Below, one piece after another: positions 1 to 64,000 of a stretch of DNA of 64,000 nt (positions are counted from its first letter, which is position 1; every line of letters starts with the position of its first letter). The notes beneath the pieces were generated by a model that saw only the letters and a program-made list of their open reading frames with translations, did not search any database and was not told where the DNA came from. This DNA comes from Amycolatopsis alba DSM 44262 (GTDB lineage Bacteria; Actinomycetota; Actinomycetes; Mycobacteriales; Pseudonocardiaceae). Position numbers and translations under genes: made by a program. Location of the stretch: contig NZ_KB913032.1 in the NCBI RefSeq assembly GCF_000384215.1, positions 8,331,605 through 8,395,604 of the forward strand, given 5' to 3'.

Positions 1-3000
1 ACGAACCCGGCGGTCTCACGTTCGACCGCGAGTTCAGTATCGACGGCTGGGTACAGACCAGCGACTCCACGGGACTGCAGCGGACCATCCTGTCGCACTG
101 GGGCAAGTCCGGAAAGGACCAGTCCTTCCGGCTCGCGCTGACCGCCGACGGCTGTCCTTTCTGCACCGTCGGCCTCGTCAATCCGGCGACGGGCGGCCGG
201 ACCCAGCTGACCGTGCGGAGCCGGGCCGGTTTCCCGGACTGGGCTCCCTTGCACCTCGCGGTGACGTTGACCTCCGCTCAGGTCACGGTGAGCGGCAAAC
301 AAGTCCTGCGGTGCGTCCTCACGATCTACGTCGACGGCGCCGCGTGGGGAACGGCGCAGACAACCCTGAGCGGGACCAGCACGGTGACGTCGGTCGACTC
401 CGCGGCGCCACTGACGGTCGGCATCGGCACCCCGCCCGCGAACACCGGCCGGGTGGCCCCGGAAGCGCAAGCACGCTTCGCGGGCTCTCTGACCGGGCTG
501 CGCTTCTGGTCGACAGGCTTGTCGGCAGACCAGGTGCGGTCGGTGATGCGACGCGAACAAGCCGCCGACGCCGATGACGGCGTGGTCTCGGCGTGGTGGT
601 TCGCCGAAGGTTCCGGTGACGTCGCCGCGGATACGGTGAACGACAACGACTTCCGGCTCACCGACACGGATCTGTGGGGCGTGATGCAGAACATCGCCCG
701 CTACCGGTGCTATCACGACGGCCGGTTGGTCGGCTTGGTGATGCCCGCCCCCGCCGACGAAGTAGTCGGCTACCGCGGCTACGACCAGTGCACCGTCGGC
801 GCCTCCGCGCGCACCGCGGGAAAGTTCCAGGACAGCATCAACGGTTCGCTGGCCGAGGTACGGCTTTGGGACTCCGCACGCACCACTTCCCAGATCACGT
901 CCACGCTGTACCGGAAGCTGAAGGGTGACGAGGCGGACCTGGTCGGTTACTGGTCACTGGACGGCACCAGCGCGGACCTCACCGGGCGTGGCGCGAACGG
1001 GCATCTCGTCGGCGCGCCCCGCTATGTCGGTTCCACCGCACCGGTCGCCGATGAAGGACCCCAGGTCACCAACGTCTACCAAGGCTCGCGGACCCGGTTC
1101 CAGCGTCCGCTGTCCGGCAGGGCCGCCGTGGTCGAGTACCCGGAGATGGAGACACACGGCGACGGCACACCGTACGCGGTGATGCGCCGCGCCTACTTCT
1201 TCAAGGACACCACTCTCAGGCTGTCCACCGCCTACGGCATGGGCGAGACGGATCTGGTGTACCTGGGTCAGGTACAGACCCGCCCCACGTTGACCGGCTA
1301 CATCGAGGGCGCGCCGCCGGTGCCGAGCGAAAACCTGTCGCGCCCGCTCTACGACAGCCCCTTCGGCTACAACTCCTATCAGGACGCTTCCACGGTCACC
1401 TTGCGGTCCGAAGAGAGCACATCCGTCAACTTCACCTCGTCCGACTACCGGACCCGGCTGAAGATGGAAATCGACGCGAAAGCCGGGGTCGCGGCGAAAT
1501 GGGCGGACAGCGCGACGGTGTTCGCGTGGACGCATCTGCTCACCGGCGGCACCGGGAAGGTCGGTGTCCGGCACAAATCGAACCTGGAGATCGCCAACCA
1601 GCACGACGAGACGTACCTGTCCGCGTGGACCCGCACCACGACGGACACGCTGGGGCTGAGGGGAATGTGGGAACCGGCTCAGGCGGACCGGTCGGACTAT
1701 CTCAACCCTGCGGTCGGCCGCCGGTACCAGCCGCTGAACCTCGGCTACGCGCTCGTCGAGTCGATGACCGCCGACCTGTACGCGATGCGGCTGCGCTCCA
1801 CCGGCGCGATGATCGGCAAGATGGTGCTGCCGAATCTGGGCATCCCGCCGGATCGCAACATCATCACCTTCCAGATCGACCCGCGGTACGCGAAGAACGG
1901 CACCCTGGACGGGAAAGTGGGACTGGTCAACGACCCGGACTACCCGCAGGCCGACGTCACCAGGGGCAGCTACTTCAAGCCCGCCGAGGCCTACCGCCTG
2001 GCCGCGAAGATAACGGCGTCCGACAAAGCCATGCGGAGCAGGTACGACCAGTTCAACGCGGAGAGCCGCGGCGAGGCGGGCGAAGCCGGTCTGGACCGGG
2101 TCGAGCACAAGCAGTTCTACGACTTCGGCCAAGACATCCCGACGCGCGGAATCGCCAATCGCTACGTCTGGACGGCGTCGGGCGGCTTGCACACGGAGAC
2201 CGAGCAGTTCTCCGCCGTCCACGAACGCGTCTACACGGGATTCGACGACTACACGCATCTGACCGGTCTGTCCGGCGAAATCACGTTCACCGCCCAGGTC
2301 GGCCTGTTCGGTTCGATCGACGCGTTGTTCGGCGGGCATCTCAAGGTCCAGGTCGGCAAATCGGAGAACCGGTCGCGAGGTCTGTCGCTGGCTGTGACCT
2401 GTCCGGGCGATCCGATGCTGCAGGGCTATCGCCCCGGCGACGGCTACACCCCCGGCTATTGTCCCGGCAAAGTCGAGGCCTACCGATTCATGTCGTTCTA
2501 CCTGCCCCCTTCCGCCGACAACAGCGACACCTTTTACCACCAGGTGATCGACAAGGAATGGCTGAACTCCAGCAGCGACCCGGACGCGGTGGCCCTGCGC
2601 AACGTCCAGTTCACCGGGCAAGGCGCGTGGCGTCTGCTGCACCGGGTCACCTACGTCAGCCGGGTCCCACCACAGTTCGACACGAATCCCGACCAGACCG
2701 TCGCCCCCGAACCCGTGCGGGCGATCGACCTGGCCGACAACCCGTTGCTCATCGAACTGGTCCAGGACGAAGTGGCCGCGAAGAACCCCACCCCCGCCGA
2801 TATCGGCACCGGGGTGGCGAACGTGCTGGCACCGTTGGACGGCCACGCAGCCTCGAAGCTCGGGAACCTCGTCCCGTGGTGGGCGGCCTTTCTCACCGCG
2901 ACCAGGCAACCGAAGCCCGACCCCGCGAAAGCTGCTCTGATGAACCGCATCCTGACCGACACCGTCGCCTACTTCCAAGCCGGCTACGCCTCCGGCTTGC

Positions 3001-3149
3001 TGCCCAGACAGGAACCCGATGCCGGCGGGCGTCTCGTTCCGGCACCACGAACATCGGAGCCGAGCCTGCCACCGTCGTCGCCTGCGCCGGAACCGACGTC
3101 GTTCGGCCTGCTCGTCGAGCGTGCCCCGGATGGCCGAGATGCCGGGTAA
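1..3149 (+). CDS. large LamG-domain protein, 5' end outside window
   Basis: The reading frame is open from the left edge (first full codon at base 3) to a TAA at 3147-3149, so about 1,050 C-terminal residues are present and the start lies outside the window. The first 300 or so visible residues hold two LamG/concanavalin-A-like jellyroll units. Each carries the typical features of this fold: a phrase of the type GSLAEVRLWDSA (here near 839-880) and a W-F or Y-W-S-L strand that closes the sandwich. The next 700 residues are rich in aromatic and charged residues, and I do not recognise a family. The tail (about 2990-3149) is Pro/Ser-rich and low in complexity. No transmembrane helix or sortase motif is visible at the C-terminus. 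Role unknown; LamG proteins of this size in actinomycetes are usually extracellular binding proteins (family knowledge). It is not obviously part of the downstream cluster. Confidence 0.8.
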   Translation, partial: EPGGLTFDREFSIDGWVQTSDSTGLQRTILSHWGKSGKDQSFRLALTADGCPFCTVGLVNPATGGRTQLTVRSRAGFPDWAPLHLAVTLTSAQVTVSGKQVLRCVLTIYVDGAAWGTAQTTLSGTSTVTSVDSAAPLTVGIGTPPANTGRVAPEAQARFAGSLTGLRFWSTGLSADQVRSVMRREQAADADDGVVSAWWFAEGSGDVAADTVNDNDFRLTDTDLWGVMQNIARYRCYHDGRLVGLVMPAPADEVVGYRGYDQCTVGASARTAGKFQDSINGSLAEVRLWDSARTTSQITSTLYRKLKGDEADLVGYWSLDGTSADLTGRGANGHLVGAPRYVGSTAPVADEGPQVTNVYQGSRTRFQRPLSGRAAVVEYPEMETHGDGTPYAVMRRAYFFKDTTLRLSTAYGMGETDLVYLGQVQTRPTLTGYIEGAPPVPSENLSRPLYDSPFGYNSYQDASTVTLRSEESTSVNFTSSDYRTRLKMEIDAKAGVAAKWADSATVFAWTHLLTGGTGKVGVRHKSNLEIANQHDETYLSAWTRTTTDTLGLRGMWEPAQADRSDYLNPAVGRRYQPLNLGYALVESMTADLYAMRLRSTGAMIGKMVLPNLGIPPDRNIITFQIDPRYAKNGTLDGKVGLVNDPDYPQADVTRGSYFKPAEAYRLAAKITASDKAMRSRYDQFNAESRGEAGEAGLDRVEHKQFYDFGQDIPTRGIANRYVWTASGGLHTETEQFSAVHERVYTGFDDYTHLTGLSGEITFTAQVGLFGSIDALFGGHLKVQVGKSENRSRGLSLAVTCPGDPMLQGYRPGDGYTPGYCPGKVEAYRFMSFYLPPSADNSDTFYHQVIDKEWLNSSSDPDAVALRNVQFTGQGAWRLLHRVTYVSRVPPQFDTNPDQTVAPEPVRAIDLADNPLLIELVQDEVAAKNPTPADIGTGVANVLAPLDGHAASKLGNLVPWWAAFLTATRQPKPDPAKAALMNRILTDTVAYFQAGYASGLLPRQEPDAGGRLVPAPRTSEPSLPPSSPAPEPTSFGLLVERAPDGRDAG

Positions 3150-3235
3150 GCAGCAGGCGGTCGTACCCGGTACGGGTTCGTCAAGCGAAGCGAACATGGC
3201 CACCCGGCCGCACCGACACCGCGGGCGAACCGACC

Positions 3236-3400
3236 ATGTCGACGAACCCGGTCATCGACTACCACCTCATCTACGCGCTCGTGCTGATCGTGCTCGCCGC
3301 GACCGCCTCCGGGAATACCTGGGGATTGGGAGAACGCTGGACACGACTGTCCTTCGTGGACCGCAACCGGTGGCTCAGCCGACCTCCCGGTAGACCTTGA
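3236..3400 (+). pseudogene. DoxX-like C-terminal remnant (54 codons)
   Basis: This short reading frame encodes one hydrophobic helix (YALVLIVLAATASG) followed by NTWGLGERW and a basic tail. The pattern resembles the C-terminal end of DoxX / thiosulfate-quinone oxidoreductase small-subunit membrane proteins, which normally have about four helices and 140 or more residues. The first three helices are absent, and no continuation is open in any frame upstream. I therefore read it as a relic at the left edge of the BGC, perhaps left when the cluster was inserted. It could also be a genuine small membrane protein starting at ATG 3236, but no good ribosome-binding site precedes that codon. Confidence 0.4.
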
Positions 3401-3475
3401 TGTCGCGAGCGGTGCCGAGTTCCCGCCGAACCAGCGCAAGCGGATACCTGCGCGGCCGCTTCACGCGCGACGATG

Positions 3476-3727
3476 TCATCGCACCGGTTTCTCTTCCTGC
3501 GCCAGGTCCGCTTCGATCAGTGCGATGGCCTCGGCGAGCCTGCTGCCGAGAACCAGCTCGCCGGGATCGACACCGTACTTCTCACTGATGACCACGGAAA
3601 ACACGGCGAGCGCGAGTGAATCGAGGCCGATCTCCGCAAAGGTCGCTTCGGGTGTGACCAGCTCCGGCGGGATTCCGAACTGATCCGAGAGCTGACCGGT
3701 GATCAACTGAAAAACCGGAGTAACCAC
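3476..3727 (-). CDS. acyl carrier protein
   Basis: A discrete carrier protein of 83 residues, the usual ACP length. The phosphopantetheine attachment site is in the GLDSLA motif, with Ser37 as the modified residue. The start is a GTG at 3727, preceded by a clear GGGAGG ribosome-binding site six bases upstream. It is the last gene of the leftward operon that begins with the alpha-oxoamine synthase and lies 42 bp after the aminotransferase. This suggests that the operon's acyl intermediate is carried as a thioester on this protein, either before condensation by the oxoamine synthase or while it is acted on by the ketosynthase encoded at 21.1-22.3 kb (inference). No dedicated phosphopantetheinyl transferase is seen in the window. 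Confidence 0.9.
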   Translation of the reverse strand: MVTPVFQLITGQLSDQFGIPPELVTPEATFAEIGLDSLALAVFSVVISEKYGVDPGELVLGSRLAEAIALIEADLAQEEKPVR

Positions 3728-3769
3728 GTTGTCCTCCCTTTCCGACGGAGATCGACATGCGGCTCCTGG

Positions 3770-5038
3770 CTAAATCGGCAGGCGCAGGGCCGGTCCGGTG
3801 GACCCGGTCGCCACCGTGCGGGCGGCGCTGTCCAAGCGCTCGATCACCGCTCCGGCTTGAGCCGGGGTGATGATCAGCGGCGGCATGACGAGCAGCGTGC
3901 TCGGCGCGTTGTGCGCGACCGTGGCCAGGACGCCATGGTCGATCGCCGCACGCATCAGCGCGAGCCCCCCGTGCTCGTCACGGGTCTCCAGCGCCAGCAT
4001 GAGCCCGAGCCCGCGCACCTCCGCGAGCACCGACGGATGGCGACCGACCACCTCCGCCAGCCCGGTGCGCAGGACGGCGGCGGTCGCGCGAACCTGGTCG
4101 AGCAGCCCTGGCCTGCTGACCTGTTCGACCACCGCACAGACGACGGCCGCGGCCAGTTCCCCGCCGCCGAAGCTGGACGGATGGAAGAACGGATCGTCCG
4201 CGAGCGACCGCTGGATCTCCTCGGTGAAGCTGCACGCCGCCACCGGATAGACGCCGCCGGACAGACCTTTGCCGGTCACCAGCAGGTCCGGTCGCACGTC
4301 CCAGTGTTCGGCGGCCCAGATCCGGCCGGTCCGCCCGAGGCCGGACTGGACCTCGTCGAGCAGCAACAGCGCGCCGGACTCGTCGCAGCGCCGCCGTACC
4401 TCGGCGAGGTAGCCATCCGGCGGCAGCACCACGCCCGCCGAGGCCGGGATCGTTTCGAGGCAGACCAGCGCGGTGTCCTCCCCCACCGCCGCACGCAAGG
4501 CATCGATGTCACCGAAGGGAACCCGGACCACGTCTTGTTCCCGTGCCGAAGGCCCTGGGCCTTCGCTCATCGCCAGCGCGAGACCGACCTGGCCGTGATA
4601 GGCGCGCTCGGCGCAGACCACTCCGCGACGGCCGGTGGCCAGCCGGGCCAGCTTGCCCGCGAACTCGATCGCCTCGCTGCCACTGGCGGTGAAGAAGCTG
4701 TACGGCAGGGTTTCCGGCAGCAGGCAGGCGAGGGCGGCCGCGGCCCGGCCACGCGGCAGGGACGGCAGCATCCAGTCACCGATGTCACGGGACTCCAGCG
4801 CGTCGCGCAACGCCGCGGTGATCGACGGCGGGCGATGACCGAAGTCGAAGACACCGCCGGCGCTGCGGCAGTCCAGCAGGACACGGCCGTCGTAGGTATG
4901 GATTTCCGCACCCGCGCCGCCCGCCTGAGCGGGTACCCCACCCATGGCCCGGTACGCGGCGGCGCGATGCGGTGAGAGATTCCGTTCCAGCAAGGTGAAA
5001 GTCTCGGCGGTGTGGTCCGCCCCCGAATAACCGGTCAT
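3770..5038 (-). CDS. class III PLP aminotransferase
   Basis: A 422-residue fold-type I class III (omega) aminotransferase. Visible features are ASGSEA around residues 118-123 (PLP phosphate binding), LLDEVQSG with Asp228 for the pyridine nitrogen, and TGKGLSGG with Lys257 as the Schiff-base lysine. Length is normal for the family. The ATG start at 5038 overlaps the stop of the PEP-synthase-like gene in an ATGA, so the two are translationally coupled. Class III members in natural-product clusters typically aminate aldehydes or ketones with Glu, Ala or ornithine as donor; PigE in prodigiosin biosynthesis is one example. Here the likely substrate is an aldehyde or ketone made by the same operon (inference). 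I cannot tell from sequence whether it acts before or after the oxoamine synthase. Confidence 0.88.
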   Translation of the reverse strand: MTGYSGADHTAETFTLLERNLSPHRAAAYRAMGGVPAQAGGAGAEIHTYDGRVLLDCRSAGGVFDFGHRPPSITAALRDALESRDIGDWMLPSLPRGRAAAALACLLPETLPYSFFTASGSEAIEFAGKLARLATGRRGVVCAERAYHGQVGLALAMSEGPGPSAREQDVVRVPFGDIDALRAAVGEDTALVCLETIPASAGVVLPPDGYLAEVRRRCDESGALLLLDEVQSGLGRTGRIWAAEHWDVRPDLLVTGKGLSGGVYPVAACSFTEEIQRSLADDPFFHPSSFGGGELAAAVVCAVVEQVSRPGLLDQVRATAAVLRTGLAEVVGRHPSVLAEVRGLGLMLALETRDEHGGLALMRAAIDHGVLATVAHNAPSTLLVMPPLIITPAQAGAVIERLDSAARTVATGSTGPALRLPI

Positions 5039-7308
5039 GACAGCACGGTCACCGTTCCCTCCGTTCCGTCCACCCGCACGAGTTGCCCGTCGCGCAGTCG
5101 CTCGAGGACGCCTCCCACCGCGATGACCGCCGGCAGCGAACGCTCGCGGGCCAGGATCGAGCCGTGGGACAGCAGGCCGCCCTGTTCGGTGACGAGACCG
5201 CTCGCCGCCAGGTAGGCGGGAGCCCAGCCAGGGTTGACGCTCTGGACGACGAGAATGCCGCCTGCCTCGAAGTCGCCGATCTCGGCGACGCTGCGCAGGA
5301 TCCGGACCGGCCCCTCGGCCACCCCGGCCGAGCAGGCGATGCCGGTCAACGTGCGCCCCCGCACCGGAGACGGCCGCACGGGCATCGCGCCCAGCGCGGA
5401 CGGCGGCTCCCAGTTGCGGAAGCAGCGCGCGTGCTCGCGCCGCATCCGGACGCGCGCCTTGAAGTCACCGCCCTCGAGATCGTCGTCGAGGGCACGCAGG
5501 ACCTCGTCGAGGGTCAGCCAGAAGACGTCGTCCGGCGCGTCGAGCAGGTCCAGTTCCGCCCAGCGGCCGCCCAGTCCCAGGCAGGCCCGGCGCAGGATCC
5601 GGTTCGCCCGTGTCGCCGAGACGCGGAGCACCTCGCGGGTACGGCTGTACTCGCGGGCGGCGCCGAGCACTCCCCGCAGAACCGGGGTCCACGGCCCGGC
5701 GGCACGCAACACCCGGCGTTCCTCCTCGGCACGGGACCGGGCGTGCTCCGGCGGGACCGCCCTGGGACCCGCCTGCGCCGCCCGCACCGCGGCCTTCAAC
5801 AGCAAAAGGACGGTTCCCGGATCCTCGTCCCATCGGGGACGGGCGAGCTCGTCGTCGCCGTCCGCCAGGTAGCCGAACTCCTGCGACAACGCCGCCAGTC
5901 CGGTGCCGAGGCCGTCGGGCAGCGCCTCGGTCTCGGCCGCCGCCAGCACCTCCTCGGCCATGTCGGCCGCCTGACCGGCCAGCTCCTCCAGCGCCCGGCC
6001 CGCCGCGCCGGTGGCCAGCGGCCCCAGGCCGTCCATCAAGAGCAGTTCACGGGGCGGCTCGTCCAGCCGGCCGCCGACCTGCTCCAGCAACGCGCGCAAC
6101 AGCTCCTGCAACTGCTCGGCCATGAACGAAACTCTCAGCGACTGCCGGTAGGTCCGCTCGTGCAGCCGCAGCGCGCCGTGGAACTCGGTGCGCAGTTCCG
6201 GGTCCGCCAGATCCGCCCAGGCGACGGCGAGCCAGCGCCGATCGCGGCCTGCGTCCCCGGCCTGGTACGCCATGGCCTCGCGCAGGATCCGCCGGTGCTG
6301 CCGCCACACGGCGAGAACGATCTTCGGCACCCGCCGGATAGTGGCGGGTGCGGGAGACCACCGCTCGCCCTGCCCGTGGTAGCCGGGGACCAGGCCGAGC
6401 CCCTCGTCGAACGACCGCTCGATGTAACCGGGGAGCTGCAGCAGGGTCTTCTTGAACTCGTCGACCCGCCAGTAGGCGTGCCCGTAGCACCGCCGTCCCT
6501 CGACCACCGGGCGGCCGGGCACCTCGAGCCCGATGTCCCGCAGGAATTCCGTGAGGGCTTGCGGAAACACCCGGCCGAGGGTGATCGACGCGCTGAGCGG
6601 GGTGACCAGGCCGGGCATGGTCTCCCGGAAGTTCGCCGAGGTCCATTGTCCTGGCAGGGGCTGCCAGCGGGCGGCGGTGACCGGCCGGGCCTGGAGCAGC
6701 CACAGCCGTTCGTCGTCGAAGGCCCACTCGAGGTCGCACGGGTAGCCCAGCCAGCCTGCGACCGCGCGCACCAGCTCGATCACCGCGGTGGCCTCGTCCT
6801 GGCCGAGCCCGGACCCCGCCAGGGAGCCGCGCAAGCGACCGGTCAGCAGGGAAGCGCGCAGGGTGGCCGGGGTGACCTCGCCGTCGGTCAGCGCGTTCCC
6901 GCGTCCCGGCACGGACTCGATGACACAGGTGCTGTCGTCCCCGGTGAGCGGATCGAGGGAGAAGGCGACCCCGGCGGTCTTCGCGGCGACCAGTGCCTGC
7001 ACGATCAGCGGTATCCGCCCTAGCTCGTCCACCACGGCGGCCAGCCCGGTCGTGCGGACGTCGAGCCGGGTGTCGTAACGACCGGCCTGCGACTCGTCCG
7101 AGCCGTCCTCGTCAGGGGCGGAAGAGCGCACCGCGAACGGGCCGGGGCCGAGAAGGCGTTCCAGTTCCACGGAATCCGGCGGTTCGCCGGGCAGCAGGAC
7201 CACCCCGGCAGGCACCGAAAAGCCTTGCCGGATGGCGAGGCCGAGCATCCTGGCCTTGCCGCCCACCTCCGCCGCCGTCAAGTCCGCCGCCTTCGACAAC
7301 TCGATCAT
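5035..7308 (-). CDS. PEP-synthase/RedH-like ATP-dependent protein
   Basis: A 757-residue protein with the two-ended build of pyruvate-phosphate dikinases. The N-terminal ATP-grasp part spans about residues 1-212: GGKA near 16-19, VRSSAPDEDG at 60-69, and WLLQARPV near 203-210. This is about 100 residues shorter than the usual ATP-binding domain. A long helical central region carries no standard signature. The C-terminal swivelling domain has EQGGLLSHGSILARE, in which His715 is the expected phospho-carrier. The same architecture occurs in PEP synthase, rifampin phosphotransferase and the prodiginine condensing enzymes RedH/PigC. The ATG at 7308 overlaps the previous stop (ATGA). Its place between the oxoamine synthase and an aminotransferase favours an ATP-driven biosynthetic step over drug inactivation (inference); resistance by phosphorylation remains an alternative. 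Confidence 0.75.
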   Translation of the reverse strand: MIELSKAADLTAAEVGGKARMLGLAIRQGFSVPAGVVLLPGEPPDSVELERLLGPGPFAVRSSAPDEDGSDESQAGRYDTRLDVRTTGLAAVVDELGRIPLIVQALVAAKTAGVAFSLDPLTGDDSTCVIESVPGRGNALTDGEVTPATLRASLLTGRLRGSLAGSGLGQDEATAVIELVRAVAGWLGYPCDLEWAFDDERLWLLQARPVTAARWQPLPGQWTSANFRETMPGLVTPLSASITLGRVFPQALTEFLRDIGLEVPGRPVVEGRRCYGHAYWRVDEFKKTLLQLPGYIERSFDEGLGLVPGYHGQGERWSPAPATIRRVPKIVLAVWRQHRRILREAMAYQAGDAGRDRRWLAVAWADLADPELRTEFHGALRLHERTYRQSLRVSFMAEQLQELLRALLEQVGGRLDEPPRELLLMDGLGPLATGAAGRALEELAGQAADMAEEVLAAAETEALPDGLGTGLAALSQEFGYLADGDDELARPRWDEDPGTVLLLLKAAVRAAQAGPRAVPPEHARSRAEEERRVLRAAGPWTPVLRGVLGAAREYSRTREVLRVSATRANRILRRACLGLGGRWAELDLLDAPDDVFWLTLDEVLRALDDDLEGGDFKARVRMRREHARCFRNWEPPSALGAMPVRPSPVRGRTLTGIACSAGVAEGPVRILRSVAEIGDFEAGGILVVQSVNPGWAPAYLAASGLVTEQGGLLSHGSILARERSLPAVIAVGGVLERLRDGQLVRVDGTEGTVTVLS

Positions 7309-8996
7309 GACTGGACCTCCTCCCGCGCGTGCGCCTGCCGTCCGGCGGACGCGCGCACGACCCGCAGCACCGCGTCCCGGACCGGCGTCAAACCGCCGGG
7401 CGCCAGGGCCACGCTGGGACCGGCCACCGGGATCACTCCGGCCACCGGCGGCAATACGGCGCCTGCCGCCTGGTCCTTCGCGGTCCGCGCGATCGCCCGG
7501 CGGACGACGAGAGGATCGGCGTTCCCGTGAAGGCACCCGAGCACATGCGGGGGCGGCGGCTGTCCGGTCACCGCGAGCAGCCCGCCTGATCGACGTCGCC
7601 GGGCCACCGGTTCGGGCCGGACGAGATAGGGCGGCATCGACGACCGGGTACTCGCGTACCGGATCGCCGCCGCCAGCGCCGAGGCGACGGCCTCGCGGTC
7701 CGCGCGGCCACGCCGCCCGGTGCTGAGCCCGTGCCCCGGCAGATCGACGAGCACCACCTCGACGCCGTGCCGGGCGAGCGACATCGCGAGCGGAGTGCAC
7801 CACCGCGCGTGCAGCCCCGGCCCGGCGGACACGACCACGGTGCCGAGGCGAACCCCCTCGGCTGGATGCACCTCCAGGTGGACCGAACCTGACGGCACCG
7901 GCCGCTGCACGTGTTCGAGACGGCCGAGAGCCTTTTCGAGACCACCTGACTCTTCGACCAGGGCTCGTATCCCGCCGACGGTTTCCACCCATCCGGCAAG
8001 GATTTCCGTCGCGGGTTCGAGTGCGCGCTCGCAAGCGGCTTTACCGGACAAGGCATACCGGGCGGGCAGTACCGGACGCCCCTTGTGCAGCACCATGATC
8101 GCGGCTGCTTCGGACGAGGTGAGTGCGGGCGCCCAGCCCGTGGCCGCCCGGAACCTGCTGCCGTCGACGCAGGTGTCCCCTGGCACCACCCACTGCCCGG
8201 ACGCCGGGAACAGGCCGAGCCGGAACAGCACGTCGGCGATCCGCCTTGCCGGTTTCTCCGGCACGCCCGCCAGCAGCTGGCCATGCATACGGGCCAGGTC
8301 CCGCGCGCTGATCCAGTCCTGCGTGCCGAGGTTGTACGGGCCGACGAGGGAAAGCTTGGCCGCCCGGTGGAAGGCGTCCGCGAGATCGCGTTGGTGCAGG
8401 AACTGATAGCCCGCCCGGCCGGCCTCCGGAAGCATCAGGACGGGTGCGGTCAGCGCGTCGATGCCGTCGTTGCCGAAGCTCGGGCCGATGACGTACGGCG
8501 AGCGGAGCAGGGCGATCGCCATCTCGCCGGGATGCCTGCGCAGCCACCATTCCGCGTAGTGCTCGACCTCGGCCTTGTCGTAGAAGTAATAGTGATCCGG
8601 GCTGCCGCTGGGAAAGACGTCCTCGTCGACGAGCTTGGGCAGGTCCCCCACGCCGTAGGCGTTGACGCTGGAGGCGACCACGAGGCGTTCGACCCCCGCG
8701 CGGGCGGCCGAATCGATCACATTGCGCGAGCCGCGCAGGTTGATGTCGTGGATCTCGGCCTTGTCCCGGATCTCCTCCACCACGAAGGCAAGGTGCAGAA
8801 CGGCCTCACAGCCGTCGAAAACCCCGGCCAGTTCGGGTGATCGCACGTCCAGCCGGCGCGACCGGAGCTTCGGATGGCACAGCCGCGGCGGCCGCCGCCC
8901 CAGCCCGATCACCTCGTCGATCTCGGGATCGGCGCACAGGGCGGGCAGGATCGCCGCGCCGAAGTCGCTGGTCGCTCCGGTGACGGCAACTTTCAT
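7305..8996 (-). CDS. NAD-dependent epimerase fused to degenerate hydrolase-like domain
   Basis: A 563-residue protein in two parts. Residues 1 to about 300 form an extended-SDR/epimerase fold: a TGATSDFG nucleotide loop at the N-terminus (a variant of GxxGxxG), an SSVNAYG strand, and a YxxxK pair within YFYDKAE. From about residue 360 the sequence has alpha/beta-hydrolase strands (VVVSAGPGLHARW and VVLVDLPGHGLS), but I find no GxSxG nucleophile elbow after them. The second half therefore may not be a working hydrolase. The gene is coupled to both neighbours by four-base ATGA overlaps. Likely role: NAD(P)H-dependent reduction or isomerisation of the operon's acyl or amino-ketone intermediate (inference). 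The two-domain arrangement is unusual, and I do not know a characterised protein with it. Confidence 0.6.
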   Translation of the reverse strand: MKVAVTGATSDFGAAILPALCADPEIDEVIGLGRRPPRLCHPKLRSRRLDVRSPELAGVFDGCEAVLHLAFVVEEIRDKAEIHDINLRGSRNVIDSAARAGVERLVVASSVNAYGVGDLPKLVDEDVFPSGSPDHYYFYDKAEVEHYAEWWLRRHPGEMAIALLRSPYVIGPSFGNDGIDALTAPVLMLPEAGRAGYQFLHQRDLADAFHRAAKLSLVGPYNLGTQDWISARDLARMHGQLLAGVPEKPARRIADVLFRLGLFPASGQWVVPGDTCVDGSRFRAATGWAPALTSSEAAAIMVLHKGRPVLPARYALSGKAACERALEPATEILAGWVETVGGIRALVEESGGLEKALGRLEHVQRPVPSGSVHLEVHPAEGVRLGTVVVSAGPGLHARWCTPLAMSLARHGVEVVLVDLPGHGLSTGRRGRADREAVASALAAAIRYASTRSSMPPYLVRPEPVARRRRSGGLLAVTGQPPPPHVLGCLHGNADPLVVRRAIARTAKDQAAGAVLPPVAGVIPVAGPSVALAPGGLTPVRDAVLRVVRASAGRQAHAREEVQS

Positions 8997-10228
8997 CGAG
9001 GCAGTTCCGCGGCGACGTCGGCGAACGTCTTCACGGCGCGATCGATCTGCTCACGGGTGTGCGTCGCCATCACGCACAACCGCAGCAACGCCTCGGACCG
9101 GGCGACCGCGGGGAACATCGCGGCGCTGGCGAACAGCCCGCTGTCGAACAACCGGCGCCACAGGGTCGCCGCACGAAGATCGTCGCCGACCAGGACCGGC
9201 ACGATCGGGGACACGATCTCCTCGCCGCTCGGGAGCCGCGACGGCTCGCCGACGTCGAAACCGGCGTCCCGCAGCCCTTCCCAGAGCTGGCGGGCGTTGG
9301 CGAGCGTGCGCTCGGCGATCGCCCGGCCCTCTTCGCTGCGCTGCAGGCGGACGGCCGCGAGAGCGGCGCCCAGCGAGGACGGGACGGCGGCGGTGGTGAA
9401 CAGGAAGGACCGAGCTCCGGCCCGCAGCGCGTCGATGACGTCACGGGAGCCCGCGACGAACCCGCCGGTGGAGCCGAGTCCCTTGGACAGCGCCCCCATC
9501 TGGACATCGACGTCCGCGTTGACCCCGAACAACTCGGCGGCGCCGGTGCGCCGCTCGCCGAGCACGCCCGCGCTGTGCGCCTCGTCGACCAGCAATGCCG
9601 CGCCGTATTCGCGGCACAGCGCGGCGATGCCGTCGAGCGGAGCGAGATCCCCCTTCATCGAGTACAGGCCGTCGACCGCGACGAGTACGCCGCCGCCGTC
9701 ACCGGCGGCCCGCTTCAGGGTGTCCTCGAGCTTGTCCAGCCGGTTGTGCCGGAACATGCGGATCTTCGCCCTGGACAACCGGCAGCCGTCCAGGATCGAC
9801 GCGTGTGCCGAGGCATCCACCACCACCGTGTCGCCGGGGCCGACCAGCGCGCCGATCGCGCCCAGATTGGCCTGATAGCCGGTGGTGAACACGATCGCGG
9901 CCTCGGTCCGGTACCAGTCCGCGATCTCCGCTTCGAGCGCGAGATGGAGATCGATCGTGCCGTTGAGCAGCCTGCTGCCGGTGATCGTGGTGCCGTAGCG
10001 GTCCAGCGCGTCGCGTGCGCCCTGGATGACCGCGGGATGCTCGGCGAGGCCGAGGTAATTGGCCGAACCGAGCATCAGCGCCTCGTGGCCTTCGATGTGC
10101 ACGACCGGCGCGGTGGTGGATTCGACGACGCGGAAATAGGGCGCGTGATTCTCGGATTCGAGCGCGCGCAAACGGCCGACCGACTCGTCCTCACCAATGC
10201 GATCGATGACATGATTCGACCTGCTCAC
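8993..10228 (-). CDS. alpha-oxoamine synthase (AONS/KBL/SPT family)
   Basis: A PLP-dependent condensing enzyme of about 411 residues that joins an acyl thioester to an amino acid with loss of CO2, giving an alpha-amino ketone (established for the family). Seen here, numbered from the upstream ATG at 10234: GSANYLG near 56-62, TITGSRLLNG near 83-92, LVDEAH with Asp217, and ALSKGLGSTGG with Lys251 as the PLP lysine. A GTG at 10228 has the ribosome-binding site GGGAG at seven bases and is preferred; the ATG at 10234 is almost in contact with that site. First gene of the five-gene leftward operon, with 155 bp of non-coding DNA upstream. The acyl donor could be the cyclohexyl-type CoA of module C or an ACP thioester; the amino-acid partner is unknown. 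Confidence 0.9.
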   Translation of the reverse strand: MSRSNHVIDRIGEDESVGRLRALESENHAPYFRVVESTTAPVVHIEGHEALMLGSANYLGLAEHPAVIQGARDALDRYGTTITGSRLLNGTIDLHLALEAEIADWYRTEAAIVFTTGYQANLGAIGALVGPGDTVVVDASAHASILDGCRLSRAKIRMFRHNRLDKLEDTLKRAAGDGGGVLVAVDGLYSMKGDLAPLDGIAALCREYGAALLVDEAHSAGVLGERRTGAAELFGVNADVDVQMGALSKGLGSTGGFVAGSRDVIDALRAGARSFLFTTAAVPSSLGAALAAVRLQRSEEGRAIAERTLANARQLWEGLRDAGFDVGEPSRLPSGEEIVSPIVPVLVGDDLRAATLWRRLFDSGLFASAAMFPAVARSEALLRLCVMATHTREQIDRAVKTFADVAAELPR

Positions 10229-10383
10229 AATCATTCTCCCTGAAATCGGGCATGCGATCGGAAATGCCGTCCAACTCGGACAATATGATTTCTCGAGCGG
10301 GCGTTGTTTCGAAGACTAGCATCGCCGCATCGGCGAACTCTTGCATGGCACTGACAAATCACTTACAACCGGCCGATAAGGGA

Positions 10384-11658
10384 TCAGGAAATGCGGTGCA
10401 GGGCGGTTCGCTTCTCCAGTTCGGGGACGAGATCGCGCGGGCTCGGCGTGGCCAGCATCTCCCGCCGGATCTCCTCGGCCTGGTCCCGGAACGACGGCTC
10501 CCGCAGCAGCCTGGACAGTCGGCTCTTGAGCTCTTGCGTGGACAGCGAATCGACCGCCAGAGCCAGGCCGGCTCCGCGTTCCTCCAGCTTGCGCGCCATG
10601 TCCACCTCGTCCCACACCAGGCTGGGGATGACGAGCTGCGGCACGCCGTGCACCACGGCGTTGTTCAGTGTTCCCGCGCCGCCGTGGTGGATGATCGCCG
10701 AGCAGGTGGGCAGGAGTTCGTCGAGCGGGACGAAATCGACGACCCGGACGTTGTCCGGCACATCGGGCAGCGGCCCGAGCTGGTCTTCGTTGAGCGTGGC
10801 GATGACCTCGATGTCCAGATCGGACACCGAGCGCAGCAGGTCGGCGGCCGAGACCCCGTCTCCGCCGATCACTTCCCGTCCCGAGGTGCCGAGGGTCAGG
10901 CAGACACGGGGACGCTCCGGCGGGCGGCGCAGCCAGTCCGGCAGGCCGGACTTGCCGTTGTACGGCACGTACCGCACCGGCAGATAGTCGAGGTCGAGCG
11001 GGAGCCGCATCCAGGCGGGCACCGGGTCGACCGTCCACTGGCCGACGAGCAGTTCCTCGCTGAACTCGCAGTCGTAGCGGGAAAGCTTGCCGGACAGCCA
11101 TTCGGCCACCGGATCCTCGCGGTGCTCCGGCGGCTGCCGGTCCAGGAGGTCGAGGAAGACGCCCCGCATGCGCGAGATGTAGTCCAGCCCGAACGACATC
11201 CGGGCGTGCGCGGCGCCGCTGGCACGGGCCGCCACCGGGCCGGTGAACGACAGCCCGTCCCAGATCACCAGGTCCGGCTTCCACGCACGGGCGAACCGCA
11301 CGAGATCGTCCGACACGGAGAGATTCCCGAGGTATTCGTACTGCAGGCAGGAAATGGTGAACTCCCCGAGCACGTGTTCCCAGGTCAGCCGTTCCGGCCG
11401 GGCCTCGGTCATCCCCTGACTCAGGCTCTGGAACTGCCCGCTGCTGAACTTCGCGCCGCCGGAGCCCTGCAGAGCGGGGCCCAGATTGAGCTCGTCGCCG
11501 ACGGGTACCGCGGTCAGGCCTGCGCCGGTGATCTCGGCAGCCAGATCGGGCTGACTGGCGACGCGGACCTCGTGCCCCGCCGCCCGCAACGCCGACGCCA
11601 GCGGGACCAGATTGTACAGATGCGCCCTTACCGCGAGCACCGTGAACAGGACCCGCAC
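10384..11658 (-). CDS. GT-B glycosyltransferase, EryCIII/DesVII type
   Basis: A 424-residue GT1-family glycosyltransferase transferring an NDP-deoxysugar to the aglycone (family role). The N-terminus (LFTVLAVRAHLYNLVPLASA, then AAGHEVRVA) is typical of macrolide-type enzymes such as EryCIII. The C-terminal donor-binding region has HHGGAGTLNN at 324-333, followed by HGVPQLVIP. EryCIII/DesVII-type enzymes need a P450-like partner protein for activity, and such a protein is encoded at 14450-15757. It is a single gene, divergent from the 2,3-dehydratase. The expected donor is the amino sugar made by the neighbouring enzymes. As the only glycosyltransferase in the window, it predicts one type of sugar attachment. 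Confidence 0.9.
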   Translation of the reverse strand: MRVLFTVLAVRAHLYNLVPLASALRAAGHEVRVASQPDLAAEITGAGLTAVPVGDELNLGPALQGSGGAKFSSGQFQSLSQGMTEARPERLTWEHVLGEFTISCLQYEYLGNLSVSDDLVRFARAWKPDLVIWDGLSFTGPVAARASGAAHARMSFGLDYISRMRGVFLDLLDRQPPEHREDPVAEWLSGKLSRYDCEFSEELLVGQWTVDPVPAWMRLPLDLDYLPVRYVPYNGKSGLPDWLRRPPERPRVCLTLGTSGREVIGGDGVSAADLLRSVSDLDIEVIATLNEDQLGPLPDVPDNVRVVDFVPLDELLPTCSAIIHHGGAGTLNNAVVHGVPQLVIPSLVWDEVDMARKLEERGAGLALAVDSLSTQELKSRLSRLLREPSFRDQAEEIRREMLATPSPRDLVPELEKRTALHRIS

Positions 11659-11789
11659 AGATTTCTCCCATTCTTGTGATTAAGGTGACGACAATCGAGA
11701 GAAGAGGACGTGAAGAGTCTAACGAGAGCCGTGTTCGGCTGTACAGGCTCCGGCTGTTCGCGAAATTCCCGATTCCGGCCCGGCTTTGT

Positions 11790-11795
11790 TAGCGT
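11790..11795 (+). promoter_or_regulatory. candidate -10 element before sugar gene
   Basis: TAGCGT lies 30 bp upstream of the 2,3-dehydratase start. The same or a closely similar hexamer (TAGCGT, TAGCAT, TAGCCT) precedes several other rightward genes at 18750, 30877, 34583 and 44977. No convincing -35 box accompanies it, so this is a weak call. Confidence 0.3.
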
Positions 11796-11825
11796 GAGCG
11801 GGACTTCCCTGATTAGGAGTTCCCG

Positions 11826-13292
11826 ATGGTGGATATTTCCGCGCTCGCCAAGAAGTCCTCTGCCGGATCCGGCGGATCTCGTCCATGGCAACTCGCCGAA
11901 TCCGTGCTCAGCGGCACACGGGACGTCCATCGGCTCGCGGATTTCCATCGGTGGTTCGCCGACCTGGGGCAGCGGTTCTACACCGAGGTGGACCGGATCC
12001 CGCTACCCGGACTGTCCGGCTGGCGTCTGGATCCCGGCACCGGAAACCTGGGGCATGACAACGGCCGCTTCTTCACCGTCGAGGGACTGGAGGTCCGGGT
12101 GCCCGGCGGCCCGGTCGAGCGGTGGAGCCAGCCGATCATCAACCAGCCGGAGATCGGCATTCTCGGCATCCTGGTGAAACGGTTCGGCGGCGTCCTGCAC
12201 TTCCTGATGCAGGCGAAGGTCGAACCGGGCAACCACAACGGATTGCAGCTCTCGCCGACCGTGCAGGCAACGCGCAGCAACTACACCCGTGCACACCACG
12301 GGAAACCGGTGCCCTATCTGGACTATTTCCTCAGGTCCGCCCGGCACGGCGTGCTCACCGACGTGCGGCAGTCCGAGCAGGGTTCCTGGTTCTACCGGAA
12401 GCGCAACCGCAACGTGGTCCTCGAAGTCACCGAAGAAGTCGAGGTCCTCGACGGCTTCTGCTGGCTGACCCTGGGGCAGCTGCACAGCCTGCTCACCGCC
12501 GGGGACCTGGTGAACATGGACTCCCGGACGGTGCTGTCCTGCCTGCCGTTCTCCGGCGCGGGCCTGCTCGAGGCGTTCGCCCCGGCCGGTGACGACTTCC
12601 GCGCTTCGGTCATCCGGTCCTGCAGCGAGGACGAGGGCAGCCGTCATTCCACAGTGGACATCCTGAGCTGGATCACCGAGGTCCGCACCCATTCCGAAGT
12701 GCACACCCGGCTCGTGCCGCTCGCCGGGCTGGCGGGGTGGCGCCGGACCGACGACGCGATCACGCACGAGAACGGCCGGTTCTTCGAGGTGATCGGGGTG
12801 CGGGTGCGGGCGGGAGGGCGCGAGGTCGGCGAGTGGACGCAGCCGATGATCCGGGCGTACCGGACGGGTGTGGTGGCGTTCCTGGTCAAACGCGTCGACG
12901 GAGTGCTCCACGCGCTGGTGCACGCGCGGCTCGAACCCGGCTACCTCGACGTCGCCGAACTGGCCCCGACCGTGCAGTGCGTCCCGGAGAACTACGACCA
13001 TCTGCCGACGGCCGCCCGGCCGCGTTTCCTGGACGAGGTACTGACCGCGCCGGAGGACCGGATCCGTTTCGACGCCACGCTTTCCGAGGAGGGCGGGCGG
13101 TTCTACCACGCGCGCAACCGTTACCTCGTGGTCGAAACGGACGAGGACCGGGAACTCGACCATCCCGATTTCCGCTGGCTGCCCCTGCACCAGCTGGTCC
13201 ATCTGCTCCGGCACAGTCACTATGTCAACATCCAGGCGAGGAGCCTGGTGGCCTGCCTGCACAGCCTCACCGCCCCGCCCCCGGCGAGCTGA
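11826..13292 (+). CDS. NDP-hexose 2,3-dehydratase
   Basis: A 488-residue member of the NDP-hexose 2,3-dehydratase family (TylX3/EvaA type). It removes the C2 hydroxyl of the NDP-4-keto-6-deoxyglucose intermediate, the committed step to 2,6-dideoxysugars. The family's internal duplication is plain. The first half has LDPGTGNLGHDNGRFFTVEG with ILVKRFGGVLHFLMQAKVEP, and the second half repeats this as HENGRFFEVIG with FLVKRVDGVLHALVHARLEP. Each half also ends in a similar WLTLGQL or WLPLHQL phrase. ATG at 11826 is preceded by AGGAG at a good distance. It is divergent from the glycosyltransferase with 167 bp between them, and convergent with the aminotransferase. Confidence 0.95.
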   Translation: MVDISALAKKSSAGSGGSRPWQLAESVLSGTRDVHRLADFHRWFADLGQRFYTEVDRIPLPGLSGWRLDPGTGNLGHDNGRFFTVEGLEVRVPGGPVERWSQPIINQPEIGILGILVKRFGGVLHFLMQAKVEPGNHNGLQLSPTVQATRSNYTRAHHGKPVPYLDYFLRSARHGVLTDVRQSEQGSWFYRKRNRNVVLEVTEEVEVLDGFCWLTLGQLHSLLTAGDLVNMDSRTVLSCLPFSGAGLLEAFAPAGDDFRASVIRSCSEDEGSRHSTVDILSWITEVRTHSEVHTRLVPLAGLAGWRRTDDAITHENGRFFEVIGVRVRAGGREVGEWTQPMIRAYRTGVVAFLVKRVDGVLHALVHARLEPGYLDVAELAPTVQCVPENYDHLPTAARPRFLDEVLTAPEDRIRFDATLSEEGGRFYHARNRYLVVETDEDRELDHPDFRWLPLHQLVHLLRHSHYVNIQARSLVACLHSLTAPPPAS

Positions 13293-13296
13293 GCGA

Positions 13297-13311
13297 GGCG
13301 GGAGACCCGCC
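13297..13311. terminator. short hairpin between convergent sugar genes
   Basis: GGCGGG-AGA-CCCGCC forms a six-base GC stem with a three-base loop. It sits in the 34-bp gap between the 2,3-dehydratase stop and the aminotransferase stop, where a bidirectional terminator is expected. Confidence 0.45.
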
Positions 13312-13326
13312 ACCACAAAGGAAAGA

Positions 13327-14436
13327 TCAGCAGGTGGCCAGCACTTCGCGCAGGGCGCCGATCACCTTGTCCTGCACGCTCGGCGCGAGCGCCGGGTACA
13401 TCGGCAGCGAGAAGATCTCCCCGGCCAGCGCCTCGGTGACCGGCAGGGCGCCGTTCCGGTAGCCGAGGTGGGCGAATCCGGTCATGGTGTGCACCGGCCA
13501 CGGGTAGCTTATGTTGAGCGCGATCCCGTGGGCCTTGAGGGCCTCGATGATCGCGTCACGCCGGGGATGGCGGACCACGTACAGGTAGTACACGTGATCG
13601 TTGCCCTCCGCGGTGGCGGGCAGGACGAGTTCGGTGTCACCGAGTCCCTCGGCGTACCTGCGCGCGACCGCGCGCCGGTCGGCGACGTACCGGTCCAGCC
13701 GGGTCAGCTTGCGGCGCAGGATCTCGGCCTGTACCTCATCGAGCCTGCTGTTGTGTCCCGGCGTCTCCACCACGTAGTAGCGCTCGGCCATGCCGTAGTA
13801 CCGGAGCCGTCGAAGGTTGCGCTCGACCTCGTCGAGACCGGTGACGGTGGCGCCCCCGTCGCCGTACGCGCCGAGCACCTTGGTCGGATAGAAGGAGAAC
13901 GCGGCCGCGTCGCCCATGGAGCCCACCAGCGCGCCGTGATGCCGCGCGCCGTGCGCCTGTGCGCAGTCCTCGAGGATCGCCAGCCCGTGCGCGGCGGCGA
14001 GTTCCCGCAGCGGGGCCATTTCCACGCTCTGGCCGTACAGGTGGACCGGCAGCAGGCACCGGGTCCGGCCGGTGATGGCGGCCGCCACCTGGCCGGTGTC
14101 CATCAGGTAGTCGCCGGGCCGCACGTCGACGAAGACCGGTTTGGCGCCCACCGCGTCGATGGCCACCACGGTCGGCGCCGCGGTGTTCGCGACCGTGATC
14201 ACCTCGTCACCGGGGCCGACGCCCAGCGCCTGCAGCCCCAGCTTGATCGCGTTGGTGCCGTTGTCGACGCCCACGCAGTGCGGCACACCGTGATAGGCGG
14301 CGAACTCCGTCTCGAACCCCCGGACACTTTCGCCGAGCACCAGGCGTCCCGATCTGAACACGGTCTCGACCGCGTCGAGGATGTCGTCCCGTTCCCGCTC
14401 GTATTCCGGCAAGTAGTCCCACACGAAGGTGGTCAT
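13327..14436 (-). CDS. DegT/DnrJ/EryC1 sugar 3-aminotransferase
   Basis: A 369-residue PLP aminotransferase of the DegT/DnrJ/EryC1 family, which puts an amino group on keto-deoxysugars. Seen: DNGTNAI near 58-64, [10 protein letters not shown] with Asp157, and [14 protein letters not shown] with Lys186 as the PLP lysine. ATG 14436 is chosen because AGAGGTG stands just upstream and the protein then begins like family members ([14 protein letters not shown]). In a vancosamine-type pathway this is the C-3 aminotransferase that follows the 2,3-dehydratase (EvaB role). It lies 13 bp after the P450-like helper gene and is probably cotranscribed with it. Confidence 0.92.
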
Positions 14437-14449
14437 GGCACCTCTCATC

Positions 14450-15757
14450 TCAGCTCTGGCCGACGGCCACGGGGCATCGCGCGACACCTCGCACGACGGG
14501 GGATCTCCTGCGACGGATCACCGGGCCGGTCCGGCGCAGCCGGGGGAACCGGGCGGCGAGGGTCCGCAGGGCCACCACGGCCTGCAGGCGGGCCTGCGGT
14601 GCGACGAAGGTGGTGTGCAGGCCGCCGGTCAGCGTGAGGTGACCGGCCACGTCCGGCCGCGTGATCAGGAAGTCGTCCGGATCGGCGAAGGCCTCCGGAT
14701 CGCGGTTGGCCGCCTCGACGAGGACGACCACCTGCTCGGACTTCCGGATCACCTGACCGGCCAGTTCGAGGTCCTCGAGCGCGATCCGGCTTTCCAGCCG
14801 GACCGGCGAGTGGTAGCGCAGGGTCTCCTCCACCGCGCCGACGGCCAGTTCCGGGCTTTCGCACAGTGACGTCCACTGCTCCGGGTGATCGAGCAGGGCC
14901 AGCACCGCGTCGCAGACCAGGTTCGCGCTCACTTCGACGCCCACCACCGCGGTCAGCACGGCCGCCGCCAGCACATCCTCGTACGGTGGCCCCTCGGCAC
15001 CGCGCAGCAGTTCACTCAGCGCGTCGTCGCCCGCGCTCCCCGACCGGCGCTCGATCAGCCCGGAGAACAGCTCCTGGATCCCCTCGATCGACGTCACGAG
15101 CGCACGGGTGGTGGCCAGCGTCGGCGGGCACAGCAGGGCGTCGAGGGCGGTGGCCGCGTCCGGGCACAGCAGGCCGAGCCGTGCGTGCTCTTCGGCGGTC
15201 AGCCCGAAGAGCGCCGCGGTCGCGGCGACCGCGGCCGGACGGGCGAAACCGGTCATCAGATCGAACTCGCCGCCCAGGCGGCCGGCGATCGCGGCGGTCT
15301 CCCCCGCCACGGCGTCGCGATGACGATCCACCGCGGCCACGCCGAGGGCCGGTCGGGCGAACTCGTGCAGCCGGTCGTGATCGGCATGGCTCAGTCCGAG
15401 AAACGCCCCGTCGAGGGTCAGGACGTGTTGCGGGGGCACCCGCGAGCCCAGCGCGTAGAGCGTCCGATCGTCCGGCCCGGTGTCCGGATGCGACAGTCCG
15501 AGGCGCCGGTCGCCGAGAATCGCGCGGGCCACCGAGTGACTCACGGTCGCCCAGGCGCCGAGCTGACTTTGCCGCAACGACGGCCCGGCCCGCAGTTCCC
15601 CGTACAGCCGGTGAAGATCGGGATCCTGGTCCCGGAGAATCAGCGCGTAGGGATCCCCGTGCACGCCATGTGCCCACTGAATCCCGCGAACGGTCAGCAG
15701 ATGCTGGGACAGCTCGCTGTCCGGATACGAGCTCGGATCGATCTGATGCACCGGCAT
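14450..15757 (-). CDS. P450-like glycosyltransferase activator (EryCII/DesVIII type), no heme Cys
   Basis: A 435-residue protein with a P450 fold but altered heme pocket. The ExxR pair is present (ETLR at 311-314). The cysteine-ligand loop, normally FGxGxHxCxG, reads [14 protein letters not shown], so the position of the axial cysteine is Thr383. This loss is characteristic of the helper proteins that activate EryCIII/DesVII-type glycosyltransferases (established for EryCII and DesVIII), and exactly such a glycosyltransferase is encoded at 10384-11658. ATG 15757 follows a GGGG site. The gene leads a two-gene operon with the aminotransferase and is divergent from the C-methyltransferase, with a StrR-type operator between them. 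A monooxygenase function is unlikely. Confidence 0.88.
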
Positions 15758-15799
15758 GGCCCCATCGAAGCCGGGGCGGGCATTCGCGTCCAGTCCGCT

Positions 15800-15828
15800 G
15801 GTCGAGTGTGGAATTTCCCCAGTCGACC
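15800..15828. promoter_or_regulatory. StrR-type operator, 9-11-9 inverted repeat
   Basis: GGTCGAGTG, eleven bases, then CAGTCGACC. The halves are inverted copies with one mismatch (8 of 9). This matches the published StrR consensus as I recall it (GTTCGACTG-N11-CAGTCGAAC) in spacing and in most positions. It lies in the 124-bp divergent promoter region of the helper/aminotransferase operon and the C-methyltransferase, so a StrR-like activator could control both. The same half-site occurs as a perfect repeat at 43948-43976. Confidence 0.75.
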
Positions 15829-15881
15829 ACCGGAATCGGGAAACTTGGGCCGCACCGAGTGCGGAAGGTACGTTGACCGCC

Positions 15882-17099
15882 ATGCCGAATTGCCGTGTCT
15901 GCGGGGAAAACCTGCGCGAATTCCTCGACTTCGGAAGCCAGCCCCTGTCGGACGCCTTCCGGAGGCCCGCCGATCCGGGCGACGAGTTCTTCTTCCGGCT
16001 GGCCGTCGGCAGCTGCACCTCGTGCTCGATGGTGCAGCTGATGGAGGAAGTGCCACGAGACCGCATGTTCCACCACGACTACCCGTACCATTCCTCCGGC
16101 TCCTCCGTGATGCGCAAGCATTTCGAGCGCACCGCACGGGATTTCCTGGAGACCGAGCTGGCCGCGCCGGACTCGTTCGCGGTCGAACTGGGCTGCAACG
16201 ACGGGATCATGCTCCGCACGATCGGCGACGCCGGACGCCGTCACCTCGGCGTCGAGCCTTCCGGAGGCGTGGCCGAGATCGCCAGGGCGAACGGGGTCCG
16301 GGTCCGGACCGACTTCTTCGAACACTCGGTGGCCGTGGACATCCACCGCGAGGACGGCCCGGCGAACGTCATCTACGCGGCGAACACGATGTGCCACATC
16401 CCGTACGCCGAATCGATCTTCGAAGGGGTTGCCGCGCTGCTCGCGGAGGACGGCGTGTTCGTGTTCGAGGATCCCTATCTCGGCGACATCGTCAAGCAGA
16501 CCTCGTTCGACCAGATCTACGACGAGCACTTCTATTTCTTCAGCGTGCGCTCCGTCCAGGCTTTGGCGCGGCGCTTCGGCTTCGAACTGGTCGACGTCGA
16601 ACGCCTTCCGGTGCACGGCGGCGAGGTGCGGTACACCATCGCACGGGCCGGGCGGCGGGAACCGGCCCCGTCGGTCGCCGAACTGGCGGACGAGGAACTG
16701 ACGCTCGGCCTGCACGAACCGGCGACCTTGGACGCCTTCGCCGTCCGGGTCCGCGAAATCCGCGACGAACTGGTGGCCCTGCTGGAAGGGCTCCGCGCGC
16801 AGGGCCGGACGGTCGTCGGTTACGGGGCGACGGCCAAGAGCGCGACCGTGCTGAACTACTGCGGGATCGGACCGGGGCTCGTTTCGTCCATTGTGGACAC
16901 CACCCCGGCCAAACAGGGCCGGGTGACGCCCGGATCGCATATCCCGGTCCGGCCTGCCGACACCTTCGGCGAGCCGTACCCGGACGTCGCCCTACTCTTC
17001 GCCTGGAATCACGCGGACGAGATCATGGCCAAGGAACAGGCTTTCCGCGCCGCCGGCGGGAAATGGATCCTTTACGTGCCGAAGCCCCGGCTGGTGTGA
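15882..17099 (+). CDS. NDP-deoxysugar C-3 methyltransferase
   Basis: A 405-residue SAM-dependent sugar C-methyltransferase of the TylC3/EvaC type, which methylates C-3 of an NDP-3-amino-4-keto-2,3,6-trideoxyhexose. The N-terminal zinc-binding part shows CRVCG at residues 4-8 and CTSC near 45-48. The SAM-binding motif VELGCNDGIML follows near residues 104-114, and the C-terminal half has the typical GYGATAKSATVLNY stretch. Start ATG 15882 gives the zinc motif at the very N-terminus, as in homologues. A methyl branch on the amino carbon distinguishes vancosamine/epivancosamine-like sugars. Its last 108 bp overlap the 3' end of the opposing 4-ketoreductase gene. Confidence 0.93.
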   Translation: MPNCRVCGENLREFLDFGSQPLSDAFRRPADPGDEFFFRLAVGSCTSCSMVQLMEEVPRDRMFHHDYPYHSSGSSVMRKHFERTARDFLETELAAPDSFAVELGCNDGIMLRTIGDAGRRHLGVEPSGGVAEIARANGVRVRTDFFEHSVAVDIHREDGPANVIYAANTMCHIPYAESIFEGVAALLAEDGVFVFEDPYLGDIVKQTSFDQIYDEHFYFFSVRSVQALARRFGFELVDVERLPVHGGEVRYTIARAGRREPAPSVAELADEELTLGLHEPATLDAFAVRVREIRDELVALLEGLRAQGRTVVGYGATAKSATVLNYCGIGPGLVSSIVDTTPAKQGRVTPGSHIPVRPADTFGEPYPDVALLFAWNHADEIMAKEQAFRAAGGKWILYVPKPRLV

Positions 17100-18062
17100 A
17101 CCAGTGCCACCCGGCGCCGGCTCGGCGGCCAGGGCCGCGACCGTATGCGCCAGCCCGTCCCGCAAGGAGATCCGTGGCGACCAGCCGGTCACCGAGGTGA
17201 ACGGCGAGGTGTCGACCACCACGCTCCGGAGATCGGCCGCGGTGGCCCACCCCGGCGGCGGCACCGACAGCACCGGCACCGCCGGACGGCCGGTCCGCTC
17301 GGCCACCAGACCGGCGATGCCCCGGAAGATCCCGTCGACGCGACGGCCCCGGCCGGAGCCGACCGCCCAGTGCCGTCCGGCCAGCGCGTCGGCATGGTCC
17401 AGCGCGGCGGCGAAGGCCCGCGCCGCGTCGTCGACGTGCAGCGGATCCCGTTCGACCGACCCGTCGTGCCACATGGTGAGGGGCGTGCCGGCGAGTGCGC
17501 GCCGCACCATCGCCGACAGCACTCCCCCGCCCCCGCCCGAGGCCGCGGTATGCCCGAAGACCATGGGCAGCCGCAGGGTGATGCCGCGCGCCACCCCTTG
17601 GGCGGTGGCCTCGGCCAAGATCCGCTCCGCGGCCAGTTTCTGCCGATCGTAGACATTGTCCGGGGCCACCCCGCCGGACTCCGGCTGGGAGGTCGAACCG
17701 GCGAACAGCACGATCGGTGCCTGCCGGGACCGCGGCGCCGACCCCAGTACCCGGACGAGATCGCGGACCAGGCCGACGTTGACCCGCTCGCCGTCCGCTT
17801 CCCCGGCCGCCCGCCAGGTCTTGCCGCCGGTGTAGAGGACGAGGTGCACGATGACCTCGGCGTCCGCGACCGCCGCGGCCAGCCCGGCCGGGTCGGTGAG
17901 GTCGGCGGCGCACACCTCGATCCGGGCCCGCCCGCCCACGCGGACCGGATCCGGCCGCCGGGTCACCACCCGCAGCCGGATCGGCCGGTCCGCCAGCCGC
18001 GCGGTGACCGCCGAGCCGATGTACCCGGAGGCACCGAGCACCACCACCAGAGGCCTTGTCAC
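16992..18062 (-). CDS. NDP-hexose 4-ketoreductase (extended SDR)
   Basis: A 356-residue extended short-chain dehydrogenase with VVVLGASGYIGSAVTARL at the N-terminus (GxxGxxG) and YDRQK as the YxxxK catalytic pair. It is similar in type to EvaE/TylD-like reductases that set the C-4 hydroxyl as the last step of deoxysugar assembly. GTG 18062 overlaps the stop of the 3,5-epimerase (GTGA), so the two genes are coupled. The C-terminal 35 or so residues run antisense into the C-methyltransferase gene, which suggests a lengthened C-terminus. C-4 stereochemistry, and so vancosamine versus 4-epi-vancosamine, cannot be read from sequence. Confidence 0.88.
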   Translation of the reverse strand: MTRPLVVVLGASGYIGSAVTARLADRPIRLRVVTRRPDPVRVGGRARIEVCAADLTDPAGLAAAVADAEVIVHLVLYTGGKTWRAAGEADGERVNVGLVRDLVRVLGSAPRSRQAPIVLFAGSTSQPESGGVAPDNVYDRQKLAAERILAEATAQGVARGITLRLPMVFGHTAASGGGGGVLSAMVRRALAGTPLTMWHDGSVERDPLHVDDAARAFAAALDHADALAGRHWAVGSGRGRRVDGIFRGIAGLVAERTGRPAVPVLSVPPPGWATAADLRSVVVDTSPFTSVTGWSPRISLRDGLAHTVAALAAEPAPGGTGSHQPGLRHVKDPFPAGGAESLFLGHDLVRVIPGEE

Positions 18063-18661
18063 CGGCTGAACCCGTTCTCCGCCCGGACACATTCACGATA
18101 TTCGGGAAGCAGTCCCTTTTCCCTGGCCTCGGCGAGCGTGGGGGCGGCCAGATCACGGGCGGATCGAATGGGGTCCACCCAGTCCGGAATGTCCAGCCCG
18201 AGTTCCGGATCGAACACGGAAATCGCCAGCTCGTTTTCCGCGACATAGCTCGCGGACATCAGATAGGACATCGTCGTGTCCTCCTCCAAGGCGACGAAAG
18301 CGTGCCCGACGCCCACCGGGAAATAGACACTCCGGAGACTCTCCGCGTCCAGGACGACCGCTTCCCAGCGGCCGAACGTCGGCGAGCCGACCCTGATGTC
18401 CACCACGTAGTCCAGCGCCCTGCCCCGCGGGCAGTGGACGTACCTGGCACAGCCGGGCGGGGTCGTGGTGAAGTGCACGCCACGGACGACACCCCGCTTC
18501 GACCGGCTGCAACTGGCTTGCGCCAACGGAAAGGGCGGAAACCCGACCGCGGCGACGAAGGACGGCTCCTGTAGCGGGGAGACGAAGACGCCGCGGTCGT
18601 CGGCGAAGACCTGCGGGGTGAACTCGACGGCACCCTCGACGGCCAGCTTGCGGGACTGCAT
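18059..18661 (-). CDS. NDP-4-keto-hexose 5-epimerase (RmlC-like)
   Basis: A 200-residue cupin of the dTDP-4-dehydrorhamnose 3,5-epimerase family, the normal length. His63 (in RGVHFT) and Tyr133 match the general base and acid positions known from RmlC. Such enzymes in C-3-branched sugar pathways act as 5-epimerases (EvaD role) and give the L-configuration. ATG 18661 is preceded by GGGAGAGG; the longer frame up to 18727 lacks support. First gene of the two-gene operon with the 4-ketoreductase, divergent from the acyl-CoA-dehydrogenase-like gene with 178 bp between. Confidence 0.93.
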   Translation of the reverse strand: MQSRKLAVEGAVEFTPQVFADDRGVFVSPLQEPSFVAAVGFPPFPLAQASCSRSKRGVVRGVHFTTTPPGCARYVHCPRGRALDYVVDIRVGSPTFGRWEAVVLDAESLRSVYFPVGVGHAFVALEEDTTMSYLMSASYVAENELAISVFDPELGLDIPDWVDPIRSARDLAAPTLAEAREKGLLPEYRECVRAENGFSR

Positions 18662-18839
18662 GACGTTGAACCTCTCCCAAAACCGATTCACCGATGAACG
18701 TGAATTGTCGAAATTTCTTCCGATCAATACCGAGCCAATGCGGTAAAGCTAGCATGGCGGCACATTCCGCGACAGCGTGCCGATTCAAGATTCCGGGTAG
18801 GCTGCGTCCCATCGGCAGAGAGAAGAGGAGGCCGTCGAA

Positions 18840-20003
18840 ATGACCTTGGCCGAGGCAGGCAAGACATCGATGAAACCGGAGACGAAATTGCTCTCCCGTG
18901 AACGCGCCACGCTCCGCCGCTTTCTGCCCGCCCTGGCCGACAAGCTGGCAGGCGTCCCGCTCCTCGATCTGGAACGCCCCGGCAACGAGTCGATCCGCCT
19001 GTTCCGTGAAGCCGACGGCACCGCGCTGCTCGCGCCCGTCGAACTCGGCGGGCTGGGCGCACGGGCGCTGGACGCGGTACAGGTGCAACGGGCGCTGGGC
19101 ACCGCCTCGCCCTCGCTCGCCGCCGGGACCACCATGCACCATCTGTCCCTGGCCACCCTCCTCGAACACTGCCAGGAGGCGTCCGAGGCGGAACGCGAGC
19201 TGATCGCCGGTGTGGTGCGGGAACGCCTGCTGCTCGCCTCCGGGTTCGCCGAGGGACGGACCGGCGGAAGCGTGTTCGCGCCCACCATGCGCGCGGTACG
19301 GCGCGGCGGCGACTACGTGATCAACGGCAGCAAGAAGCCGTGCAGCCTGTCCCGTTCGATGGACCTCCTGCTCGCCACCGTGTCCGTCGAGGACGGCGGG
19401 GCCGCCAGGCGCGGGATAGCCCTGATTCCCGCCGGGACACCGGGGATCGCCCGGCGGCCGTTCTGGGAAAGCTGGATCCTGGCCGGGGCGGAAAGTGACG
19501 AGGTGGTCCTCGACGACGTCGTGGTGCCCGGCGATCTGGTACTGCTGAACGAGGTCGAAGACCCGACCGGACAGCATGAGCTGACCGGATTCCTCTGGTT
19601 CGGGCTGATGATCTCCTCGACCTATCTCGGCGCGGCCTCGGCGTTGCTGGAACGGCTCCTGCTCAGTGGCAAAGCCGATCCCGCGACCTATTCCGGCGCG
19701 GCAGGCGAGCTGGAGGCGGCGATGTCGGCGATCGAGGGCATCGCCAGGGCGATGGACGACGGCGAGCGCGGCCAGGACATCTCCGCCCGGCTGCTGTTCA
19801 CCCGCACCGCGCTGCACGGCGCGCTGACCAGGGCGGCGGCGACCATGATCGAAGCGCTCGGCGGCATGGCCTTCATCGGCACCTCGGAGATCTCCTATCT
19901 CGCCGCCGCCGTGCACGCTTTCGGCTTCCACCCGCCGTCGCGGCGCTCGGTGGCCGGGCCGCTCGCCGCCTACCACGCCGGCTCCGACCTCGAGCTCGCC
20001 TGA
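18840..20003 (+). CDS. acyl-CoA-dehydrogenase-fold flavoprotein, catalytic Glu not seen
   Basis: A 387-residue protein with the acyl-CoA dehydrogenase fold. The flavin-contacting middle part is recognisable (SGFAEGRTGGSVF, then GDYVINGSKKPCSL). At the C-terminus, where true dehydrogenases carry the base in a YEGTxEIQ stretch, this protein reads IGTSEISYL followed by HPPSRRS, so the usual glutamate context is absent. Relatives with this change include flavin monooxygenases such as the amino-sugar N-oxygenases (KijD3, RubN8, ORF36), which oxidise 3-amino-3-methyl sugars, as well as other hydroxylases. Placement next to the vancosamine-type genes makes sugar N-oxidation an attractive guess, but oxidation of the aglycone amine is equally possible. 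GAGGAGG precedes ATG 18840. Confidence 0.65.
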   Translation: MTLAEAGKTSMKPETKLLSRERATLRRFLPALADKLAGVPLLDLERPGNESIRLFREADGTALLAPVELGGLGARALDAVQVQRALGTASPSLAAGTTMHHLSLATLLEHCQEASEAERELIAGVVRERLLLASGFAEGRTGGSVFAPTMRAVRRGGDYVINGSKKPCSLSRSMDLLLATVSVEDGGAARRGIALIPAGTPGIARRPFWESWILAGAESDEVVLDDVVVPGDLVLLNEVEDPTGQHELTGFLWFGLMISSTYLGAASALLERLLLSGKADPATYSGAAGELEAAMSAIEGIARAMDDGERGQDISARLLFTRTALHGALTRAAATMIEALGGMAFIGTSEISYLAAAVHAFGFHPPSRRSVAGPLAAYHAGSDLELA

Positions 20004-20039
20004 GCGGAGCATCAGGACAACGGAAAGAAAGGCTGCTCG

Positions 20040-21038
20040 ATGAGTGAACGCCCCGACGTGCTCGTGCTCGGCGCTCAGGGAGTGCTCGGCACCTTCGTCG
20101 CGAAGGCCTTGTCCGACAAGTACGAAGTCGTGCGCGCCGGACGGCGGCCGTCGGACGGCCCTGGCTTCCGGTTGGTCGACCTGCGGGACCAGGCCGCGGT
20201 GTCGGCCGCCTGCGCCTCCGCGAAACTGGTGATCAACTGTGTCCGCGACGAACGGCTGGCGGCCGAGCGGACGGTGCTCGCCGAGGGCGGGCGGCTGGTG
20301 AACGTCTCCAATCTTAGCGCCGCCGACCGGGCCAGGCTGAAAGAGTCCGATGTGGACGCTCGCGGGCTGGTCGCCCTGCACGGCGGCCTCACCCCCGGAA
20401 TCAACTCGGTGGTCGCGGCCGATTTGCTCGCCCGGCATCCCGACGCCGACGAGGTGCGCCTGGTGATGACGTTCTCGCTGAACGAGTCCGGTGGCCCGCA
20501 GGCGGTCGGCGAGTTCGCCTACCCGATGCTGACCAGCCGCGGCCGCCATCCGACGGACACCTTCGCGCTGGCCGCGCCCTACGGCGTCCGGCGGTGCATG
20601 GCGGTCGGCGACGCGGCGTCGGGGGCGTTCGGCGAGGCCGCGGCCGGGCGGACGGCGAGCGTGTCGTACTGCTTCCTGGAGAACTGGTTCCACCGGTTCC
20701 TGCTCGGCCTGAACTCCGCCGGAATGCTGAAACTGCTGCCCAAGTTCCTGTTCACCGCCGGGCTGAAGGTGCCGGAGGAACTCACCACCGAGGCCAAATG
20801 CGACCGCGTGGAGGTCCGGCGGGACGGCCGCCTGCTGGCCGCCCGGCTGGTCCGGGGCATCGGCGACTACCGGCTCACCGTCGCGGGCACCGTCGCGTTC
20901 GCCGAGGCCCTCCTGGAATCGAGCACGCCCGCCACGGGAGCGTTCGGCGTGGAAGAGCTGTTCTCGTTCGGCGACCTGCGGCCGAGGTTCGAATCCGGCG
21001 GGGTCACCTTCGAGGACGTGGCGCCGACGGCAGGCTGA
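20040..21038 (+). CDS. saccharopine-dehydrogenase-like NAD(P)-binding protein
   Basis: A 332-residue protein starting with VLVLGAQGVLGTFVAKAL, a Rossmann nucleotide loop, followed by LVINCV at the end of beta-4 and the LHGGLTPGINS segment usual in the saccharopine dehydrogenase / SDR-like oxidoreductase group. Members act on C-N bonds or reduce ketones, and many in natural-product clusters have unknown substrates. It follows the flavoprotein gene by 36 bp with an AAAGAAAGG site upstream, so the two form a rightward pair and probably work on the same substrate. A strong hairpin ends the pair. No precise reaction can be given. Confidence 0.65.
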   Translation: MSERPDVLVLGAQGVLGTFVAKALSDKYEVVRAGRRPSDGPGFRLVDLRDQAAVSAACASAKLVINCVRDERLAAERTVLAEGGRLVNVSNLSAADRARLKESDVDARGLVALHGGLTPGINSVVAADLLARHPDADEVRLVMTFSLNESGGPQAVGEFAYPMLTSRGRHPTDTFALAAPYGVRRCMAVGDAASGAFGEAAAGRTASVSYCFLENWFHRFLLGLNSAGMLKLLPKFLFTAGLKVPEELTTEAKCDRVEVRRDGRLLAARLVRGIGDYRLTVAGTVAFAEALLESSTPATGAFGVEELFSFGDLRPRFESGGVTFEDVAPTAG

Positions 21039-21051
21039 CGGCCACGTTCAC

Positions 21052-21084
21052 CGGATGGGCCCGCCGATCGGGCGGGCCCATCCG
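21052..21084. terminator. bidirectional terminator hairpin
   Basis: A 14-bp perfect stem (CGGATGGGCCCGCC paired with its complement ending at 21084) with a five-base loop. It lies in the 50-bp gap between the saccharopine-dehydrogenase-like gene and the oppositely oriented ketosynthase gene, the ideal place to stop both transcripts. Confidence 0.8.
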
Positions 21085-21088
21085 CGGC

Positions 21089-22330
21089 TCAGACCGCGCG
21101 GATCGCCACCACGCAGTTGTGCCCGCCGAAACCGAAGGCGTTCGCCAGCGCGGCCCGCACCGGGACCGGGCGCGGCCGGTGCGCCACATGGTCCAGTTCG
21201 CATTCCGGGTCGGGGTTCTCGAGATTGATCGTCGGCGGGACGATCCCGTCCCGGACGGCCAGCGCGCACACCATCACCGAGAGCGCGCCCGCGGCGCCGA
21301 TCAGGTGCCCCACCATGGATTTCGGTGAGCTGACCGCCACCTCGCCGGCCTCGGCGCCGAAGACCGCACGGATCGCCTGGGTCTCCACCCGGTCGTTGGC
21401 CCGCGTCGACGTGCCGTGCGCGCAGATGTAGTCGATGTCGGCCGGGGCCAGGTCGCTGCGCACCAGGCTCTGCCGGATGGACTCCGCCGCGTACGCCGCG
21501 CTGGGCTCGGGCGCGCTGACGTGGAAGGCGTCCGTGGTCAGCGCGCCACCGGCGATTTCGGCATACGGCATGGCCCCGCGGGCCCGTGCGTGCTCGAGCG
21601 TCTCCACGACCAGCACCACCGCCCCCTCGCCGTAGACGAATCCGTCCCGATCGGCGTCGAACGGACGGCTGGCCGCGGCGGGGTCGTCGTTGCGGCGCGA
21701 CAGTGCGCCCATGGTGGACAGTCCGGCGAACATCACCTCGGCGATGGCGGAATCCGTGCCACCGGCGATGACGACGTCGGCCTCGCCGGACAGGATCAGC
21801 CGCCGGGCCTCCAGCACGGCGTAGTTCCCGCTGGCACAGGCCAGCACGCTGGCGGTGACCGGGCCGTGGACCCCGAGGTCGATCGCCACCTCGCAGGCGG
21901 CCATGTTCGGGATCATGCCGGGCACGAAGGTCGGGCTCACCGCCCGCATCCCGCGTTCGGCCAGCGCCAGTACGTTGCGCTCGATCGAAGTGACCCCGGC
22001 CACCGCGTTGTTCAGCACCACGCCGACGCGGTGCGCGTTCTCTTCACCGATCTCCAGCCCCGCGTCGCCGACAGCCTCCCTTGCCGCCGCGACGGCGAAT
22101 TGGGAGAACCGATCGGTCCGCCGCCGGATCTTGTGCCGCAGCAGGGTGCTCGGATCGAACCCGGACACCTCGCCCGCGATCCGCACCGGCAGGGCCGAAG
22201 CGTCGAACGAGGTGATCGGGCCGATCCCGGACTTTCCGTCCACAAGGGACTCCCAGGTGGACTTCACGTCGTTGCCCACCGGGGTCAGGGCCCCGATACC
22301 GGTGATGACGACCTGCCTCACGACGCTCAC
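21089..22330 (-). CDS. discrete beta-ketoacyl-ACP synthase (FabF/KAS II type)
   Basis: A 413-residue ketosynthase with a complete active site: Cys165 in VLACASGNY, His305 in AHGTSTRANDR, Lys337 and His342 in SPKSMVGHLIGAAGA. GTG 22330 overlaps the DAHP synthase stop (GTGA); GTG 22321 is an in-frame alternative. It is the last gene of the six-gene module C operon. FabF-type enzymes elongate acyl-ACP with malonyl-ACP. Here it may elongate the cyclohexyl-type acyl unit once or a few times on the ACP encoded at 3476-3727 (inference). No chain-length factor, acyltransferase or PKS module accompanies it. Confidence 0.92.
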   Translation of the reverse strand: MSVVRQVVITGIGALTPVGNDVKSTWESLVDGKSGIGPITSFDASALPVRIAGEVSGFDPSTLLRHKIRRRTDRFSQFAVAAAREAVGDAGLEIGEENAHRVGVVLNNAVAGVTSIERNVLALAERGMRAVSPTFVPGMIPNMAACEVAIDLGVHGPVTASVLACASGNYAVLEARRLILSGEADVVIAGGTDSAIAEVMFAGLSTMGALSRRNDDPAAASRPFDADRDGFVYGEGAVVLVVETLEHARARGAMPYAEIAGGALTTDAFHVSAPEPSAAYAAESIRQSLVRSDLAPADIDYICAHGTSTRANDRVETQAIRAVFGAEAGEVAVSSPKSMVGHLIGAAGALSVMVCALAVRDGIVPPTINLENPDPECELDHVAHRPRPVPVRAALANAFGFGGHNCVVAIRAV

Positions 22331-23595
22331 TCCTCGGTTATCAGATCGAGTGCCGCCGCCGGGGCCCGGTGCCCGAGGCGGTCGGCAAGCCGTTCGGCCA
22401 GCATGATGGACTGCGCCCCGTTCAGCCGCGGGTCGCAGAGCGATTCGAAGCCAAGGCGCGGCGGTCTTTCCGGACCTCCGGAGCACTCCGCGACGTCCCG
22501 GCCGGTGACCTCCAGATGCACGCCGCCCGGCCGGGCTCCCTCGCCGTCCATGACGTCGAGGAAGCCGTCCAGCTCCGAGACGATTTCGGACCACCACCGG
22601 GTTTTCCGGCCGCCTGCCGACGCAGGCCGGGTGTTGCCGTGCATCGGATCGCAGACCCAGACGACCCGGTGGGCGGAACGGCGTACCGCGCGCACCAGCG
22701 CGGGCAGCGTTTCCCGGACCTGCCGGTCGCCCATCCGGCAGATGAGCGTCAGCCTGCCCGGCTCGCGCGCCGGATCGAGCCGATCGCAGAGGGCGATCAG
22801 CTCCGCTTCCTCGATGGCCGGGCCGATCTTGCAGGCCAGCGGATTGGCGATCTCGGCCAGCATCGCGACATGGTCCCCGCCGAGCTGCCGGGTGCGTTCC
22901 CCGAGCCACGGAAGCTCGGTGGTCTGCAGGAAACGCTCCCCGTACTCCGGGTCACGGCGGATCAGCGGCCGCTCGTAGTCGAACACCAGCGCCTCATGGC
23001 TGGTCCAGAGACCCCGGTGCGCCCAGCTCCCGTCGGGCCGCCGGAACGACTCGCCGAAGGGCGCGGAACGCGCGTCTCCGGCGAGCCGCGCGAGCTCGGC
23101 CCGGACCAGGGCGGCGGTCGAATAGCCGCGCAGGAGGCGGCGCGGATCGGGGACTCTGGCCGCCGGATCGGGTTCCGGCGAGTTGACCAGCAGACCGCGG
23201 AACGCGGGCAGCTCGACCCCGTCGACCAGCTCGGTCGGCCGGGATCTCGGCTTGGCGAACTGCCCGGCGATCCTGCCCACCGTCACCACCGGTATCCCGA
23301 GCCGTCCGCTGAGGATCGTCGCCATCGCCCCGAGCAGCCGGTACTTCTCGCCGGCCGCCGCAACCGCCTCCGGCCCGAACGGTTCGGCGCAATCGCCCGC
23401 CTGCACCAGGAAAGCGTGCCCCGATTCGACCCGGCGCAGCGCCGCGGAAAGCCGCCTGATCCGCTCGGGGGAGGTCAACGGCGGTGACTCGACCAGCCAC
23501 GAATAGGCACGGGCCACCTCCGCCGGATCCGGCCAATCCGGTTGCTGAGCGGCGACCGAACCCGATTCCACCGAAGCCTCCGATCGCCGCGTCAT
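22327..23595 (-). CDS. class II DAHP synthase
   Basis: A 422-residue 3-deoxy-D-arabino-heptulosonate-7-phosphate synthase of the class II (plant/PhzC) type, which condenses PEP and erythrose 4-phosphate into the shikimate pathway. Visible signatures: QAGDCAEPF with metal-binding Cys69, RIAGQFAKPRS, CDPMHGNT, GGVHLEVTGRDV and ESLCDPRLNGAQ. It is shorter than the roughly 460-residue mycobacterial housekeeping enzyme, as expected for a dedicated copy with reduced feedback control (family knowledge plus inference). ATG 23595 overlaps the flavoprotein stop in an ATGA. Its presence says that module C draws on shikimate. Confidence 0.95.
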   Translation of the reverse strand: MTRRSEASVESGSVAAQQPDWPDPAEVARAYSWLVESPPLTSPERIRRLSAALRRVESGHAFLVQAGDCAEPFGPEAVAAAGEKYRLLGAMATILSGRLGIPVVTVGRIAGQFAKPRSRPTELVDGVELPAFRGLLVNSPEPDPAARVPDPRRLLRGYSTAALVRAELARLAGDARSAPFGESFRRPDGSWAHRGLWTSHEALVFDYERPLIRRDPEYGERFLQTTELPWLGERTRQLGGDHVAMLAEIANPLACKIGPAIEEAELIALCDRLDPAREPGRLTLICRMGDRQVRETLPALVRAVRRSAHRVVWVCDPMHGNTRPASAGGRKTRWWSEIVSELDGFLDVMDGEGARPGGVHLEVTGRDVAECSGGPERPPRLGFESLCDPRLNGAQSIMLAERLADRLGHRAPAAALDLITEE

Positions 23596-25670
23596 GGCAG
23601 CACCCTGATCGTTCGTTTCCGGGCGGCCCCGGCGAGGCCCGCCAGTTCACCGGCCGCCTGGAGCCCTTCTTCGGTGGCGCGCACGGCATCCAGCCCGCCG
23701 GCGGCACGGGCGCCGCCGACGACGCGATACGGCACGCCGAGCCCGGCCAGCACCGGGACGAGCGTGTCCTCGGGCTCCTGGCCGGTCGCGAACACCACGA
23801 GATCGGCCGGGACCAGCCGCTGCTCACCATTCGCGTCCCGGACGCGGACACCACCGGCCTCGGTGCGCTCGCAGACCACGCCGGGCATCAGTTCGACGCC
23901 CGACCGCCGGACCGCGTCGAGCAGTGCCCACCGGGTGGACGGGCTGATCCGCGGCGCGAACCGGGGGCCGCGGCCCAGCAGGGTCACCCGAGGATTCCGG
24001 GACTCCGGCCTGTCGTCCGGGACGAGCCCGTGGTCGGCGAGGAATTCCCGGTGTCCGTCGCCGGTTTCCCCGCGGTGGCTGAGGAAATGCGCCAGATCCA
24101 GCGCCACCCCGCCGCCGCCGACGATGGCGGTCCGGGTACCGGATGGCCATCGGCGGAACGCGGCCGGATAGTCGACGATCAGCGGATGCCCGGAGTCCGG
24201 GACACGGGCCCGGCGCGGCCGGGTGCCGGTGGCGAGCACGACGCCGTCGAATCCGGCGAGGTGCCCGGCCTCGCGTCCGGAGATCGGGCGGTTCAGCCGC
24301 ACCCGGACGCCGAGACGGGCGAGTTCCGCCGCGTAGTAAGCGATCGTGCCGCCGTAGTCGGCCTTTCCCGGCACGGTCCGGGCCAGCCGGAACTGCCCGC
24401 CCAGCTCGCGCGCGGCCTCGAACAGCTCGACCTCGTGCCCGAGTTCGGCGAGCGCCCGTGCCGATTCGCAGCCGGCGGGCCCGCCGCCGATCACCGCGAA
24501 CCGGTGCCTGCCCACCGTGCCGGCGCCCGCCCGGTGAGCGGTGGCTTCGAGGTCGAGTTCCCTGGCGGCGCGCGGGTTCACCAGGCAGGAGACCCGCCTG
24601 CCCCGCAACGACCGGTCGATACACGCCTGGTCGCAGGCGATGCAGACGTTGACCAGGTCCAGACGCCCGGACCGCGCCTTCCGCGGGAACCCCGGATCGG
24701 CGAGGAACGGCCGTGCCATCGAGACGAAGTCGACACTCCCGGCCCGCAGCACCGGCTCGGCCAGCTCGATCCGGTTGATCCGATTGCCCGCGATCACCGG
24801 CACCGCACCGGCCGCCGCCTTGATCGGCCCGGCGTACCGGATCCAGACGCCAGCCGGGACGAGCGCCTGCACGGTCGGCACCGGGGACTCGTGCCAGCCG
24901 ATCCCGACATTGAGCGCGTCCACACCCGCGTCGACGAGCCGCCGCGCGTATTCGGCCACCTCGGCCGCGGTACTGGAGCCTGCCATCAGATCGTCGCCCG
25001 AGAGCCGGAAGATGATCGGGAAACCGGGGCCTGCCCCCGCCCGGACGGCCCGGACCACGGCCAGGCCGAACCGCATGCGCCGATCGGCGTCCCCGCCCCA
25101 CTCGTCGTCGCGGCGATTGGTCAGCGGGGAGCAGAACTGGTTCAGGAGATAACCCTCCGAACCCATGATCTCGACGGCGTCGAAACCGGCCGCTCGCGCG
25201 TTTCCGGCCGCCTCGGCGAAATCCTCGATCGTCGCCAGGATCTCCGGTCCGGTCAGCGCCCTCGGCGTGACCCCGGAGAACCTGGAGGGCACGGCCGACG
25301 GCGCGACCGGCTCCGCTCCCGCCGAGCCCGCCGGGGCGTACCGGCCGGCGTGGAACAGCTGCAGGGCGATCCTGCCGCGGGCTTCCCGCACCGCCGACGC
25401 GACCCTGGTCAGCGCCGAACGACCGGCCCGTTCGTTGACGAACCCGTAATCCGGCCCGCCCGCCCCGGCCCGGTTCACCGCCCAGCCACCGGTGATCACC
25501 AGACCCGCGCCACCGGCCGCCCGCTCCGCGTAGAACGCCGCGAGCGCCCGGCCGTCGTCGGCGTCCGCCTCGCGCCCGAGGTGCATCGAGCCCATCACGA
25601 TCCGGTTCCGCAGCGAGAGTGTCCCGATCCTCCCCGGCCGGAACACCGAATCGAACGACACGCCGGTCAC
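23592..25670 (-). CDS. 2,4-dienoyl-CoA reductase-like Fe-S flavoprotein (FadH/OYE family)
   Basis: A 692-residue three-cofactor enzyme, close to FadH in length. Residues 1 to about 340 form the FMN TIM barrel ([47 protein letters not shown]). [20 protein letters not shown] near 345-365 gives the four cysteines of a 4Fe-4S cluster, and [11 protein letters not shown] begins the FAD/NAD(P)H domain. GTG 25670 overlaps the preceding SDR stop (GTGA). FadH-type enzymes reduce conjugated dienoyl-CoA. In the ansatrienin-type pathway from shikimate to cyclohexanecarboxyl-CoA, such an enzyme is expected for ring diene reduction. The unused frame extending to 26006 is not coding. Confidence 0.9.
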
Positions 25671-26494
25671 GCCGGCGTTCGGTCCGGATCGCCACCGGGC
25701 AACGCCAGCGGCGGGGCCGCGTCGGCGTAGAACGGCGGTGCGATCACGCTGAGGCCGCCGTCGACCACCAGGGACTGCCCGGTGATGTACGCCGACTCCG
25801 GCGAGAGCAGGAACGCCACCGTGTCGGCGATCTCCTGCGCGGTGCCTGCCCGCCCCTTCGGGATCTTCGCCAGCACGTCCGCCAGTGGCGGCATGCCCGG
25901 CACGCGGTAGAAGAAGTTCGCCGAGTCGGTGTCGATGATCCCGCCGTTCACCGCGTTGACGTTCACCCCGAGCGGGGCGAATTCGACGGCCATGTACCGG
26001 ACCCACGCCTCCAGCGCGGCCTTGGCCGAGCCGAGGGCGGCGTAGGTCGGATAGGCGCGGATGCTGCCGTAGCTGCTGAGCGCGACGATCCGGCCGCCGT
26101 CGCCCATCAGCCGGACCGCCCGCTGGGCGCCGAGCACGAACGCGCGGACGTTCATCGCGTAGGACCGGTCCAGATGGTGCGGTCCGAGGTCCTCGATCTT
26201 CTTGAACACGCTCGCGGCGGCGTTCGACACGAAGAAGTCGAGCCTGCCGTACTCGTCGCCGATCCGGTCGAACAGCCTGGTGATGTCCTCCGGCCGTTCG
26301 ACGTCGGCCTGGACCGTGATCCCCTTGCCGCCGAGGCGCTCCACCTCGGCCAGGGTCTCGGCGGCCAGGTCCGCGTTCTTCTTGTAGTTGACGACCACCC
26401 GGCCCCCCGCGCCCGCCAGCTTCAGGGCGAGCGACCGGCCGATACCGCGGGAGCTCCCGGTGATCAGCGCGACCCGGTCGGTGAATCCGTTCAT
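25667..26494 (-). CDS. ChcA-like enoyl-CoA reductase (SDR)
   Basis: A 275-residue classical-fold short-chain reductase. TGSSRGIG at residues 12-19 binds the nucleotide. The catalytic region reads [14 protein letters not shown], giving Tyr151 and Lys158 with six residues between them. Y-x6-K is the spacing of enoyl reductases (FabI/FabL) rather than the YxxxK of ketoreductases. Length and motif resemble 1-cyclohexenylcarbonyl-CoA reductase (ChcA), which acts repeatedly in cyclohexanecarboxyl-CoA formation. It is coupled on both sides by four-base overlaps with the flavoprotein and acyl-CoA dehydrogenase genes. I infer reduction of alpha,beta-unsaturated cyclohexenyl-CoA intermediates. Confidence 0.85.
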
Positions 26495-27654
26495 TTCCGT
26501 CGCCCCAGTTCCGCTCGCGCGATCACGGTCTTCTGGATCTCGTTGGTGCCTTCTTCGAACCGCTGTGCGCGGGCGTCGCGGTACACCCGCTCGATGGGGC
26601 TGGACGCCCAGTACCCGATGCCGCCGTGGATCTGCAGTGACCGGTCGGTGACCCTGGTCAGCGCGTCGACCGCGTGCAGCTTCGCCATCGACGACAGGGC
26701 TTCCGCGTCCGGGCCGCCCGACTGCCAGTGGCGGGCGGCGTGCAGCACGAGCTGACGCGTGGCCTCGAGATCGGTGGCGTTCTCCGCGATCATGAACCGC
26801 ACGGCCTGCCGTTCGGCGAGTTTCCTGCCGAAGGTCTCCCGTCCGAGCGCGTGGTCGACGGCGAGCTCGTGCGCCCGTCGGGCCAGCCCGACACAGCTCA
26901 TGGCCACCGAAATCCGGCTCGGGGTGAGGAATCCCCCGAAGGCGACCTCCAGGCCGCGCCCCTCTTCACCCAGCCGGTTCGCGACCGGGACGGGGGCGTT
27001 GTCGAACACCAGGTGCGCGTGGTCGGTGCCGCGCACGCCCATCGTCGGCGGCATCTCGGTGACCGTCACCCCTGGGGTGTGGCGGTCCACCATCAGGGCG
27101 ATCGTGCCCTCCTTGCCCTCGGAACCGGCCATCCTGGCGAACAGGAGCCAGTAGTCGCAGGCCACGCCGAAGGTGATCAGATGCTTCTCGCCGGTGAGGA
27201 GGTAGTCGTCACCGACCCTGGTCACCGTGGAACGCAGATCGGCGCCGGTCCCGGCGGTCGGCTCGGTGAGCGCGAAGGCGACCCGGAGATCACCGGTCAC
27301 GGCGGGAACGACGAACCGCCGTCGCTGCTCGGCGGTGGCGAACCGGTCGATGGCCCGCCAGACGCCGTTGGCCACGTGCACGATCATCCGGATCGAGCCG
27401 TGGGACATCGAGAACAGCTCCATGAGCTCCAGGTACCGGTCGAACGGAATCGCCTGCCCGCCGTACTCCTTCGGGGCGCAGAGACCGAAATACCCTCGTT
27501 CGTACAGATCGGCCCGCAGTTCTTCGGGAACCCGGCCGTCCCGTTCGATCTGGTCCGCGTAGCGTTCCCCCTGCCCGGCCACGAATTCGGCGATCCCCGC
27601 CTTCACCGCGGAGAACGAGGCCTCGTCAACGGCCGAGGACGTCTTCGGTTTCAC
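26491..27654 (-). CDS. acyl-CoA dehydrogenase
   Basis: A 387-residue acyl-CoA dehydrogenase with intact signatures: [16 protein letters not shown] near residues 128-143, the [19 protein letters not shown] helix, [10 protein letters not shown], and [10 protein letters not shown], which carries the catalytic glutamate. Its start overlaps the 3' end of the ligase fusion gene by 29 bp, and its stop overlaps the ChcA-like start (ATGA). In cyclohexanecarboxyl-CoA pathways a dehydrogenase or isomerase-like flavoprotein is needed to move ring double bonds between reductions. That is the likely role (inference). It is clearly different from the flavoprotein at 18840-20003, which lacks the glutamate motif. 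Confidence 0.9.
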
Positions 27655-30610
27655 CGGATGTCTCCTTGTCGTCGTGCGGCCGCAGGCCGCGGGCCCGATC
27701 CCGCAACACGGTCTTCTGCACCTTGCCGATGGCGTTGCGCGGCAAGGAATCGATGATCTCCAGGCGCTCGGGCCAATAGGTCTTCGCGAGCCGGTGGCTG
27801 TCCAGGAACTTCCGCATCGCGGCGAAGCTCAGCTCGGAGTCGGGCCGCAGCACCACGAAGGCGCAGGCGCGCTCCCCGAGCCGGTCGTCGGGCATGGCCA
27901 CCACCGCGCCTTCCGCCACCGACGGATGGTCGTGCAGCATCTGCTCGACCTCGGCGACCGGGACCTTCTCGCCGCCGCGGTTGATCACGTCCTTGACCCG
28001 GCCGGTGATGCGGAGGTAGCCGTCCTCGATGACGGCCAGGTCGCCGGTCTTGAACCAGCCGTCGGCGGTGAACGCGGCCGCCGTCCACTCCGGATGGTCC
28101 AGATAGCCCTCGAACATCGTCTCGCCGCGGACCTCGAAGTTCCCTTCGACGCCCGGCCCGAGGTTCCGGCCGTCGTCACCGGTCACCCGGATCTCCACCT
28201 TGTCGACCGCCCGGCCGTCCGTTCCCCATTGCCCGGCGGGAGGATCGTCCGGCGCGAACGAGGTGCCGAGGCAGGTTTCCGTGGTCCCCCACGCGCCCCC
28301 GACGGCGGTCCCCCAGTTCGCCCGTGCCCGTTCGGCGAGGGCCCGTGGCACCGACGCGCCGGTGACGACGAACGTCCGCGGCCCGGACCTCGGGCCCCGG
28401 CCCCGCCCGGACTCCTCGACCAGATCCGCGAGGAACGGAGTCGCGGCCTGGACGAAGGTCACCTTCCAGCGGTGGATCGCGTCCAGCGCGAGCGCCGGCT
28501 CCCATTCGGCCTGGAGCACCTGCGGGACGCCGAGCGCGATGGCCAGCCACATGCCGTAGAGAAAGCCGGTCTGGTGCGCGAGCGGGGAAGGCACGAACAC
28601 CACGTCCCCGTCCCCGAGGGCGGCCCGGCGGATCTGGGCCTCGGCCGCCAGGTCGAGGGACCGGTGCCGGTGCAGCACTCCCTTGGGCTCGCCGGTGGTG
28701 CCCGAGGTGAACAGCAGCTGAGCGGTCCGGTCCGGCAAGCACCGGGAGGCCGTCTTGTCCGGTTCGGTCTCCTCGATCACTTTCGCGAAATCGTGCCAGC
28801 GCAGGACGCCGTCGTCGGCGAACCGCGGCCGGCCCCCTGGCGGGGACACGACGATGACGTCTTCGAGCGGCAGCCCCGCGCCGGGGGCCAGGTCCTCGGT
28901 CATCACGGAGCGGACCTCGGTGCGGTAGTCCCGGCCGCGGAAAGTGCCGGGGATGAACAGCACCTTCGCCCCGGCCCTGCCCAGGGTCTGCCGCAGCTCA
29001 CGTTCCCGGAAAAGGGGCATGAGCGGCGCGCAGATCGCCCCCGTCCGGAGCACGGCGAGGGTGATGACGACGAACTCGCTCCAGTTCGGAAGCTGATAGG
29101 CGACCTTGTCCCCCGTGCGGACACCCAGCTTGCGCAGGAAGGCGGCCACCCTGGCGGCCTGGTCGTCGAGCTCCGCCCAGCTGAGCTCGCGTTCGCCGTC
29201 CGGTCGCACCTCCACCAGCGCCCGATCGCGCGGGCGACGGCGGGCCAGCTCGGCCACCCTGGCCACGATCGTCGTCTCATCGGGTTCCGGCGCGGCGGGC
29301 ACGGGGCCGTCCGCGGGCCCGGCCGACAGCGGCACACCGATGCCTGCCAGGTCCCGGACGAAATCCGGATAGGAGAGCCGGTAGGCGTTGGCGTTCTTGA
29401 TCGAGGTACGGCCGCGGGCGCGGGAGGCGGCGACCGCGAGCGCCATCAGCACGCGATGGTCGTTGAACGAGGACAGTTCGGCCCCGGTCAGCCCGGCCAC
29501 CCCGGTGACCAGCAGCCGGTCCTCCTCGACCTGCAGCCGTCCGCCCATCCGGTTGAGCTGCAGCATCGCCTGGACCCGGTCGGATTCCTTCAGCCGTACG
29601 TGTTCCAGATTCCGCAGCGTCGACGTCCCGTCGGCGAACGTGGCGAGGGTGGCCAGGATCGGCAGCATGTCCGGCATGTCCCGGCAGTCCACCGAGAACG
29701 GTGCCAGCGGCGAACCGTCGTGGCGCACCCGGAGCCCGCCGCCCGCCGGATCCGGTTCCATCGTCAGGCCCATCCCGTCGAGGACGCCAAGGAACTCCGA
29801 TTCCGGGTGATCCACCAGATCCGGGTCGGCCGAGGACAGGCCCCGGAAGCGCACGTCCGATTCCTGGATCGCGGCGGCGGCCAGCCCGAAGGCCGCGGAA
29901 CCCAGATCGGGAGGCAGCGTGATGTCGGCGGGCCGGGGTGTCTGGCCCGGTTCGATCTCGAACCGCCGCCGGTCCGCCGAAGCCGCCACGTGCAGCCCGA
30001 ACTTCGCCATCAGGTCCAGGGTGAGGTCGAGGTACGGCCGTTCGTTCAGTTCTCCGTCGACCTCGATCACGGTCGGCCCGGTCGCGAACGGCGCGAGCAG
30101 CAGCAGGCCGGACACCCACTGCGAGAGCAACCCCGGAATGCGGACCGTCCCGCCCCGCGGCCTGCCGGGGAACACGGTGATCGGCGGCCGGTCGTCGGCG
30201 GATTCGAGACGGACGCCGAGCGAGCGCAGCGCGGCGAGCAACGGGCCGATCGGCCTGCGCTGGAAATACCGCTGCCCCACCAGGGTCACCGGCCGGTCGG
30301 CGAGGGCGGCCAGCCCGGTCATGAAGTACAGCGTCGTACCGGAACTGCCCACGGACAGCCGATCCCGGCGTGGCCGGTACCCGCGGCCGGTCACCGTGAC
30401 CCCGTCCGCGCCGGACACGATGCCGGTGCCCAGCCCGCGGAGCAGCCGCCGGGTGAACTCGACATGCCGGGCATCGCTGTGTCCCCGGATATGACTGGTG
30501 CCCTCGGCGAGCGACGCGAGGATGAGCGCCCGATGTGCGTGATACTTCGAACTCGGGATGTGCACCTCACCCGACAGCGGGGCTCCCGTGGACGTGACGA
30601 ACAACGGCAT
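27626..30610 (-). CDS. EPSP-synthase-like / acyl-CoA ligase fusion
   Basis: A single 994-residue reading frame joining two enzymes. Residues 1 to about 428 are EPSP-synthase-like and keep most AroA active-site residues: Lys22 and Arg27 (SSKYHAHR), Arg119 (RRPIG), Gln164 (LSQW), Asp314, Glu342 (RLKESDR) and Arg386 (FNDHR). Lys411 of the E. coli enzyme is Arg here. A Pro/Ala-rich linker (about 429-445) leads to an AMP-dependent acyl-CoA ligase with the P-loop SGTTGEPKG, WGTTETCLG, GRVKDVINRGGEKVP and the C-terminal lysine in PRNAIGKVQKT. ATG 30610 is chosen because the AroA fold starts there; the upstream extension to 31240 runs antisense through another gene. Probable role: first steps from shikimate or its phosphate toward a cyclohexene-carboxyl-CoA (inference). 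Confidence 0.9.
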   Translation of the reverse strand: MPLFVTSTGAPLSGEVHIPSSKYHAHRALILASLAEGTSHIRGHSDARHVEFTRRLLRGLGTGIVSGADGVTVTGRGYRPRRDRLSVGSSGTTLYFMTGLAALADRPVTLVGQRYFQRRPIGPLLAALRSLGVRLESADDRPPITVFPGRPRGGTVRIPGLLSQWVSGLLLLAPFATGPTVIEVDGELNERPYLDLTLDLMAKFGLHVAASADRRRFEIEPGQTPRPADITLPPDLGSAAFGLAAAAIQESDVRFRGLSSADPDLVDHPESEFLGVLDGMGLTMEPDPAGGGLRVRHDGSPLAPFSVDCRDMPDMLPILATLATFADGTSTLRNLEHVRLKESDRVQAMLQLNRMGGRLQVEEDRLLVTGVAGLTGAELSSFNDHRVLMALAVAASRARGRTSIKNANAYRLSYPDFVRDLAGIGVPLSAGPADGPVPAAPEPDETTIVARVAELARRRPRDRALVEVRPDGERELSWAELDDQAARVAAFLRKLGVRTGDKVAYQLPNWSEFVVITLAVLRTGAICAPLMPLFRERELRQTLGRAGAKVLFIPGTFRGRDYRTEVRSVMTEDLAPGAGLPLEDVIVVSPPGGRPRFADDGVLRWHDFAKVIEETEPDKTASRCLPDRTAQLLFTSGTTGEPKGVLHRHRSLDLAAEAQIRRAALGDGDVVFVPSPLAHQTGFLYGMWLAIALGVPQVLQAEWEPALALDAIHRWKVTFVQAATPFLADLVEESGRGRGPRSGPRTFVVTGASVPRALAERARANWGTAVGGAWGTTETCLGTSFAPDDPPAGQWGTDGRAVDKVEIRVTGDDGRNLGPGVEGNFEVRGETMFEGYLDHPEWTAAAFTADGWFKTGDLAVIEDGYLRITGRVKDVINRGGEKVPVAEVEQMLHDHPSVAEGAVVAMPDDRLGERACAFVVLRPDSELSFAAMRKFLDSHRLAKTYWPERLEIIDSLPRNAIGKVQKTVLRDRARGLRPHDDKETSGETEDVLGR

Positions 30611-30938
30611 GACGCAATACCCCCATTGACGAAGTCTTGTTCCGCGCCCGATTCGAGCGCCGTCTTTCGTCGCCTCGCCGAAAGCGTGGAACACACCGGC
30701 GAAAAGTGGTCCGGTCGTCAGTGCGCAGGGACGAATTCCGGAACGACACTCAGCTTGCCGAGACCGTCCGATAACTGTCAAGACACACTTGATCAGCAGA
30801 AAGGAAACCGGTCCGATGAAAGCCATTTGTGAGAACGATGTCAGCGTCGTGTAAGCGGCGTTTCGCGCTCCGCTGCTAGCCTTTCCCGAAGTTGTTGACC
30901 GAAAACTTGTGAACGTCGCGACCGAATCAGGGTGACGC
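30611..30938. promoter_or_regulatory. divergent promoter region of modules C and D
   Basis: This 328-bp non-coding stretch separates the leftward shikimate operon from the rightward amino-acid operon. It is AT-richer than the flanking genes, with several short A/T runs (30755-30835). TAGCCT at 30877-30882 is a possible -10 for the rightward operon. I see no StrR-type half-sites and no convincing inverted repeat. Small open frames across it (for example the reverse frame ending at 30391) have no ribosome-binding site or domain. Confidence 0.5.
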
Positions 30939-32066
30939 ATGTTCAGATATACGTGGTCTTCCGGCGAAGTCGACGTCCACCTTGTCGCGGACTCCGTGAT
31001 CGGAGGACTGTGCGCCGGGGGAATCCGCATCGCACCGGACGTCGGGGAAGCCGACGTGGCGAAACTCGCTCGCCTGATGACACTGAAACTCGCCTCCGGC
31101 GGGATTCCGCTGGGCGGCGCCAAATCGGCCGTGGTGCTGAAACCCGGCGCCGATCGGAAGGCGGCACTCGACCAGGCCGCGCTGGCGCTCGAACCATTCC
31201 TGCGCAGCAAGTACCTGCTCGGTGAGGACAGCGGGAGCACCGCGTCCGATGTGGTCGCGATCTACCGGGGCCTCGGGATCGATCTCATTTCCTTCGTGGT
31301 GGCCAAGGCGGCCGAACGCGGAAAGGTGCTCGACGTACCCGACGGGATCACCGTCGAGCATCTGCTCAACGAAGAGTTCGCCGGCACCCTGTCCGGCAGC
31401 GGCGCCGTCCACGCACTCGAGGCGGCCGCCGCGGTCACCGGTGCCACCCTGCACGGGAAACGGGCAGCCGTCCAGGGATTCGGCAGTGTCGGCCACGCGG
31501 CCGCCGTCGCGCTCGCCAACGCGGGACTCTCCGTGGTCACCGTGTCGGACGTGCACGGCGTGGTGCACAATCCGGATGGCTTCAGCCCGGAGTTCCTCGC
31601 CTCGGCCCGTGTCGGCTCGGGCGAGATCGACCGGGACCGGCTGCCGGCGGGCACCCGCCTGCTCCCCGGCCACGATTGGCTGAGCCTGCCGGCGTCGGTC
31701 CTGGTCCCCGCCGCGACGGCCGGGAGCATCACCACCGGCAACCTGGCTTCGGTGCATCCCGACGTGCGGTTCGTCGTCGAGGGCGCCAACGATCCGCTGA
31801 CCGTCGAAGCGGAACAGGCGCTCGAGGACCGGGGAGTCACCGTGCTGCCGGACTTCATCGCCAACGCGGGCTCGGCCGTCACCTTCGGCCTGCTGGTCAC
31901 CGGTGAGTCCACTTTGGACAAAGTGGCGGACGAGTTCCGGAACCGGATCGACCGCGCGATCCAGGCCTGCGTCCCGGCGGGCGGCGGCGCACCGCGCTAC
32001 GTCCGCGACCGCGCGCTGGCCCGCGCCCGCGCCTATCTCGCCACCGTGTCCGGGCAGGCCCGATGA
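30939..32066 (+). CDS. Glu/Leu/Phe/Val-type amino acid dehydrogenase
   Basis: A 375-residue member of the ELFV dehydrogenase family, which interconverts an amino acid and its 2-oxo acid with NAD(P). Visible: MTLKLASGGIPLGGAKSAV near residues 47-65 with the substrate lysine and the catalytic lysine of GGAK, AVQGFGSVGHAAAVAL for dinucleotide binding, and VEGANDPLT followed by LPDFIANAGSAV. Length fits leucine/valine dehydrogenases rather than the 450-residue glutamate enzymes. It starts the rightward operon, and its stop overlaps the next start (ATGA), so it is coupled to the BtaA-like gene. It may convert the 3-amino-3-carboxypropyl product to a keto acid, or supply an amino donor (inference). 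Confidence 0.88.
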   Translation: MFRYTWSSGEVDVHLVADSVIGGLCAGGIRIAPDVGEADVAKLARLMTLKLASGGIPLGGAKSAVVLKPGADRKAALDQAALALEPFLRSKYLLGEDSGSTASDVVAIYRGLGIDLISFVVAKAAERGKVLDVPDGITVEHLLNEEFAGTLSGSGAVHALEAAAAVTGATLHGKRAAVQGFGSVGHAAAVALANAGLSVVTVSDVHGVVHNPDGFSPEFLASARVGSGEIDRDRLPAGTRLLPGHDWLSLPASVLVPAATAGSITTGNLASVHPDVRFVVEGANDPLTVEAEQALEDRGVTVLPDFIANAGSAVTFGLLVTGESTLDKVADEFRNRIDRAIQACVPAGGGAPRYVRDRALARARAYLATVSGQAR

Positions 32067-33247
32067 GCGCCGCCGACCGGATCCTCCGGCCGCTCTCGCT
32101 CGGTGACTACCGGGCCGCACCCGCCGATCGGCAGTTCCTGACCCAGGGCGCCATCCTGTACAGCACCTGCGACGAGGACTCCTGGTCCGAGCTGAAGGGG
32201 CTCTGCCTGGAGCCCGACGACGTCGTGCTGTCCGTGACCGGGAGCGGCTGCCGGACGCTGAACCTCCTGCTCGGCGGCCCGAAGAAGATCGTCTCGATCG
32301 ACGCCAACCCGCTGCAGAACCACCTGCTCGAACTCAAGATGGCCGGTATCCGCGCGTTGCCCTGCCACGGGTTCGCCGAGTTCATCGGGCTCGCCCCGAG
32401 CAAACGGCGGCTGGACCGCTACCAGGACCTGCGGGGCTCGCTGTCCGATCGGGCACGTGACTTCTGGGACCGGAACCCGCACGTGATCCGTCGCGGGGTG
32501 CTCTACAGCGGGGCGCACGAACGGTTCTACGCCCGCTACATCGGCCCGCTGATCCGCACGCTGCGCCCTGGGAAGACCCGCCGCCTGTTCGCGCACACCT
32601 CGCTCGAAGACCAGCTCCGGTTCTTCGACGAGGAATGGGACACGCCCCGCTGGCGTGCCGCGTTGGCACTGCTGGCGCGGCCGAGGCTCACCCGGCTGCT
32701 GTTGCACGATCCCAGCTACTACGCGTTCATCGAACGCGGCGTCTCCTTGGCGGACTATCTCAACACCTGCCTGCGGGACGTGCTGAGTCACCACCTGGCG
32801 GCGGAAAACCATCTGCTCGCGTTGCTGATCCTGGGGCGGTACCTGGACAACCGCGCTGTCCCGCCGTATCTGTCGCCGGACCACTACGACACCGTGCGCG
32901 CCAATCTGGACGCGGTGGAGATCGTGACCGGCTCGCTGGACACCGTCCTCGCGGCGACGCCCGCCGAGACGTACTCCAAGTACTCGCTCTCCGACATCGC
33001 CGGCTGGACCTCCCCCGAGGAGTTCGCGAACATCCTCGGCGAGGTCACGCGCACCGCGAAGCCGGGCGGCCGGTTCTGCTACCGGAATTTCCTCAGCGAC
33101 CGGCGGGTCCCGCCCGAGCTGGCCGATTCGGTGGTGGTCAGGGACGAGCTCGGCGACCGGCTCGGCCGCACCGACCTCGCGATCGCGTTCACCCTGGTGG
33201 TCGGGGACATCGAGAACCGCTCCTTCGGAAGCGGCGCTGAGCACTGA
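32063..33247 (+). CDS. BtaA-like (DUF3419) 3-amino-3-carboxypropyl transferase
   Basis: A 394-residue DUF3419-family protein. The SAM-binding segment reads VLSVTGSGCRTLNLLL followed by IVSIDANPLQNHLL, as in BtaA, which moves the 3-amino-3-carboxypropyl group of SAM to the hydroxyl of diacylglycerol in betaine lipid synthesis. Near the C-terminus, YSKYSLSDIAGW and the CYRNFL stretch are also family features. No BtaB-like N-methyltransferase is nearby, so betaine lipid formation is unlikely. Coupled to the amino acid dehydrogenase by an ATGA overlap and followed by a P450 after 17 bp. I infer transfer of an aminobutyrate unit onto a small-molecule acceptor. Confidence 0.85.
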   Translation: MSAADRILRPLSLGDYRAAPADRQFLTQGAILYSTCDEDSWSELKGLCLEPDDVVLSVTGSGCRTLNLLLGGPKKIVSIDANPLQNHLLELKMAGIRALPCHGFAEFIGLAPSKRRLDRYQDLRGSLSDRARDFWDRNPHVIRRGVLYSGAHERFYARYIGPLIRTLRPGKTRRLFAHTSLEDQLRFFDEEWDTPRWRAALALLARPRLTRLLLHDPSYYAFIERGVSLADYLNTCLRDVLSHHLAAENHLLALLILGRYLDNRAVPPYLSPDHYDTVRANLDAVEIVTGSLDTVLAATPAETYSKYSLSDIAGWTSPEEFANILGEVTRTAKPGGRFCYRNFLSDRRVPPELADSVVVRDELGDRLGRTDLAIAFTLVVGDIENRSFGSGAEH

Positions 33248-33264
33248 GCCAAGGGAGGCACCGA

Positions 33265-34512
33265 ATGCCGGAGCGGGGCACGATCGACTTCTCGCTGTCC
33301 GAAATGGAATTCTGGAAACGTCCGCTCCCGGAACGGGCGGCCGCGTTCGCCCGGCTCCGGGAGCAGGCGCGTCCGCTGTTCTTCGAAGAGGTCGACTACG
33401 GCACCATTCCGCCGGGTCCTGGCTACTACGCGCTGGTCCGGCACGCCGACGTGGTCGAAGCCAGCCGGGACGCGAAGGTGTTCGCCTCGACGCCCAGCGC
33501 GATCTCCAAACAGGATCTGCCGACCGAGTACAACGAGTACTTCGGCTCGATGATCAACATGGACGATCCGAAGCACGCGACCATCCGGCGGATCGTCTCC
33601 CGCGCGTTCGCGCCGCGCATGCTCCAGCGGTTCCAGGACCAGATCCGGGAGACCAGCACCCGGATCGTGGACGACCTCCTGGACACCGGCCCCGGAGACT
33701 TCGTCACCCAGGTCGCGGCGCGGCTGCCGCTGAAGTTCATCTGCGACATGATGGGCATCCCCGAACGTGACCATCCGATGGTGCTGGAGCTGACGAACAC
33801 CATCGTCGGCGGATTCGATCCCGAACTCCTCTCCGAGAACGCGGCCGAGCGGGTGGGCCGGGTACTCGGCGCCGGTCAGGCCATGCACGACCTGGCCAGG
33901 GAGCTCGCGGAGTTCCGCCGGAAGACGCCGGCCGACGATCTCACCTCGGCACTGGTCAACGCCAATGTGGACGGCGAGGCACTCACCGATCAGGAGCTGG
34001 GCGCGTTCTTCACCCTGCTGGCCGTCGCGGGGAACGAGACCACGCGCAACGCGATCTCGTACGCCCTGATCCTGCTCACCGACAACCCCGCGCAGCGCGC
34101 GCTGCTCACCGGCGACCTCGGAAAGCACCTGCCGGGGGCGACCGAGGAGATCGTCCGGCTGTCCTCCCCCGTGATGTGGATGCGCCGCACGCTGACCTGC
34201 GACCACGAGCTGAACGGGCATCCGTTCCGCACCGGGGACAAGGTGCTGCTGTTCTACTGGTCGGCCAACCGGGACGCCGAGGTCTTCGACCGCCCCGAGG
34301 AGTTCGACATCACCCGCCGTCCCAATCCCCACGTCGGCTACGGCGGCGCGGGCGTGCATTTCTGCCTGGGCGCCCAGCTGGCCAGGACGGAGATCACCGT
34401 GCTGCTGCGGGAACTGCTCGGCCGGTTGCCCGACATCCGTGCCGACGGCGAGCCCGACCTGCTGCGGTCCAGCTTCATCAACGGCGTCAAGCACCTTCCG
34501 TGCAAGTTCTGA
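33265..34512 (+). CDS. cytochrome P450, functional type
   Basis: A 415-residue P450 with all core elements: the I-helix AGNETTRNA, ExxR within ATEEIVRLSS, and the heme loop GYGGAGVHFCLGAQLAR with Cys367 as axial ligand. The N-terminal style and the heme loop resemble the CYP125/CYP142/CYP124 group that oxidises sterol side chains or branched lipids, but substrate cannot be deduced. It follows the BtaA-like gene by 17 bp with a GGGAGG site and is part of the module D operon. Contrast it with the cysteine-less P450-like helper at 14450-15757. No dedicated ferredoxin gene is present in the window. Confidence 0.93.
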   Translation: MPERGTIDFSLSEMEFWKRPLPERAAAFARLREQARPLFFEEVDYGTIPPGPGYYALVRHADVVEASRDAKVFASTPSAISKQDLPTEYNEYFGSMINMDDPKHATIRRIVSRAFAPRMLQRFQDQIRETSTRIVDDLLDTGPGDFVTQVAARLPLKFICDMMGIPERDHPMVLELTNTIVGGFDPELLSENAAERVGRVLGAGQAMHDLARELAEFRRKTPADDLTSALVNANVDGEALTDQELGAFFTLLAVAGNETTRNAISYALILLTDNPAQRALLTGDLGKHLPGATEEIVRLSSPVMWMRRTLTCDHELNGHPFRTGDKVLLFYWSANRDAEVFDRPEEFDITRRPNPHVGYGGAGVHFCLGAQLARTEITVLLRELLGRLPDIRADGEPDLLRSSFINGVKHLPCKF

Positions 34513-34582
34513 GCCGGGGAACCCCGCGCTGAACGAAGCCTCCCATCGGCAGCCCGCGCTCGCCGCGGGGCCGGCGACCAGA

Positions 34583-34588
34583 TAGCGT
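34583..34588 (+). promoter_or_regulatory. candidate -10 element before KstD-like gene
   Basis: TAGCGT lies in the 117-bp gap between the P450 and the flavoprotein gene, 41 bp before the ATG. It is one of several copies of this hexamer in front of rightward genes and may mark an internal promoter. No clear -35 box. Confidence 0.25.
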
Positions 34589-34629
34589 CCACCCTCATCT
34601 GCGTTGATCGGCTCGGATGGGAGAACCGT

Positions 34630-36255
34630 ATGGACACGGACGTGATCGTGGTGGGCGCGGGCCTGGCCGGGCTGGTCGCGGCGGCCACCCTCGCCGACGC
34701 CGGACGGCACGTGACCATCGTCGACCAGGAGCCCGAAGCCTCCCTCGGCGGTCAGTCCTTCTGGTCCCTTGGCGGTCTCTTCCTCGTCGACACCCCCGAA
34801 CAACGCCGCGTCGGGGTGCGGGACTCCTTCGAACTGGCCTGGGAGGACTGGGTGACCGCGGCCGGTTTCGATCGCGCCGAGGACAACTGGCCGCGGCAGT
34901 GGGCCCGCGCGTACGTCGAATTCGCGGCGGGCGGGATGCGCTCCTGGCTGCACGACGAGGGAATCCGGTTCTTCCCGGCGATCGGCTGGGCGGAACGGGC
35001 GCGCAACTCGGTGCCCCGGTTCCACATCACCTGGGGCACCGGGCCGGGCGTGCTCGCGCCGTTCGAGCGGCGGGTGCGGGAAGCCGCCGCCCGCGGCCGG
35101 ATCGAGCTCCGGTTCCGGCATCGCGTCGACGAGCTTACCCAGACCGGCGGCGTCGTCGACGGTGTCCGCGGCGCCGTCCTGGAGCCGAGCACCGCGGCCC
35201 GTGGCGAGCGGAGCTCCCGGACCGAGACCGGCCAGTTCGAGCTGCGGGCGCAGGCGGTGGTGGTCGCGTCCGGCGGCATCGGGGGCAACCACGAGCTGAT
35301 CCGCAAGAACTGGCCCGCCCGGCTCGGCGAGCCGCCGCAGAAGATGCTGTCCGGCGTGCCCGCGCACGTCGACGGCAGGATGCTGGGCATCAGCGAGGCG
35401 GCAGGCGCCAACCTGGTCAACCGCGACCGGATGTGGCACTACGTGGAGGGCATCACCAACCACGATCCGATCTGGCCGCAGCACGGTATCCGCATCCTGC
35501 CGGGCCCGTCGTCCCTGTGGCTGGACGCCACCGGCAAGCGCTTGCCGACGCCGTTGTACCCCGGCTTCGACACCCTGGACACGCTCGAACATCTGCGCCG
35601 GACCGGATACGACCACTCCTGGTTCGTGCTCACCCACAAGATCATCGAACGGGAGTTCGCCCTTTCCGGCTCGGAGCAGAACCCGGACTTCACCGGCAAG
35701 GACCTCAAGCTGACGCTGAAGCGGGCCCTGCCCGGCCCGACGCCGCCGGTACAGGCATTCCTGGACCGGGGCGAGGATTTCGTGCAGGCGGACGATCTCG
35801 ACCAGCTGATCGGCAAGATGAACGGGCTCACCGACGAACCGCTGCTGGACGCCGCCGAGGTACGCCGCGAGATCATCGCACGCGATCTCCAGCTCGCCAA
35901 CGGTTACAGCAAGGACCTGCAGATCACCGCGATCCACGGCGCGCGCCGCTATCTCGGTGACCGGATCGTGCGGGTGGCCACCCCGCATCGGCTGCTCGAC
36001 CCGAAGGCCGGTCCGCTGGTCGCCGTCCGGTTGAACGTCATCAGCCGGAAGACCTTGGGCGGCTTGGAAACCGACCTGTCCGGCCGGGTTCTGCGAGCCG
36101 ACGGCGAACCACTTCCCGGTCTCTACGCCGTGGGCGAGGCGGCCGGTTTCGGGGGCGGCGGGGTGCATGGCTACCGTTCGCTCGAAGGCACTTTCCTCGG
36201 CGGTTGCCTGTTCTCCGGCAGGCAGGCGGGTCAGGCCCTCGCCAAGGTGCTCTGA
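34630..36255 (+). CDS. KstD-like FAD-binding dehydrogenase
   Basis: A 541-residue flavoprotein of the fumarate-reductase/3-ketosteroid-1-dehydrogenase superfamily. VIVVGAGLAGLVAAATLADA at the N-terminus is the FAD dinucleotide loop. GGQSFWSLGGLF, VVVASGGIGGNHELIRKNWP and LPGLYAVGEAAGFGGGG with the following GYRSLEGTFLGG are typical of the FAD-binding dehydrogenases annotated around KstD. Such enzymes introduce a double bond next to a ring ketone. With the P450 and F420 enzyme beside it, oxidation or desaturation of the alicyclic ring is plausible (inference). ATG 34630 follows a weak GGAG. Confidence 0.82.
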   Translation: MDTDVIVVGAGLAGLVAAATLADAGRHVTIVDQEPEASLGGQSFWSLGGLFLVDTPEQRRVGVRDSFELAWEDWVTAAGFDRAEDNWPRQWARAYVEFAAGGMRSWLHDEGIRFFPAIGWAERARNSVPRFHITWGTGPGVLAPFERRVREAAARGRIELRFRHRVDELTQTGGVVDGVRGAVLEPSTAARGERSSRTETGQFELRAQAVVVASGGIGGNHELIRKNWPARLGEPPQKMLSGVPAHVDGRMLGISEAAGANLVNRDRMWHYVEGITNHDPIWPQHGIRILPGPSSLWLDATGKRLPTPLYPGFDTLDTLEHLRRTGYDHSWFVLTHKIIEREFALSGSEQNPDFTGKDLKLTLKRALPGPTPPVQAFLDRGEDFVQADDLDQLIGKMNGLTDEPLLDAAEVRREIIARDLQLANGYSKDLQITAIHGARRYLGDRIVRVATPHRLLDPKAGPLVAVRLNVISRKTLGGLETDLSGRVLRADGEPLPGLYAVGEAAGFGGGGVHGYRSLEGTFLGGCLFSGRQAGQALAKVL

Positions 36256-36326
36256 CCTCCGGCTCACCGCCGCCGGTGGTCGCTCGCCCGTCGCGCGGCT
36301 CAAATGAGGCGGCTAAAATCCGCGCC

Positions 36327-37256
36327 ATGAAACAGTTCCGTTTCGCGGTGCAGATTCGCAATGCCGGCCACGGGAAGGAATGGCGGGCCAAGGCTCGCCG
36401 AATGGAGGAGCTGGGCTATTCGGCGCTGCTGATCCCGGATCATCTGAGCGACCACTGGGCGCCGCTGGTCTCCCTGACCATCGCCGCCGAGGCGACCAGT
36501 TCGCTCAAGGTCGGTTCCCTGGTGCTCAGCAACGACTACCGGAATCCCCTGTTGCTCGCCAAGGAGATCGCCGCGCTGGACAACGCCAGCGACGGCCGGG
36601 TCGAATTCGGCCTCGGCGCGGGCTGGAAGAAGGAGGATTACGACAGCCTCGGCATTCCCTACGACCCGCCGGGCGTGCGTATCGAGCGGATGACGGAAGC
36701 CCTCGCGATCATGAAGGAATTCTGGGCGACCGGGGCGGCGAAATTCGACGGCGACCATTACACCGTCGACGCGCGAATCGGCCCGCCCCTGCCGAAATCC
36801 ACCCCGCATCCGCCGGTGATCATCGGTGGCGGCAGCCGGAGGCTGCTGTCGCTGGCGGCCAGGGAGGCGGACATCGTGAGCTTCAACGCGCGCCTCACCT
36901 CCGGGACCATCGACCTGGATGTGGTGAAGTCGATGACGGCGAAGGCGTACGCGGAACGATCCGGCTGGGTCCGGAAGGCCGCCGGAGACCGGTTCGACGC
37001 GCTCGAACTCCAATGCCTGGTCGTCGTCTGCCAGGTGGTCCCGGATCGCGCGGAGACCTTCCGGAACATCGCCGCCCATTCCCCGCTGACCGTGGAGGAG
37101 CTGACCGAATCGCCCGCGTTCCTGGTCGGCACGGTGGACGAGATCTGCACCTCGCTGGAGGAACGGCGGGCGGAGTACGGCTACTCCTACTGGGTCGTAC
37201 CCGAGCCAGACATGGAGCGGTTCGCCCCGGTCGTCGACCGGCTGACCGGCCGATGA
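36327..37256 (+). CDS. LLM-class F420-dependent oxidoreductase
   Basis: A 309-residue luciferase-like monooxygenase-fold protein. FRFAVQIRNAGHGKEWRAKARRMEELGYSAL, interrupted here by typical spacing, begins the barrel; FGLGAGWKKEDYDSLGIPY and PPVIIGGGSRRLLSLAAREADIV are the well-known family segments. Members of this TIGR03621-like group use coenzyme F420 for hydride transfer, common in actinomycetes. The start at 36327 fits the family; a TAAAAT box 13 bp upstream would give a very short leader. It ends module D and converges with the aldehyde dehydrogenase gene. Confidence 0.85.
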   Translation: MKQFRFAVQIRNAGHGKEWRAKARRMEELGYSALLIPDHLSDHWAPLVSLTIAAEATSSLKVGSLVLSNDYRNPLLLAKEIAALDNASDGRVEFGLGAGWKKEDYDSLGIPYDPPGVRIERMTEALAIMKEFWATGAAKFDGDHYTVDARIGPPLPKSTPHPPVIIGGGSRRLLSLAAREADIVSFNARLTSGTIDLDVVKSMTAKAYAERSGWVRKAAGDRFDALELQCLVVVCQVVPDRAETFRNIAAHSPLTVEELTESPAFLVGTVDEICTSLEERRAEYGYSYWVVPEPDMERFAPVVDRLTGR

Positions 37257-37258
37257 CC

Positions 37259-37271
37259 GGGGGCCGCCCCC
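37259..37271. terminator. short GC hairpin between convergent operons
   Basis: GGGGG-CCG-CCCCC lies in the 30-bp gap between the F420-enzyme stop and the aldehyde dehydrogenase stop. The stem is only five bases, so this is a weak call supported mainly by position. Confidence 0.35.
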
Positions 37272-37286
37272 CTTGTTCCGGTGGCT

Positions 37287-38846
37287 TCACCGTGGACTGT
37301 TCCGGATGCTGATGCCCTGCAGGTGCGTGGTGCGCAGGATCGGATAGTGCAGTTCACCGTAGGGCCCGCCGGTCCGGCCGGTCCCGCCGTGGGTGGCGAG
37401 GACCGGCGCGAACGCGATATGGGAGTCGTTGACCCGCAACAGACCGCCGTTGCCCACCCGCTCGGTGAACGCCGTCGTCACCGCGTCGTCCCCCGTCCAC
37501 AGCGAGTTCCGCAACCCGTACCGGTTCGTGTCGACGAAGGCGATCACGTCGTCGAGCAGGTCGTGGTCCGCACCCGCTTCGGGGACGACGATCGGGAGCA
37601 TCGGGAAGAACGTCTCTTCCGCGACACAGCGGAGTTCCCGTGCCCTGGCGAGGCCCTGGACGCGGAGCACGGCGGGTTCCAGGAACAGCCCGCCGTCCGC
37701 CGGACGGCCGTGCACGTCCAGGCGCCGCCCACCGCACCGCACCTCCGCCCCGCCCTGCCGGGCCTCGGCGAGGAAGTCGAAGAACAGATCCTGTTTCAGC
37801 ACCGGTGAAAGCAGCACCTCGGGATCGTCCGGATAACCCGGCCGGATCGACCGCGCACGGTCGACCACCCGCTCGATCAGTTCTTCGGCGATCGCCGGAT
37901 GCGCGACCGCGTACTTGGGCACCATGCAGATCTGGCTGGAACCGTGGAAGCATTCGCTCAGCGCGTCGGCGGCCGCGTCCAGATCGGCGTCGTGCCACAC
38001 CACGACCCCGTCGTTCCCGGACAGCTCCAGAATGGCCTTCTTGCCCTTCGCCACCCAGTCCTGGCCGAGCTTCAGCCCGGTGGCGCTGTCCCCGAAGAAC
38101 ATCAGGTCGTCGGTCAGCTCGCTGTTCAGCCACTGCCGCAGGATCCTCCTGCTGTCCCCGCTGACCAGGTTGATCGCTCCGCCCGGCAGGCCGTGCCGGT
38201 CCAGAATGGGCGCGAGGATCTCCTGGTACAGGAACATCACGCTCATCGGCGTCGCCCGTGGCGCCTTCACCACCAGCGAATTCCCGCCGAGCAGGGCCAT
38301 GATCCCCAGCCCCGAGTTCGACCCCGCGGCGTTCTGCGGCGGGTTGACGCAGACCACGCCGTCCGGTTTGCGGGCGAGGACGAGCAGGCGGCCGTCGCGT
38401 TCCTCCTCCTGTCGCAGCTGGCCGAACTGCCAGTCCAGGGTCTCCGGGCCGGTCCCCCGCAGGACCCCGCTCGTCTCCCATTCCGCGAGCCTGCGCGGAT
38501 GCCCTTCCGCCACCAGGAGATCCACGAACTCCTCCGCGTGCTCACCGACGGACCGGTGGAAGTCGTCGCCGACCTGCCGTCGCACCTCGAGCGGGACGGC
38601 GGCCATCAGCGGCTTCGCCCGCGCGGCGGCTCGCAACGCGGCCGCCACCTGCTCGTCCGAACTGAGCGCGCACCGCCCCACCAGGTCCTTCCCCGCCTCC
38701 TCCGGCGAGCGGAGACCCAGTTCGAGGCCGCGTTTGAGATCGAAGGCGGTGGCCGGATCGTCCAGGAAGGCCGCGGCACGGATGACGTACGTCCAGCCGC
38801 TGCCCGCGGTGGCACGGCCGTCGATGAACAGGTCGTAGCTCCTCAT
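37287..38846 (-). CDS. aldehyde dehydrogenase-family protein
   Basis: A 519-residue ALDH-superfamily protein. The NAD region is recognisable (VCVNPPQNAAGSNSGLG, VVKAPRATPMSV), the general-base motif reads LELSGNDG, and the nucleophile lies in HGSSQICMVPKYAV, where the cysteine is kept. The C-terminal LRNSLWTGDD and VNDSHIAF regions are also typical. The N-terminal 90 residues are unlike usual ALDHs. It may oxidise an aldehyde or reduce an acyl thioester. The ATG at 38846 overlaps the TrpB-like stop (ATGA); it is the last gene of the SARP-led operon. Confidence 0.85.
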   Translation of the reverse strand: MRSYDLFIDGRATAGSGWTYVIRAAAFLDDPATAFDLKRGLELGLRSPEEAGKDLVGRCALSSDEQVAAALRAAARAKPLMAAVPLEVRRQVGDDFHRSVGEHAEEFVDLLVAEGHPRRLAEWETSGVLRGTGPETLDWQFGQLRQEEERDGRLLVLARKPDGVVCVNPPQNAAGSNSGLGIMALLGGNSLVVKAPRATPMSVMFLYQEILAPILDRHGLPGGAINLVSGDSRRILRQWLNSELTDDLMFFGDSATGLKLGQDWVAKGKKAILELSGNDGVVVWHDADLDAAADALSECFHGSSQICMVPKYAVAHPAIAEELIERVVDRARSIRPGYPDDPEVLLSPVLKQDLFFDFLAEARQGGAEVRCGGRRLDVHGRPADGGLFLEPAVLRVQGLARARELRCVAEETFFPMLPIVVPEAGADHDLLDDVIAFVDTNRYGLRNSLWTGDDAVTTAFTERVGNGGLLRVNDSHIAFAPVLATHGGTGRTGGPYGELHYPILRTTHLQGISIRNSPR

Positions 38847-40198
38847 GACGCCAGCCCCCTGGCCAGTTCGGCCCGTTCCTCGGCGAACGACTCGACGTCG
38901 CGCAGCTCACCGGCGTTGAACCGCCCGTACGCCCCGAGGTCCAGGTCCCCCCGGCCGCTCCAGCAGAACACGATCGTGGCCTTGCGCCGCTCCTCCCGGC
39001 AGCGCCGGGCCACGTCGAACACCGCGCGAATCGCGTGCGCGGTCTCCGGGGCGGGCAGCAGACCGGTGAGCCGGGCGGCGATCCGCGCCGCCTCGAACAC
39101 CTCCACCTGCTGATACGCGACAGCGTCCAGCACGCCCTCGTGGCGGAGCAACCCGATCAGCGGCGCGGCACCGTGGTACCGCAGCCCGCCTGCGTGGATG
39201 GGCGGTGGGCTGAAGTCGTGGCCGAGGGTGTACGTGCGGACCATCGGCCCGGTGCCTCCCGCGTCCGGGTAGTCGTACCGGTAGGTGCCTTTGGTGAGGG
39301 TCGCGCACGCGGCGGGCTCGGCCGCGATGATCTGCGTGTTCACCGCACCGCTCAGCTTGTCCGGCACCCAGGGCAGCGCGAACCCGCCCATGTTCGAGCC
39401 ACAGCCGACCGACGCGATCAGGTAGTCCGGTTCGCGGCACAGCTCGTCGAGCTGTTCGCGTGCCTCCAGCCCGACCACGGTTTGGTGCAGCAGCACGTGA
39501 TTGGCGAACGCGCCCATGGAGAACCGGGAGTCCGGGTCGGCGCGCACGACTTCGAGCGCCTCGGACACGGCCGTCCCCTCGTTCCCCGGATGGCCGGGGT
39601 CCTGCTCCAGCAGCTTCCGGCCGAACTCGGTGCCCGTGCCGGGGCTCGGCTCGACCCGCGCCCCGAAGGACTCCATCAGGTGCCGCCGATAGGGCTTCTG
39701 ATGGTAGGAGGCGCGCACCATGTACACCCCGACCTCGATCCCGGCAAGCGCCCCGGCCAGCGCGAGCGCGCTGCCCCACTGTCCGGCGCCGGTGTCGGTG
39801 ACCAACCGCCGGATGCCCTGGTTCTTCGCGAAGTACGCCTGCGCGAGGGCCGAGTTCAGCTTGTGGCTGCCGGAAGGGCTGCCGCCCTCGTACTTGAAGT
39901 AGATCTCAGCGGGCGTGTCCAGGTAGTTCTCCAGCGCGCGGGCCCGCATCAGCGGGGTCGGCCGCCAGGCCCGGTACGCGTCACGGACCTTTTCCGGAAT
40001 GGCGATCCAGCGTTCGATCGACCGGTCCTGGGCCACCAGCGCGCTGGGCAGCAGGCGTTCCAGGTAGTCGTCGCTCGCCTGCTCCCCGGTGGCCGGGTCG
40101 AGCATTTCGTCCTGGGCCCTCGGCAGATCCGGGGCCACGTTGTACCAGCGATCGGGCAGCCGGTCCTGGCTTAGCTCCAGTCGTTCGAGCGGGATCAT
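38843..40198 (-). CDS. TrpB2-type PLP beta-synthase
   Basis: A 451-residue fold-type II PLP enzyme of the long tryptophan-synthase-beta group (TrpB2). RPTPLMRARALE, GSPSGSHKLNSALAQA (PLP lysine in SHKLN) and DTGAGQWGSALALA are the signature segments, and SVGCGSNMGGFA is the phosphate-binding loop. No trpA or other Trp gene is near, so this is not the housekeeping enzyme. TrpB-type enzymes add a nucleophile (indole or other) to aminoacrylate from Ser or phosphoserine. In this setting it probably builds a non-standard beta-substituted alanine (inference). Coupled to both neighbours by four-base overlaps. Confidence 0.9.
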   Translation of the reverse strand: MIPLERLELSQDRLPDRWYNVAPDLPRAQDEMLDPATGEQASDDYLERLLPSALVAQDRSIERWIAIPEKVRDAYRAWRPTPLMRARALENYLDTPAEIYFKYEGGSPSGSHKLNSALAQAYFAKNQGIRRLVTDTGAGQWGSALALAGALAGIEVGVYMVRASYHQKPYRRHLMESFGARVEPSPGTGTEFGRKLLEQDPGHPGNEGTAVSEALEVVRADPDSRFSMGAFANHVLLHQTVVGLEAREQLDELCREPDYLIASVGCGSNMGGFALPWVPDKLSGAVNTQIIAAEPAACATLTKGTYRYDYPDAGGTGPMVRTYTLGHDFSPPPIHAGGLRYHGAAPLIGLLRHEGVLDAVAYQQVEVFEAARIAARLTGLLPAPETAHAIRAVFDVARRCREERRKATIVFCWSGRGDLDLGAYGRFNAGELRDVESFAEERAELARGLAS

Positions 40199-40737
40199 CG
40201 GGCGCCTTCCCGGACGGGCAGGTCGACCGCGAGCGGTTCGTCCAGGGGCCGCACGTCGAAGGTCACCCGCACGGTCGCGACGACGACGCCGTCCGGATCC
40301 CGTGCCTCGCCCACCGCACCGGTCCGGGTGTGCCCGCGCTCGGACACCTCCCGCAGGACCTCGGCGGTCTCCCCGGTCAGTTTCCCGATCGCCTCGACGT
40401 CGCCACGGGCCGGTCCGCTGTAGTCGATCTCGGCTTTCCGCGCGACGAAGGTCACCTTGTTCATGTGAACCGCGAAGGCGCCGACGAACGCGGACGCCGC
40501 GGCGAACTCCGCCACCTGGAACAGCGCGGCGGCGTGCATGGTGCCGACGTGGTTCCGGAGGTCGTCGACCAGCCCGAGCCTGGCCTTCGCCCGCCCGTCG
40601 GCGAGTTCCACGAGTTCCACCCCGGTGAACCGGTTGAACGGCACGGCCTGCTCGACCAGGCTCCGGAGCTGGTCGTAGTCGATCACCGGCCCGTGGGCGA
40701 CGCCGTCCCGTCCTGGATGCTGCGATTCCTCAGTCAT
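40195..40737 (-). CDS. hotdog-fold thioesterase-like protein (DUF4442/PaaI type)
   Basis: A 180-residue protein whose middle (RAKARLGLVDDLRNHVGTMHAAALFQVAEFAAASAF, split by normal loops) has the hotdog central helix with the HVGTMHAAALF phrase found in DUF4442/PaaI-like proteins. Likely role: release or editing of an acyl-CoA or acyl-ACP in the pathway. ATG 40737 overlaps the upstream gene's stop (ATGA) and the stop overlaps the TrpB2 start. The reading frame extends further upstream, but the extension lies inside the PPOX gene. Confidence 0.78.
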   Translation of the reverse strand: MTEESQHPGRDGVAHGPVIDYDQLRSLVEQAVPFNRFTGVELVELADGRAKARLGLVDDLRNHVGTMHAAALFQVAEFAAASAFVGAFAVHMNKVTFVARKAEIDYSGPARGDVEAIGKLTGETAEVLREVSERGHTRTGAVGEARDPDGVVVATVRVTFDVRPLDEPLAVDLPVREGAR

Positions 40738-41246
40738 AGAAGCTCCCCATCCTCGACATCTGCTGAATTCGAACCCGTCGCCCAGTCCACCGGCTTCCCG
40801 GCCGCCGGAGGCGCCGCCAGCTCCACGTAGATTCCGTCGCGGCTCGCGAAAAAGCGCTCGTACAGGCGCCTGCCGAATCCGTAGGCGTCCCGGAGTTCCC
40901 GCTCGGCCCGTTCGGCTTCGGCGGGATCGAGCAGGCGGGCCCGGCCCGTCGCCAACGGGCCGAGGAGACCGCCGCGCGCACCGCAGGGGCCGACCAGCAC
41001 CTCGGGATTTCGGCGCAGGCGCCGCACTTTCCCGGCGCCGGCATCGGTGCGGAAGTACAGGCGATCCGCGGCGCGGGCGAACCACACCGGGGTGGCGACC
41101 GGCTCCCCGTTCGCCCGGTAGGACACGACCAGGCAGTACTTGTGCCCGTGGAAGCGGGCCGGATCCCATTCCGCGCTCACCGGATACGAGTTCGTCTCGC
41201 GCCGGAGCACCGCCGCGTAGAACCGGTTCTCCCACCGCCGCGTCAC
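40734..41246 (-). CDS. PPOX/F420-type split-barrel protein
   Basis: A 170-residue protein with the split-barrel signature of PPOX-class F420-dependent oxidoreductases: VVSYRANGEPVATPVWFAR, then DRLYFRTDAGAGKVRRLRRN and VLVGPC. The family binds F420, FMN or heme and performs small redox steps. GTG 41246 overlaps the SARP stop (GTGA), so the protein is coupled to the regulator gene. The longer frame starting at 41399 is inside the SARP gene and unlikely. Function in the pathway unknown. Confidence 0.8.
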   Translation of the reverse strand: MTRRWENRFYAAVLRRETNSYPVSAEWDPARFHGHKYCLVVSYRANGEPVATPVWFARAADRLYFRTDAGAGKVRRLRRNPEVLVGPCGARGGLLGPLATGRARLLDPAEAERAERELRDAYGFGRRLYERFFASRDGIYVELAAPPAAGKPVDWATGSNSADVEDGELL

Positions 41247-43327
41247 TGTGGCAACCCCGCTTCCCACGGGGTATCCGTCACCGCCCGCTGCGGCACGGTG
41301 ACCAGCACGTCGATCAGGCTCTCCACGTCGGCCTTCCAGCCGAACACGCGCGCCTGCCGGACGATGTGCAAGAAGAGAACTCCGTTCCGGTGCACCCACA
41401 ATTCGGGATCTCCGGTGATTCCGTCAACCTGCGGCCGGATCGGGGTTGTCTCCTTGCTCCTGCGCACGGCCTCCCCGACCGCGAGCAGCCGGTTCATCAG
41501 CCTGCGCACCGCTTGGCGGGTGACCTCCCCCGGTTCGGCCTCGGCCAGTTCGCGGGCGTACAACGCGACCAGCCCGTGCGCGCGGTACCGCGGCTCTCCC
41601 TCTTCGTCCGGCCCCACCGGCTCCACCAGTCCCGCTTCGGCCAGCCGCCTGGTCAGCCATCTTCCGTCGCCGTCGCTCAGCAGCCCCAGGCTCCACGCGC
41701 CGAACTCCCCCGGTGGCAGCAAACCCATCCGCCGGAAAGCCAGTCGCGTCGGACTGTCCAAAGTGGAGACTCTGGCCGCGAACGCGGACCGCACTTTGAG
41801 CTCGCCCAAGCAGGTACGAGGATCGCGCAGCAGACCGCCCAGCGCCGACGGCGATTCCGCGGGCCGGCGCAGCAGTCGTTCGCGGAGGACATCGAGCGCG
41901 AGCGGCAGTCCCTCGCACACCCTCGCCAGCTGGTACGCGCCATCAGGCTCGGCGGCCATCCGCTCGGCGCCCAGCGCGGGTTCGAGCAGCTCACAGGCCG
42001 CGGCGTTGGCGAGCGGTTTCAGCCGCAGCCACAAGGCGTCCGGTACCTCGGTGCCCGGAGCGCGGGAGACGACCAGCACGGCGCAGCCGGGGCTCTCGGG
42101 TAACGCCCGCACGACTCGCGCGGCATCGGCCACATCGTCGAGGACAAGCAGGATCCGGCGGCCAGCCACCCGTCGGCGCAAGACCTCGGCCCGGTCCGGC
42201 GTCTTCGGGGGAAGCAGCTCGCGACGGACACCGGAGGCCAGGAGCAGGCCTGCCAGTGCGTCGCCGGGCTGCTCGTGGCCGGGACCGTCGCCGAGCCGGA
42301 AATACCATTGCCCGTCCGGATAATGCCGGCGCAGGCGATGCGCGACCTCGATCGCGACCGCGCTCTTGCCGACGCCCGGCAGCCCGGAAACGACGGCCAC
42401 CGCACCCTCGGGCCGGAGGGACAGCCAATCGACCAGTTCACGGATCTCGCTGTCCCGGCCGATCATCCGCTCCGGCGCGATCGGCAGCGGCCCGACCGGA
42501 TGCTCCGCACGAGAGGCGGGCAACCCGCCGTTCGACCGCGTGGCCGCCGGGACCCGGTCCGGTTCACCGGCCAGGATCTCCCGGTGCAGTCTGGTCACCG
42601 CGGCGCCGGGTTCGATGCCGACCTGCTCCACCAGCACCGACCGCAGGCTCCGGTAGACGTCCAGCGCTTCGGCCCGCCGCCCGCAGCCGTAGAGCGCCGT
42701 CATCAGCTGCGCCGCGAACCCTTCCCCCGCGGGATGCTCGGCGGCGAGCGCGCGAAGCTCACCGATGACCGCCGCGCTCTGGCCCGCCTCGATGTCCAGA
42801 TCGATCCGCCTGCTCAGCACCCACAGCCGCTGTTCGTCCAGCCTCGCGACGTGCTCCTGCCGGAGCCGCTCGGACGGCACGCCCGCGAGCGCGGGCCCGC
42901 GCCAGAGTGCCAGCGCCGCCGACAGATGCCCGCGCTCGGCGAGCGAGTCCCCGATCAGTGCGGCCTGGTCCGCGAGCTCGACCTCGGCGTGGAAGTCCCG
43001 TAGATCGAGCTCGCCTGCCGCGACCTCGACCAGGTAGCCGCTTTCCACGGTGCGGACGAACACCCGGTCCCCCAGCGTCTGACGCAGCCGGGAGATGAGC
43101 GCGTGCAGTGCCGTACGGCTTCCGTTCGCCGGGTCGTCCCAGACGATCCGCATCAGTTCCGCGGCGCTCACCGGCTGATTCGCTTTCAGCAGAAGGCCTG
43201 CCAGGATCGCGAGCCCTTTTCCGCCAAGCCGGATCTCGCGACCGTCGTGGCGGAGTTCGACGGACCCCAGCAGCGAAAAGCGCCGATCCGGCGGCCGGGC
43301 ACGTTGTTCGGCGTGGTCGCTCGACAC
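41243..43327 (-). CDS. SARP/AfsR-like regulator with NB-ARC ATPase
   Basis: A 694-residue pathway activator. The N-terminal winged helix (RFSLLGSVELRHDGREIRL through VESGYLVEV) is followed by the BTAD tetratricopeptide-like region, then an NB-ARC domain with Walker A GLPGVGKSAVAI and Walker B ILLVLDDV. The long C-terminal TPR array of AfsR is missing. GTG 43327 is chosen because GGAGG stands five bases before it; GTG 43339 is the in-frame alternative. It leads the five-gene leftward operon, which is fully coupled, so its level rises with its own targets. Leu409 is encoded by the rare TTA codon at 42101-42103. Confidence 0.92.
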   Translation of the reverse strand: MSSDHAEQRARPPDRRFSLLGSVELRHDGREIRLGGKGLAILAGLLLKANQPVSAAELMRIVWDDPANGSRTALHALISRLRQTLGDRVFVRTVESGYLVEVAAGELDLRDFHAEVELADQAALIGDSLAERGHLSAALALWRGPALAGVPSERLRQEHVARLDEQRLWVLSRRIDLDIEAGQSAAVIGELRALAAEHPAGEGFAAQLMTALYGCGRRAEALDVYRSLRSVLVEQVGIEPGAAVTRLHREILAGEPDRVPAATRSNGGLPASRAEHPVGPLPIAPERMIGRDSEIRELVDWLSLRPEGAVAVVSGLPGVGKSAVAIEVAHRLRRHYPDGQWYFRLGDGPGHEQPGDALAGLLLASGVRRELLPPKTPDRAEVLRRRVAGRRILLVLDDVADAARVVRALPESPGCAVLVVSRAPGTEVPDALWLRLKPLANAAACELLEPALGAERMAAEPDGAYQLARVCEGLPLALDVLRERLLRRPAESPSALGGLLRDPRTCLGELKVRSAFAARVSTLDSPTRLAFRRMGLLPPGEFGAWSLGLLSDGDGRWLTRRLAEAGLVEPVGPDEEGEPRYRAHGLVALYARELAEAEPGEVTRQAVRRLMNRLLAVGEAVRRSKETTPIRPQVDGITGDPELWVHRNGVLFLHIVRQARVFGWKADVESLIDVLVTVPQRAVTDTPWEAGLPQ
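42101..42103 (-). other. TTA leucine codon in SARP gene
   Basis: The codon for Leu409 (VRALPES) is TTA, read on the minus strand. TTA is very rare in high-GC actinomycetes, and in streptomycetes it makes translation depend on the developmental tRNA encoded by bldA (established there; inferred here). Confidence 0.75.
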
Positions 43328-43416
43328 GAATACCTCCACCGCATTCTTGGCGAAGTGCCTTTTATCATGGAAATCATTGGTGCCGTACTCGTCACTCTAA
43401 TTCATCGAAAACGCAC

Positions 43417-44472
43417 TCAGGCTTCGTCCACGTCGGCGTGAACCGCGTCGCCGCGCCGCTCGAGCCGCACCGCCAGTTCACGCCAGACCTTGGCGTTCGC
43501 ATAGGCGAGTTCGGCGACGGTGCCGGAACAATGCGCCGGCACCGTGGCGGCGACCCGTTCCCACTCGGTCATCCCGTTGATATGCGCGTCCAGCCAGCGC
43601 AGCAGCATGCGTCCCGCCTCACTGAACCGCAGCGACGGATCCTTGCGCAGCGTCCGGAGAACGGAAAGCTGGTCCACCGGCCGCTCAGGCCACGTAATCC
43701 GGTCACCGCTCCGATCCTGTCGCCGCTCGGCGGACGGCCGCTCGAAACCGCGTTGCCTGGGCGGCACCGGGTCCTGCCCGGCACGCAGGCGATCCCGGAC
43801 GTCCCGCGCCGTCGACGGCGCCACCCCTGCCTGTCGGGCGATCTCCCGGATCGGGGCATCCGGATTGATCATCATCAGCTCACCGGCCCGGCGTCGGCCC
43901 TCGGCGCTGCTGAGCGGTCGCACCCGCCCGTCCCGCCCGACCCGGATGGTCGACTGAGGAACTTCCTCAGTCGACCGTCTGCGGATCGCCCCCACCGTCT
44001 TGGCGGCGAGCCCCGTGGCCTCCGCGATGACCCGATCCGACCACTGTGGATGCGAACCGATGATCCGCGCGGCGGCCACCGTGCGGTCGGCCAGCGAAAG
44101 CGGTAGCCCGTGGGAGACGTTCACCTCGACGGCGATCACGAAGGCGTCTTTTTCGTCGCCCTCGAAGAATTGAGCCCTGATCTCGCGCTGGCCCCGCAGT
44201 ACCGCCGCACGCCACCGGTGCATCCCGTCGATTATCCGCATGCTCGGCCGGTGCACGACGATCGGCGGCAGAATCGCATCCGATTCCGCCAGCACCTGGG
44301 CGTGCTCGTAGTTCTCACCGGCCGTTCGCGGTGAATCCGCAGGCAGCAGGGAGTCGATCGGAACGACCTCCACCGGAATCTTGTCCAGTCCGCCGTCCGA
44401 TCGATGCCACAACACGGGGACACCGTTTCGTAAAGGTTTACCGGCCGATCCGGAATCGAGTTCGAAACTCAC
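43417..44472 (-). CDS. StrR-like ParB-fold pathway regulator
   Basis: A 351-residue regulator like StrR, NovG and the glycopeptide activators Bbr/Tei15. Residues about 35-130 form the ParB/Srx-like domain (VEVVPIDSLLPADSPR, ILPPIVVHRPSMRIIDGMHRWRAA, FEGDEKDAFVIAVEVNVSHGL). Residues about 130-225 carry two helix-turn-helix segments (DRVIAEATGLAAKTVGAIRRR and IREIARQAGVAPSTARDVRDR, split by loops). GTG 44472 has AGGGGGG just upstream. It stands alone, between the SARP operon and the BGC edge. Leu14 is a TTA codon, and a perfect StrR-type operator lies within its own coding sequence at 43948-43976. Confidence 0.92.
   Translation of the reverse strand: MSFELDSGSAGKPLRNGVPVLWHRSDGGLDKIPVEVVPIDSLLPADSPRTAGENYEHAQVLAESDAILPPIVVHRPSMRIIDGMHRWRAAVLRGQREIRAQFFEGDEKDAFVIAVEVNVSHGLPLSLADRTVAAARIIGSHPQWSDRVIAEATGLAAKTVGAIRRRSTEEVPQSTIRVGRDGRVRPLSSAEGRRRAGELMMINPDAPIREIARQAGVAPSTARDVRDRLRAGQDPVPPRQRGFERPSAERRQDRSGDRITWPERPVDQLSVLRTLRKDPSLRFSEAGRMLLRWLDAHINGMTEWERVAATVPAHCSGTVAELAYANAKVWRELAVRLERRGDAVHADVDEA
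43948..43976. promoter_or_regulatory. perfect StrR-type operator inside regulator gene
   Basis: GGTCGACTG, eleven bases (AGGAACTTCCT), CAGTCGACC. The 29 bases are a perfect palindrome apart from the single central base, far longer than coding needs alone would give. It shares its half-sites with the operator at 15800-15828 and sits about 500 bp into the StrR-like coding sequence, which suggests autoregulation or control of transcription from inside the gene (inference). Confidence 0.8.
44431..44433 (-). other. TTA leucine codon in StrR-like gene
   Basis: Leu14 of the StrR-like regulator (GKPLRNG) is encoded by TTA on the minus strand. Early TTA codons are typical of bldA-controlled antibiotic activators in streptomycetes. 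Confidence 0.8.
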
Positions 44473-45005
44473 AATTCCCCCCTAGGAATTTGGTTGCCAC
44501 CCCAGAAAACTCGCCTTCACGTACAAGCGCCGACCGGTCCGGAGCGGGATCGGCAGTGTCCGGGCCGACCATCGCGCGCCGCGTTCGGATCGGGCCACGA
44601 GCGGTCCGGTCACTCCGTCGCAACCCGCACACCTCCACCGTCGACGACAGCTGAACGAACACCTCTGGCGATCGAGCCGCACACAGCACTCCCCGATCCG
44701 ACATCACGTGCCTGACCAGGGGGACAGCATCAGAGGAAAGATCAATCGCAACCCCCACCACCGTCGATGTGACACTGATCTGCCGGGTGCCACTGGACTG
44801 TCAGTCCAGAGCAACGATGGACCCGCAGGCTACTACAACGCCGAGTGTCCGGCACACCACCGCATCCGGGATGCACCTGGATGGCCCAAGATCAGCTGGT
44901 TTCTCCCCGTTTTCACACCGGGTCGGTTGAGGAACCCGCGCGGGAGCTGGCATGCTCTATCCTGGCTGGGAATTTCTAGCGTTTGGGGGCTTCCGAAAGG
45001 GAATC
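44473..45005. other. 533-bp intergenic region at right cluster edge
   Basis: Non-coding stretch between the StrR-like gene and the XRE regulator, which diverge from it. It contains the ribosome-binding site of the StrR-like gene (AGGGGGG), a 17-bp palindrome at 44793-44809 and a TAGCGT box at 44977-44982 ahead of the XRE gene. Open frames across it (for example 44708-45013) show no domain and have poor codon use. No StrR-type half-site was found here. Confidence 0.55.
44793..44809. promoter_or_regulatory. perfect 8-1-8 inverted repeat
   Basis: CTGGACTG-T-CAGTCCAG is a perfect palindrome around one base, in the middle of the intergenic region between two divergent regulator genes. A likely operator for the XRE or another regulator (inference); too short a loop for a terminator. 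Confidence 0.5.
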
Positions 45006-45656
45006 ATGCATAACCGGTCGAGCGCGGATCACGATGAGATCGCCCCCGAGGATGTCCTTGCCCTCGCGGGCAAACCGGCGAGCGAGCTGACTTTCGGGGA
45101 GCGGCTGAACCTGCTGTGGATGGCGGTTCGCCCACTGAAGGACGAAGACCCGCAAGCATGGCGCAAGGCGAGCGCCGACCAGCGGCGTTCGTCTTCCGGC
45201 GATACGGATTCGCAAGGGCGCCCGCAATACACGAACACCTGGGTCGCCCAGCAACTCGATGAACGCTACGGGGTGCGGATCACGCCAAGTTATCTCGGCA
45301 AGCTGCGCCACGACGAAAAGGTCAACCCCAGCCTTCCGGTGCTGCTGGCCCTGGCGAAGTTCTTCAAGGTCGACACGACTTTTCTGTTGCCTGCGACCAC
45401 GAAGGCCGACCAGGACAAGATCACCGGCGTGCGCGACAACCTCATCGAATGGATCTCCACCGCCGGAATCAGCGTCATCGACACCACGAACGCGGATACC
45501 GTGGATCAGAACGGCATAGCCATCGAACTCCGCCTTCTCGGCGTGACGACAGCGGCCGAAGCGCAGCGGCAAGTCGCCTTGGCGCTGGCGCAATGGCTCG
45601 AAGCACAACATTCAAGCGAACCCATTACTCTTGCGCCACAGCCGGAAGCGCTATGA
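45006..45656 (+). CDS. XRE-family helix-turn-helix regulator
   Basis: A 216-residue protein. The DNA-binding part (about residues 75-125) reads WVAQQLDERYGVRITPSYLGKLRHD followed by NPSLPVLLALAKFFKVDTTFLL, split here by the usual turn; this is a Cro/CI-type HTH. The C-terminal part is amphipathic and unassigned. ATG 45006 follows GAAAGG. Its stop overlaps the next start (ATGA), so it is coupled to the ImmA/IrrE-like gene. In actinomycetes such XRE, ImmA-like and MAB_1171c-like genes often travel together. Confidence 0.85.
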   Translation: MHNRSSADHDEIAPEDVLALAGKPASELTFGERLNLLWMAVRPLKDEDPQAWRKASADQRRSSSGDTDSQGRPQYTNTWVAQQLDERYGVRITPSYLGKLRHDEKVNPSLPVLLALAKFFKVDTTFLLPATTKADQDKITGVRDNLIEWISTAGISVIDTTNADTVDQNGIAIELRLLGVTTAAEAQRQVALALAQWLEAQHSSEPITLAPQPEAL

Positions 45657-46228
45657 AGTATCCCAGACAATTGGCCAGTCGCCGCCCACAGGCACATGCC
45701 GGTCGAATTGCCGACCGCATTGTCCTCCCGCGTCCGTTCACTCATGACGCTTACCAGGTCCTGCTCACCGACGTGAGTGGCATGCCCACCCGGCTGCTGC
45801 CGCTCCCCGCGGCACTGCCGGGCAGTGGCTCGATGCTGACCGGTATGACCGTACGGCTGAACAACACGGCCTACATATTCTACCGGGCCGACACCAGCCT
45901 GATCCACCAGTTGCACGTCATTCACCACGAGCTGTTCCACGCGATGGAGCACCATCCGGGGATGCTGGTGAGCGACCCGGTGATCAAAGACGCCCTCGCG
46001 CAGTTGCTGCGCCCCGATCTGCCCAACCTGAGCAGCGAACTGATCCGGCACCTCGTGGGACGCAGCTGCCGGGTGGGCGAATTCCAGGACAAACACGAAC
46101 GTGACGCGGAACGGTTCGCGGTGGTCATGGCCTACCGGCTCGGCCTGACCGTACCGATGAACGGAGAGAACGATGCGAAGCCGGAAGCGGACCGCCTCCA
46201 CCGCCTCCTGTCCAACGGCTGCCCGTGA
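45653..46228 (+). CDS. ImmA/IrrE-like metallopeptidase-fold protein
   Basis: A 191-residue protein with LHVIHHELFHAMEHHPGM, which contains the zinc motif HExxH (HHELFH) near residue 90. A downstream acidic segment (KHERDAERFAVVMAYRLG) supplies the typical third region of ImmA/IrrE proteins. Such proteins often cleave or inactivate the neighbouring XRE repressor (established for ImmA/ImmR; inference here). Translationally coupled to the XRE gene. An unknown 49-base spacer-type gap of about 80 bp leads to the membrane gene. Confidence 0.82.
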   Translation: MKYPRQLASRRPQAHAGRIADRIVLPRPFTHDAYQVLLTDVSGMPTRLLPLPAALPGSGSMLTGMTVRLNNTAYIFYRADTSLIHQLHVIHHELFHAMEHHPGMLVSDPVIKDALAQLLRPDLPNLSSELIRHLVGRSCRVGEFQDKHERDAERFAVVMAYRLGLTVPMNGENDAKPEADRLHRLLSNGCP

Positions 46229-46307
46229 AACCCGGTAGCCGGACCGTGAATCACGGTACCCAGGTCGAAGAAGACGACCACGGCAAGCTTTGACCAGGTG
46301 ATTGCCC

Positions 46308-47597
46308 ATGACATTCGCGTTGACAGCCGTAGTCGGAATGGGAATAGTCGCAGCCTTGTTCTTCCGGCAACGGCTGTTGCAGTCATGGCGGGCCAAGCCT
46401 TCGGCGGCGTTGTCGCTCTCGTCCTTGTTCTTGGCGCTCGCGGTGGCTTTGCAGATCCCCCCGGTGCACGATGTGCTGGCCTACAAGGCGGGCTGGAACC
46501 TGTTCTGGCCCACCCAATGGGCCCTGACGATCGCCTGCTGCTTGATGGTGCACATCTTCGCGATCCGCGCCGTGGCCACCTCGCGGAACCAGGCCAGGCT
46601 GGCCACCCGCAGGATCACCGCACTGATGGGTGCCGCGTTCCTTGTCGCGTTCGCGTTGTTCTCCACCGACCCCGACCACCCCGACTTCGTACTGGGACCA
46701 CAAAGCCGGCTGGAGGTGCCCGGTCACGTACCGATCCTCGTCGGCTTGGCGTGGGTGGTCGTGATGGCGACTCTGGCGTCTTCCGCCATGACCCACGCGG
46801 TGCGCGCCTGGCATTGGGCAGCCAAGTCACCCGAACCCACCAAGGCATGGCTGCGTGCGGGCCTGCGAATCAGTGCGGCGGGATTCGGCGTCGGAGTCTT
46901 GTATTGCCTTCACAGTGCCGCCTATCAGACCGCCGAGATGGTGGGCTGGATACCGGCGTGGACCCAACAATCCGTGTCGGATCCGCTGATCACCGCCGCG
47001 CCGACACTGATCTTCATCGGATCCGTCCTTCCGGCGATCGAGTCCTGGCACCGAGAACGCCTGGACGGGACGCGTCTCCTGCGCCGCCTGGAACCGATCA
47101 GGCGGTTACTGGTGGCGCAGGTTTCACTCGAACACCTGACGGCGATCCAACGACTGCAGCGACTGCTCCTGCACCATTGGCGCCCGATGATCTTGGTGTA
47201 CCAGCTGATGATCGACTTCGAGGACGCACTCCTCCGCATTCAGCAAGAAGTTCCCATGGCACTTTCGCGCTACACGATCAATCAGGCTTATCGCAAGGAC
47301 ATCGACGACAACGAACGACGCGCCGTCGTCGTCGCGGTGGTCCTTGCGGCCTGGGCCGGGGTTCCGCACGCCGTCGAAACTCCCGAGGGCTTTCTCGAAA
47401 ACCGGATCGACCGGATCGTCGGCATCGTGCTCAAACTCGCCGAGCACCGTCACATGCCCCCGCTGGAAGACTCCGAGAATGCCCAACAGGAAACGACGCT
47501 GATCACCGATCTCGACCGATGGTTGCGCGCAGCCGATCTTCTGCGCGACTTTCCCGTCGACCTCGACACCATGGCACTCGGTTCGTCACATCACTGA
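46308..47597 (+). CDS. MAB_1171c-family integral membrane protein
   Basis: A 429-residue protein with about seven hydrophobic helices in the first 250 residues, then a cytoplasmic tail of about 170 residues rich in Arg, Leu and His. Layout and composition match the actinobacterial MAB_1171c-like putative transporter family (function unknown), often found beside XRE/ImmA-type pairs. ATG 46308 has AGGTGA six bases before it; TTG 46302 is in frame but less likely. It forms the third member of a rightward set. Confidence 0.78.
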   Translation: MTFALTAVVGMGIVAALFFRQRLLQSWRAKPSAALSLSSLFLALAVALQIPPVHDVLAYKAGWNLFWPTQWALTIACCLMVHIFAIRAVATSRNQARLATRRITALMGAAFLVAFALFSTDPDHPDFVLGPQSRLEVPGHVPILVGLAWVVVMATLASSAMTHAVRAWHWAAKSPEPTKAWLRAGLRISAAGFGVGVLYCLHSAAYQTAEMVGWIPAWTQQSVSDPLITAAPTLIFIGSVLPAIESWHRERLDGTRLLRRLEPIRRLLVAQVSLEHLTAIQRLQRLLLHHWRPMILVYQLMIDFEDALLRIQQEVPMALSRYTINQAYRKDIDDNERRAVVVAVVLAAWAGVPHAVETPEGFLENRIDRIVGIVLKLAEHRHMPPLEDSENAQQETTLITDLDRWLRAADLLRDFPVDLDTMALGSSHH

Positions 47598-47636
47598 TGT
47601 GTCACCGAAACCGATGTTTCCGGAACTGGAGGCGGA

Positions 47637-48074
47637 ATGACCACTTATGAACTGTCTCGAACAACCCGAATCGTCCTGTCCGCGGATGTAGTCTGGGACG
47701 GTGTGCTCGGGCTGGCGTTCTGTCTGCTCACAAGTCAGGATTTCGCCTCGGCACTGGGCCTGCCGCTCCCACAACCGTGGTTTCTCGCTGTCCTGATCGG
47801 AATCGGCTGTTTCGTCTTCTCGATACTGCTGGTTCGCGCCGTTCGGGGTCGCAGCACCGCGACGATCGTCCAGTCCGGCGCGATCGCCAACGCGGCGGCC
47901 GCCGTCGCGGGCGGCGCCGCGGCCGCAATGGTGCCCCTGCACCCGGTCGGCACCACCGTGATTCTCGTGAGCGCGGCCATCTGTGCGACCTTCGCCGTGC
48001 TGGAATGGCATGTGGGCAGAAGCCCCGCACACGTGGCCGCCGCCGATCGAACCGGTCTCGAACAGACCGGATGA
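47637..48074 (+). CDS. small four-helix membrane protein
   Basis: A 145-residue protein with four predicted transmembrane helices: residues about 12-35, 45-66, 77-98 and 103-123. No family signature is visible, and the product is unassigned. Its start follows GGAGG by a good distance. It is separated from the MAB_1171c-like gene by 39 bp and converges with the reductase gene, leaving an 8-bp gap. Confidence 0.65.
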   Translation: MTTYELSRTTRIVLSADVVWDGVLGLAFCLLTSQDFASALGLPLPQPWFLAVLIGIGCFVFSILLVRAVRGRSTATIVQSGAIANAAAAVAGGAAAAMVPLHPVGTTVILVSAAICATFAVLEWHVGRSPAHVAAADRTGLEQTG

Positions 48075-48082
48075 CTCGCCGG

Positions 48083-48718
48083 TCAGCGGGCGAGAGAGAC
48101 GGCGAAGGGCCGGAAACCGTGTCGGCGCAGGACGTGGGGCACCACCAGGATCATGGCCTCGGTCGCGCGAGCCGTGATGATGTCACCGAGATCCTCGATC
48201 CACGCGGGCTGCCAGCCCAGGTCGCCGAGCAGACCGGTGACGGTCTTCTTCGCTTTCTCGTCGTTGCCTGAGACATAGACGGTCGGTGGCGTGGCCAGGG
48301 TTTCGGGCGTGGTCATGACCATGAAGCTCATGGTGTTGAGCGTCTTGACCACCTGTGTGGCGGGAAGCCCGGCCTGGAGCTTCTCGGCGAGGCTGCTGCC
48401 GGGGTAGCACAGGTCGCCGGGCAGGCCGTCGTCACCGTCAAGGGTGGCGTTGGAGACGTCGACGAGGATCTTTCCGGAGAGCTCCGCGCGCAGGCCGGTG
48501 AGCCGGTCCAGGGAGCTGTCTCCGGGCGTCGCGTTGATCACGATGTCCGTGGTGCGGGCGGTGGTGCGCTGGTCGGCGAAAGTGATCCGCGGGCCGGCGA
48601 GCGCCGCGGCGCCATCTGCGTTCCGGACGCCCAGGGTGACCTGATGTCCGGCAGCGGCGAGCTTGCCCGCCAGGGTGGTCCCGACGCGGCCTGCGCCCAG
48701 GATGCCGATGCTGGTCAT
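48083..48718 (-). CDS. NADPH-dependent F420 reductase-like protein
   Basis: A 211-residue protein starting with SIGILGAGRVGTTLAGKL, the Rossmann loop of the F420:NADP oxidoreductase / coenzyme F420-dependent NADP reductase group, with VINATPGDS and LVDVSNATL as further family strands. It probably reduces F420 or NADP (family), or is a general Rossmann oxidoreductase. About 30 bp downstream of the phosphatase gene in the same direction, so a two-gene operon divergent from LysR. Confidence 0.82.
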   Translation of the reverse strand: MTSIGILGAGRVGTTLAGKLAAAGHQVTLGVRNADGAAALAGPRITFADQRTTARTTDIVINATPGDSSLDRLTGLRAELSGKILVDVSNATLDGDDGLPGDLCYPGSSLAEKLQAGLPATQVVKTLNTMSFMVMTTPETLATPPTVYVSGNDEKAKKTVTGLLGDLGWQPAWIEDLGDIITARATEAMILVVPHVLRRHGFRPFAVSLAR

Positions 48719-48748
48719 GAGTTGGTGCTCCTTACGGTATGCGTCCGA

Positions 48749-49534
48749 TCAGACGAGGGGCGACAGGACCTTCAGCGCGGCGGTGTGGACGCCGGGGGCA
48801 GCGGCGAGGAAGTCGCGGCTGCCCGTGTGCCAGGGTTCCCCCGCCAGATCGGTGACGGTGCCTCCGGCTTCGGAAACCAGTAGCGCGCCGGCGACCAGGC
48901 CGGAGCGGACGTCGGAGAATTGCCAGAACGCGTCCATGCGTCCGGCGGCGACGTGGATGAGCTGCATCGTGGCGGGCACGGAAACGCGCACGACCAGGCC
49001 GTTGACGAGCATGGCGGTGACGGAGTCGCCGATCCGCCGGAGAGTGCGCTCGTCCTCACCTGGTTTGGCCTGTCCGGTGCCGATGAGCGCGGCGCCCAGG
49101 TCGGTTTTGGCCGACACCTTCAGGGGCCGGTCGTTGAGGCGGGCACCGGCGCCGGCGACCGCGGTGTAGGTGTCGCCGGTCAGCGGCAGATGGACGACGG
49201 TGAGCACCGGCCGGTTGTCGCGGACCAGGGTGGCGGTGACCGCCCAGTCCCCCATGCCGTGGACGTGGTTGATGTTGCCCTCGGCGGGATCGACGACCCA
49301 CCACTCCCCCGGCGGGAGCGCGCCGCCCGCCAGTTCGTCCTCTGCCCACTGCGATCCGTCCCTGGCCCGCAGCAGCGGTTCCCGCAGCACGTCCAGTACG
49401 GCGTCGTCGTTGGCATGGATCTCGTCGACGATCTCGGTCGAACTCACGCCACGGGCGTGCGAGGTGAAGCGGTCGCGCAGCGTGAGACCGGAGGTCTTCA
49501 CCGCGGCCGTCACAGCGGGCAAAAGCGAGTTCAT
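48749..49534 (-). CDS. inositol monophosphatase-family protein, altered metal motif
   Basis: A 261-residue protein of the inositol monophosphatase family, matched by WWVVDPAEGNINHVHGMGDWA and the C-terminal FSDVRSGLVAGALLVSEAGG. The family's metal-binding DPxDGTxNF appears here as DPAEGNINH, so the second aspartate is Glu and the following Thr is Ile. Activity could therefore be altered. It likely dephosphorylates a small phosphate ester. It is divergent from the LysR gene, which may control it. Confidence 0.78.
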   Translation of the reverse strand: MNSLLPAVTAAVKTSGLTLRDRFTSHARGVSSTEIVDEIHANDDAVLDVLREPLLRARDGSQWAEDELAGGALPPGEWWVVDPAEGNINHVHGMGDWAVTATLVRDNRPVLTVVHLPLTGDTYTAVAGAGARLNDRPLKVSAKTDLGAALIGTGQAKPGEDERTLRRIGDSVTAMLVNGLVVRVSVPATMQLIHVAAGRMDAFWQFSDVRSGLVAGALLVSEAGGTVTDLAGEPWHTGSRDFLAAAPGVHTAALKVLSPLV

Positions 49535-49648
49535 GGGGGCTCCCTGGGAAGAGTGGAAGCGGGGAGATTCTCTCGGCCCCGCCCTTCGAAACTAAGCCCG
49601 CCGATGATTAACGACAAGTGCATGCTTTTCACTTGTAGAGTTACTCTC

Positions 49649-50560
49649 ATGCAATTGGATTTGAATCTGCTCACGGCACTGGACGCCCTGCTGGAGGAGG
49701 GCAGCGTCGCCGGTGCGGCGGCCCGCCTGCACGTCACCGCACCGGCGATGAGCCGCTCCCTCGGCCGCATCCGCAAGGCGACCGGCGACCAGATCCTGGT
49801 CCGCACCGGCCGCAGCATGGTCCCCACCAGCCGCGCGCTGGCCATGCGGGCCGAGGTCCACACGCTCGTGCAGCAGGCCCACCACCTTCTTTCCGCGCAG
49901 CGAGAACTCGACCTGGCGGCGCTGGACCGGGTGTTCACCGTGCGCTGGCACGACACCCTGACCGCGGCCTGCGGCACCGCCTTGACCACCGCCGTGCACC
50001 GGCAGGCGCCTGGCGTTCGACTGCGGCTCTCCGCAGAACCCGGCACTGACGACGCCGAGCTGCGCCGAGGCGAGGTCGACCTCGAATCCAGCTCCGGCCG
50101 TCCGGCGTTCCCCGACATCCGCCACCGTCTCGTCGGCACGGACCGGCTGGTCGTCGCCGTCCGGCCCGGCCACCCGCTCGCCGAAGGCACACCGAGCCCC
50201 GAGCGCTACGCGGCCACCGAGCACGTCACCATTTCGCGTCGCGGAAGCCTGCGCGACCCGATCGACGACGCCCTGGCCACGCACGGCCTCGAACGACGTG
50301 TCGTCGCCGCCGGACCAACCGCCGCCTTCGCGCTGCAACTCGCCCTCGGCACCGACCTGGCGGTCACCCTCCCCGACATGGTCACCCGCGCGGCCAGGGA
50401 CCGGCTCGGCCTGCTCACGCTGCCTTTGCCGTTCCCGATGCCGGAGGTCTCGTTGTACCTGCTGTGGCACCAGCGCTACGACGACGACGGGGCCCACGCC
50501 TGGCTGCGCGGACTGGCCATCGAAACCATCCGGACGCTGTTCGCGCCAATGACCGGCTAG
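49649..50560 (+). CDS. LysR-family transcriptional regulator
   Basis: A 303-residue LysR-type regulator. The N-terminal winged HTH (NLLTALDALLEEGSVAGAAARLHVTAPAMSRSLGR, split by the turn) is followed by the RNA/DNA linker helix and a periplasmic-binding-type effector domain. ATG 49649 gives the family's standard N-terminus MQLDLNLLTALDA. It is divergent from the phosphatase/reductase pair, the usual arrangement for its targets. Its stop codon overlaps the stop of the DUF262 gene by four bases. Confidence 0.92.
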   Translation: MQLDLNLLTALDALLEEGSVAGAAARLHVTAPAMSRSLGRIRKATGDQILVRTGRSMVPTSRALAMRAEVHTLVQQAHHLLSAQRELDLAALDRVFTVRWHDTLTAACGTALTTAVHRQAPGVRLRLSAEPGTDDAELRRGEVDLESSSGRPAFPDIRHRLVGTDRLVVAVRPGHPLAEGTPSPERYAATEHVTISRRGSLRDPIDDALATHGLERRVVAAGPTAAFALQLALGTDLAVTLPDMVTRAARDRLGLLTLPLPFPMPEVSLYLLWHQRYDDDGAHAWLRGLAIETIRTLFAPMTG

Positions 50561-52827
50561 AGACCGGCGGCCACCAGGTCACGGAGGAAGGCCGCGCCGA
50601 GGACCACGCGGTCCGCCGAGTCGACGGGGCCGTCACCGTGGTCGCGCTGGGGTGCCTTCACCACGAGGCGATCGCCCGCTTCTTCCACGTCGTGCCGCCT
50701 GCAGATGTCGTCGAACTTCGCTCGCAGCGCCTCGTCCTCGGGGGCCTGGAGCTCGAATCCGTCGCTCACACTACGCATGCCGACGCTGCTGCGCTCAAGC
50801 CGCAGCCAACGGGGGTTGGTCTCGTATCCGGTGAACCACGGGTCGGCGACCCGATCACCGGCGCCACTGGATTTCCAGACCTCGAGGAGGATCGGGTCAC
50901 GGTAGTTTCCGTTGCGCTGCTTGGTGCGCAGCATGCACAGGGAGTAGCCGAGCTCCCCGTCGACGCCGTAGTAGATGCCTGTGGCGCCCTCCCGCATGGA
51001 CGAGTACTTGACCAGGTAGTAGCGCCAGTCGAACACCTCGGCCGTTTCCCGCTCGGCGAGCCATTCACCCGTCACCGTCCCGAAATACTCTGCCGCGCCG
51101 CTGCCGGACGCCGCCAGTCCGTCGAGGAACTCACCCAGGACGGCCCGAGTCGTGGCGAGGGCGTCGAACGTGGTCTCCGCGAGGAGATAGCGCCACACCC
51201 ACTCCTGACCAGTGGAGCCGGTCCCGAACTGCCAGGCCGATGATTTCGGCCGTCGACGCTGGTAGTTGCCGGTGGCGAGCAGCGCACCGGTCAGGTCCCG
51301 CCAATACAACGGTTTGCCGAACGCGGTCTCGAAGGCTTCCGCCCGGTGACGGAAGCTGTCACTGTCGAGCTCGAACGCGCTGAGGGTGCCGCGGAGGATC
51401 GGATGGTCCTCCAGCCTGAAGAGCGCATCCTCGAACTCGGGGCAGGCATTCAGGAATTTCTGCTTACGGCGTTCGTCTTCGACCTGGTTACCGCTGAACC
51501 CGGTCACCGCGCCGAGATCGCCGTGGACGATGACCTCCTCCACGTCCGCGATCAACGCAGGCATGCTGGACCGGCGCATTTCATCTTCGGAGGCCGCGAT
51601 GAGATTCCGCAGAACCCGCAATCTGCGCGGGAACTCTTCGGTGCCTTCGATGACATGCAGCAGGACCGCGTACAGGAACAGGGTCTGTTGCAAGGTGAAG
51701 GGGCGGTGGAAGACACCTCGTCGAAGGCACTGCTCGAACAAGTTGACGCCGGAGGCGCCGAAGAGGAGAACCTTCCGCGAGTCATACCGCGGTTGACCGG
51801 GGAGCGCCGTCGACAGGACCTTGTCGAAGGTTTCCTCGATGTGCTCGCCGTCCCGCCAGCTGTCGAAGGCGCCGAACAGGAAGTTCAGATGCTCGTCGGC
51901 CCGCTTGTTCTCCCGCCCGAAAACGGCGCGTGCGCGGCGAACGAGCCGGTCCTCCGACGCCGGCCGGTTCTCACGCAGCTCGCAGAGCTCGGTGATGAAC
52001 CTGATGTAGTGGACGAGTTCATCGTCGACGATGTTGTCGCCGCCGTGGTACGGCCACAGGAGATCCGACCATGAACCGTCGATCTTGTGCGCGAACTCGT
52101 CGGCCCGGTCCGAATGCCGGATGTCCTGTTCGAACCGTGCCTTGAAGGTCTCGAACGGGGTGAGCGGTTTCCCGCGGGAGTTCATCTTGATGTACAGATC
52201 CTCGTCGGACTCCATGTCGTCCAACGGCAGCAGGTAGAACGAGACCGCGGGAGATTCGGCGTGCGTCAGACGCTGCCACGCGGCGTGAGCGTCCAGATCT
52301 GGATGGAGGCGCCCGATGTCCCGGTGGATCGCGTCGATCATGACGAGCATGGCCTGGATGGTCGGGTCGTTCCGCCACACGTGCAGATACCACGCCTGGT
52401 CGATGATCCACACGGACGGCACGGCTTCGTCCTGCGGCAGCGGATTGAGGGCCAGCCGCTCGCAGAACAACCGCGCGCTCGCGCGTGTCGCATAGGAGAA
52501 ACGAGTCCAGGCCGCCTCCGGACGAAGTTCACCCGCCGCGGAGGCGAGATACCAGTGCAGCAGGAACAATGTGGTCAGTCGCTGCTGCCCGTCGAGGGGA
52601 TGGAACGTGGTGCCCTCGATCTTGCCGTACACGAAGTCGAGCCCGACGGGCTCACCCCCGGCCACCGCGTCGAGGAGGACTTCGAGGAAGTCGGCCCGGA
52701 TCTCCCCCACCCAGGTACTCGGGCGTCCTTGCGCGTAGTCGCGCTGGATGAGCGGTATCTCGATGCTGCCGATCCCCGGCGCGTGCGCCTCGAACATCCC
52801 GGCGTACGAAGTCAGAAACCCTTTCAC
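50557..52827 (-). CDS. DUF262-domain protein (GmrSD-like)
   Basis: A 756-residue protein with a DUF262 domain in its N-terminal third: IPLIQRDYAQGR, then FHPLDGQQRLTTLFLLHW, the ParB-like nucleotide-binding signature. The remainder includes a helical stretch with MESDEDLYIKMNSRGKPLTPFE, also typical of DUF262. I see no HNH nuclease motif in this protein. DUF262/DUF1524 proteins include GmrSD, a type IV restriction enzyme against modified phage DNA. The start at 52827 overlaps the stop of the second DUF262 gene (ATGA), so the pair is coupled. Confidence 0.88.
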   Translation of the reverse strand: MKGFLTSYAGMFEAHAPGIGSIEIPLIQRDYAQGRPSTWVGEIRADFLEVLLDAVAGGEPVGLDFVYGKIEGTTFHPLDGQQRLTTLFLLHWYLASAAGELRPEAAWTRFSYATRASARLFCERLALNPLPQDEAVPSVWIIDQAWYLHVWRNDPTIQAMLVMIDAIHRDIGRLHPDLDAHAAWQRLTHAESPAVSFYLLPLDDMESDEDLYIKMNSRGKPLTPFETFKARFEQDIRHSDRADEFAHKIDGSWSDLLWPYHGGDNIVDDELVHYIRFITELCELRENRPASEDRLVRRARAVFGRENKRADEHLNFLFGAFDSWRDGEHIEETFDKVLSTALPGQPRYDSRKVLLFGASGVNLFEQCLRRGVFHRPFTLQQTLFLYAVLLHVIEGTEEFPRRLRVLRNLIAASEDEMRRSSMPALIADVEEVIVHGDLGAVTGFSGNQVEDERRKQKFLNACPEFEDALFRLEDHPILRGTLSAFELDSDSFRHRAEAFETAFGKPLYWRDLTGALLATGNYQRRRPKSSAWQFGTGSTGQEWVWRYLLAETTFDALATTRAVLGEFLDGLAASGSGAAEYFGTVTGEWLAERETAEVFDWRYYLVKYSSMREGATGIYYGVDGELGYSLCMLRTKQRNGNYRDPILLEVWKSSGAGDRVADPWFTGYETNPRWLRLERSSVGMRSVSDGFELQAPEDEALRAKFDDICRRHDVEEAGDRLVVKAPQRDHGDGPVDSADRVVLGAAFLRDLVAAGL

Positions 52828-54533
52828 AGGAAGGCCTCCCTGTCGGACAGCAGATAGTCGCGAAGAACCGAGACCATCTCGTCGAGGTAGTGTTCCCGGT
52901 CCTGCGGGCTCCAGAAGTACATCTGATGCTCGTCAGCAGGCGAGTAGTACTTCAGGAACACATTCCTGGTGCAGACGGGGATGTAGGACCCCTTCCGGTC
53001 GCGGTCGAGAACCGCAGCCCGTTTGACCGCGAACACCGAGTTGCTCAGCGCGCTGTTGTCACCCGCGTCGAGCAACGCGAGGTTGGCGATCGAGTCCATT
53101 CCACCGTCGCTCGAGTCCGCCCCGACCGAGAGCAGCTCGGTGAGCCGGAGTTCCAGCGGACGGAAGTCGGCCGCGGCGATGACCGGCTTCGCGAGCACCT
53201 CGTCCACTTTGCCCAGGATCGGTTCCTTCTCGGCCTGGCCGATCTCGTCGAGCGCCACCAGTGCCCGGCGATGCAAGCGAAGCCATTCCTTCCACTGCTC
53301 CGCGCGGTTGAGCCGTTCCGCGTTCTGCGCGTGCACGTGCTCCAGGGACCAGGCGCCGATCGCGTGTTCCCGGAACGAATACCGCTCCGAGGAGTGCTTG
53401 CGCCGTCGCACGGTCTCGATGTTCATCAGCAGCAACGCCCGAGGCGCCTTGTCGCTGTGGTAGCTCAGGTCCCGCAGGCCGGCCTCGGAGAGCGCCAGGT
53501 CTTCGCGGATGAGCCTGTCGAGCTCCGCCTCGAACCGCGACTTCGGCTTGTCCTTGGAGAGCTCGATCAGGTCCCTGAACGAGGTCCGCCGGGTGATGAG
53601 GAAACCGATCTTGTGGAAGAGGCTCCGGCTCTCGAACCATCCGAGCACGAGAGAGTGCAGGTCGACCACTTCGTTCCAGACCTCCTGAGGGGCGGCCTCG
53701 ATCCGCTCCCGAAGAGTCTCGAACGTATGGAACGGCGGACGGCTCCGGCCGGTGGGACCGCCCGCGATCGTGTCCAGCAGCAGACTGATGTGCGTCGGGT
53801 CCTGCGCCCCCTTGCCGGTGATGAACGCCCACAACTCCGGATCGCGCAGATCTCGCTCGATGACATCCCACTGCGCCGCGATCTCGAGCGCGCGATCGGT
53901 CACGCCGACGCTGCCGCGGCTGCGTGACAGCAGGAGGGCCTTCACGAGCTCGGCATCGGTCAGCGGGATGCGGCCGACGTTGAGCCGGGTGAAGAGCGTC
54001 GCCGCGTCCAGATCGCCGACGGCTTCGTACCAGATCACCCGGACGTGTTCGAAGAGCGCGCCATAGAACTTGTTGGCGACATACTGGCGCCGGCTCCCGC
54101 GGTCGTCGAACCAGGCGGCGATACACCGATAGGCCTCGTGGATGTGGAAGAAATCGATGTTCTCCTGGCTCCGTCCAGGATCGAGCTCCTCCAGGTACGC
54201 GGCGCTGTCCACTCGCGTCTCGTATCGGAGGCTGTAGTCGGCGCCCGAACTCTGCAGCCCCGCGGCCTTCATGTACTGGAAGATCAGGAACAGTGTCGTG
54301 AGCCGCTGCTGACCGTCGACCAGCTCCCATTCCTCGCCATACCGCTTCACCACCACCGGCTGCAGGTAGTACGGCCTGTCACGGCTTCCCCAGATGTCGT
54401 CGAGCAGCCGCCGTACCTCGACCTCGCCCCACCGGTAGCCACGCTGGTACGCGGGAACGTAGAAGCGCCCGGAAATATCGCCCACGAGCAGGGGTTCCAA
54501 AGAGGCTTCGCCCGCTGATGTCGTCACAGCCAC
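52824..54533 (-). CDS. DUF262-DUF1524 protein with HNH motif
   Basis: A protein of about 569 residues. N-terminal DUF262: VPAYQRGYRWGEVEVRRLLDD and WELVDGQQRLTTLFLIFQY. C-terminal DUF1524 (HNH-like): SLEHVHAQNAERLN, then IANLALLDAGDNSALSN and FAVKR, the H-N-H-type residues. GTG 54533 or 54527 is taken as start because homology begins there; upstream sequence is inside another gene's remnant and the ribosome-binding site is weak. Together with the neighbouring DUF262 gene it makes a two-gene restriction-type module (inference). Confidence 0.85.
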   Translation of the reverse strand: MAVTTSAGEASLEPLLVGDISGRFYVPAYQRGYRWGEVEVRRLLDDIWGSRDRPYYLQPVVVKRYGEEWELVDGQQRLTTLFLIFQYMKAAGLQSSGADYSLRYETRVDSAAYLEELDPGRSQENIDFFHIHEAYRCIAAWFDDRGSRRQYVANKFYGALFEHVRVIWYEAVGDLDAATLFTRLNVGRIPLTDAELVKALLLSRSRGSVGVTDRALEIAAQWDVIERDLRDPELWAFITGKGAQDPTHISLLLDTIAGGPTGRSRPPFHTFETLRERIEAAPQEVWNEVVDLHSLVLGWFESRSLFHKIGFLITRRTSFRDLIELSKDKPKSRFEAELDRLIREDLALSEAGLRDLSYHSDKAPRALLLMNIETVRRRKHSSERYSFREHAIGAWSLEHVHAQNAERLNRAEQWKEWLRLHRRALVALDEIGQAEKEPILGKVDEVLAKPVIAAADFRPLELRLTELLSVGADSSDGGMDSIANLALLDAGDNSALSNSVFAVKRAAVLDRDRKGSYIPVCTRNVFLKYYSPADEHQMYFWSPQDREHYLDEMVSVLRDYLLSDREAFL

Positions 54534-54540
54534 GCATGCT

Positions 54541-54786
54541 AGTGAAGGGGTCCGACAAGAACACCTCCTGGCCGGTCGGCGCTGGCTCGGCAAACTCGGT
54601 CCGGGCTGGATCGCCGACGGCGAGCACGGGTTCACCCTTCTGGCGCTCGGGCAGGACCGCACCCGTCTGGTGCAGACCGAGCGTTTCACCGGCGTGGCCG
54701 TCCCCTTCGCGGAAAGTACGCTGTGGGAAACAGAACGCCACTTCGATGCCATGAACCGCACGCTCGCCATCCGTGCGGCCTCGTGA
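54541..54786 (+). pseudogene. 5'-truncated SRPBCC-domain gene remnant
   Basis: In the frame ending at TGA 54784-54786, the DNA encodes RRWLGKLGPGWIADGEHGFT, then LGQDRTRLVQTERFTGVAVP and HFDAMNRTLAIRA. This is the C-terminal half of an SRPBCC/polyketide-cyclase-like protein. The N-terminal half is absent and the homologous stretch begins exactly where the DUF262 gene starts on the other strand. No start codon with a ribosome-binding site fits. I read it as a gene interrupted by insertion of the DUF262 pair. Confidence 0.75.
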
Positions 54787-54820
54787 GTGCGTAACGGGTT
54801 CGGCGACCTCTTCGCGGCGC

Positions 54821-54860
54821 GATCCAGGGGCCTGCCGACGCGACGGCAGGCCCCTGGATC
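54821..54860. terminator. strong hairpin, 16-bp stem
   Basis: GATCCAGGGGCCTGCC, eight-base loop, and the perfect complement ending at 54860. It is 35 bp after the SRPBCC remnant's stop and before the aldo/keto reductase, as expected for the terminator of the former gene. Confidence 0.8.
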
Positions 54861-54972
54861 GTATCCGCAGCAGGGTAGGACTGCCTTTCCCAGGAAGTTC
54901 TTTCCCTTATCCCCGGCTCGCGGTGATCGCAGACTTGCTTTCGACAACCGATCACGAGCACAGGAGGCCACG

Positions 54973-56034
54973 ATGTCGCTCACCCTCGACACGTACCGGC
55001 TGCTGGGCCGCTCCGGGCTGCGGGTCTCCCCGCTGGCGCTGGGCGCGGCGACCTTCGGCACCGAGTGGGGCTGGGGCGCCGAGCAGGACGACGCGCGCAA
55101 GCTGTTCGATCTCTACGTCGAGCGCGGCGGCAACTTCATCGACACCGCGAACACCTACACCGACGGCAGCTCCGAGCGGCTGCTGGGCGAATTCACCCGC
55201 GAGAACCGCGAGAGCCTGGTGCTGGCAACGAAATACTCGACGCTGAGCCGGCCGGGCGATCCGAATTCCGGGGGCAGTCACCGCAAGACCTTGTTCGCGT
55301 CGGTGGAAACCAGTCTGCGACGGCTGAACACGGACTACCTCGATCTGCTCTACCTGCACGTGTGGGATTTCACGACGTCGGTCGACGAGGTCCTGCGCGG
55401 CCTGGACGACCTGGTCCGCCAGGGCAAGGTCCTGTACGTGGCGATGTCCAACGTCCCGGCCTGGCAGGTGTCGCGTATGCAGGCGATCGCCGATCTGCGC
55501 GGCTGGTCGCCGCTGGTCGCGCTGCAGGTCGAATACAACCTGGTCCAGCGCACCGCGGAACGGGACCTGATCCCCATGGCACGCGAGCTGGGGCTGGGAG
55601 TGATCCCGTATTCACCGCTGGCAGGCGGGGTGCTCGCCGGCAAGTACAGCCGTGACGACCTGACCGCGGCGAAGGCCGACGCCGACGGCACCCGCAAGGG
55701 CTTCAACATCGCCAACGGCGACGTCACCGAACGCAACCTCGCGATCGCGGACGTCTTGAAGGAGGTCGCCACGGAGATGGGCCGCCCACCCGGCCAGGTC
55801 GGACTGGCCTGGACCCTGCAGAACCCTGGCGTGACGGCACCGATCATCGGCGCGCGCACCCCCGCGCAGCTGGAGGACAATCTGGGCGCGCTGGAGGTCG
55901 GCTTCACCGCCGCCCAGCTGGCCCGCCTCGACCAGGCCAGCGCGATCGAACTCGGTTACCCGCACGACCTGCTCGCCAGCGACAGGGGCCGCGCGTTCAA
56001 CAGCGGCGATCTGTCGATCGAAACCCGCGGCTGA
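54973..56034 (+). CDS. aldo/keto reductase
   Basis: A 353-residue NADPH-dependent aldo/keto reductase. RLLGRSGLRVSPLALGAATFG begins the barrel; FIDTANTYTDGSSERLLGEF contains the catalytic Asp and Tyr, LATKYS the Lys, and LYLHVWDF the His. The C-terminal ARTPAQLEDNLGALE is the cofactor region. ATG 54973 is preceded by AGGAGG. It stands alone and converges with the FAD-linked oxidase. Substrate unknown. Confidence 0.92.
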   Translation: MSLTLDTYRLLGRSGLRVSPLALGAATFGTEWGWGAEQDDARKLFDLYVERGGNFIDTANTYTDGSSERLLGEFTRENRESLVLATKYSTLSRPGDPNSGGSHRKTLFASVETSLRRLNTDYLDLLYLHVWDFTTSVDEVLRGLDDLVRQGKVLYVAMSNVPAWQVSRMQAIADLRGWSPLVALQVEYNLVQRTAERDLIPMARELGLGVIPYSPLAGGVLAGKYSRDDLTAAKADADGTRKGFNIANGDVTERNLAIADVLKEVATEMGRPPGQVGLAWTLQNPGVTAPIIGARTPAQLEDNLGALEVGFTAAQLARLDQASAIELGYPHDLLASDRGRAFNSGDLSIETRG

Positions 56035-56051
56035 TACCCGGCCGATCACCA

Positions 56052-56066
56052 CGGACCGGCGGTCCG
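56052..56066. terminator. short hairpin between convergent genes
   Basis: CGGACC-GGC-GGTCCG forms a six-base stem between the aldo/keto reductase stop (56034) and the FAD oxidase stop (56086). Weak, supported mostly by position. Confidence 0.4.
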
Positions 56067-56085
56067 GCTGAGCGACGACCAGCTC

Positions 56086-57441
56086 CTACGCGCCGTCGTC
56101 GACGAGCCGCAAGCCCTGCCCTGGGTTGAGCAGGTTCGTCGGCGAGTACTGCGCCTTGGCCTCGGCGAGGAGGGGCCAGGACGAGCCGAAGTGTGCACGC
56201 CAATCCGCGGTGGATCTCGGTATCGCGGTCGACGGATAGGTCTTCCCGCCGAGCGCGCGCACCTTGCGGTGGAGGTCCACGTTGAGCTCGATCAGCCGTG
56301 CGTTGTGCAGCGGATCGATCGGGGAACCGGTGCGCAGCAAGGAGAAGAGCCATGCCAGTTCACCGTCGGGCACCTTGAACAGCGGTGTCTTCAGCCGGTC
56401 GGTCCGCACGGGGTAGAGCAGGATCAGCCCCAGGGCCCCCAGTTCGGTTTCGCCGGTGGCGGCGAGTGTTTCGGCCACGACCTGCTCGACCGCGCTGTCC
56501 GGGAGGAAGGTGTCGATCCACGGATGCGGGTGAAACCAGCTGCCTTCCGCGCGCAGCAGTGCCTCGCCGTCCGCCACGCGATTCAGGAAGTCGAAGTAGG
56601 TGGTGTCCAAGGTTTCCGCGTCGAGGAAGCTCAGGGAGCTCAGGAGCGCTTCCTGGTCGGGGGAAGCGGGCGGCGTGTAGTACGCCACCGCCTCGAGCAT
56701 GTACCGCCAGGTGCCGTCGACGGGAAGGGGCTGGCCTTCCACGTAGTCGAACCGGCCGTCCCGGACCACCTCACGCTGGTCCGCCAGGAACGCGGGCAGG
56801 GAGTCGTAGAACAGCTTCCAGCGCCGTGCCCGTGCCGGAGCCGGTGTCAACCGCAGGGTGGCCCGCGTGATCACCCCGCATTGACCGAGCCCGCCGCGCA
56901 TGGCGTCGAACAGTTTCCGGTTGTCGTCACGGGAACAGGTGATCACGTCGCCGGTACCGGTGACCACTTCCAGTTCCGCCACGGTGTCGGTCTGCATGCC
57001 GTGGTGGTGCGCGGCACCGCCCACCCCGCCGATCACCAGTGTGCCGCCGACGGTCACGTCCAGGTAGTCGGTGAGGGCAGGCGGTGTCAGGCCGTGCGGG
57101 AGAGTCGCGTCGAGGACGTCGCGCCAGCGGGCTCCCGCGTCGACGGAAACCAGGTCACCCGTGACCGTCCGGCGGGGCGGGAGCGAGGTCATGTCCAGCA
57201 CGATCCCGCCGGAGGCCTGGCCTTGACCGTACGGCGAGTGCCCGGCGCCCCGTGCGGCCACCGGTATGCCCCGCGCGACGGCGAACCGGAGCACCACGGC
57301 GACGTCGGTGACCGACGCGGGCCGCACGACCAGCCTGGGCCTGGCGTGCACCAGATCTCCCCAGTCTTTTCCGGCGCCGTCGAGGTCCGCGTCGTCGGTC
57401 AGCACCTCTCCCGCGATGGCGGGCAGGATCTCGTCGCTCAT
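56086..57441 (-). CDS. cytokinin-dehydrogenase-like FAD-linked oxidase
   Basis: A 451-residue flavoenzyme with an N-terminal PCMH FAD domain (VHARPRLVVRPASVTDVAVV, then VAARGAGHSPYGQGQ, in which the GHS histidine is the expected covalent flavin site). The C-terminal substrate domain contains FKVPDGELAWLFSLLRT, which resembles the cytokinin-binding domain of cytokinin dehydrogenases. It could oxidise cytokinins or another amine or sugar-like substrate. No export signal is visible. It is the last gene of a leftward group with the SDR, ROK and MFS genes. Confidence 0.82.
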   Translation of the reverse strand: MSDEILPAIAGEVLTDDADLDGAGKDWGDLVHARPRLVVRPASVTDVAVVLRFAVARGIPVAARGAGHSPYGQGQASGGIVLDMTSLPPRRTVTGDLVSVDAGARWRDVLDATLPHGLTPPALTDYLDVTVGGTLVIGGVGGAAHHHGMQTDTVAELEVVTGTGDVITCSRDDNRKLFDAMRGGLGQCGVITRATLRLTPAPARARRWKLFYDSLPAFLADQREVVRDGRFDYVEGQPLPVDGTWRYMLEAVAYYTPPASPDQEALLSSLSFLDAETLDTTYFDFLNRVADGEALLRAEGSWFHPHPWIDTFLPDSAVEQVVAETLAATGETELGALGLILLYPVRTDRLKTPLFKVPDGELAWLFSLLRTGSPIDPLHNARLIELNVDLHRKVRALGGKTYPSTAIPRSTADWRAHFGSSWPLLAEAKAQYSPTNLLNPGQGLRLVDDGA

Positions 57442-57472
57442 TCCCGCACGGTATCGGCAATTCCCTGGACGC

Positions 57473-58186
57473 CTAACCGGTCGGTTCGGGCAGGGCGGCG
57501 GTCATCGCGCCGTCCACGGTGACGGTCTCACCGGAGACGAGACGCGCCTGATCACCGAGCAGGAACGCGATCACGCGCGCGATGTCGTCCGGCTGAGCGA
57601 GCTCGCCGAGCGGCTGCACCCCGGTCAGCGCGTCGCGAGTGGCCGCGTCCCGCCAGCGATGCTCGTTACGCGGCACCATGACGAACCCTGGCCGGACGAC
57701 GTTGCACCGGAGCCCGCGCGGTCCCAGTTCCACCGCGGCCGCGCGGCCGAGAGCCTCCAGCGCGGCCTTGGCCATCGCGTACGGCGCCTGCCCTCCCCAG
57801 GCCAGACCCGCGTGGATCGAACTGACCAGCACCGCGGCGCACGGCCTTCCCCCGGCACGGGCCACCAGCTGCTGCAACGGCTCCAGCGCGGACACCGCGC
57901 CGACGTCCAGCACCCTGCGCAGCGCGTCCGTGGTCTGCTCGGCGAAGGGGGCACGATGCTCACTCAGCAGACAGTGCACCAGCCCGGTCACGCTGCCGAG
58001 CGCGTCGAACGCGGCCCCGATCACGGCGGGATCGGTCGCGTCGCCGCGGATCCACGGCACACCGGTCCGGTCGGCCGGTGGTGGCGCGATGTCCACCACC
58101 GCGACCCGCCGTCCCTCCGCCGACAGCGCGCGCACCACCGCCGAGCCGATACCGCCCGCGCCGCCGAGCACCACCACTCCGCTCAT
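57473..58186 (-). CDS. short-chain dehydrogenase/reductase
   Basis: A 237-residue classical SDR. VVVLGGAGGIGSAVVRAL binds the nucleotide, VSSIHAGLAWGGQAPYAMAKAAL holds Ser and the YxxxK pair, and VRPGFVMVP follows. ATG 58186 follows GAGAGGGA. Coded 31 bp upstream of the oxidase and 13 bp downstream of the ROK gene, so part of the same group. Probably a sugar or polyol oxidoreductase (inference). Confidence 0.88.
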   Translation of the reverse strand: MSGVVVLGGAGGIGSAVVRALSAEGRRVAVVDIAPPPADRTGVPWIRGDATDPAVIGAAFDALGSVTGLVHCLLSEHRAPFAEQTTDALRRVLDVGAVSALEPLQQLVARAGGRPCAAVLVSSIHAGLAWGGQAPYAMAKAALEALGRAAAVELGPRGLRCNVVRPGFVMVPRNEHRWRDAATRDALTGVQPLGELAQPDDIARVIAFLLGDQARLVSGETVTVDGAMTAALPEPTG

Positions 58187-58199
58187 GGCCACATCCCTC

Positions 58200-59330
58200 T
58201 CATTCGGTGATTCCGGTGGTGAGGAAGGCGCGTACGACGAGTCCCGCCGCCGCGGTGACGAGGGGATTCGCACCGGAACGCGGGACGACCAGCGACCGCG
58301 GCGGAGCCGTCTCGACGCGGTCGCGCACCGCGTCGAGCCATCGCTCCGAGGGCGCACCGCTCCCGCCGAGGATGATCATGCTCGGGCGCATCAGGTCGTA
58401 CACCGTGTCGGCCACCACGGCCACCTGGGCACTGCGCGCTTCGAGGAGCCCGATCGCGACCGGATCCGTGTCCGCGAGCCGGATCAGGTCCGTCAGCGAG
58501 GTCACCGCGAGCCCGGCGGATCGAGCGGCGGCGAGCAGGGCCACATCCGTCCCGCACTCACCGAAGCGCGCGTGACCGCCGCCGGTCAGATCGGGTACGA
58601 GGATCCGGCCGAAGTTGCCCTGGATGACACTGTCCGGGCTCGTCGTCGGCCTGCCGAGGAATCCTGTCTCCGCGACGTTGCCGATGAACAGGTACAGCAC
58701 GCTGTGTCGGCTCGGCCCTGCGCCGAAGGTGAGCTCGGCGCCCAGCAGCGCGGGAACGTTGGCGTCCACCACGACTTCGAGCCCGGTCCGTGCCCGCAAC
58801 CGGTCGGCGACCTGGACGTCGGCCCAGCCCAGGACGTCGTTGCGGACGACCCGGCCGTCCGCCCGGTTCACCTCACCGCCGACGGTCACTCCGATGCCCA
58901 GCACCGGGCCCGGCGCGGAGCCCGCCATCTCGGCGGCCAGTTCGGCGGCGCGCCGCAAGGTGGCGGCACTGTCCGCCGGATCGCGGTTCTCGGCTCGTGT
59001 CCCGATGCCGCGACCGGCCAGATCGGTCAGCCCGACCGTGGTCAGCTCCAGGCCGAGGTGCACGCCGACCGCGTACCGGGCGGACCGGTCCAGCTCCACC
59101 GGCACCCGTGGCCTGCCGAGCCGGGTGGACCGCTCGGCGAGTTCACGGACGATTCCGGAGGACAGCAAAGGCTCGATGATCCTGCTGACACTGCCGTGGT
59201 TGAGCGACAGCTCCTTCGCGATGTCACCGCGCGCCAGCGGACCGCGCTGTGCCAGCAGCTGAAGCACGGCGGCGGTGTTGGCCTGCCTGGCCTGGCGCGG
59301 CCGGGTTCCGCTGAAGCCCGAGTCGTTCAT
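58200..59330 (-). CDS. ROK-family (NagC-type) repressor
   Basis: A 376-residue protein. The N-terminal winged HTH (RQANTAAVLQLLAQRGPLARGDIAKELSLNHGSVSRI, split by the turn) is joined to a ROK sugar-binding domain. That domain shows GIGVTVGGEVN and the zinc-type cysteine/histidine region around FGECGTDVALLA. ATG 59330 is used; GTG 59336 overlaps the MFS stop (GTGA) and is a good alternative. ROK regulators sense phosphorylated or free sugars and control adjacent uptake genes, here the MFS gene. Confidence 0.88.
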   Translation of the reverse strand: MNDSGFSGTRPRQARQANTAAVLQLLAQRGPLARGDIAKELSLNHGSVSRIIEPLLSSGIVRELAERSTRLGRPRVPVELDRSARYAVGVHLGLELTTVGLTDLAGRGIGTRAENRDPADSAATLRRAAELAAEMAGSAPGPVLGIGVTVGGEVNRADGRVVRNDVLGWADVQVADRLRARTGLEVVVDANVPALLGAELTFGAGPSRHSVLYLFIGNVAETGFLGRPTTSPDSVIQGNFGRILVPDLTGGGHARFGECGTDVALLAAARSAGLAVTSLTDLIRLADTDPVAIGLLEARSAQVAVVADTVYDLMRPSMIILGGSGAPSERWLDAVRDRVETAPPRSLVVPRSGANPLVTAAAGLVVRAFLTTGITE

Positions 59331-59332
59331 CG

Positions 59333-60673
59333 TCACGCGGGCTTCCCGGACTCGACACCGTTGGTTTCCTCGAGTTCGGCACCGGTGGTGGCCAGCCACG
59401 GCGACACCAGCACGATCACCGCGCTGACCAGGAACGCGCAGGCGTACCACGCGACGACGGTGATGCCGTGCTTCTGCGCCAGCATGGGCGCCAGGAACAC
59501 GTTGAGCGCGATCGCGAGCCGGGTCACGCACTGGGCGATCCCGGATCCCAGGCCCCGCAGCGAAGTGGGGAACGCCTCGGTGCTCCACACCCAGGACAGC
59601 ACGCCGGGGCCGAACCAGGTCAGCATGGCGTACACGACCCAGAAGGCCACCAGTCCGACGCCTGCCCGCTCGCCGGTGAACGCGATGCCCAGCCCTGCGG
59701 CGAACACGCCCAGACAGGTCCACACGCCCAGCCAGCGCCGGTTGACGCGGTCGATGATCGCGGCGCCCGCCACGACGGCGATCAGCCCCACCACGAAACC
59801 CAGCAGGGAGAAATACAGGGTGTCGGAGACGCCGATGCCGGTACTGCTGATGATCAGCGGTCCCGCGACCGTCGCCACCGCGCCGCCGAACGCCTGGATC
59901 GCGAAGAACGCCGTGACCGTCGCCAGCCGCCGCCACGCACCGCCTGCCAGCAGCATCCGGTAGCTCCGCTTCTCCACGACCTCGCGTTCCGGCGGTTCCA
60001 ACCCGAGCGCGTCGTAGATCCGCCGCGCCTCCTCCACCCGGCCGCGCGCGCTCAGCCATCGGGGCGACTCCGGCAGGAACTGCCGCGCCACCAGCACGGC
60101 GGCCGCGGGCAGCGCGGCCAGGCCGAACAGCCACCGCCACGTCTCGTCGCCGAACAACGGCCGCAGCGCCAGCGCGAGCAGCACCGACGTGATGGCACCA
60201 CTGAGCCACATCATGTTGGGCAAGCTGCCAGCGATCCGGCCTCGGCGGGTTTTGGGCGCGATCTCGGCGAGGAACGCGTGCGAAGTCGGGATGTCCATGC
60301 CCACCGCGACCCCGAGCACGAATCTGGCCGCGACCAGCTGCCACACGTCATGGACGAACGCGGCGGCCAGGGACGCCACCACGAAGACCACCAGGTTGAT
60401 CATGAAGATCAGCCTGCGGCCGAACCGGTCGGACAGATCACCGAAAACCACCAGGCCGAGCGCCGTGCCCACGAACGCCGCCGCGGTCACGAGCCCGACC
60501 TCGGACGCGGTGAGGTGGAACGACGGCTTGAGGAACAGGACGGCGGCGCCGATGACGAGCAGGTCGTAGCCGTCGATGAACTCGCCGAACGCGACCAGCC
60601 TGCCGGTCCAGTTCCGCACGAACCGCGCCCGCCGCGGTGACATCGACGGAGCGCTCGCAATGCCCGACACCAT
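59333..60673 (-). CDS. MFS transporter, sugar-porter type
   Basis: A 446-residue major facilitator with about 12 hydrophobic helices. GEFIDGYDLLVIGAA near the start, FGDLSDRFGRRLIF (the D-R-x-G-R-R loop after helix 2) and PESPRWLSARGR (the PESPR signature of sugar porters) place it in the metabolite:H+ symporter/sugar porter group. ATG 60673 is preceded by GGAGG. It is the first gene of the leftward group with ROK, SDR and the oxidase. Not adjacent to the BGC, so export of the BGC product is unlikely. Confidence 0.9.
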   Translation of the reverse strand: MVSGIASAPSMSPRRARFVRNWTGRLVAFGEFIDGYDLLVIGAAVLFLKPSFHLTASEVGLVTAAAFVGTALGLVVFGDLSDRFGRRLIFMINLVVFVVASLAAAFVHDVWQLVAARFVLGVAVGMDIPTSHAFLAEIAPKTRRGRIAGSLPNMMWLSGAITSVLLALALRPLFGDETWRWLFGLAALPAAAVLVARQFLPESPRWLSARGRVEEARRIYDALGLEPPEREVVEKRSYRMLLAGGAWRRLATVTAFFAIQAFGGAVATVAGPLIISSTGIGVSDTLYFSLLGFVVGLIAVVAGAAIIDRVNRRWLGVWTCLGVFAAGLGIAFTGERAGVGLVAFWVVYAMLTWFGPGVLSWVWSTEAFPTSLRGLGSGIAQCVTRLAIALNVFLAPMLAQKHGITVVAWYACAFLVSAVIVLVSPWLATTGAELEETNGVESGKPA

Positions 60674-60775
60674 CAGGTTTCCTCCCCACACCGCGCATTT
60701 TGTGCGACGAACACCAAACTACGGCTCCCCCGGCGGGCGCCGACGCTTTCGGGGACTATCGGCCAGCCGAGGCGA

Positions 60776-60835
60776 GCCGATCAGGCAATCGCCCGATCGG
60801 CCGGGTTCACGACCGATTTGTACGGATCTTGTACG
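60776..60835. promoter_or_regulatory. inverted and direct repeats between MFS and Tat-protein genes
   Basis: The 213-bp divergent gap contains GCCGATC at 60776 and its complement GATCGGC at 60795, spaced 12 bases. It also contains two direct copies of TTGTACG at 60818 and 60829, spaced 11 bases start to start. Possible operators for the ROK regulator or another regulator. Confidence 0.4.
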
Positions 60836-60886
60836 AGCTTGAAGAATCTTCGCCCGGACGGCCAACCTCGACGAAGGCGAGCGCTC

Positions 60887-61891
60887 ATGCCCGAGCAGGT
60901 GCACCAGGACCTTGTCGGATCCACGTTCTCCCGGCGTTCGCTGCTGCGCGCCGGCGGTGGTCTCGCCGCGACGACGGCGCTGCTCGGCACCGGCGCGACG
61001 TTCGCCGGACCGGCGTCGGCCGCGATCACCGCGGTGCCGGCGTCCAAGCGGTTCGACCTCACCGAGCCGTCCTACGACGAGTTCCGCAGCAAGCTCCTGC
61101 ACGAGTCGCACCACGTGATGCAGGGGTTCGCCTTCGACAACCAGAACGTGCGCATCTTCATCGTGAACGCCCGCAACGGCGGGACCGGGGACGACCTCTG
61201 CGTCACCCAGGTCAACTTCTCCGGGGAGATCCTGGGCTCGATGCATCTCGACAACGCCGGGCACGGCGTGTCGATCGGCGTCGAACCGGTGGGCACCGAC
61301 TCCTACATCTGGATGGAATGCGACTCGAACGGCCCCACCGGTGACGGTCGCGGGACGGCGCTGGCCAGGTTCAAGTTCGTCAACGGTGGCAGGCCTTCGG
61401 TGAAGAAGTTCCTCACCGGCAGCGACACCATCACCTGCGCCACCGATCCGATCACCAAGCGGATCGCGGTACGCCGCAAGGAAGGCGGCAAGATGTTCAT
61501 CAGCGTCTACCCGCTCGCGTCGGCCGCGGCCGGTGACTTCAGCGCACCGCTGGCGCACTTCGCGCAGCCCGCGCTGGCCGATACGCCGGTGACGTTCCAG
61601 GGATACACGATCCACGGCCAATATCTGTACACATTGGACGGCACCGGCCACGAGAACCCCGCGGACATCAACTCCTACGTCACGTGCATCGACATGAACA
61701 CCGGCAAGGTGAAGAGCCGCGCGCTGACCAAGGCGGGGCAGTCGCTGGTGTACCGCGAGCCGGAAGGCCTCGGGATCTACCGGAGCCTTGCCGGGGAAAC
61801 CCGGCTGTACCTGGGCTTCGGGTCGCGCAGCAGCATGGGTGACATCAACCGCTACGCGAACCTTTTCTACAAGAACGTCCTCATCGACTGA
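60887..61891 (+). CDS. Tat-exported TagC-like propeller protein
   Basis: A 334-residue protein with a twin-arginine signal (TFSRRSLLRAGGGLAA, then a hydrophobic run ending in GPASAA, residues about 13-47). The mature part (HHVMQGFAFDNQNVRIFIVN, MHLDNAGHGVSIGVEPVG, SYIWMECDS) resembles the phage P68-type receptor-binding/TagC-like beta-propeller proteins found in actinomycetes. It is probably cell-wall or envelope associated; function unknown. ATG 60887 follows GAAGG. Confidence 0.82.
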   Translation: MPEQVHQDLVGSTFSRRSLLRAGGGLAATTALLGTGATFAGPASAAITAVPASKRFDLTEPSYDEFRSKLLHESHHVMQGFAFDNQNVRIFIVNARNGGTGDDLCVTQVNFSGEILGSMHLDNAGHGVSIGVEPVGTDSYIWMECDSNGPTGDGRGTALARFKFVNGGRPSVKKFLTGSDTITCATDPITKRIAVRRKEGGKMFISVYPLASAAAGDFSAPLAHFAQPALADTPVTFQGYTIHGQYLYTLDGTGHENPADINSYVTCIDMNTGKVKSRALTKAGQSLVYREPEGLGIYRSLAGETRLYLGFGSRSSMGDINRYANLFYKNVLID

Positions 61892-61972
61892 ATCCGGTGA
61901 CCGATTTCCGCCATCCGAAAGACGGTGGTGTGCCCGGAGCCTTGGTCGCAGACTGTCGTGGCGAGGTGAGCC

Positions 61973-62893
61973 ATGACCCGAAACGACGAATTCGCCGAGG
62001 CGTTGCGGACCGGACCGTTCTGCCGCGCGTTGTCGATGGCGGCGCAGGCCCGCGGCCTCAGCCTCCGGCAACTGCACTACCGCCTCCAGGCCAGGGGCGC
62101 CTCGGTGAGCGCGATGACGCTGAGCCACTGGCAGAGCGGCCGAAGCGTGCCGGAACGGGAGGAATCCCTTCGGGCGGTGGAAATCCTGGAAGAGGTGCTC
62201 GCGGTGCAGGCGGGCTCCCTGCGGCGGCTGGTCGGTTCCCGGCGGCCGCGGGGTCGCGGCGTGCCTTCCGCGCTACCGCTCCAACGCCGGCATCGGGCAT
62301 GGGGGCATCCGGCTTTTCTGCCGCCGCTGCTCGAAGAATTCCGGGACAGCCTGACGAACCCGGTCCGCAAGATCGAGCTGCACGAGACGTTCCATGTGCG
62401 GCCGGACCGCTACACCGGCCGCCTCGTGGTGCGGGAACTCATCGAGGCCAGGCAGGACCGGACGAACACGATGATCTTCGCGGCCAGGAGTAAACCGGGC
62501 GTTCCGCCGCCGCTGGTCGCCGAGGGCAGCGGGTGTCGCCCCGGCACAGTGCTCACTCTCGAAGAAGAGGGGTTCTCACTGACGGAATTGGTGCTGGACA
62601 AGACCTTGCGGCGCGGCGAACGGCTGGCCATCGGCTTCGTCCAGGAGTACCCGAGGCCGATCGTCGCCGAGAATCACCACCGCAGGATCGCGGAAGCCGT
62701 GGGTCGCTACCACGCCGAGGTCGTCTTCTCCCCTGCAGCGGTGCCTGTCGCGTGCCGGACGTGGCGGATCCGGACACCCGAAAACCGGACCACCGGATGG
62801 GTCACCGTACGCCCCGACGACGGGCACACCATCCGCGTTTCGCGACGGAACGCGGCCCCCGGAACCCATGGTCTGCACTGGACCTGGGAATAG
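61973..62893 (+). CDS. HTH regulator-like protein
   Basis: A 306-residue protein. The first 85 residues are a Cro/CI-type HTH (LSLRQLHYRLQARGASVSAMTLSHWQSGRSVP, split by the turn). The C-terminal 200 residues have no known domain that I can name. ATG 61973 has GAGGTGA upstream. It stands alone, 80 bp after the Tat-protein gene, with no evident partner. Confidence 0.75.
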   Translation: MTRNDEFAEALRTGPFCRALSMAAQARGLSLRQLHYRLQARGASVSAMTLSHWQSGRSVPEREESLRAVEILEEVLAVQAGSLRRLVGSRRPRGRGVPSALPLQRRHRAWGHPAFLPPLLEEFRDSLTNPVRKIELHETFHVRPDRYTGRLVVRELIEARQDRTNTMIFAARSKPGVPPPLVAEGSGCRPGTVLTLEEEGFSLTELVLDKTLRRGERLAIGFVQEYPRPIVAENHHRRIAEAVGRYHAEVVFSPAAVPVACRTWRIRTPENRTTGWVTVRPDDGHTIRVSRRNAAPGTHGLHWTWE

Positions 62894-63008
62894 CGTTTCT
62901 CTGTTTACGGATTCTTTCGCCGGAGGTTTCCCACGCGGAGCCGTCTCGTTATGTTCGAGACGCACAGTTCCCGCAGCACAGGGAAAACGCGACGAAAGAA
63001 GGTCCACA

Positions 63009-63566
63009 GTGAACAGCAGAGGCACCCGCGTCCTGGCCGCCGCCGCCCTCGCCTGCGCGGTGTTCGGTTTCGTGACTCCGCAGGCTTCCGCGAGCTCGGT
63101 ACCGAGCTACCAGACCTGGCTGTCCGATGTGCACACGGCGATGCAGGGCGGCACGGCGTACCTCGACCAGCGGATCGCCAAGGGCGGCACGAAACTGGCC
63201 GTCGTCACCGACATCGACAACACCGCGCTCGAGACCTACTACCACGCCGGCAAGCCGACCGAGGACGTGCTGGCGTTCATCAAGCACGCCAAGTCGAAGG
63301 GTGTCTCGGTGCTGGTGGCCAGTTACCGCAGCAGCGCGAGCAGCGCGAAGGAAGCGCTCACCGACGCCGGCTACCCGGTGGACCGCGTCTGCGTGCGCAA
63401 GAGCTCGGAGTCGCACGCGACCGACACGAAACAGCGCTGCCGCAAGGAGTACGCCGCCGCCGGGTACACCATCATCGCCAACGTCGGGAACCGTCCCGGT
63501 GACTTCACCGGCGGCAACTACGAAAAGGGCTTCAAGCTGCCCGATTACAACGAGCAGCTCTCCTAG
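63009..63566 (+). CDS. secreted HAD-family acid phosphatase
   Basis: A 185-residue protein with a signal peptide (residues 1-29, cut likely after ASA) and the HAD motif I DIDNTALE near residue 69, the class IIIB acid phosphatase pattern; VLVASYRSS matches motif II and NVGNRPGDF motif IV. GTG 63009 is preceded by AGAAGG. It is likely an extracellular phosphatase. It converges with the ABC gene, with a 4-bp overlap of the stop codons. Confidence 0.85.
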   Translation: MNSRGTRVLAAAALACAVFGFVTPQASASSVPSYQTWLSDVHTAMQGGTAYLDQRIAKGGTKLAVVTDIDNTALETYYHAGKPTEDVLAFIKHAKSKGVSVLVASYRSSASSAKEALTDAGYPVDRVCVRKSSESHATDTKQRCRKEYAAAGYTIIANVGNRPGDFTGGNYEKGFKLPDYNEQLS

Positions 63567-64000
63567 GTCGCCGTGGCCGCGGTGACGAAATGCGGGCGGC
63601 CGGTGATCGGATGCGGCACGATCGCGCTGCGCACCCCGAACACCGCGGCCACGCGATCGGGTTCCAGCACGTCCGCGGGGAGTCCGGCGGACAGCACCCG
63701 GCCCGCTTGAAGCAGCACCAGGTGATCGCAGTAGGTCGTGGCGTGGTCGAGGTCGTGCAGGGCGACCACCGTGGTCAAGCCGAGCTCGCGGACGAGATCG
63801 AGCAGGCCGAGCTGGGCGCCGATGTCGAGATGGTTGGTCGGTTCGTCCAGCAGCAGGACCGGGGTCTTCTGCGCGAGCGCCCGCGCCACGAGGACCCGTT
63901 GCCGCTCCCCGCCGGAAAGCCGGGTGAAGACCCGGCGGGCGGCCCAGGCCATCCCCACCCGGTCGAGCGCGTCGAGCACGATGTCGCGATCGCCCGCGTT
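63563..64000 (-). CDS. ABC transporter ATP-binding protein, truncated at window edge
   Basis: The frame is open to the right edge, so about 145 C-terminal residues are seen. FTRLSGGERQRVLVARALAQ is the ABC signature, VLLLDEPTNHLD the Walker B with D-loop, and VVALHDLDHA the switch His. The pattern is that of FecE/BtuD-type iron-siderophore or cobalamin importers. Further context lies outside the window. Confidence 0.88.
   Translation of the reverse strand, partial: NAGDRDIVLDALDRVGMAWAARRVFTRLSGGERQRVLVARALAQKTPVLLLDEPTNHLDIGAQLGLLDLVRELGLTTVVALHDLDHATTYCDHLVLLQAGRVLSAGLPADVLEPDRVAAVFGVRSAIVPHPITGRPHFVTAATAT

What the first reader, a model, noticed from the sequence alone, without database searches (positions are those of the whole stretch)
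3476..10228. Operon of oxoamine synthase, epimerase/hydrolase-like fusion, RedH-like protein, aminotransferase and ACP
Five tightly coupled genes combine functions known separately from prodiginine-type (oxoamine synthase, PEP-synthase-like condensing enzyme) and other pathways. The RedH-like protein has a short ATP-grasp domain and His715. I know of no described system with this exact set. It may assemble an amino-ketone and then close or couple a ring in an ATP-dependent step.
Basis: partly seen in the sequence, partly recalled or inferred. Interest (0 to 1): 0.8.

Follow-up and report, generated by a model that had tools for sequence, protein, structure and literature searches.

The report
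Conserved amine-building cassette in glycoside cluster
Five neighbouring bacterial genes, plus two more a few kilobases away, belong to a rarely seen, apparently undescribed enzyme set that probably turns an activated acid and an amino acid into an unusual nitrogen building block for a sugar-bearing natural product.

Summary
The operon is real: five minus-strand genes (10234-3476), three of the four junctions being 4-base overlaps. The 'hydrolase' half of the fusion is a remnant without nucleophile elbow or catalytic His. The 757-residue protein is a small-molecule dikinase of the rifampin-phosphotransferase fold, far from both RedH and Rph by curated scores. The operon is also only part of the unit. 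A reduced set (synthase, reductase, N-hydroxylase) occurs in five more genomes. In the window the block lies near genes for a cyclohexane-type acyl-CoA and a glycosylated amino sugar. Ten searches of an open-access library listed no paper on this set. Best reading: a cassette making an N-oxygenated amine from an acyl thioester plus an amino acid. Reactions and product are inferred, not shown.

The parts
8993..10234 (-). alpha-oxoamine synthase, serine-palmitoyltransferase-like (AOS, P0005)
   Evidence: SPT models 376 bits, below the cut-off of 500; aligns over residues 23-407 with an SPT structure, 293 bits; HASI144, DEAHS217, PLP Lys in SKGLGS250 and the LRLCVMATHT384 stretch kept (roles recalled)
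7305..8996 (-). extended SDR reductase/epimerase (EPI, P0004) with a C-terminal alpha/beta-hydrolase remnant
   Evidence: Epimerase 2.5e-21; S109/S110, Y137, K141 invariant in 14 aligned; nucleophile elbow GSSLGG and GHL His present in 4 of 14 and absent here
5035..7308 (-). small-molecule dikinase of the Rph/PEP-synthase superfamily (P0003): ATP-grasp about 1-212, helical domain about 235-650, phosphohistidine domain 653-757 with His715
3770..5038 (-). class III PLP aminotransferase (AT3, P0002)
   Evidence: Aminotran_3 4.5e-68; best solved relatives putrescine aminotransferase, then 4ppm (named 'Aminotransferase' there; PigE by recall); GKGL and DEVQSG kept
3476..3727 (-). stand-alone acyl carrier protein (P0001), GLDSL phosphopantetheine site
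   Evidence: PP-binding 1.6e-8; sequence
18840..20003 (+). group D flavin monooxygenase-like protein, proposed amine N-hydroxylase; orthologues sit beside AOS/EPI elsewhere
   Evidence: model pLDDT 90.7; fold matches KijD3, TdsC, DszC, DnmZ, with dehydrogenases close behind
20040..21038 (+). Rossmann-type NAD(P) reductase (KR) of unclear class, next to the N-hydroxylase-like gene here and in two relatives
10384..11658 (-). activator-dependent glycosyltransferase (EryCIII type)
   Evidence: TIGR04516 568 bits, above the cut-off of 440
14450..16066 (-). P450-derived glycosyltransferase activator (start uncertain)
   Evidence: TIGR04515 488 bits, above the cut-off of 343
11826..13292 (+). NDP-hexose 2,3-dehydratase
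   Evidence: PF03559 9e-164
13327..14487 (-). DegT/DnrJ sugar aminotransferase
   Evidence: PF01041 1.5e-107
15756..17099 (+). sugar C-methyltransferase (start uncertain)
   Evidence: PF08484 9e-56
16992..18092 (-). NAD-dependent epimerase-family protein, probably sugar
   Evidence: PF01370 1.6e-39
22327..23595 (-). class II DAHP synthase
   Evidence: 408 bits, below the equivalog cut-off of 615
23592..26006 (-). old-yellow-enzyme / dienoyl-CoA-reductase-type protein
   Evidence: PF00724 1.9e-61
25667..26494 (-). SDR reductase
   Evidence: PF13561 1.3e-61
26491..27654 (-). acyl-CoA dehydrogenase
   Evidence: PF00441 4.7e-41
27626..31240 (-). EPSP-synthase / acyl-CoA-ligase fusion (start uncertain)
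   Evidence: PF00275 1.5e-81 and PF00501 1.9e-72; cyclohexanecarboxylate-CoA ligase model 451 bits, below the cut-off of 792
30939..34512 (+). glutamate-dehydrogenase-like, DUF3419 (BtaA-like) and P450 genes; cluster membership likely but unproven

Best explanation
The operon is most of a conserved biosynthetic cassette (AOS, EPI reductase, flavin N-hydroxylase-like, KR reductase, dikinase, class III aminotransferase) that makes an N-oxygenated amine building block, here inside a cluster for a glycoside. Proposed order: (1) shikimate-derived genes supply a cyclohexane- or cyclohexene-carbonyl-CoA; (2) the acyl group, perhaps carried on the ACP, is condensed by the AOS with an amino acid (serine-like recognition) to an alpha-amino ketone; (3) EPI reduces the ketone to an amino alcohol; (4) P0003 phosphorylates a hydroxyl via His715, with ATP giving AMP and phosphate; (5) the co-encoded PLP enzyme acts on the phosphorylated or derived carbonyl compound by amine transfer or phosphate elimination; (6) the flavin enzyme hydroxylates the amine and KR adjusts the oxidation state; (7) the aglycone receives a 3-amino, 3-C-methyl deoxysugar. 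Shown: gene content, domain and catalytic-motif integrity, the hydrolase remnant, recurrence of the block. Inferred: every substrate, the order of steps and the product.
For: Recurrence of the whole block in one run of genes in G980 and G1527: AOS 54-56%, N-hydroxylase-like 48-51%, KR 48-51%, PEP 38-40%, AT3 47-49%, EPI 46-47% identity. AOS+EPI+N-hydroxylase-like together in 5 more genomes. Fourteen contig lengths, this genome's included, are shared by the listed EPI and N-hydroxylase-like homologues. ATP-grasp and phosphohistidine motifs intact and Rph-type three-domain fold. AOS aligns with SPT. Two of 120 listed N-hydroxylase-like homologues carry the source name isobutylamine N-hydroxylase; the top VIA fold matches are monooxygenases, sugar N-oxygenases among them. 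Cyclohexane-type acyl-CoA genes and sugar genes lie in the same window region.
Confidence: 0.55

Rival explanations
1. P0003 is a self-resistance phosphotransferase (Rph-like) that phosphorylates the finished compound, and the remaining operon genes make the aglycone without it.
Against: It overlaps AT3 and EPI by 4 bases here and keeps AT3, KR, AOS and EPI as neighbours in G980 and G1527, whose other genes differ from the window's; the Rph model scores 173 bits against a cut-off of 999 and the middle domain 23 bits.
Confidence: 0.15
2. Prodiginine-like logic: AOS amino ketone, PigE-like aminotransferase, RedH/PigC-like ATP-dependent coupling of two halves into a ring system.
For: AT3 has 4ppm (PigE by recall) among its nearest solved relatives and a PigE model hit of 232 bits; the ATP-grasp part alone scores best against PigC (84 bits), and the dikinases of G980 and G1527 score 175-178 bits against PigC/RedH.
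Against: All scores are far below the PigC/RedH/PigE cut-offs; AT3 residues 38-356 align only to positions 404-731 of the 837-position PigE model; no ketosynthase or NRPS module was found among the window ORFs scanned; the generic PEP-synthase-like model scores higher for all three copies.
Confidence: 0.12
3. The flavin enzyme at 18840 is a sugar nitrososynthase (KijD3/DnmZ type) of the amino-sugar pathway, so the true operon unit is the five genes alone and the nitrogen oxidation is on the sugar.
Against: Only about 20% identity to KijD3, with TdsC and DszC tied; orthologues at 48-63% identity sit beside AOS and EPI in seven genomes where, of the window's sugar genes, only weak epimerase-family matches were found in the stretches read.
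Confidence: 0.2

Closest known systems
Rifampin phosphotransferase (Rph) and the two-component kinases HpeHI, CreHI, PpsAB
   Same: ATP-grasp, helical substrate domain and swivelling phosphohistidine domain; T/SxxGGxxxH motif
   Different: 18-21% identity over the fold; far below the Rph model cut-off; shorter ATP-grasp domain; lies inside a biosynthetic operon
Prodiginine ligases RedH/PigC and aminotransferase PigE
   Same: same superfamilies and an oxoamine synthase in the same pathway (prodiginine AOS recalled, not tested)
   Different: 163/143 bits against cut-offs of 1350/1300; PigE 232 against 850; no bipyrrole assembly genes recognised in the ORFs scanned
Bacterial serine palmitoyltransferase / sphingoid base synthesis (AOS + ACP + ketoreductase; recalled)
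   Same: AOS is SPT-like with its catalytic residues; SDR reductase and ACP in one operon
   Different: 376 bits against the SPT cut-off of 500; dikinase, aminotransferase and N-hydroxylase have no counterpart there (recalled)
Valanimycin-type azoxy pathways (VlmH, VlmA, VlmO, VlmB)
   Same: flavin N-hydroxylase-like protein; relatives G980 and G1527 add a membrane-type protein with VlmO residue spacing, an MprF-like transferase and a DAO-type FAD oxidase
   Different: the window has no tblastn match to the VlmO-like or MprF-like protein; AOS, dikinase and AT3 are not among the five genes that PMC9379638 (part 1 of 3 read) names as shared by azoxy clusters
Cyclohexanecarboxyl-CoA supply of ansatrienin, asukamycin and phoslactomycin (recalled)
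   Same: EPSP-synthase-like, acyl-CoA ligase, acyl-CoA dehydrogenase, SDR and OYE genes
   Different: fused EPSPS-ligase; no polyketide synthase found in the ORFs scanned; an oxoamine synthase may use the unit instead (inference)

Membership tests
RedH/PigC ligase | score above the curated equivalog cut-off (1350/1300 bits) | tested here: not met
   163 and 143 bits
RedH/PigC ligase | couples a bipyrrole aldehyde to a pyrrole | not testable with these tools
   needs an assay
Rifampin phosphotransferase | score above the curated cut-off (999 bits) | tested here: not met
   172.9 bits; middle domain alone 23.4
Rifampin phosphotransferase | three-domain fold with swivel His | tested here: met
Small-molecule dikinase superfamily | T/SxxGGxxxH with a non-Thr residue at the regulatory position; ATP-grasp residues kept | tested here: met
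   TEQGGLLSH; R61, E194, Q206, R208 invariant in A1, their catalytic role recalled
Small-molecule dikinase superfamily | ATP to AMP plus phosphate, phosphorylated small molecule | not testable with these tools
   needs an assay
Alpha-oxoamine synthase | fold-type I core with PLP Lys, DEAH and His stacking residues (roles recalled) | tested here: met
Serine palmitoyltransferase | above the curated SPT cut-off (500 bits) | tested here: not met
   376 bits, yet its best model and best solved relatives are SPT
PigE aminotransferase | above the cut-off of 850 bits, full 837-position architecture | tested here: not met
   232 bits, positions 404-731 only
Alpha/beta hydrolase (C-terminus of P0004) | nucleophile elbow GxSxG and catalytic His | tested here: not met
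   absent in P0004; present in 4 of 14 aligned sequences
Group D flavin monooxygenase / amine N-hydroxylase (18840-20003) | acyl-CoA-dehydrogenase-type fold | tested here: met
Group D flavin monooxygenase / amine N-hydroxylase (18840-20003) | monooxygenase rather than dehydrogenase active site | tested here: inconclusive
   dehydrogenase YEGT-type motif (recalled) not seen, FHPP at 363-366 instead; Z gap under 2
Valanimycin-type azoxy cluster (window) | VlmO-like hydrazine synthase and VlmA-like transferase | tested here: not met
   no tblastn match to the relatives' copies in the window; own-genome search for the VlmO-like protein empty, without a positive control
Valanimycin-type azoxy cluster (relatives G980, G1527) | VlmO spacing D-x30-H-x27-H-x3-D in a membrane-type protein | tested here: met
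   13 hits of the pattern in 3.49 million six-frame codons of fetched DNA, these two included; no known VlmO sequence was at hand for comparison
Valanimycin-type azoxy cluster (relatives G980, G1527) | VlmB-like diiron oxygenase | tested here: inconclusive
   no reference sequence; the ORF between the VlmO-like and AttH-like genes is a DAO-type FAD oxidoreductase instead
Cyclohexanecarboxyl-CoA pathway | ligase above the cyclohexanecarboxylate-CoA ligase cut-off | tested here: not met
   451 of 792 bits, still its best NCBIfam match

The most novel reading that the evidence does not exclude
The dikinase and the class III PLP enzyme, adjacent in all three full copies, form a new way to remake a carbon-nitrogen bond: P0003 phosphorylates the hydroxyl of an AOS-derived amino alcohol (or an N-OH group) and the PLP enzyme, with KR, eliminates phosphate and re-aminates, giving amines for N-hydroxylation and, in the two other full copies, for N-N (azoxy) bond formation. 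The window copy would attach this chemistry to a cyclohexane unit and a branched amino sugar.
Probability: 0.2. Interest if true: 0.8.

Novelty: new variant of a known kind. Interest (0 to 1): 0.6.

Why it matters
It defines a compact, recurring gene set that joins an oxoamine synthase, a small-molecule dikinase and an amine N-hydroxylase-like enzyme, each known from other pathways but not found together in print by the searches made. It gives a genomic handle for finding new N-oxygenated amines, possibly azoxy compounds in Rhodococcus-type bacteria. It would also offer a biosynthetic role for an enzyme fold best known for antibiotic inactivation, and an unusual use of a cyclohexane acyl-CoA without a polyketide synthase.

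Tried and rejected
Orthologues of P0003 in viral contigs: none confirmed. In plasmids: 311 records matched, none over 80% of the query, 28-34% identity in the 15 rows listed. P0004 in plasmids: 38 records, in the 25 rows listed only the first domain. A genome-collection scan with A1 used two very general peptide patterns and returned the best 80 of 394 loci, all distant (25-36% identity). Among these and the family hits L007-L025, only scattered homologues of AOS (1 locus) and AT3 (6 loci) and none of EPI, KR or the N-hydroxylase passed 1e-15, so the scan neither finds nor excludes closer ones.

Frameshift as the cause of the odd hydrolase end of P0004: codon-position GC mostly keeps the same frame to 7305, with a dip of the third position at about 8100-7830, and the same shortened form recurs in the five fusions of L113-L117, so an error of this sequence is unlikely.

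The best 15 relatives of P0003 (43-47% identity) come from metagenome-type sources and their neighbours could not be read; none shares a contig length with the listed EPI or N-hydroxylase homologues.

Saccharopine-dehydrogenase class for KR: only weak hints (E 0.27 for the G980 copy; 0.098, where another oxidoreductase ranks first at 0.0022), so not claimed.

Literature: ten searches, of which 25, 68, 96 and 105 asked for combinations of the set and the others for its parts; in their listings no paper describes the set. The library lacks most subscription journals.
Full report
Setting. The window is G000:C1:8331605-8395604 of a 9.8-Mb single-contig genome. Kinship tables and source names of homologues point to an actinobacterium of the order that holds Rhodococcus, but of another family, probably Pseudonocardiaceae (inference). 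The five genes of the finding form a minus-strand operon, 10234 down to 3476, with three 4-base overlaps and one 42-base gap.

What surrounds it. Pfam scans of the window's main ORFs (NCBIfam) show two further modules. One is an amino-deoxysugar set: 2,3-dehydratase, DegT aminotransferase, C-methyltransferase, epimerase, an EryCIII-type glycosyltransferase and its P450-derived activator, the last two above their curated cut-offs. The other looks like supply of a shikimate-derived cyclic acyl-CoA: class II DAHP synthase, EPSP-synthase/acyl-CoA-ligase fusion, acyl-CoA dehydrogenase, SDR and OYE-type reductase. The ligase part matches cyclohexanecarboxylate-CoA ligase best, at 451 of 792 bits. 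No ketosynthase or NRPS module was found among the ORFs scanned; some ORFs at 44.5-48 kb and 57.5-64 kb and most short ones were not scanned. From about 34.6 kb onward genes become less specific: the FAD-binding dehydrogenase there passes a general equivalog (945 against 476 bits).

The fusion protein. P0004 has an intact extended-SDR core (S109/S110, Y137 and K141 invariant in 14 sequences). Its tail aligns with the first part of an alpha/beta hydrolase but lacks the nucleophile elbow and the catalytic His, which 4 of the 14 aligned sequences keep. The shortened tail is shared by the five fusions of L113-L117, and the G980 copy lacks the domain. The codon-position pattern, apart from one dip, argues against a frameshift. 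So it is a reductase or epimerase with a remnant, not a hydrolase.

The synthase and the aminotransferase. P0005 aligns over residues 23-407 with a serine palmitoyltransferase (293 bits) and keeps the PLP lysine, the stacking His, DEAHS and the C-terminal Arg stretch (roles recalled). It scores 376 bits against an SPT cut-off of 500, so it is SPT-like, not a proven SPT. P0002 is closest to putrescine aminotransferase and then to structure 4ppm, which I recall as PigE.

The conserved unit. P0004 relatives at E <= 1e-80 occur in 7 of 397 genomes of the order sample, this one included. All six others were fetched. In 5 of the 6, AOS (58-62%), EPI (53-61%) and a homologue of the window gene 18840-20003 (53-63%) lie together in the 20 kb read, without dikinase or AT3. 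In the sixth, G980, the extended stretch shows on one strand AOS, N-hydroxylase-like, KR, PEP-like, AT3, a 182-residue membrane-type protein, a DAO-type FAD oxidoreductase, an AttH/tocopherol-cyclase-like protein, an MprF-type transferase and EPI. A search with KR found 3 of 381 genomes of that family: G980; G1527, with the same gene order and identities of 46-56% to the window (dikinase 40%); and G1482, with KR only (36%) plus homologues of the window's TrpB2 and aldehyde dehydrogenase in the 14.2 kb read up to the contig end. P0003 itself has no other match at E <= 1e-60 among 394 genomes of the class sample, and among 18 genomes of G980's genus only G980 matches. In its own family 95 of 390 genomes, this one included, match at 1e-30, but the best other hit is 164 bits against 1667 for itself. 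In the phylum sample 8 of 396 genomes hold an EPI relative at 1e-50: this one, G507 (L115) and six from other classes at 35-41% identity. For these six, the 20 kb read for one and 3.5-4 kb for each of five showed no other cassette gene. Fourteen contig lengths, this genome's included, are shared between the 120 listed EPI homologues and the 120 listed N-hydroxylase homologues; about 0.05 coincidences would be expected above 5 kb under a rough log-uniform model. Equal length suggests the same contig, and several are whole chromosomes.

Azoxy link in the relatives. The 182-residue protein of G980 and its G1527 counterpart show D-x30-H-x27-H-x3-D, the spacing of the essential VlmO residues D51, H82, H110 and D114 (PMC11705231, passages). 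This pattern occurs 13 times in 3.49 million six-frame codons of fetched DNA, these two included. With an MprF-type transferase (83 bits to MprF, cut-off 600) and a DAO-type FAD oxidoreductase in the same run, these two clusters look like azoxy pathways in which the oxidase might take the part of VlmB (inference). The window has no tblastn match to the VlmO-like or MprF-like protein, so its product need not contain an N-N bond.

Mechanism. Supported by sequence: an AOS able to make an amino ketone, an SDR reductase, an ATP-dependent phosphohistidine kinase, a PLP aminotransferase and a flavin N-oxygenase candidate. Inferred: that the acyl donor is the cyclohexane-type CoA, that the kinase acts on the amino alcohol, that AT3 acts next, and that the amine is N-hydroxylated and the product glycosylated. 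The pairs PEP-AT3 and N-hydroxylase-KR stay adjacent in all three full copies, which suggests that each pair works on consecutive steps.

Novelty. Each enzyme family is known; the combination was not seen in the listings of ten literature searches of an open-access library (listed under Tried and rejected). It is filed as a new variant of a known kind.

Noticed in passing
L118:11013-14966, L138:17441-19900 with L139:1-1829: VlmO-like membrane-type protein with the four-residue spacing of the hydrazine-forming enzyme, a DAO-type FAD oxidase, an AttH-like protein and an MprF-type transferase in a row: probable undescribed azoxy-type clusters in two genomes of the Rhodococcus family.
   Followed up: partly
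window 37287-40198 and L140:725-3687: Aldehyde dehydrogenase and TrpB2-type genes of the window have 54% and 63% identical neighbours in G1482 beside an amine oxidase, an MMPL transporter and a KR-like gene; they may belong to the same chemistry.
   Followed up: partly
window 32063-33247: DUF3419 (BtaA-like, 3-amino-3-carboxypropyl transferase type; role recalled) beside a glutamate-dehydrogenase-like gene and a P450: possible homoserine-type decoration of the product.
   Followed up: no
window 50557-55100: Two overlapping minus-strand ORFs of 756 and 758 residues, both with a GmrSD N-terminal domain (PF03235): possibly a DNA-modification-dependent defence locus.
   Followed up: no
window 60818-61891: ORF with a phage-type five-bladed beta-propeller domain (PF21311, 1.4e-16) in an otherwise chromosomal stretch.
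   Followed up: no
P0154, P0161, P0170, P0176: Relatives of P0004 from metagenome-type records keep a complete hydrolase motif set (GSSLGG and GHL), showing that the shorter fusions have lost this active site.
   Followed up: yes
window 41243-43339: Large SARP/BTAD-type regulator at the right side of the cluster, a likely pathway activator.
   Followed up: no
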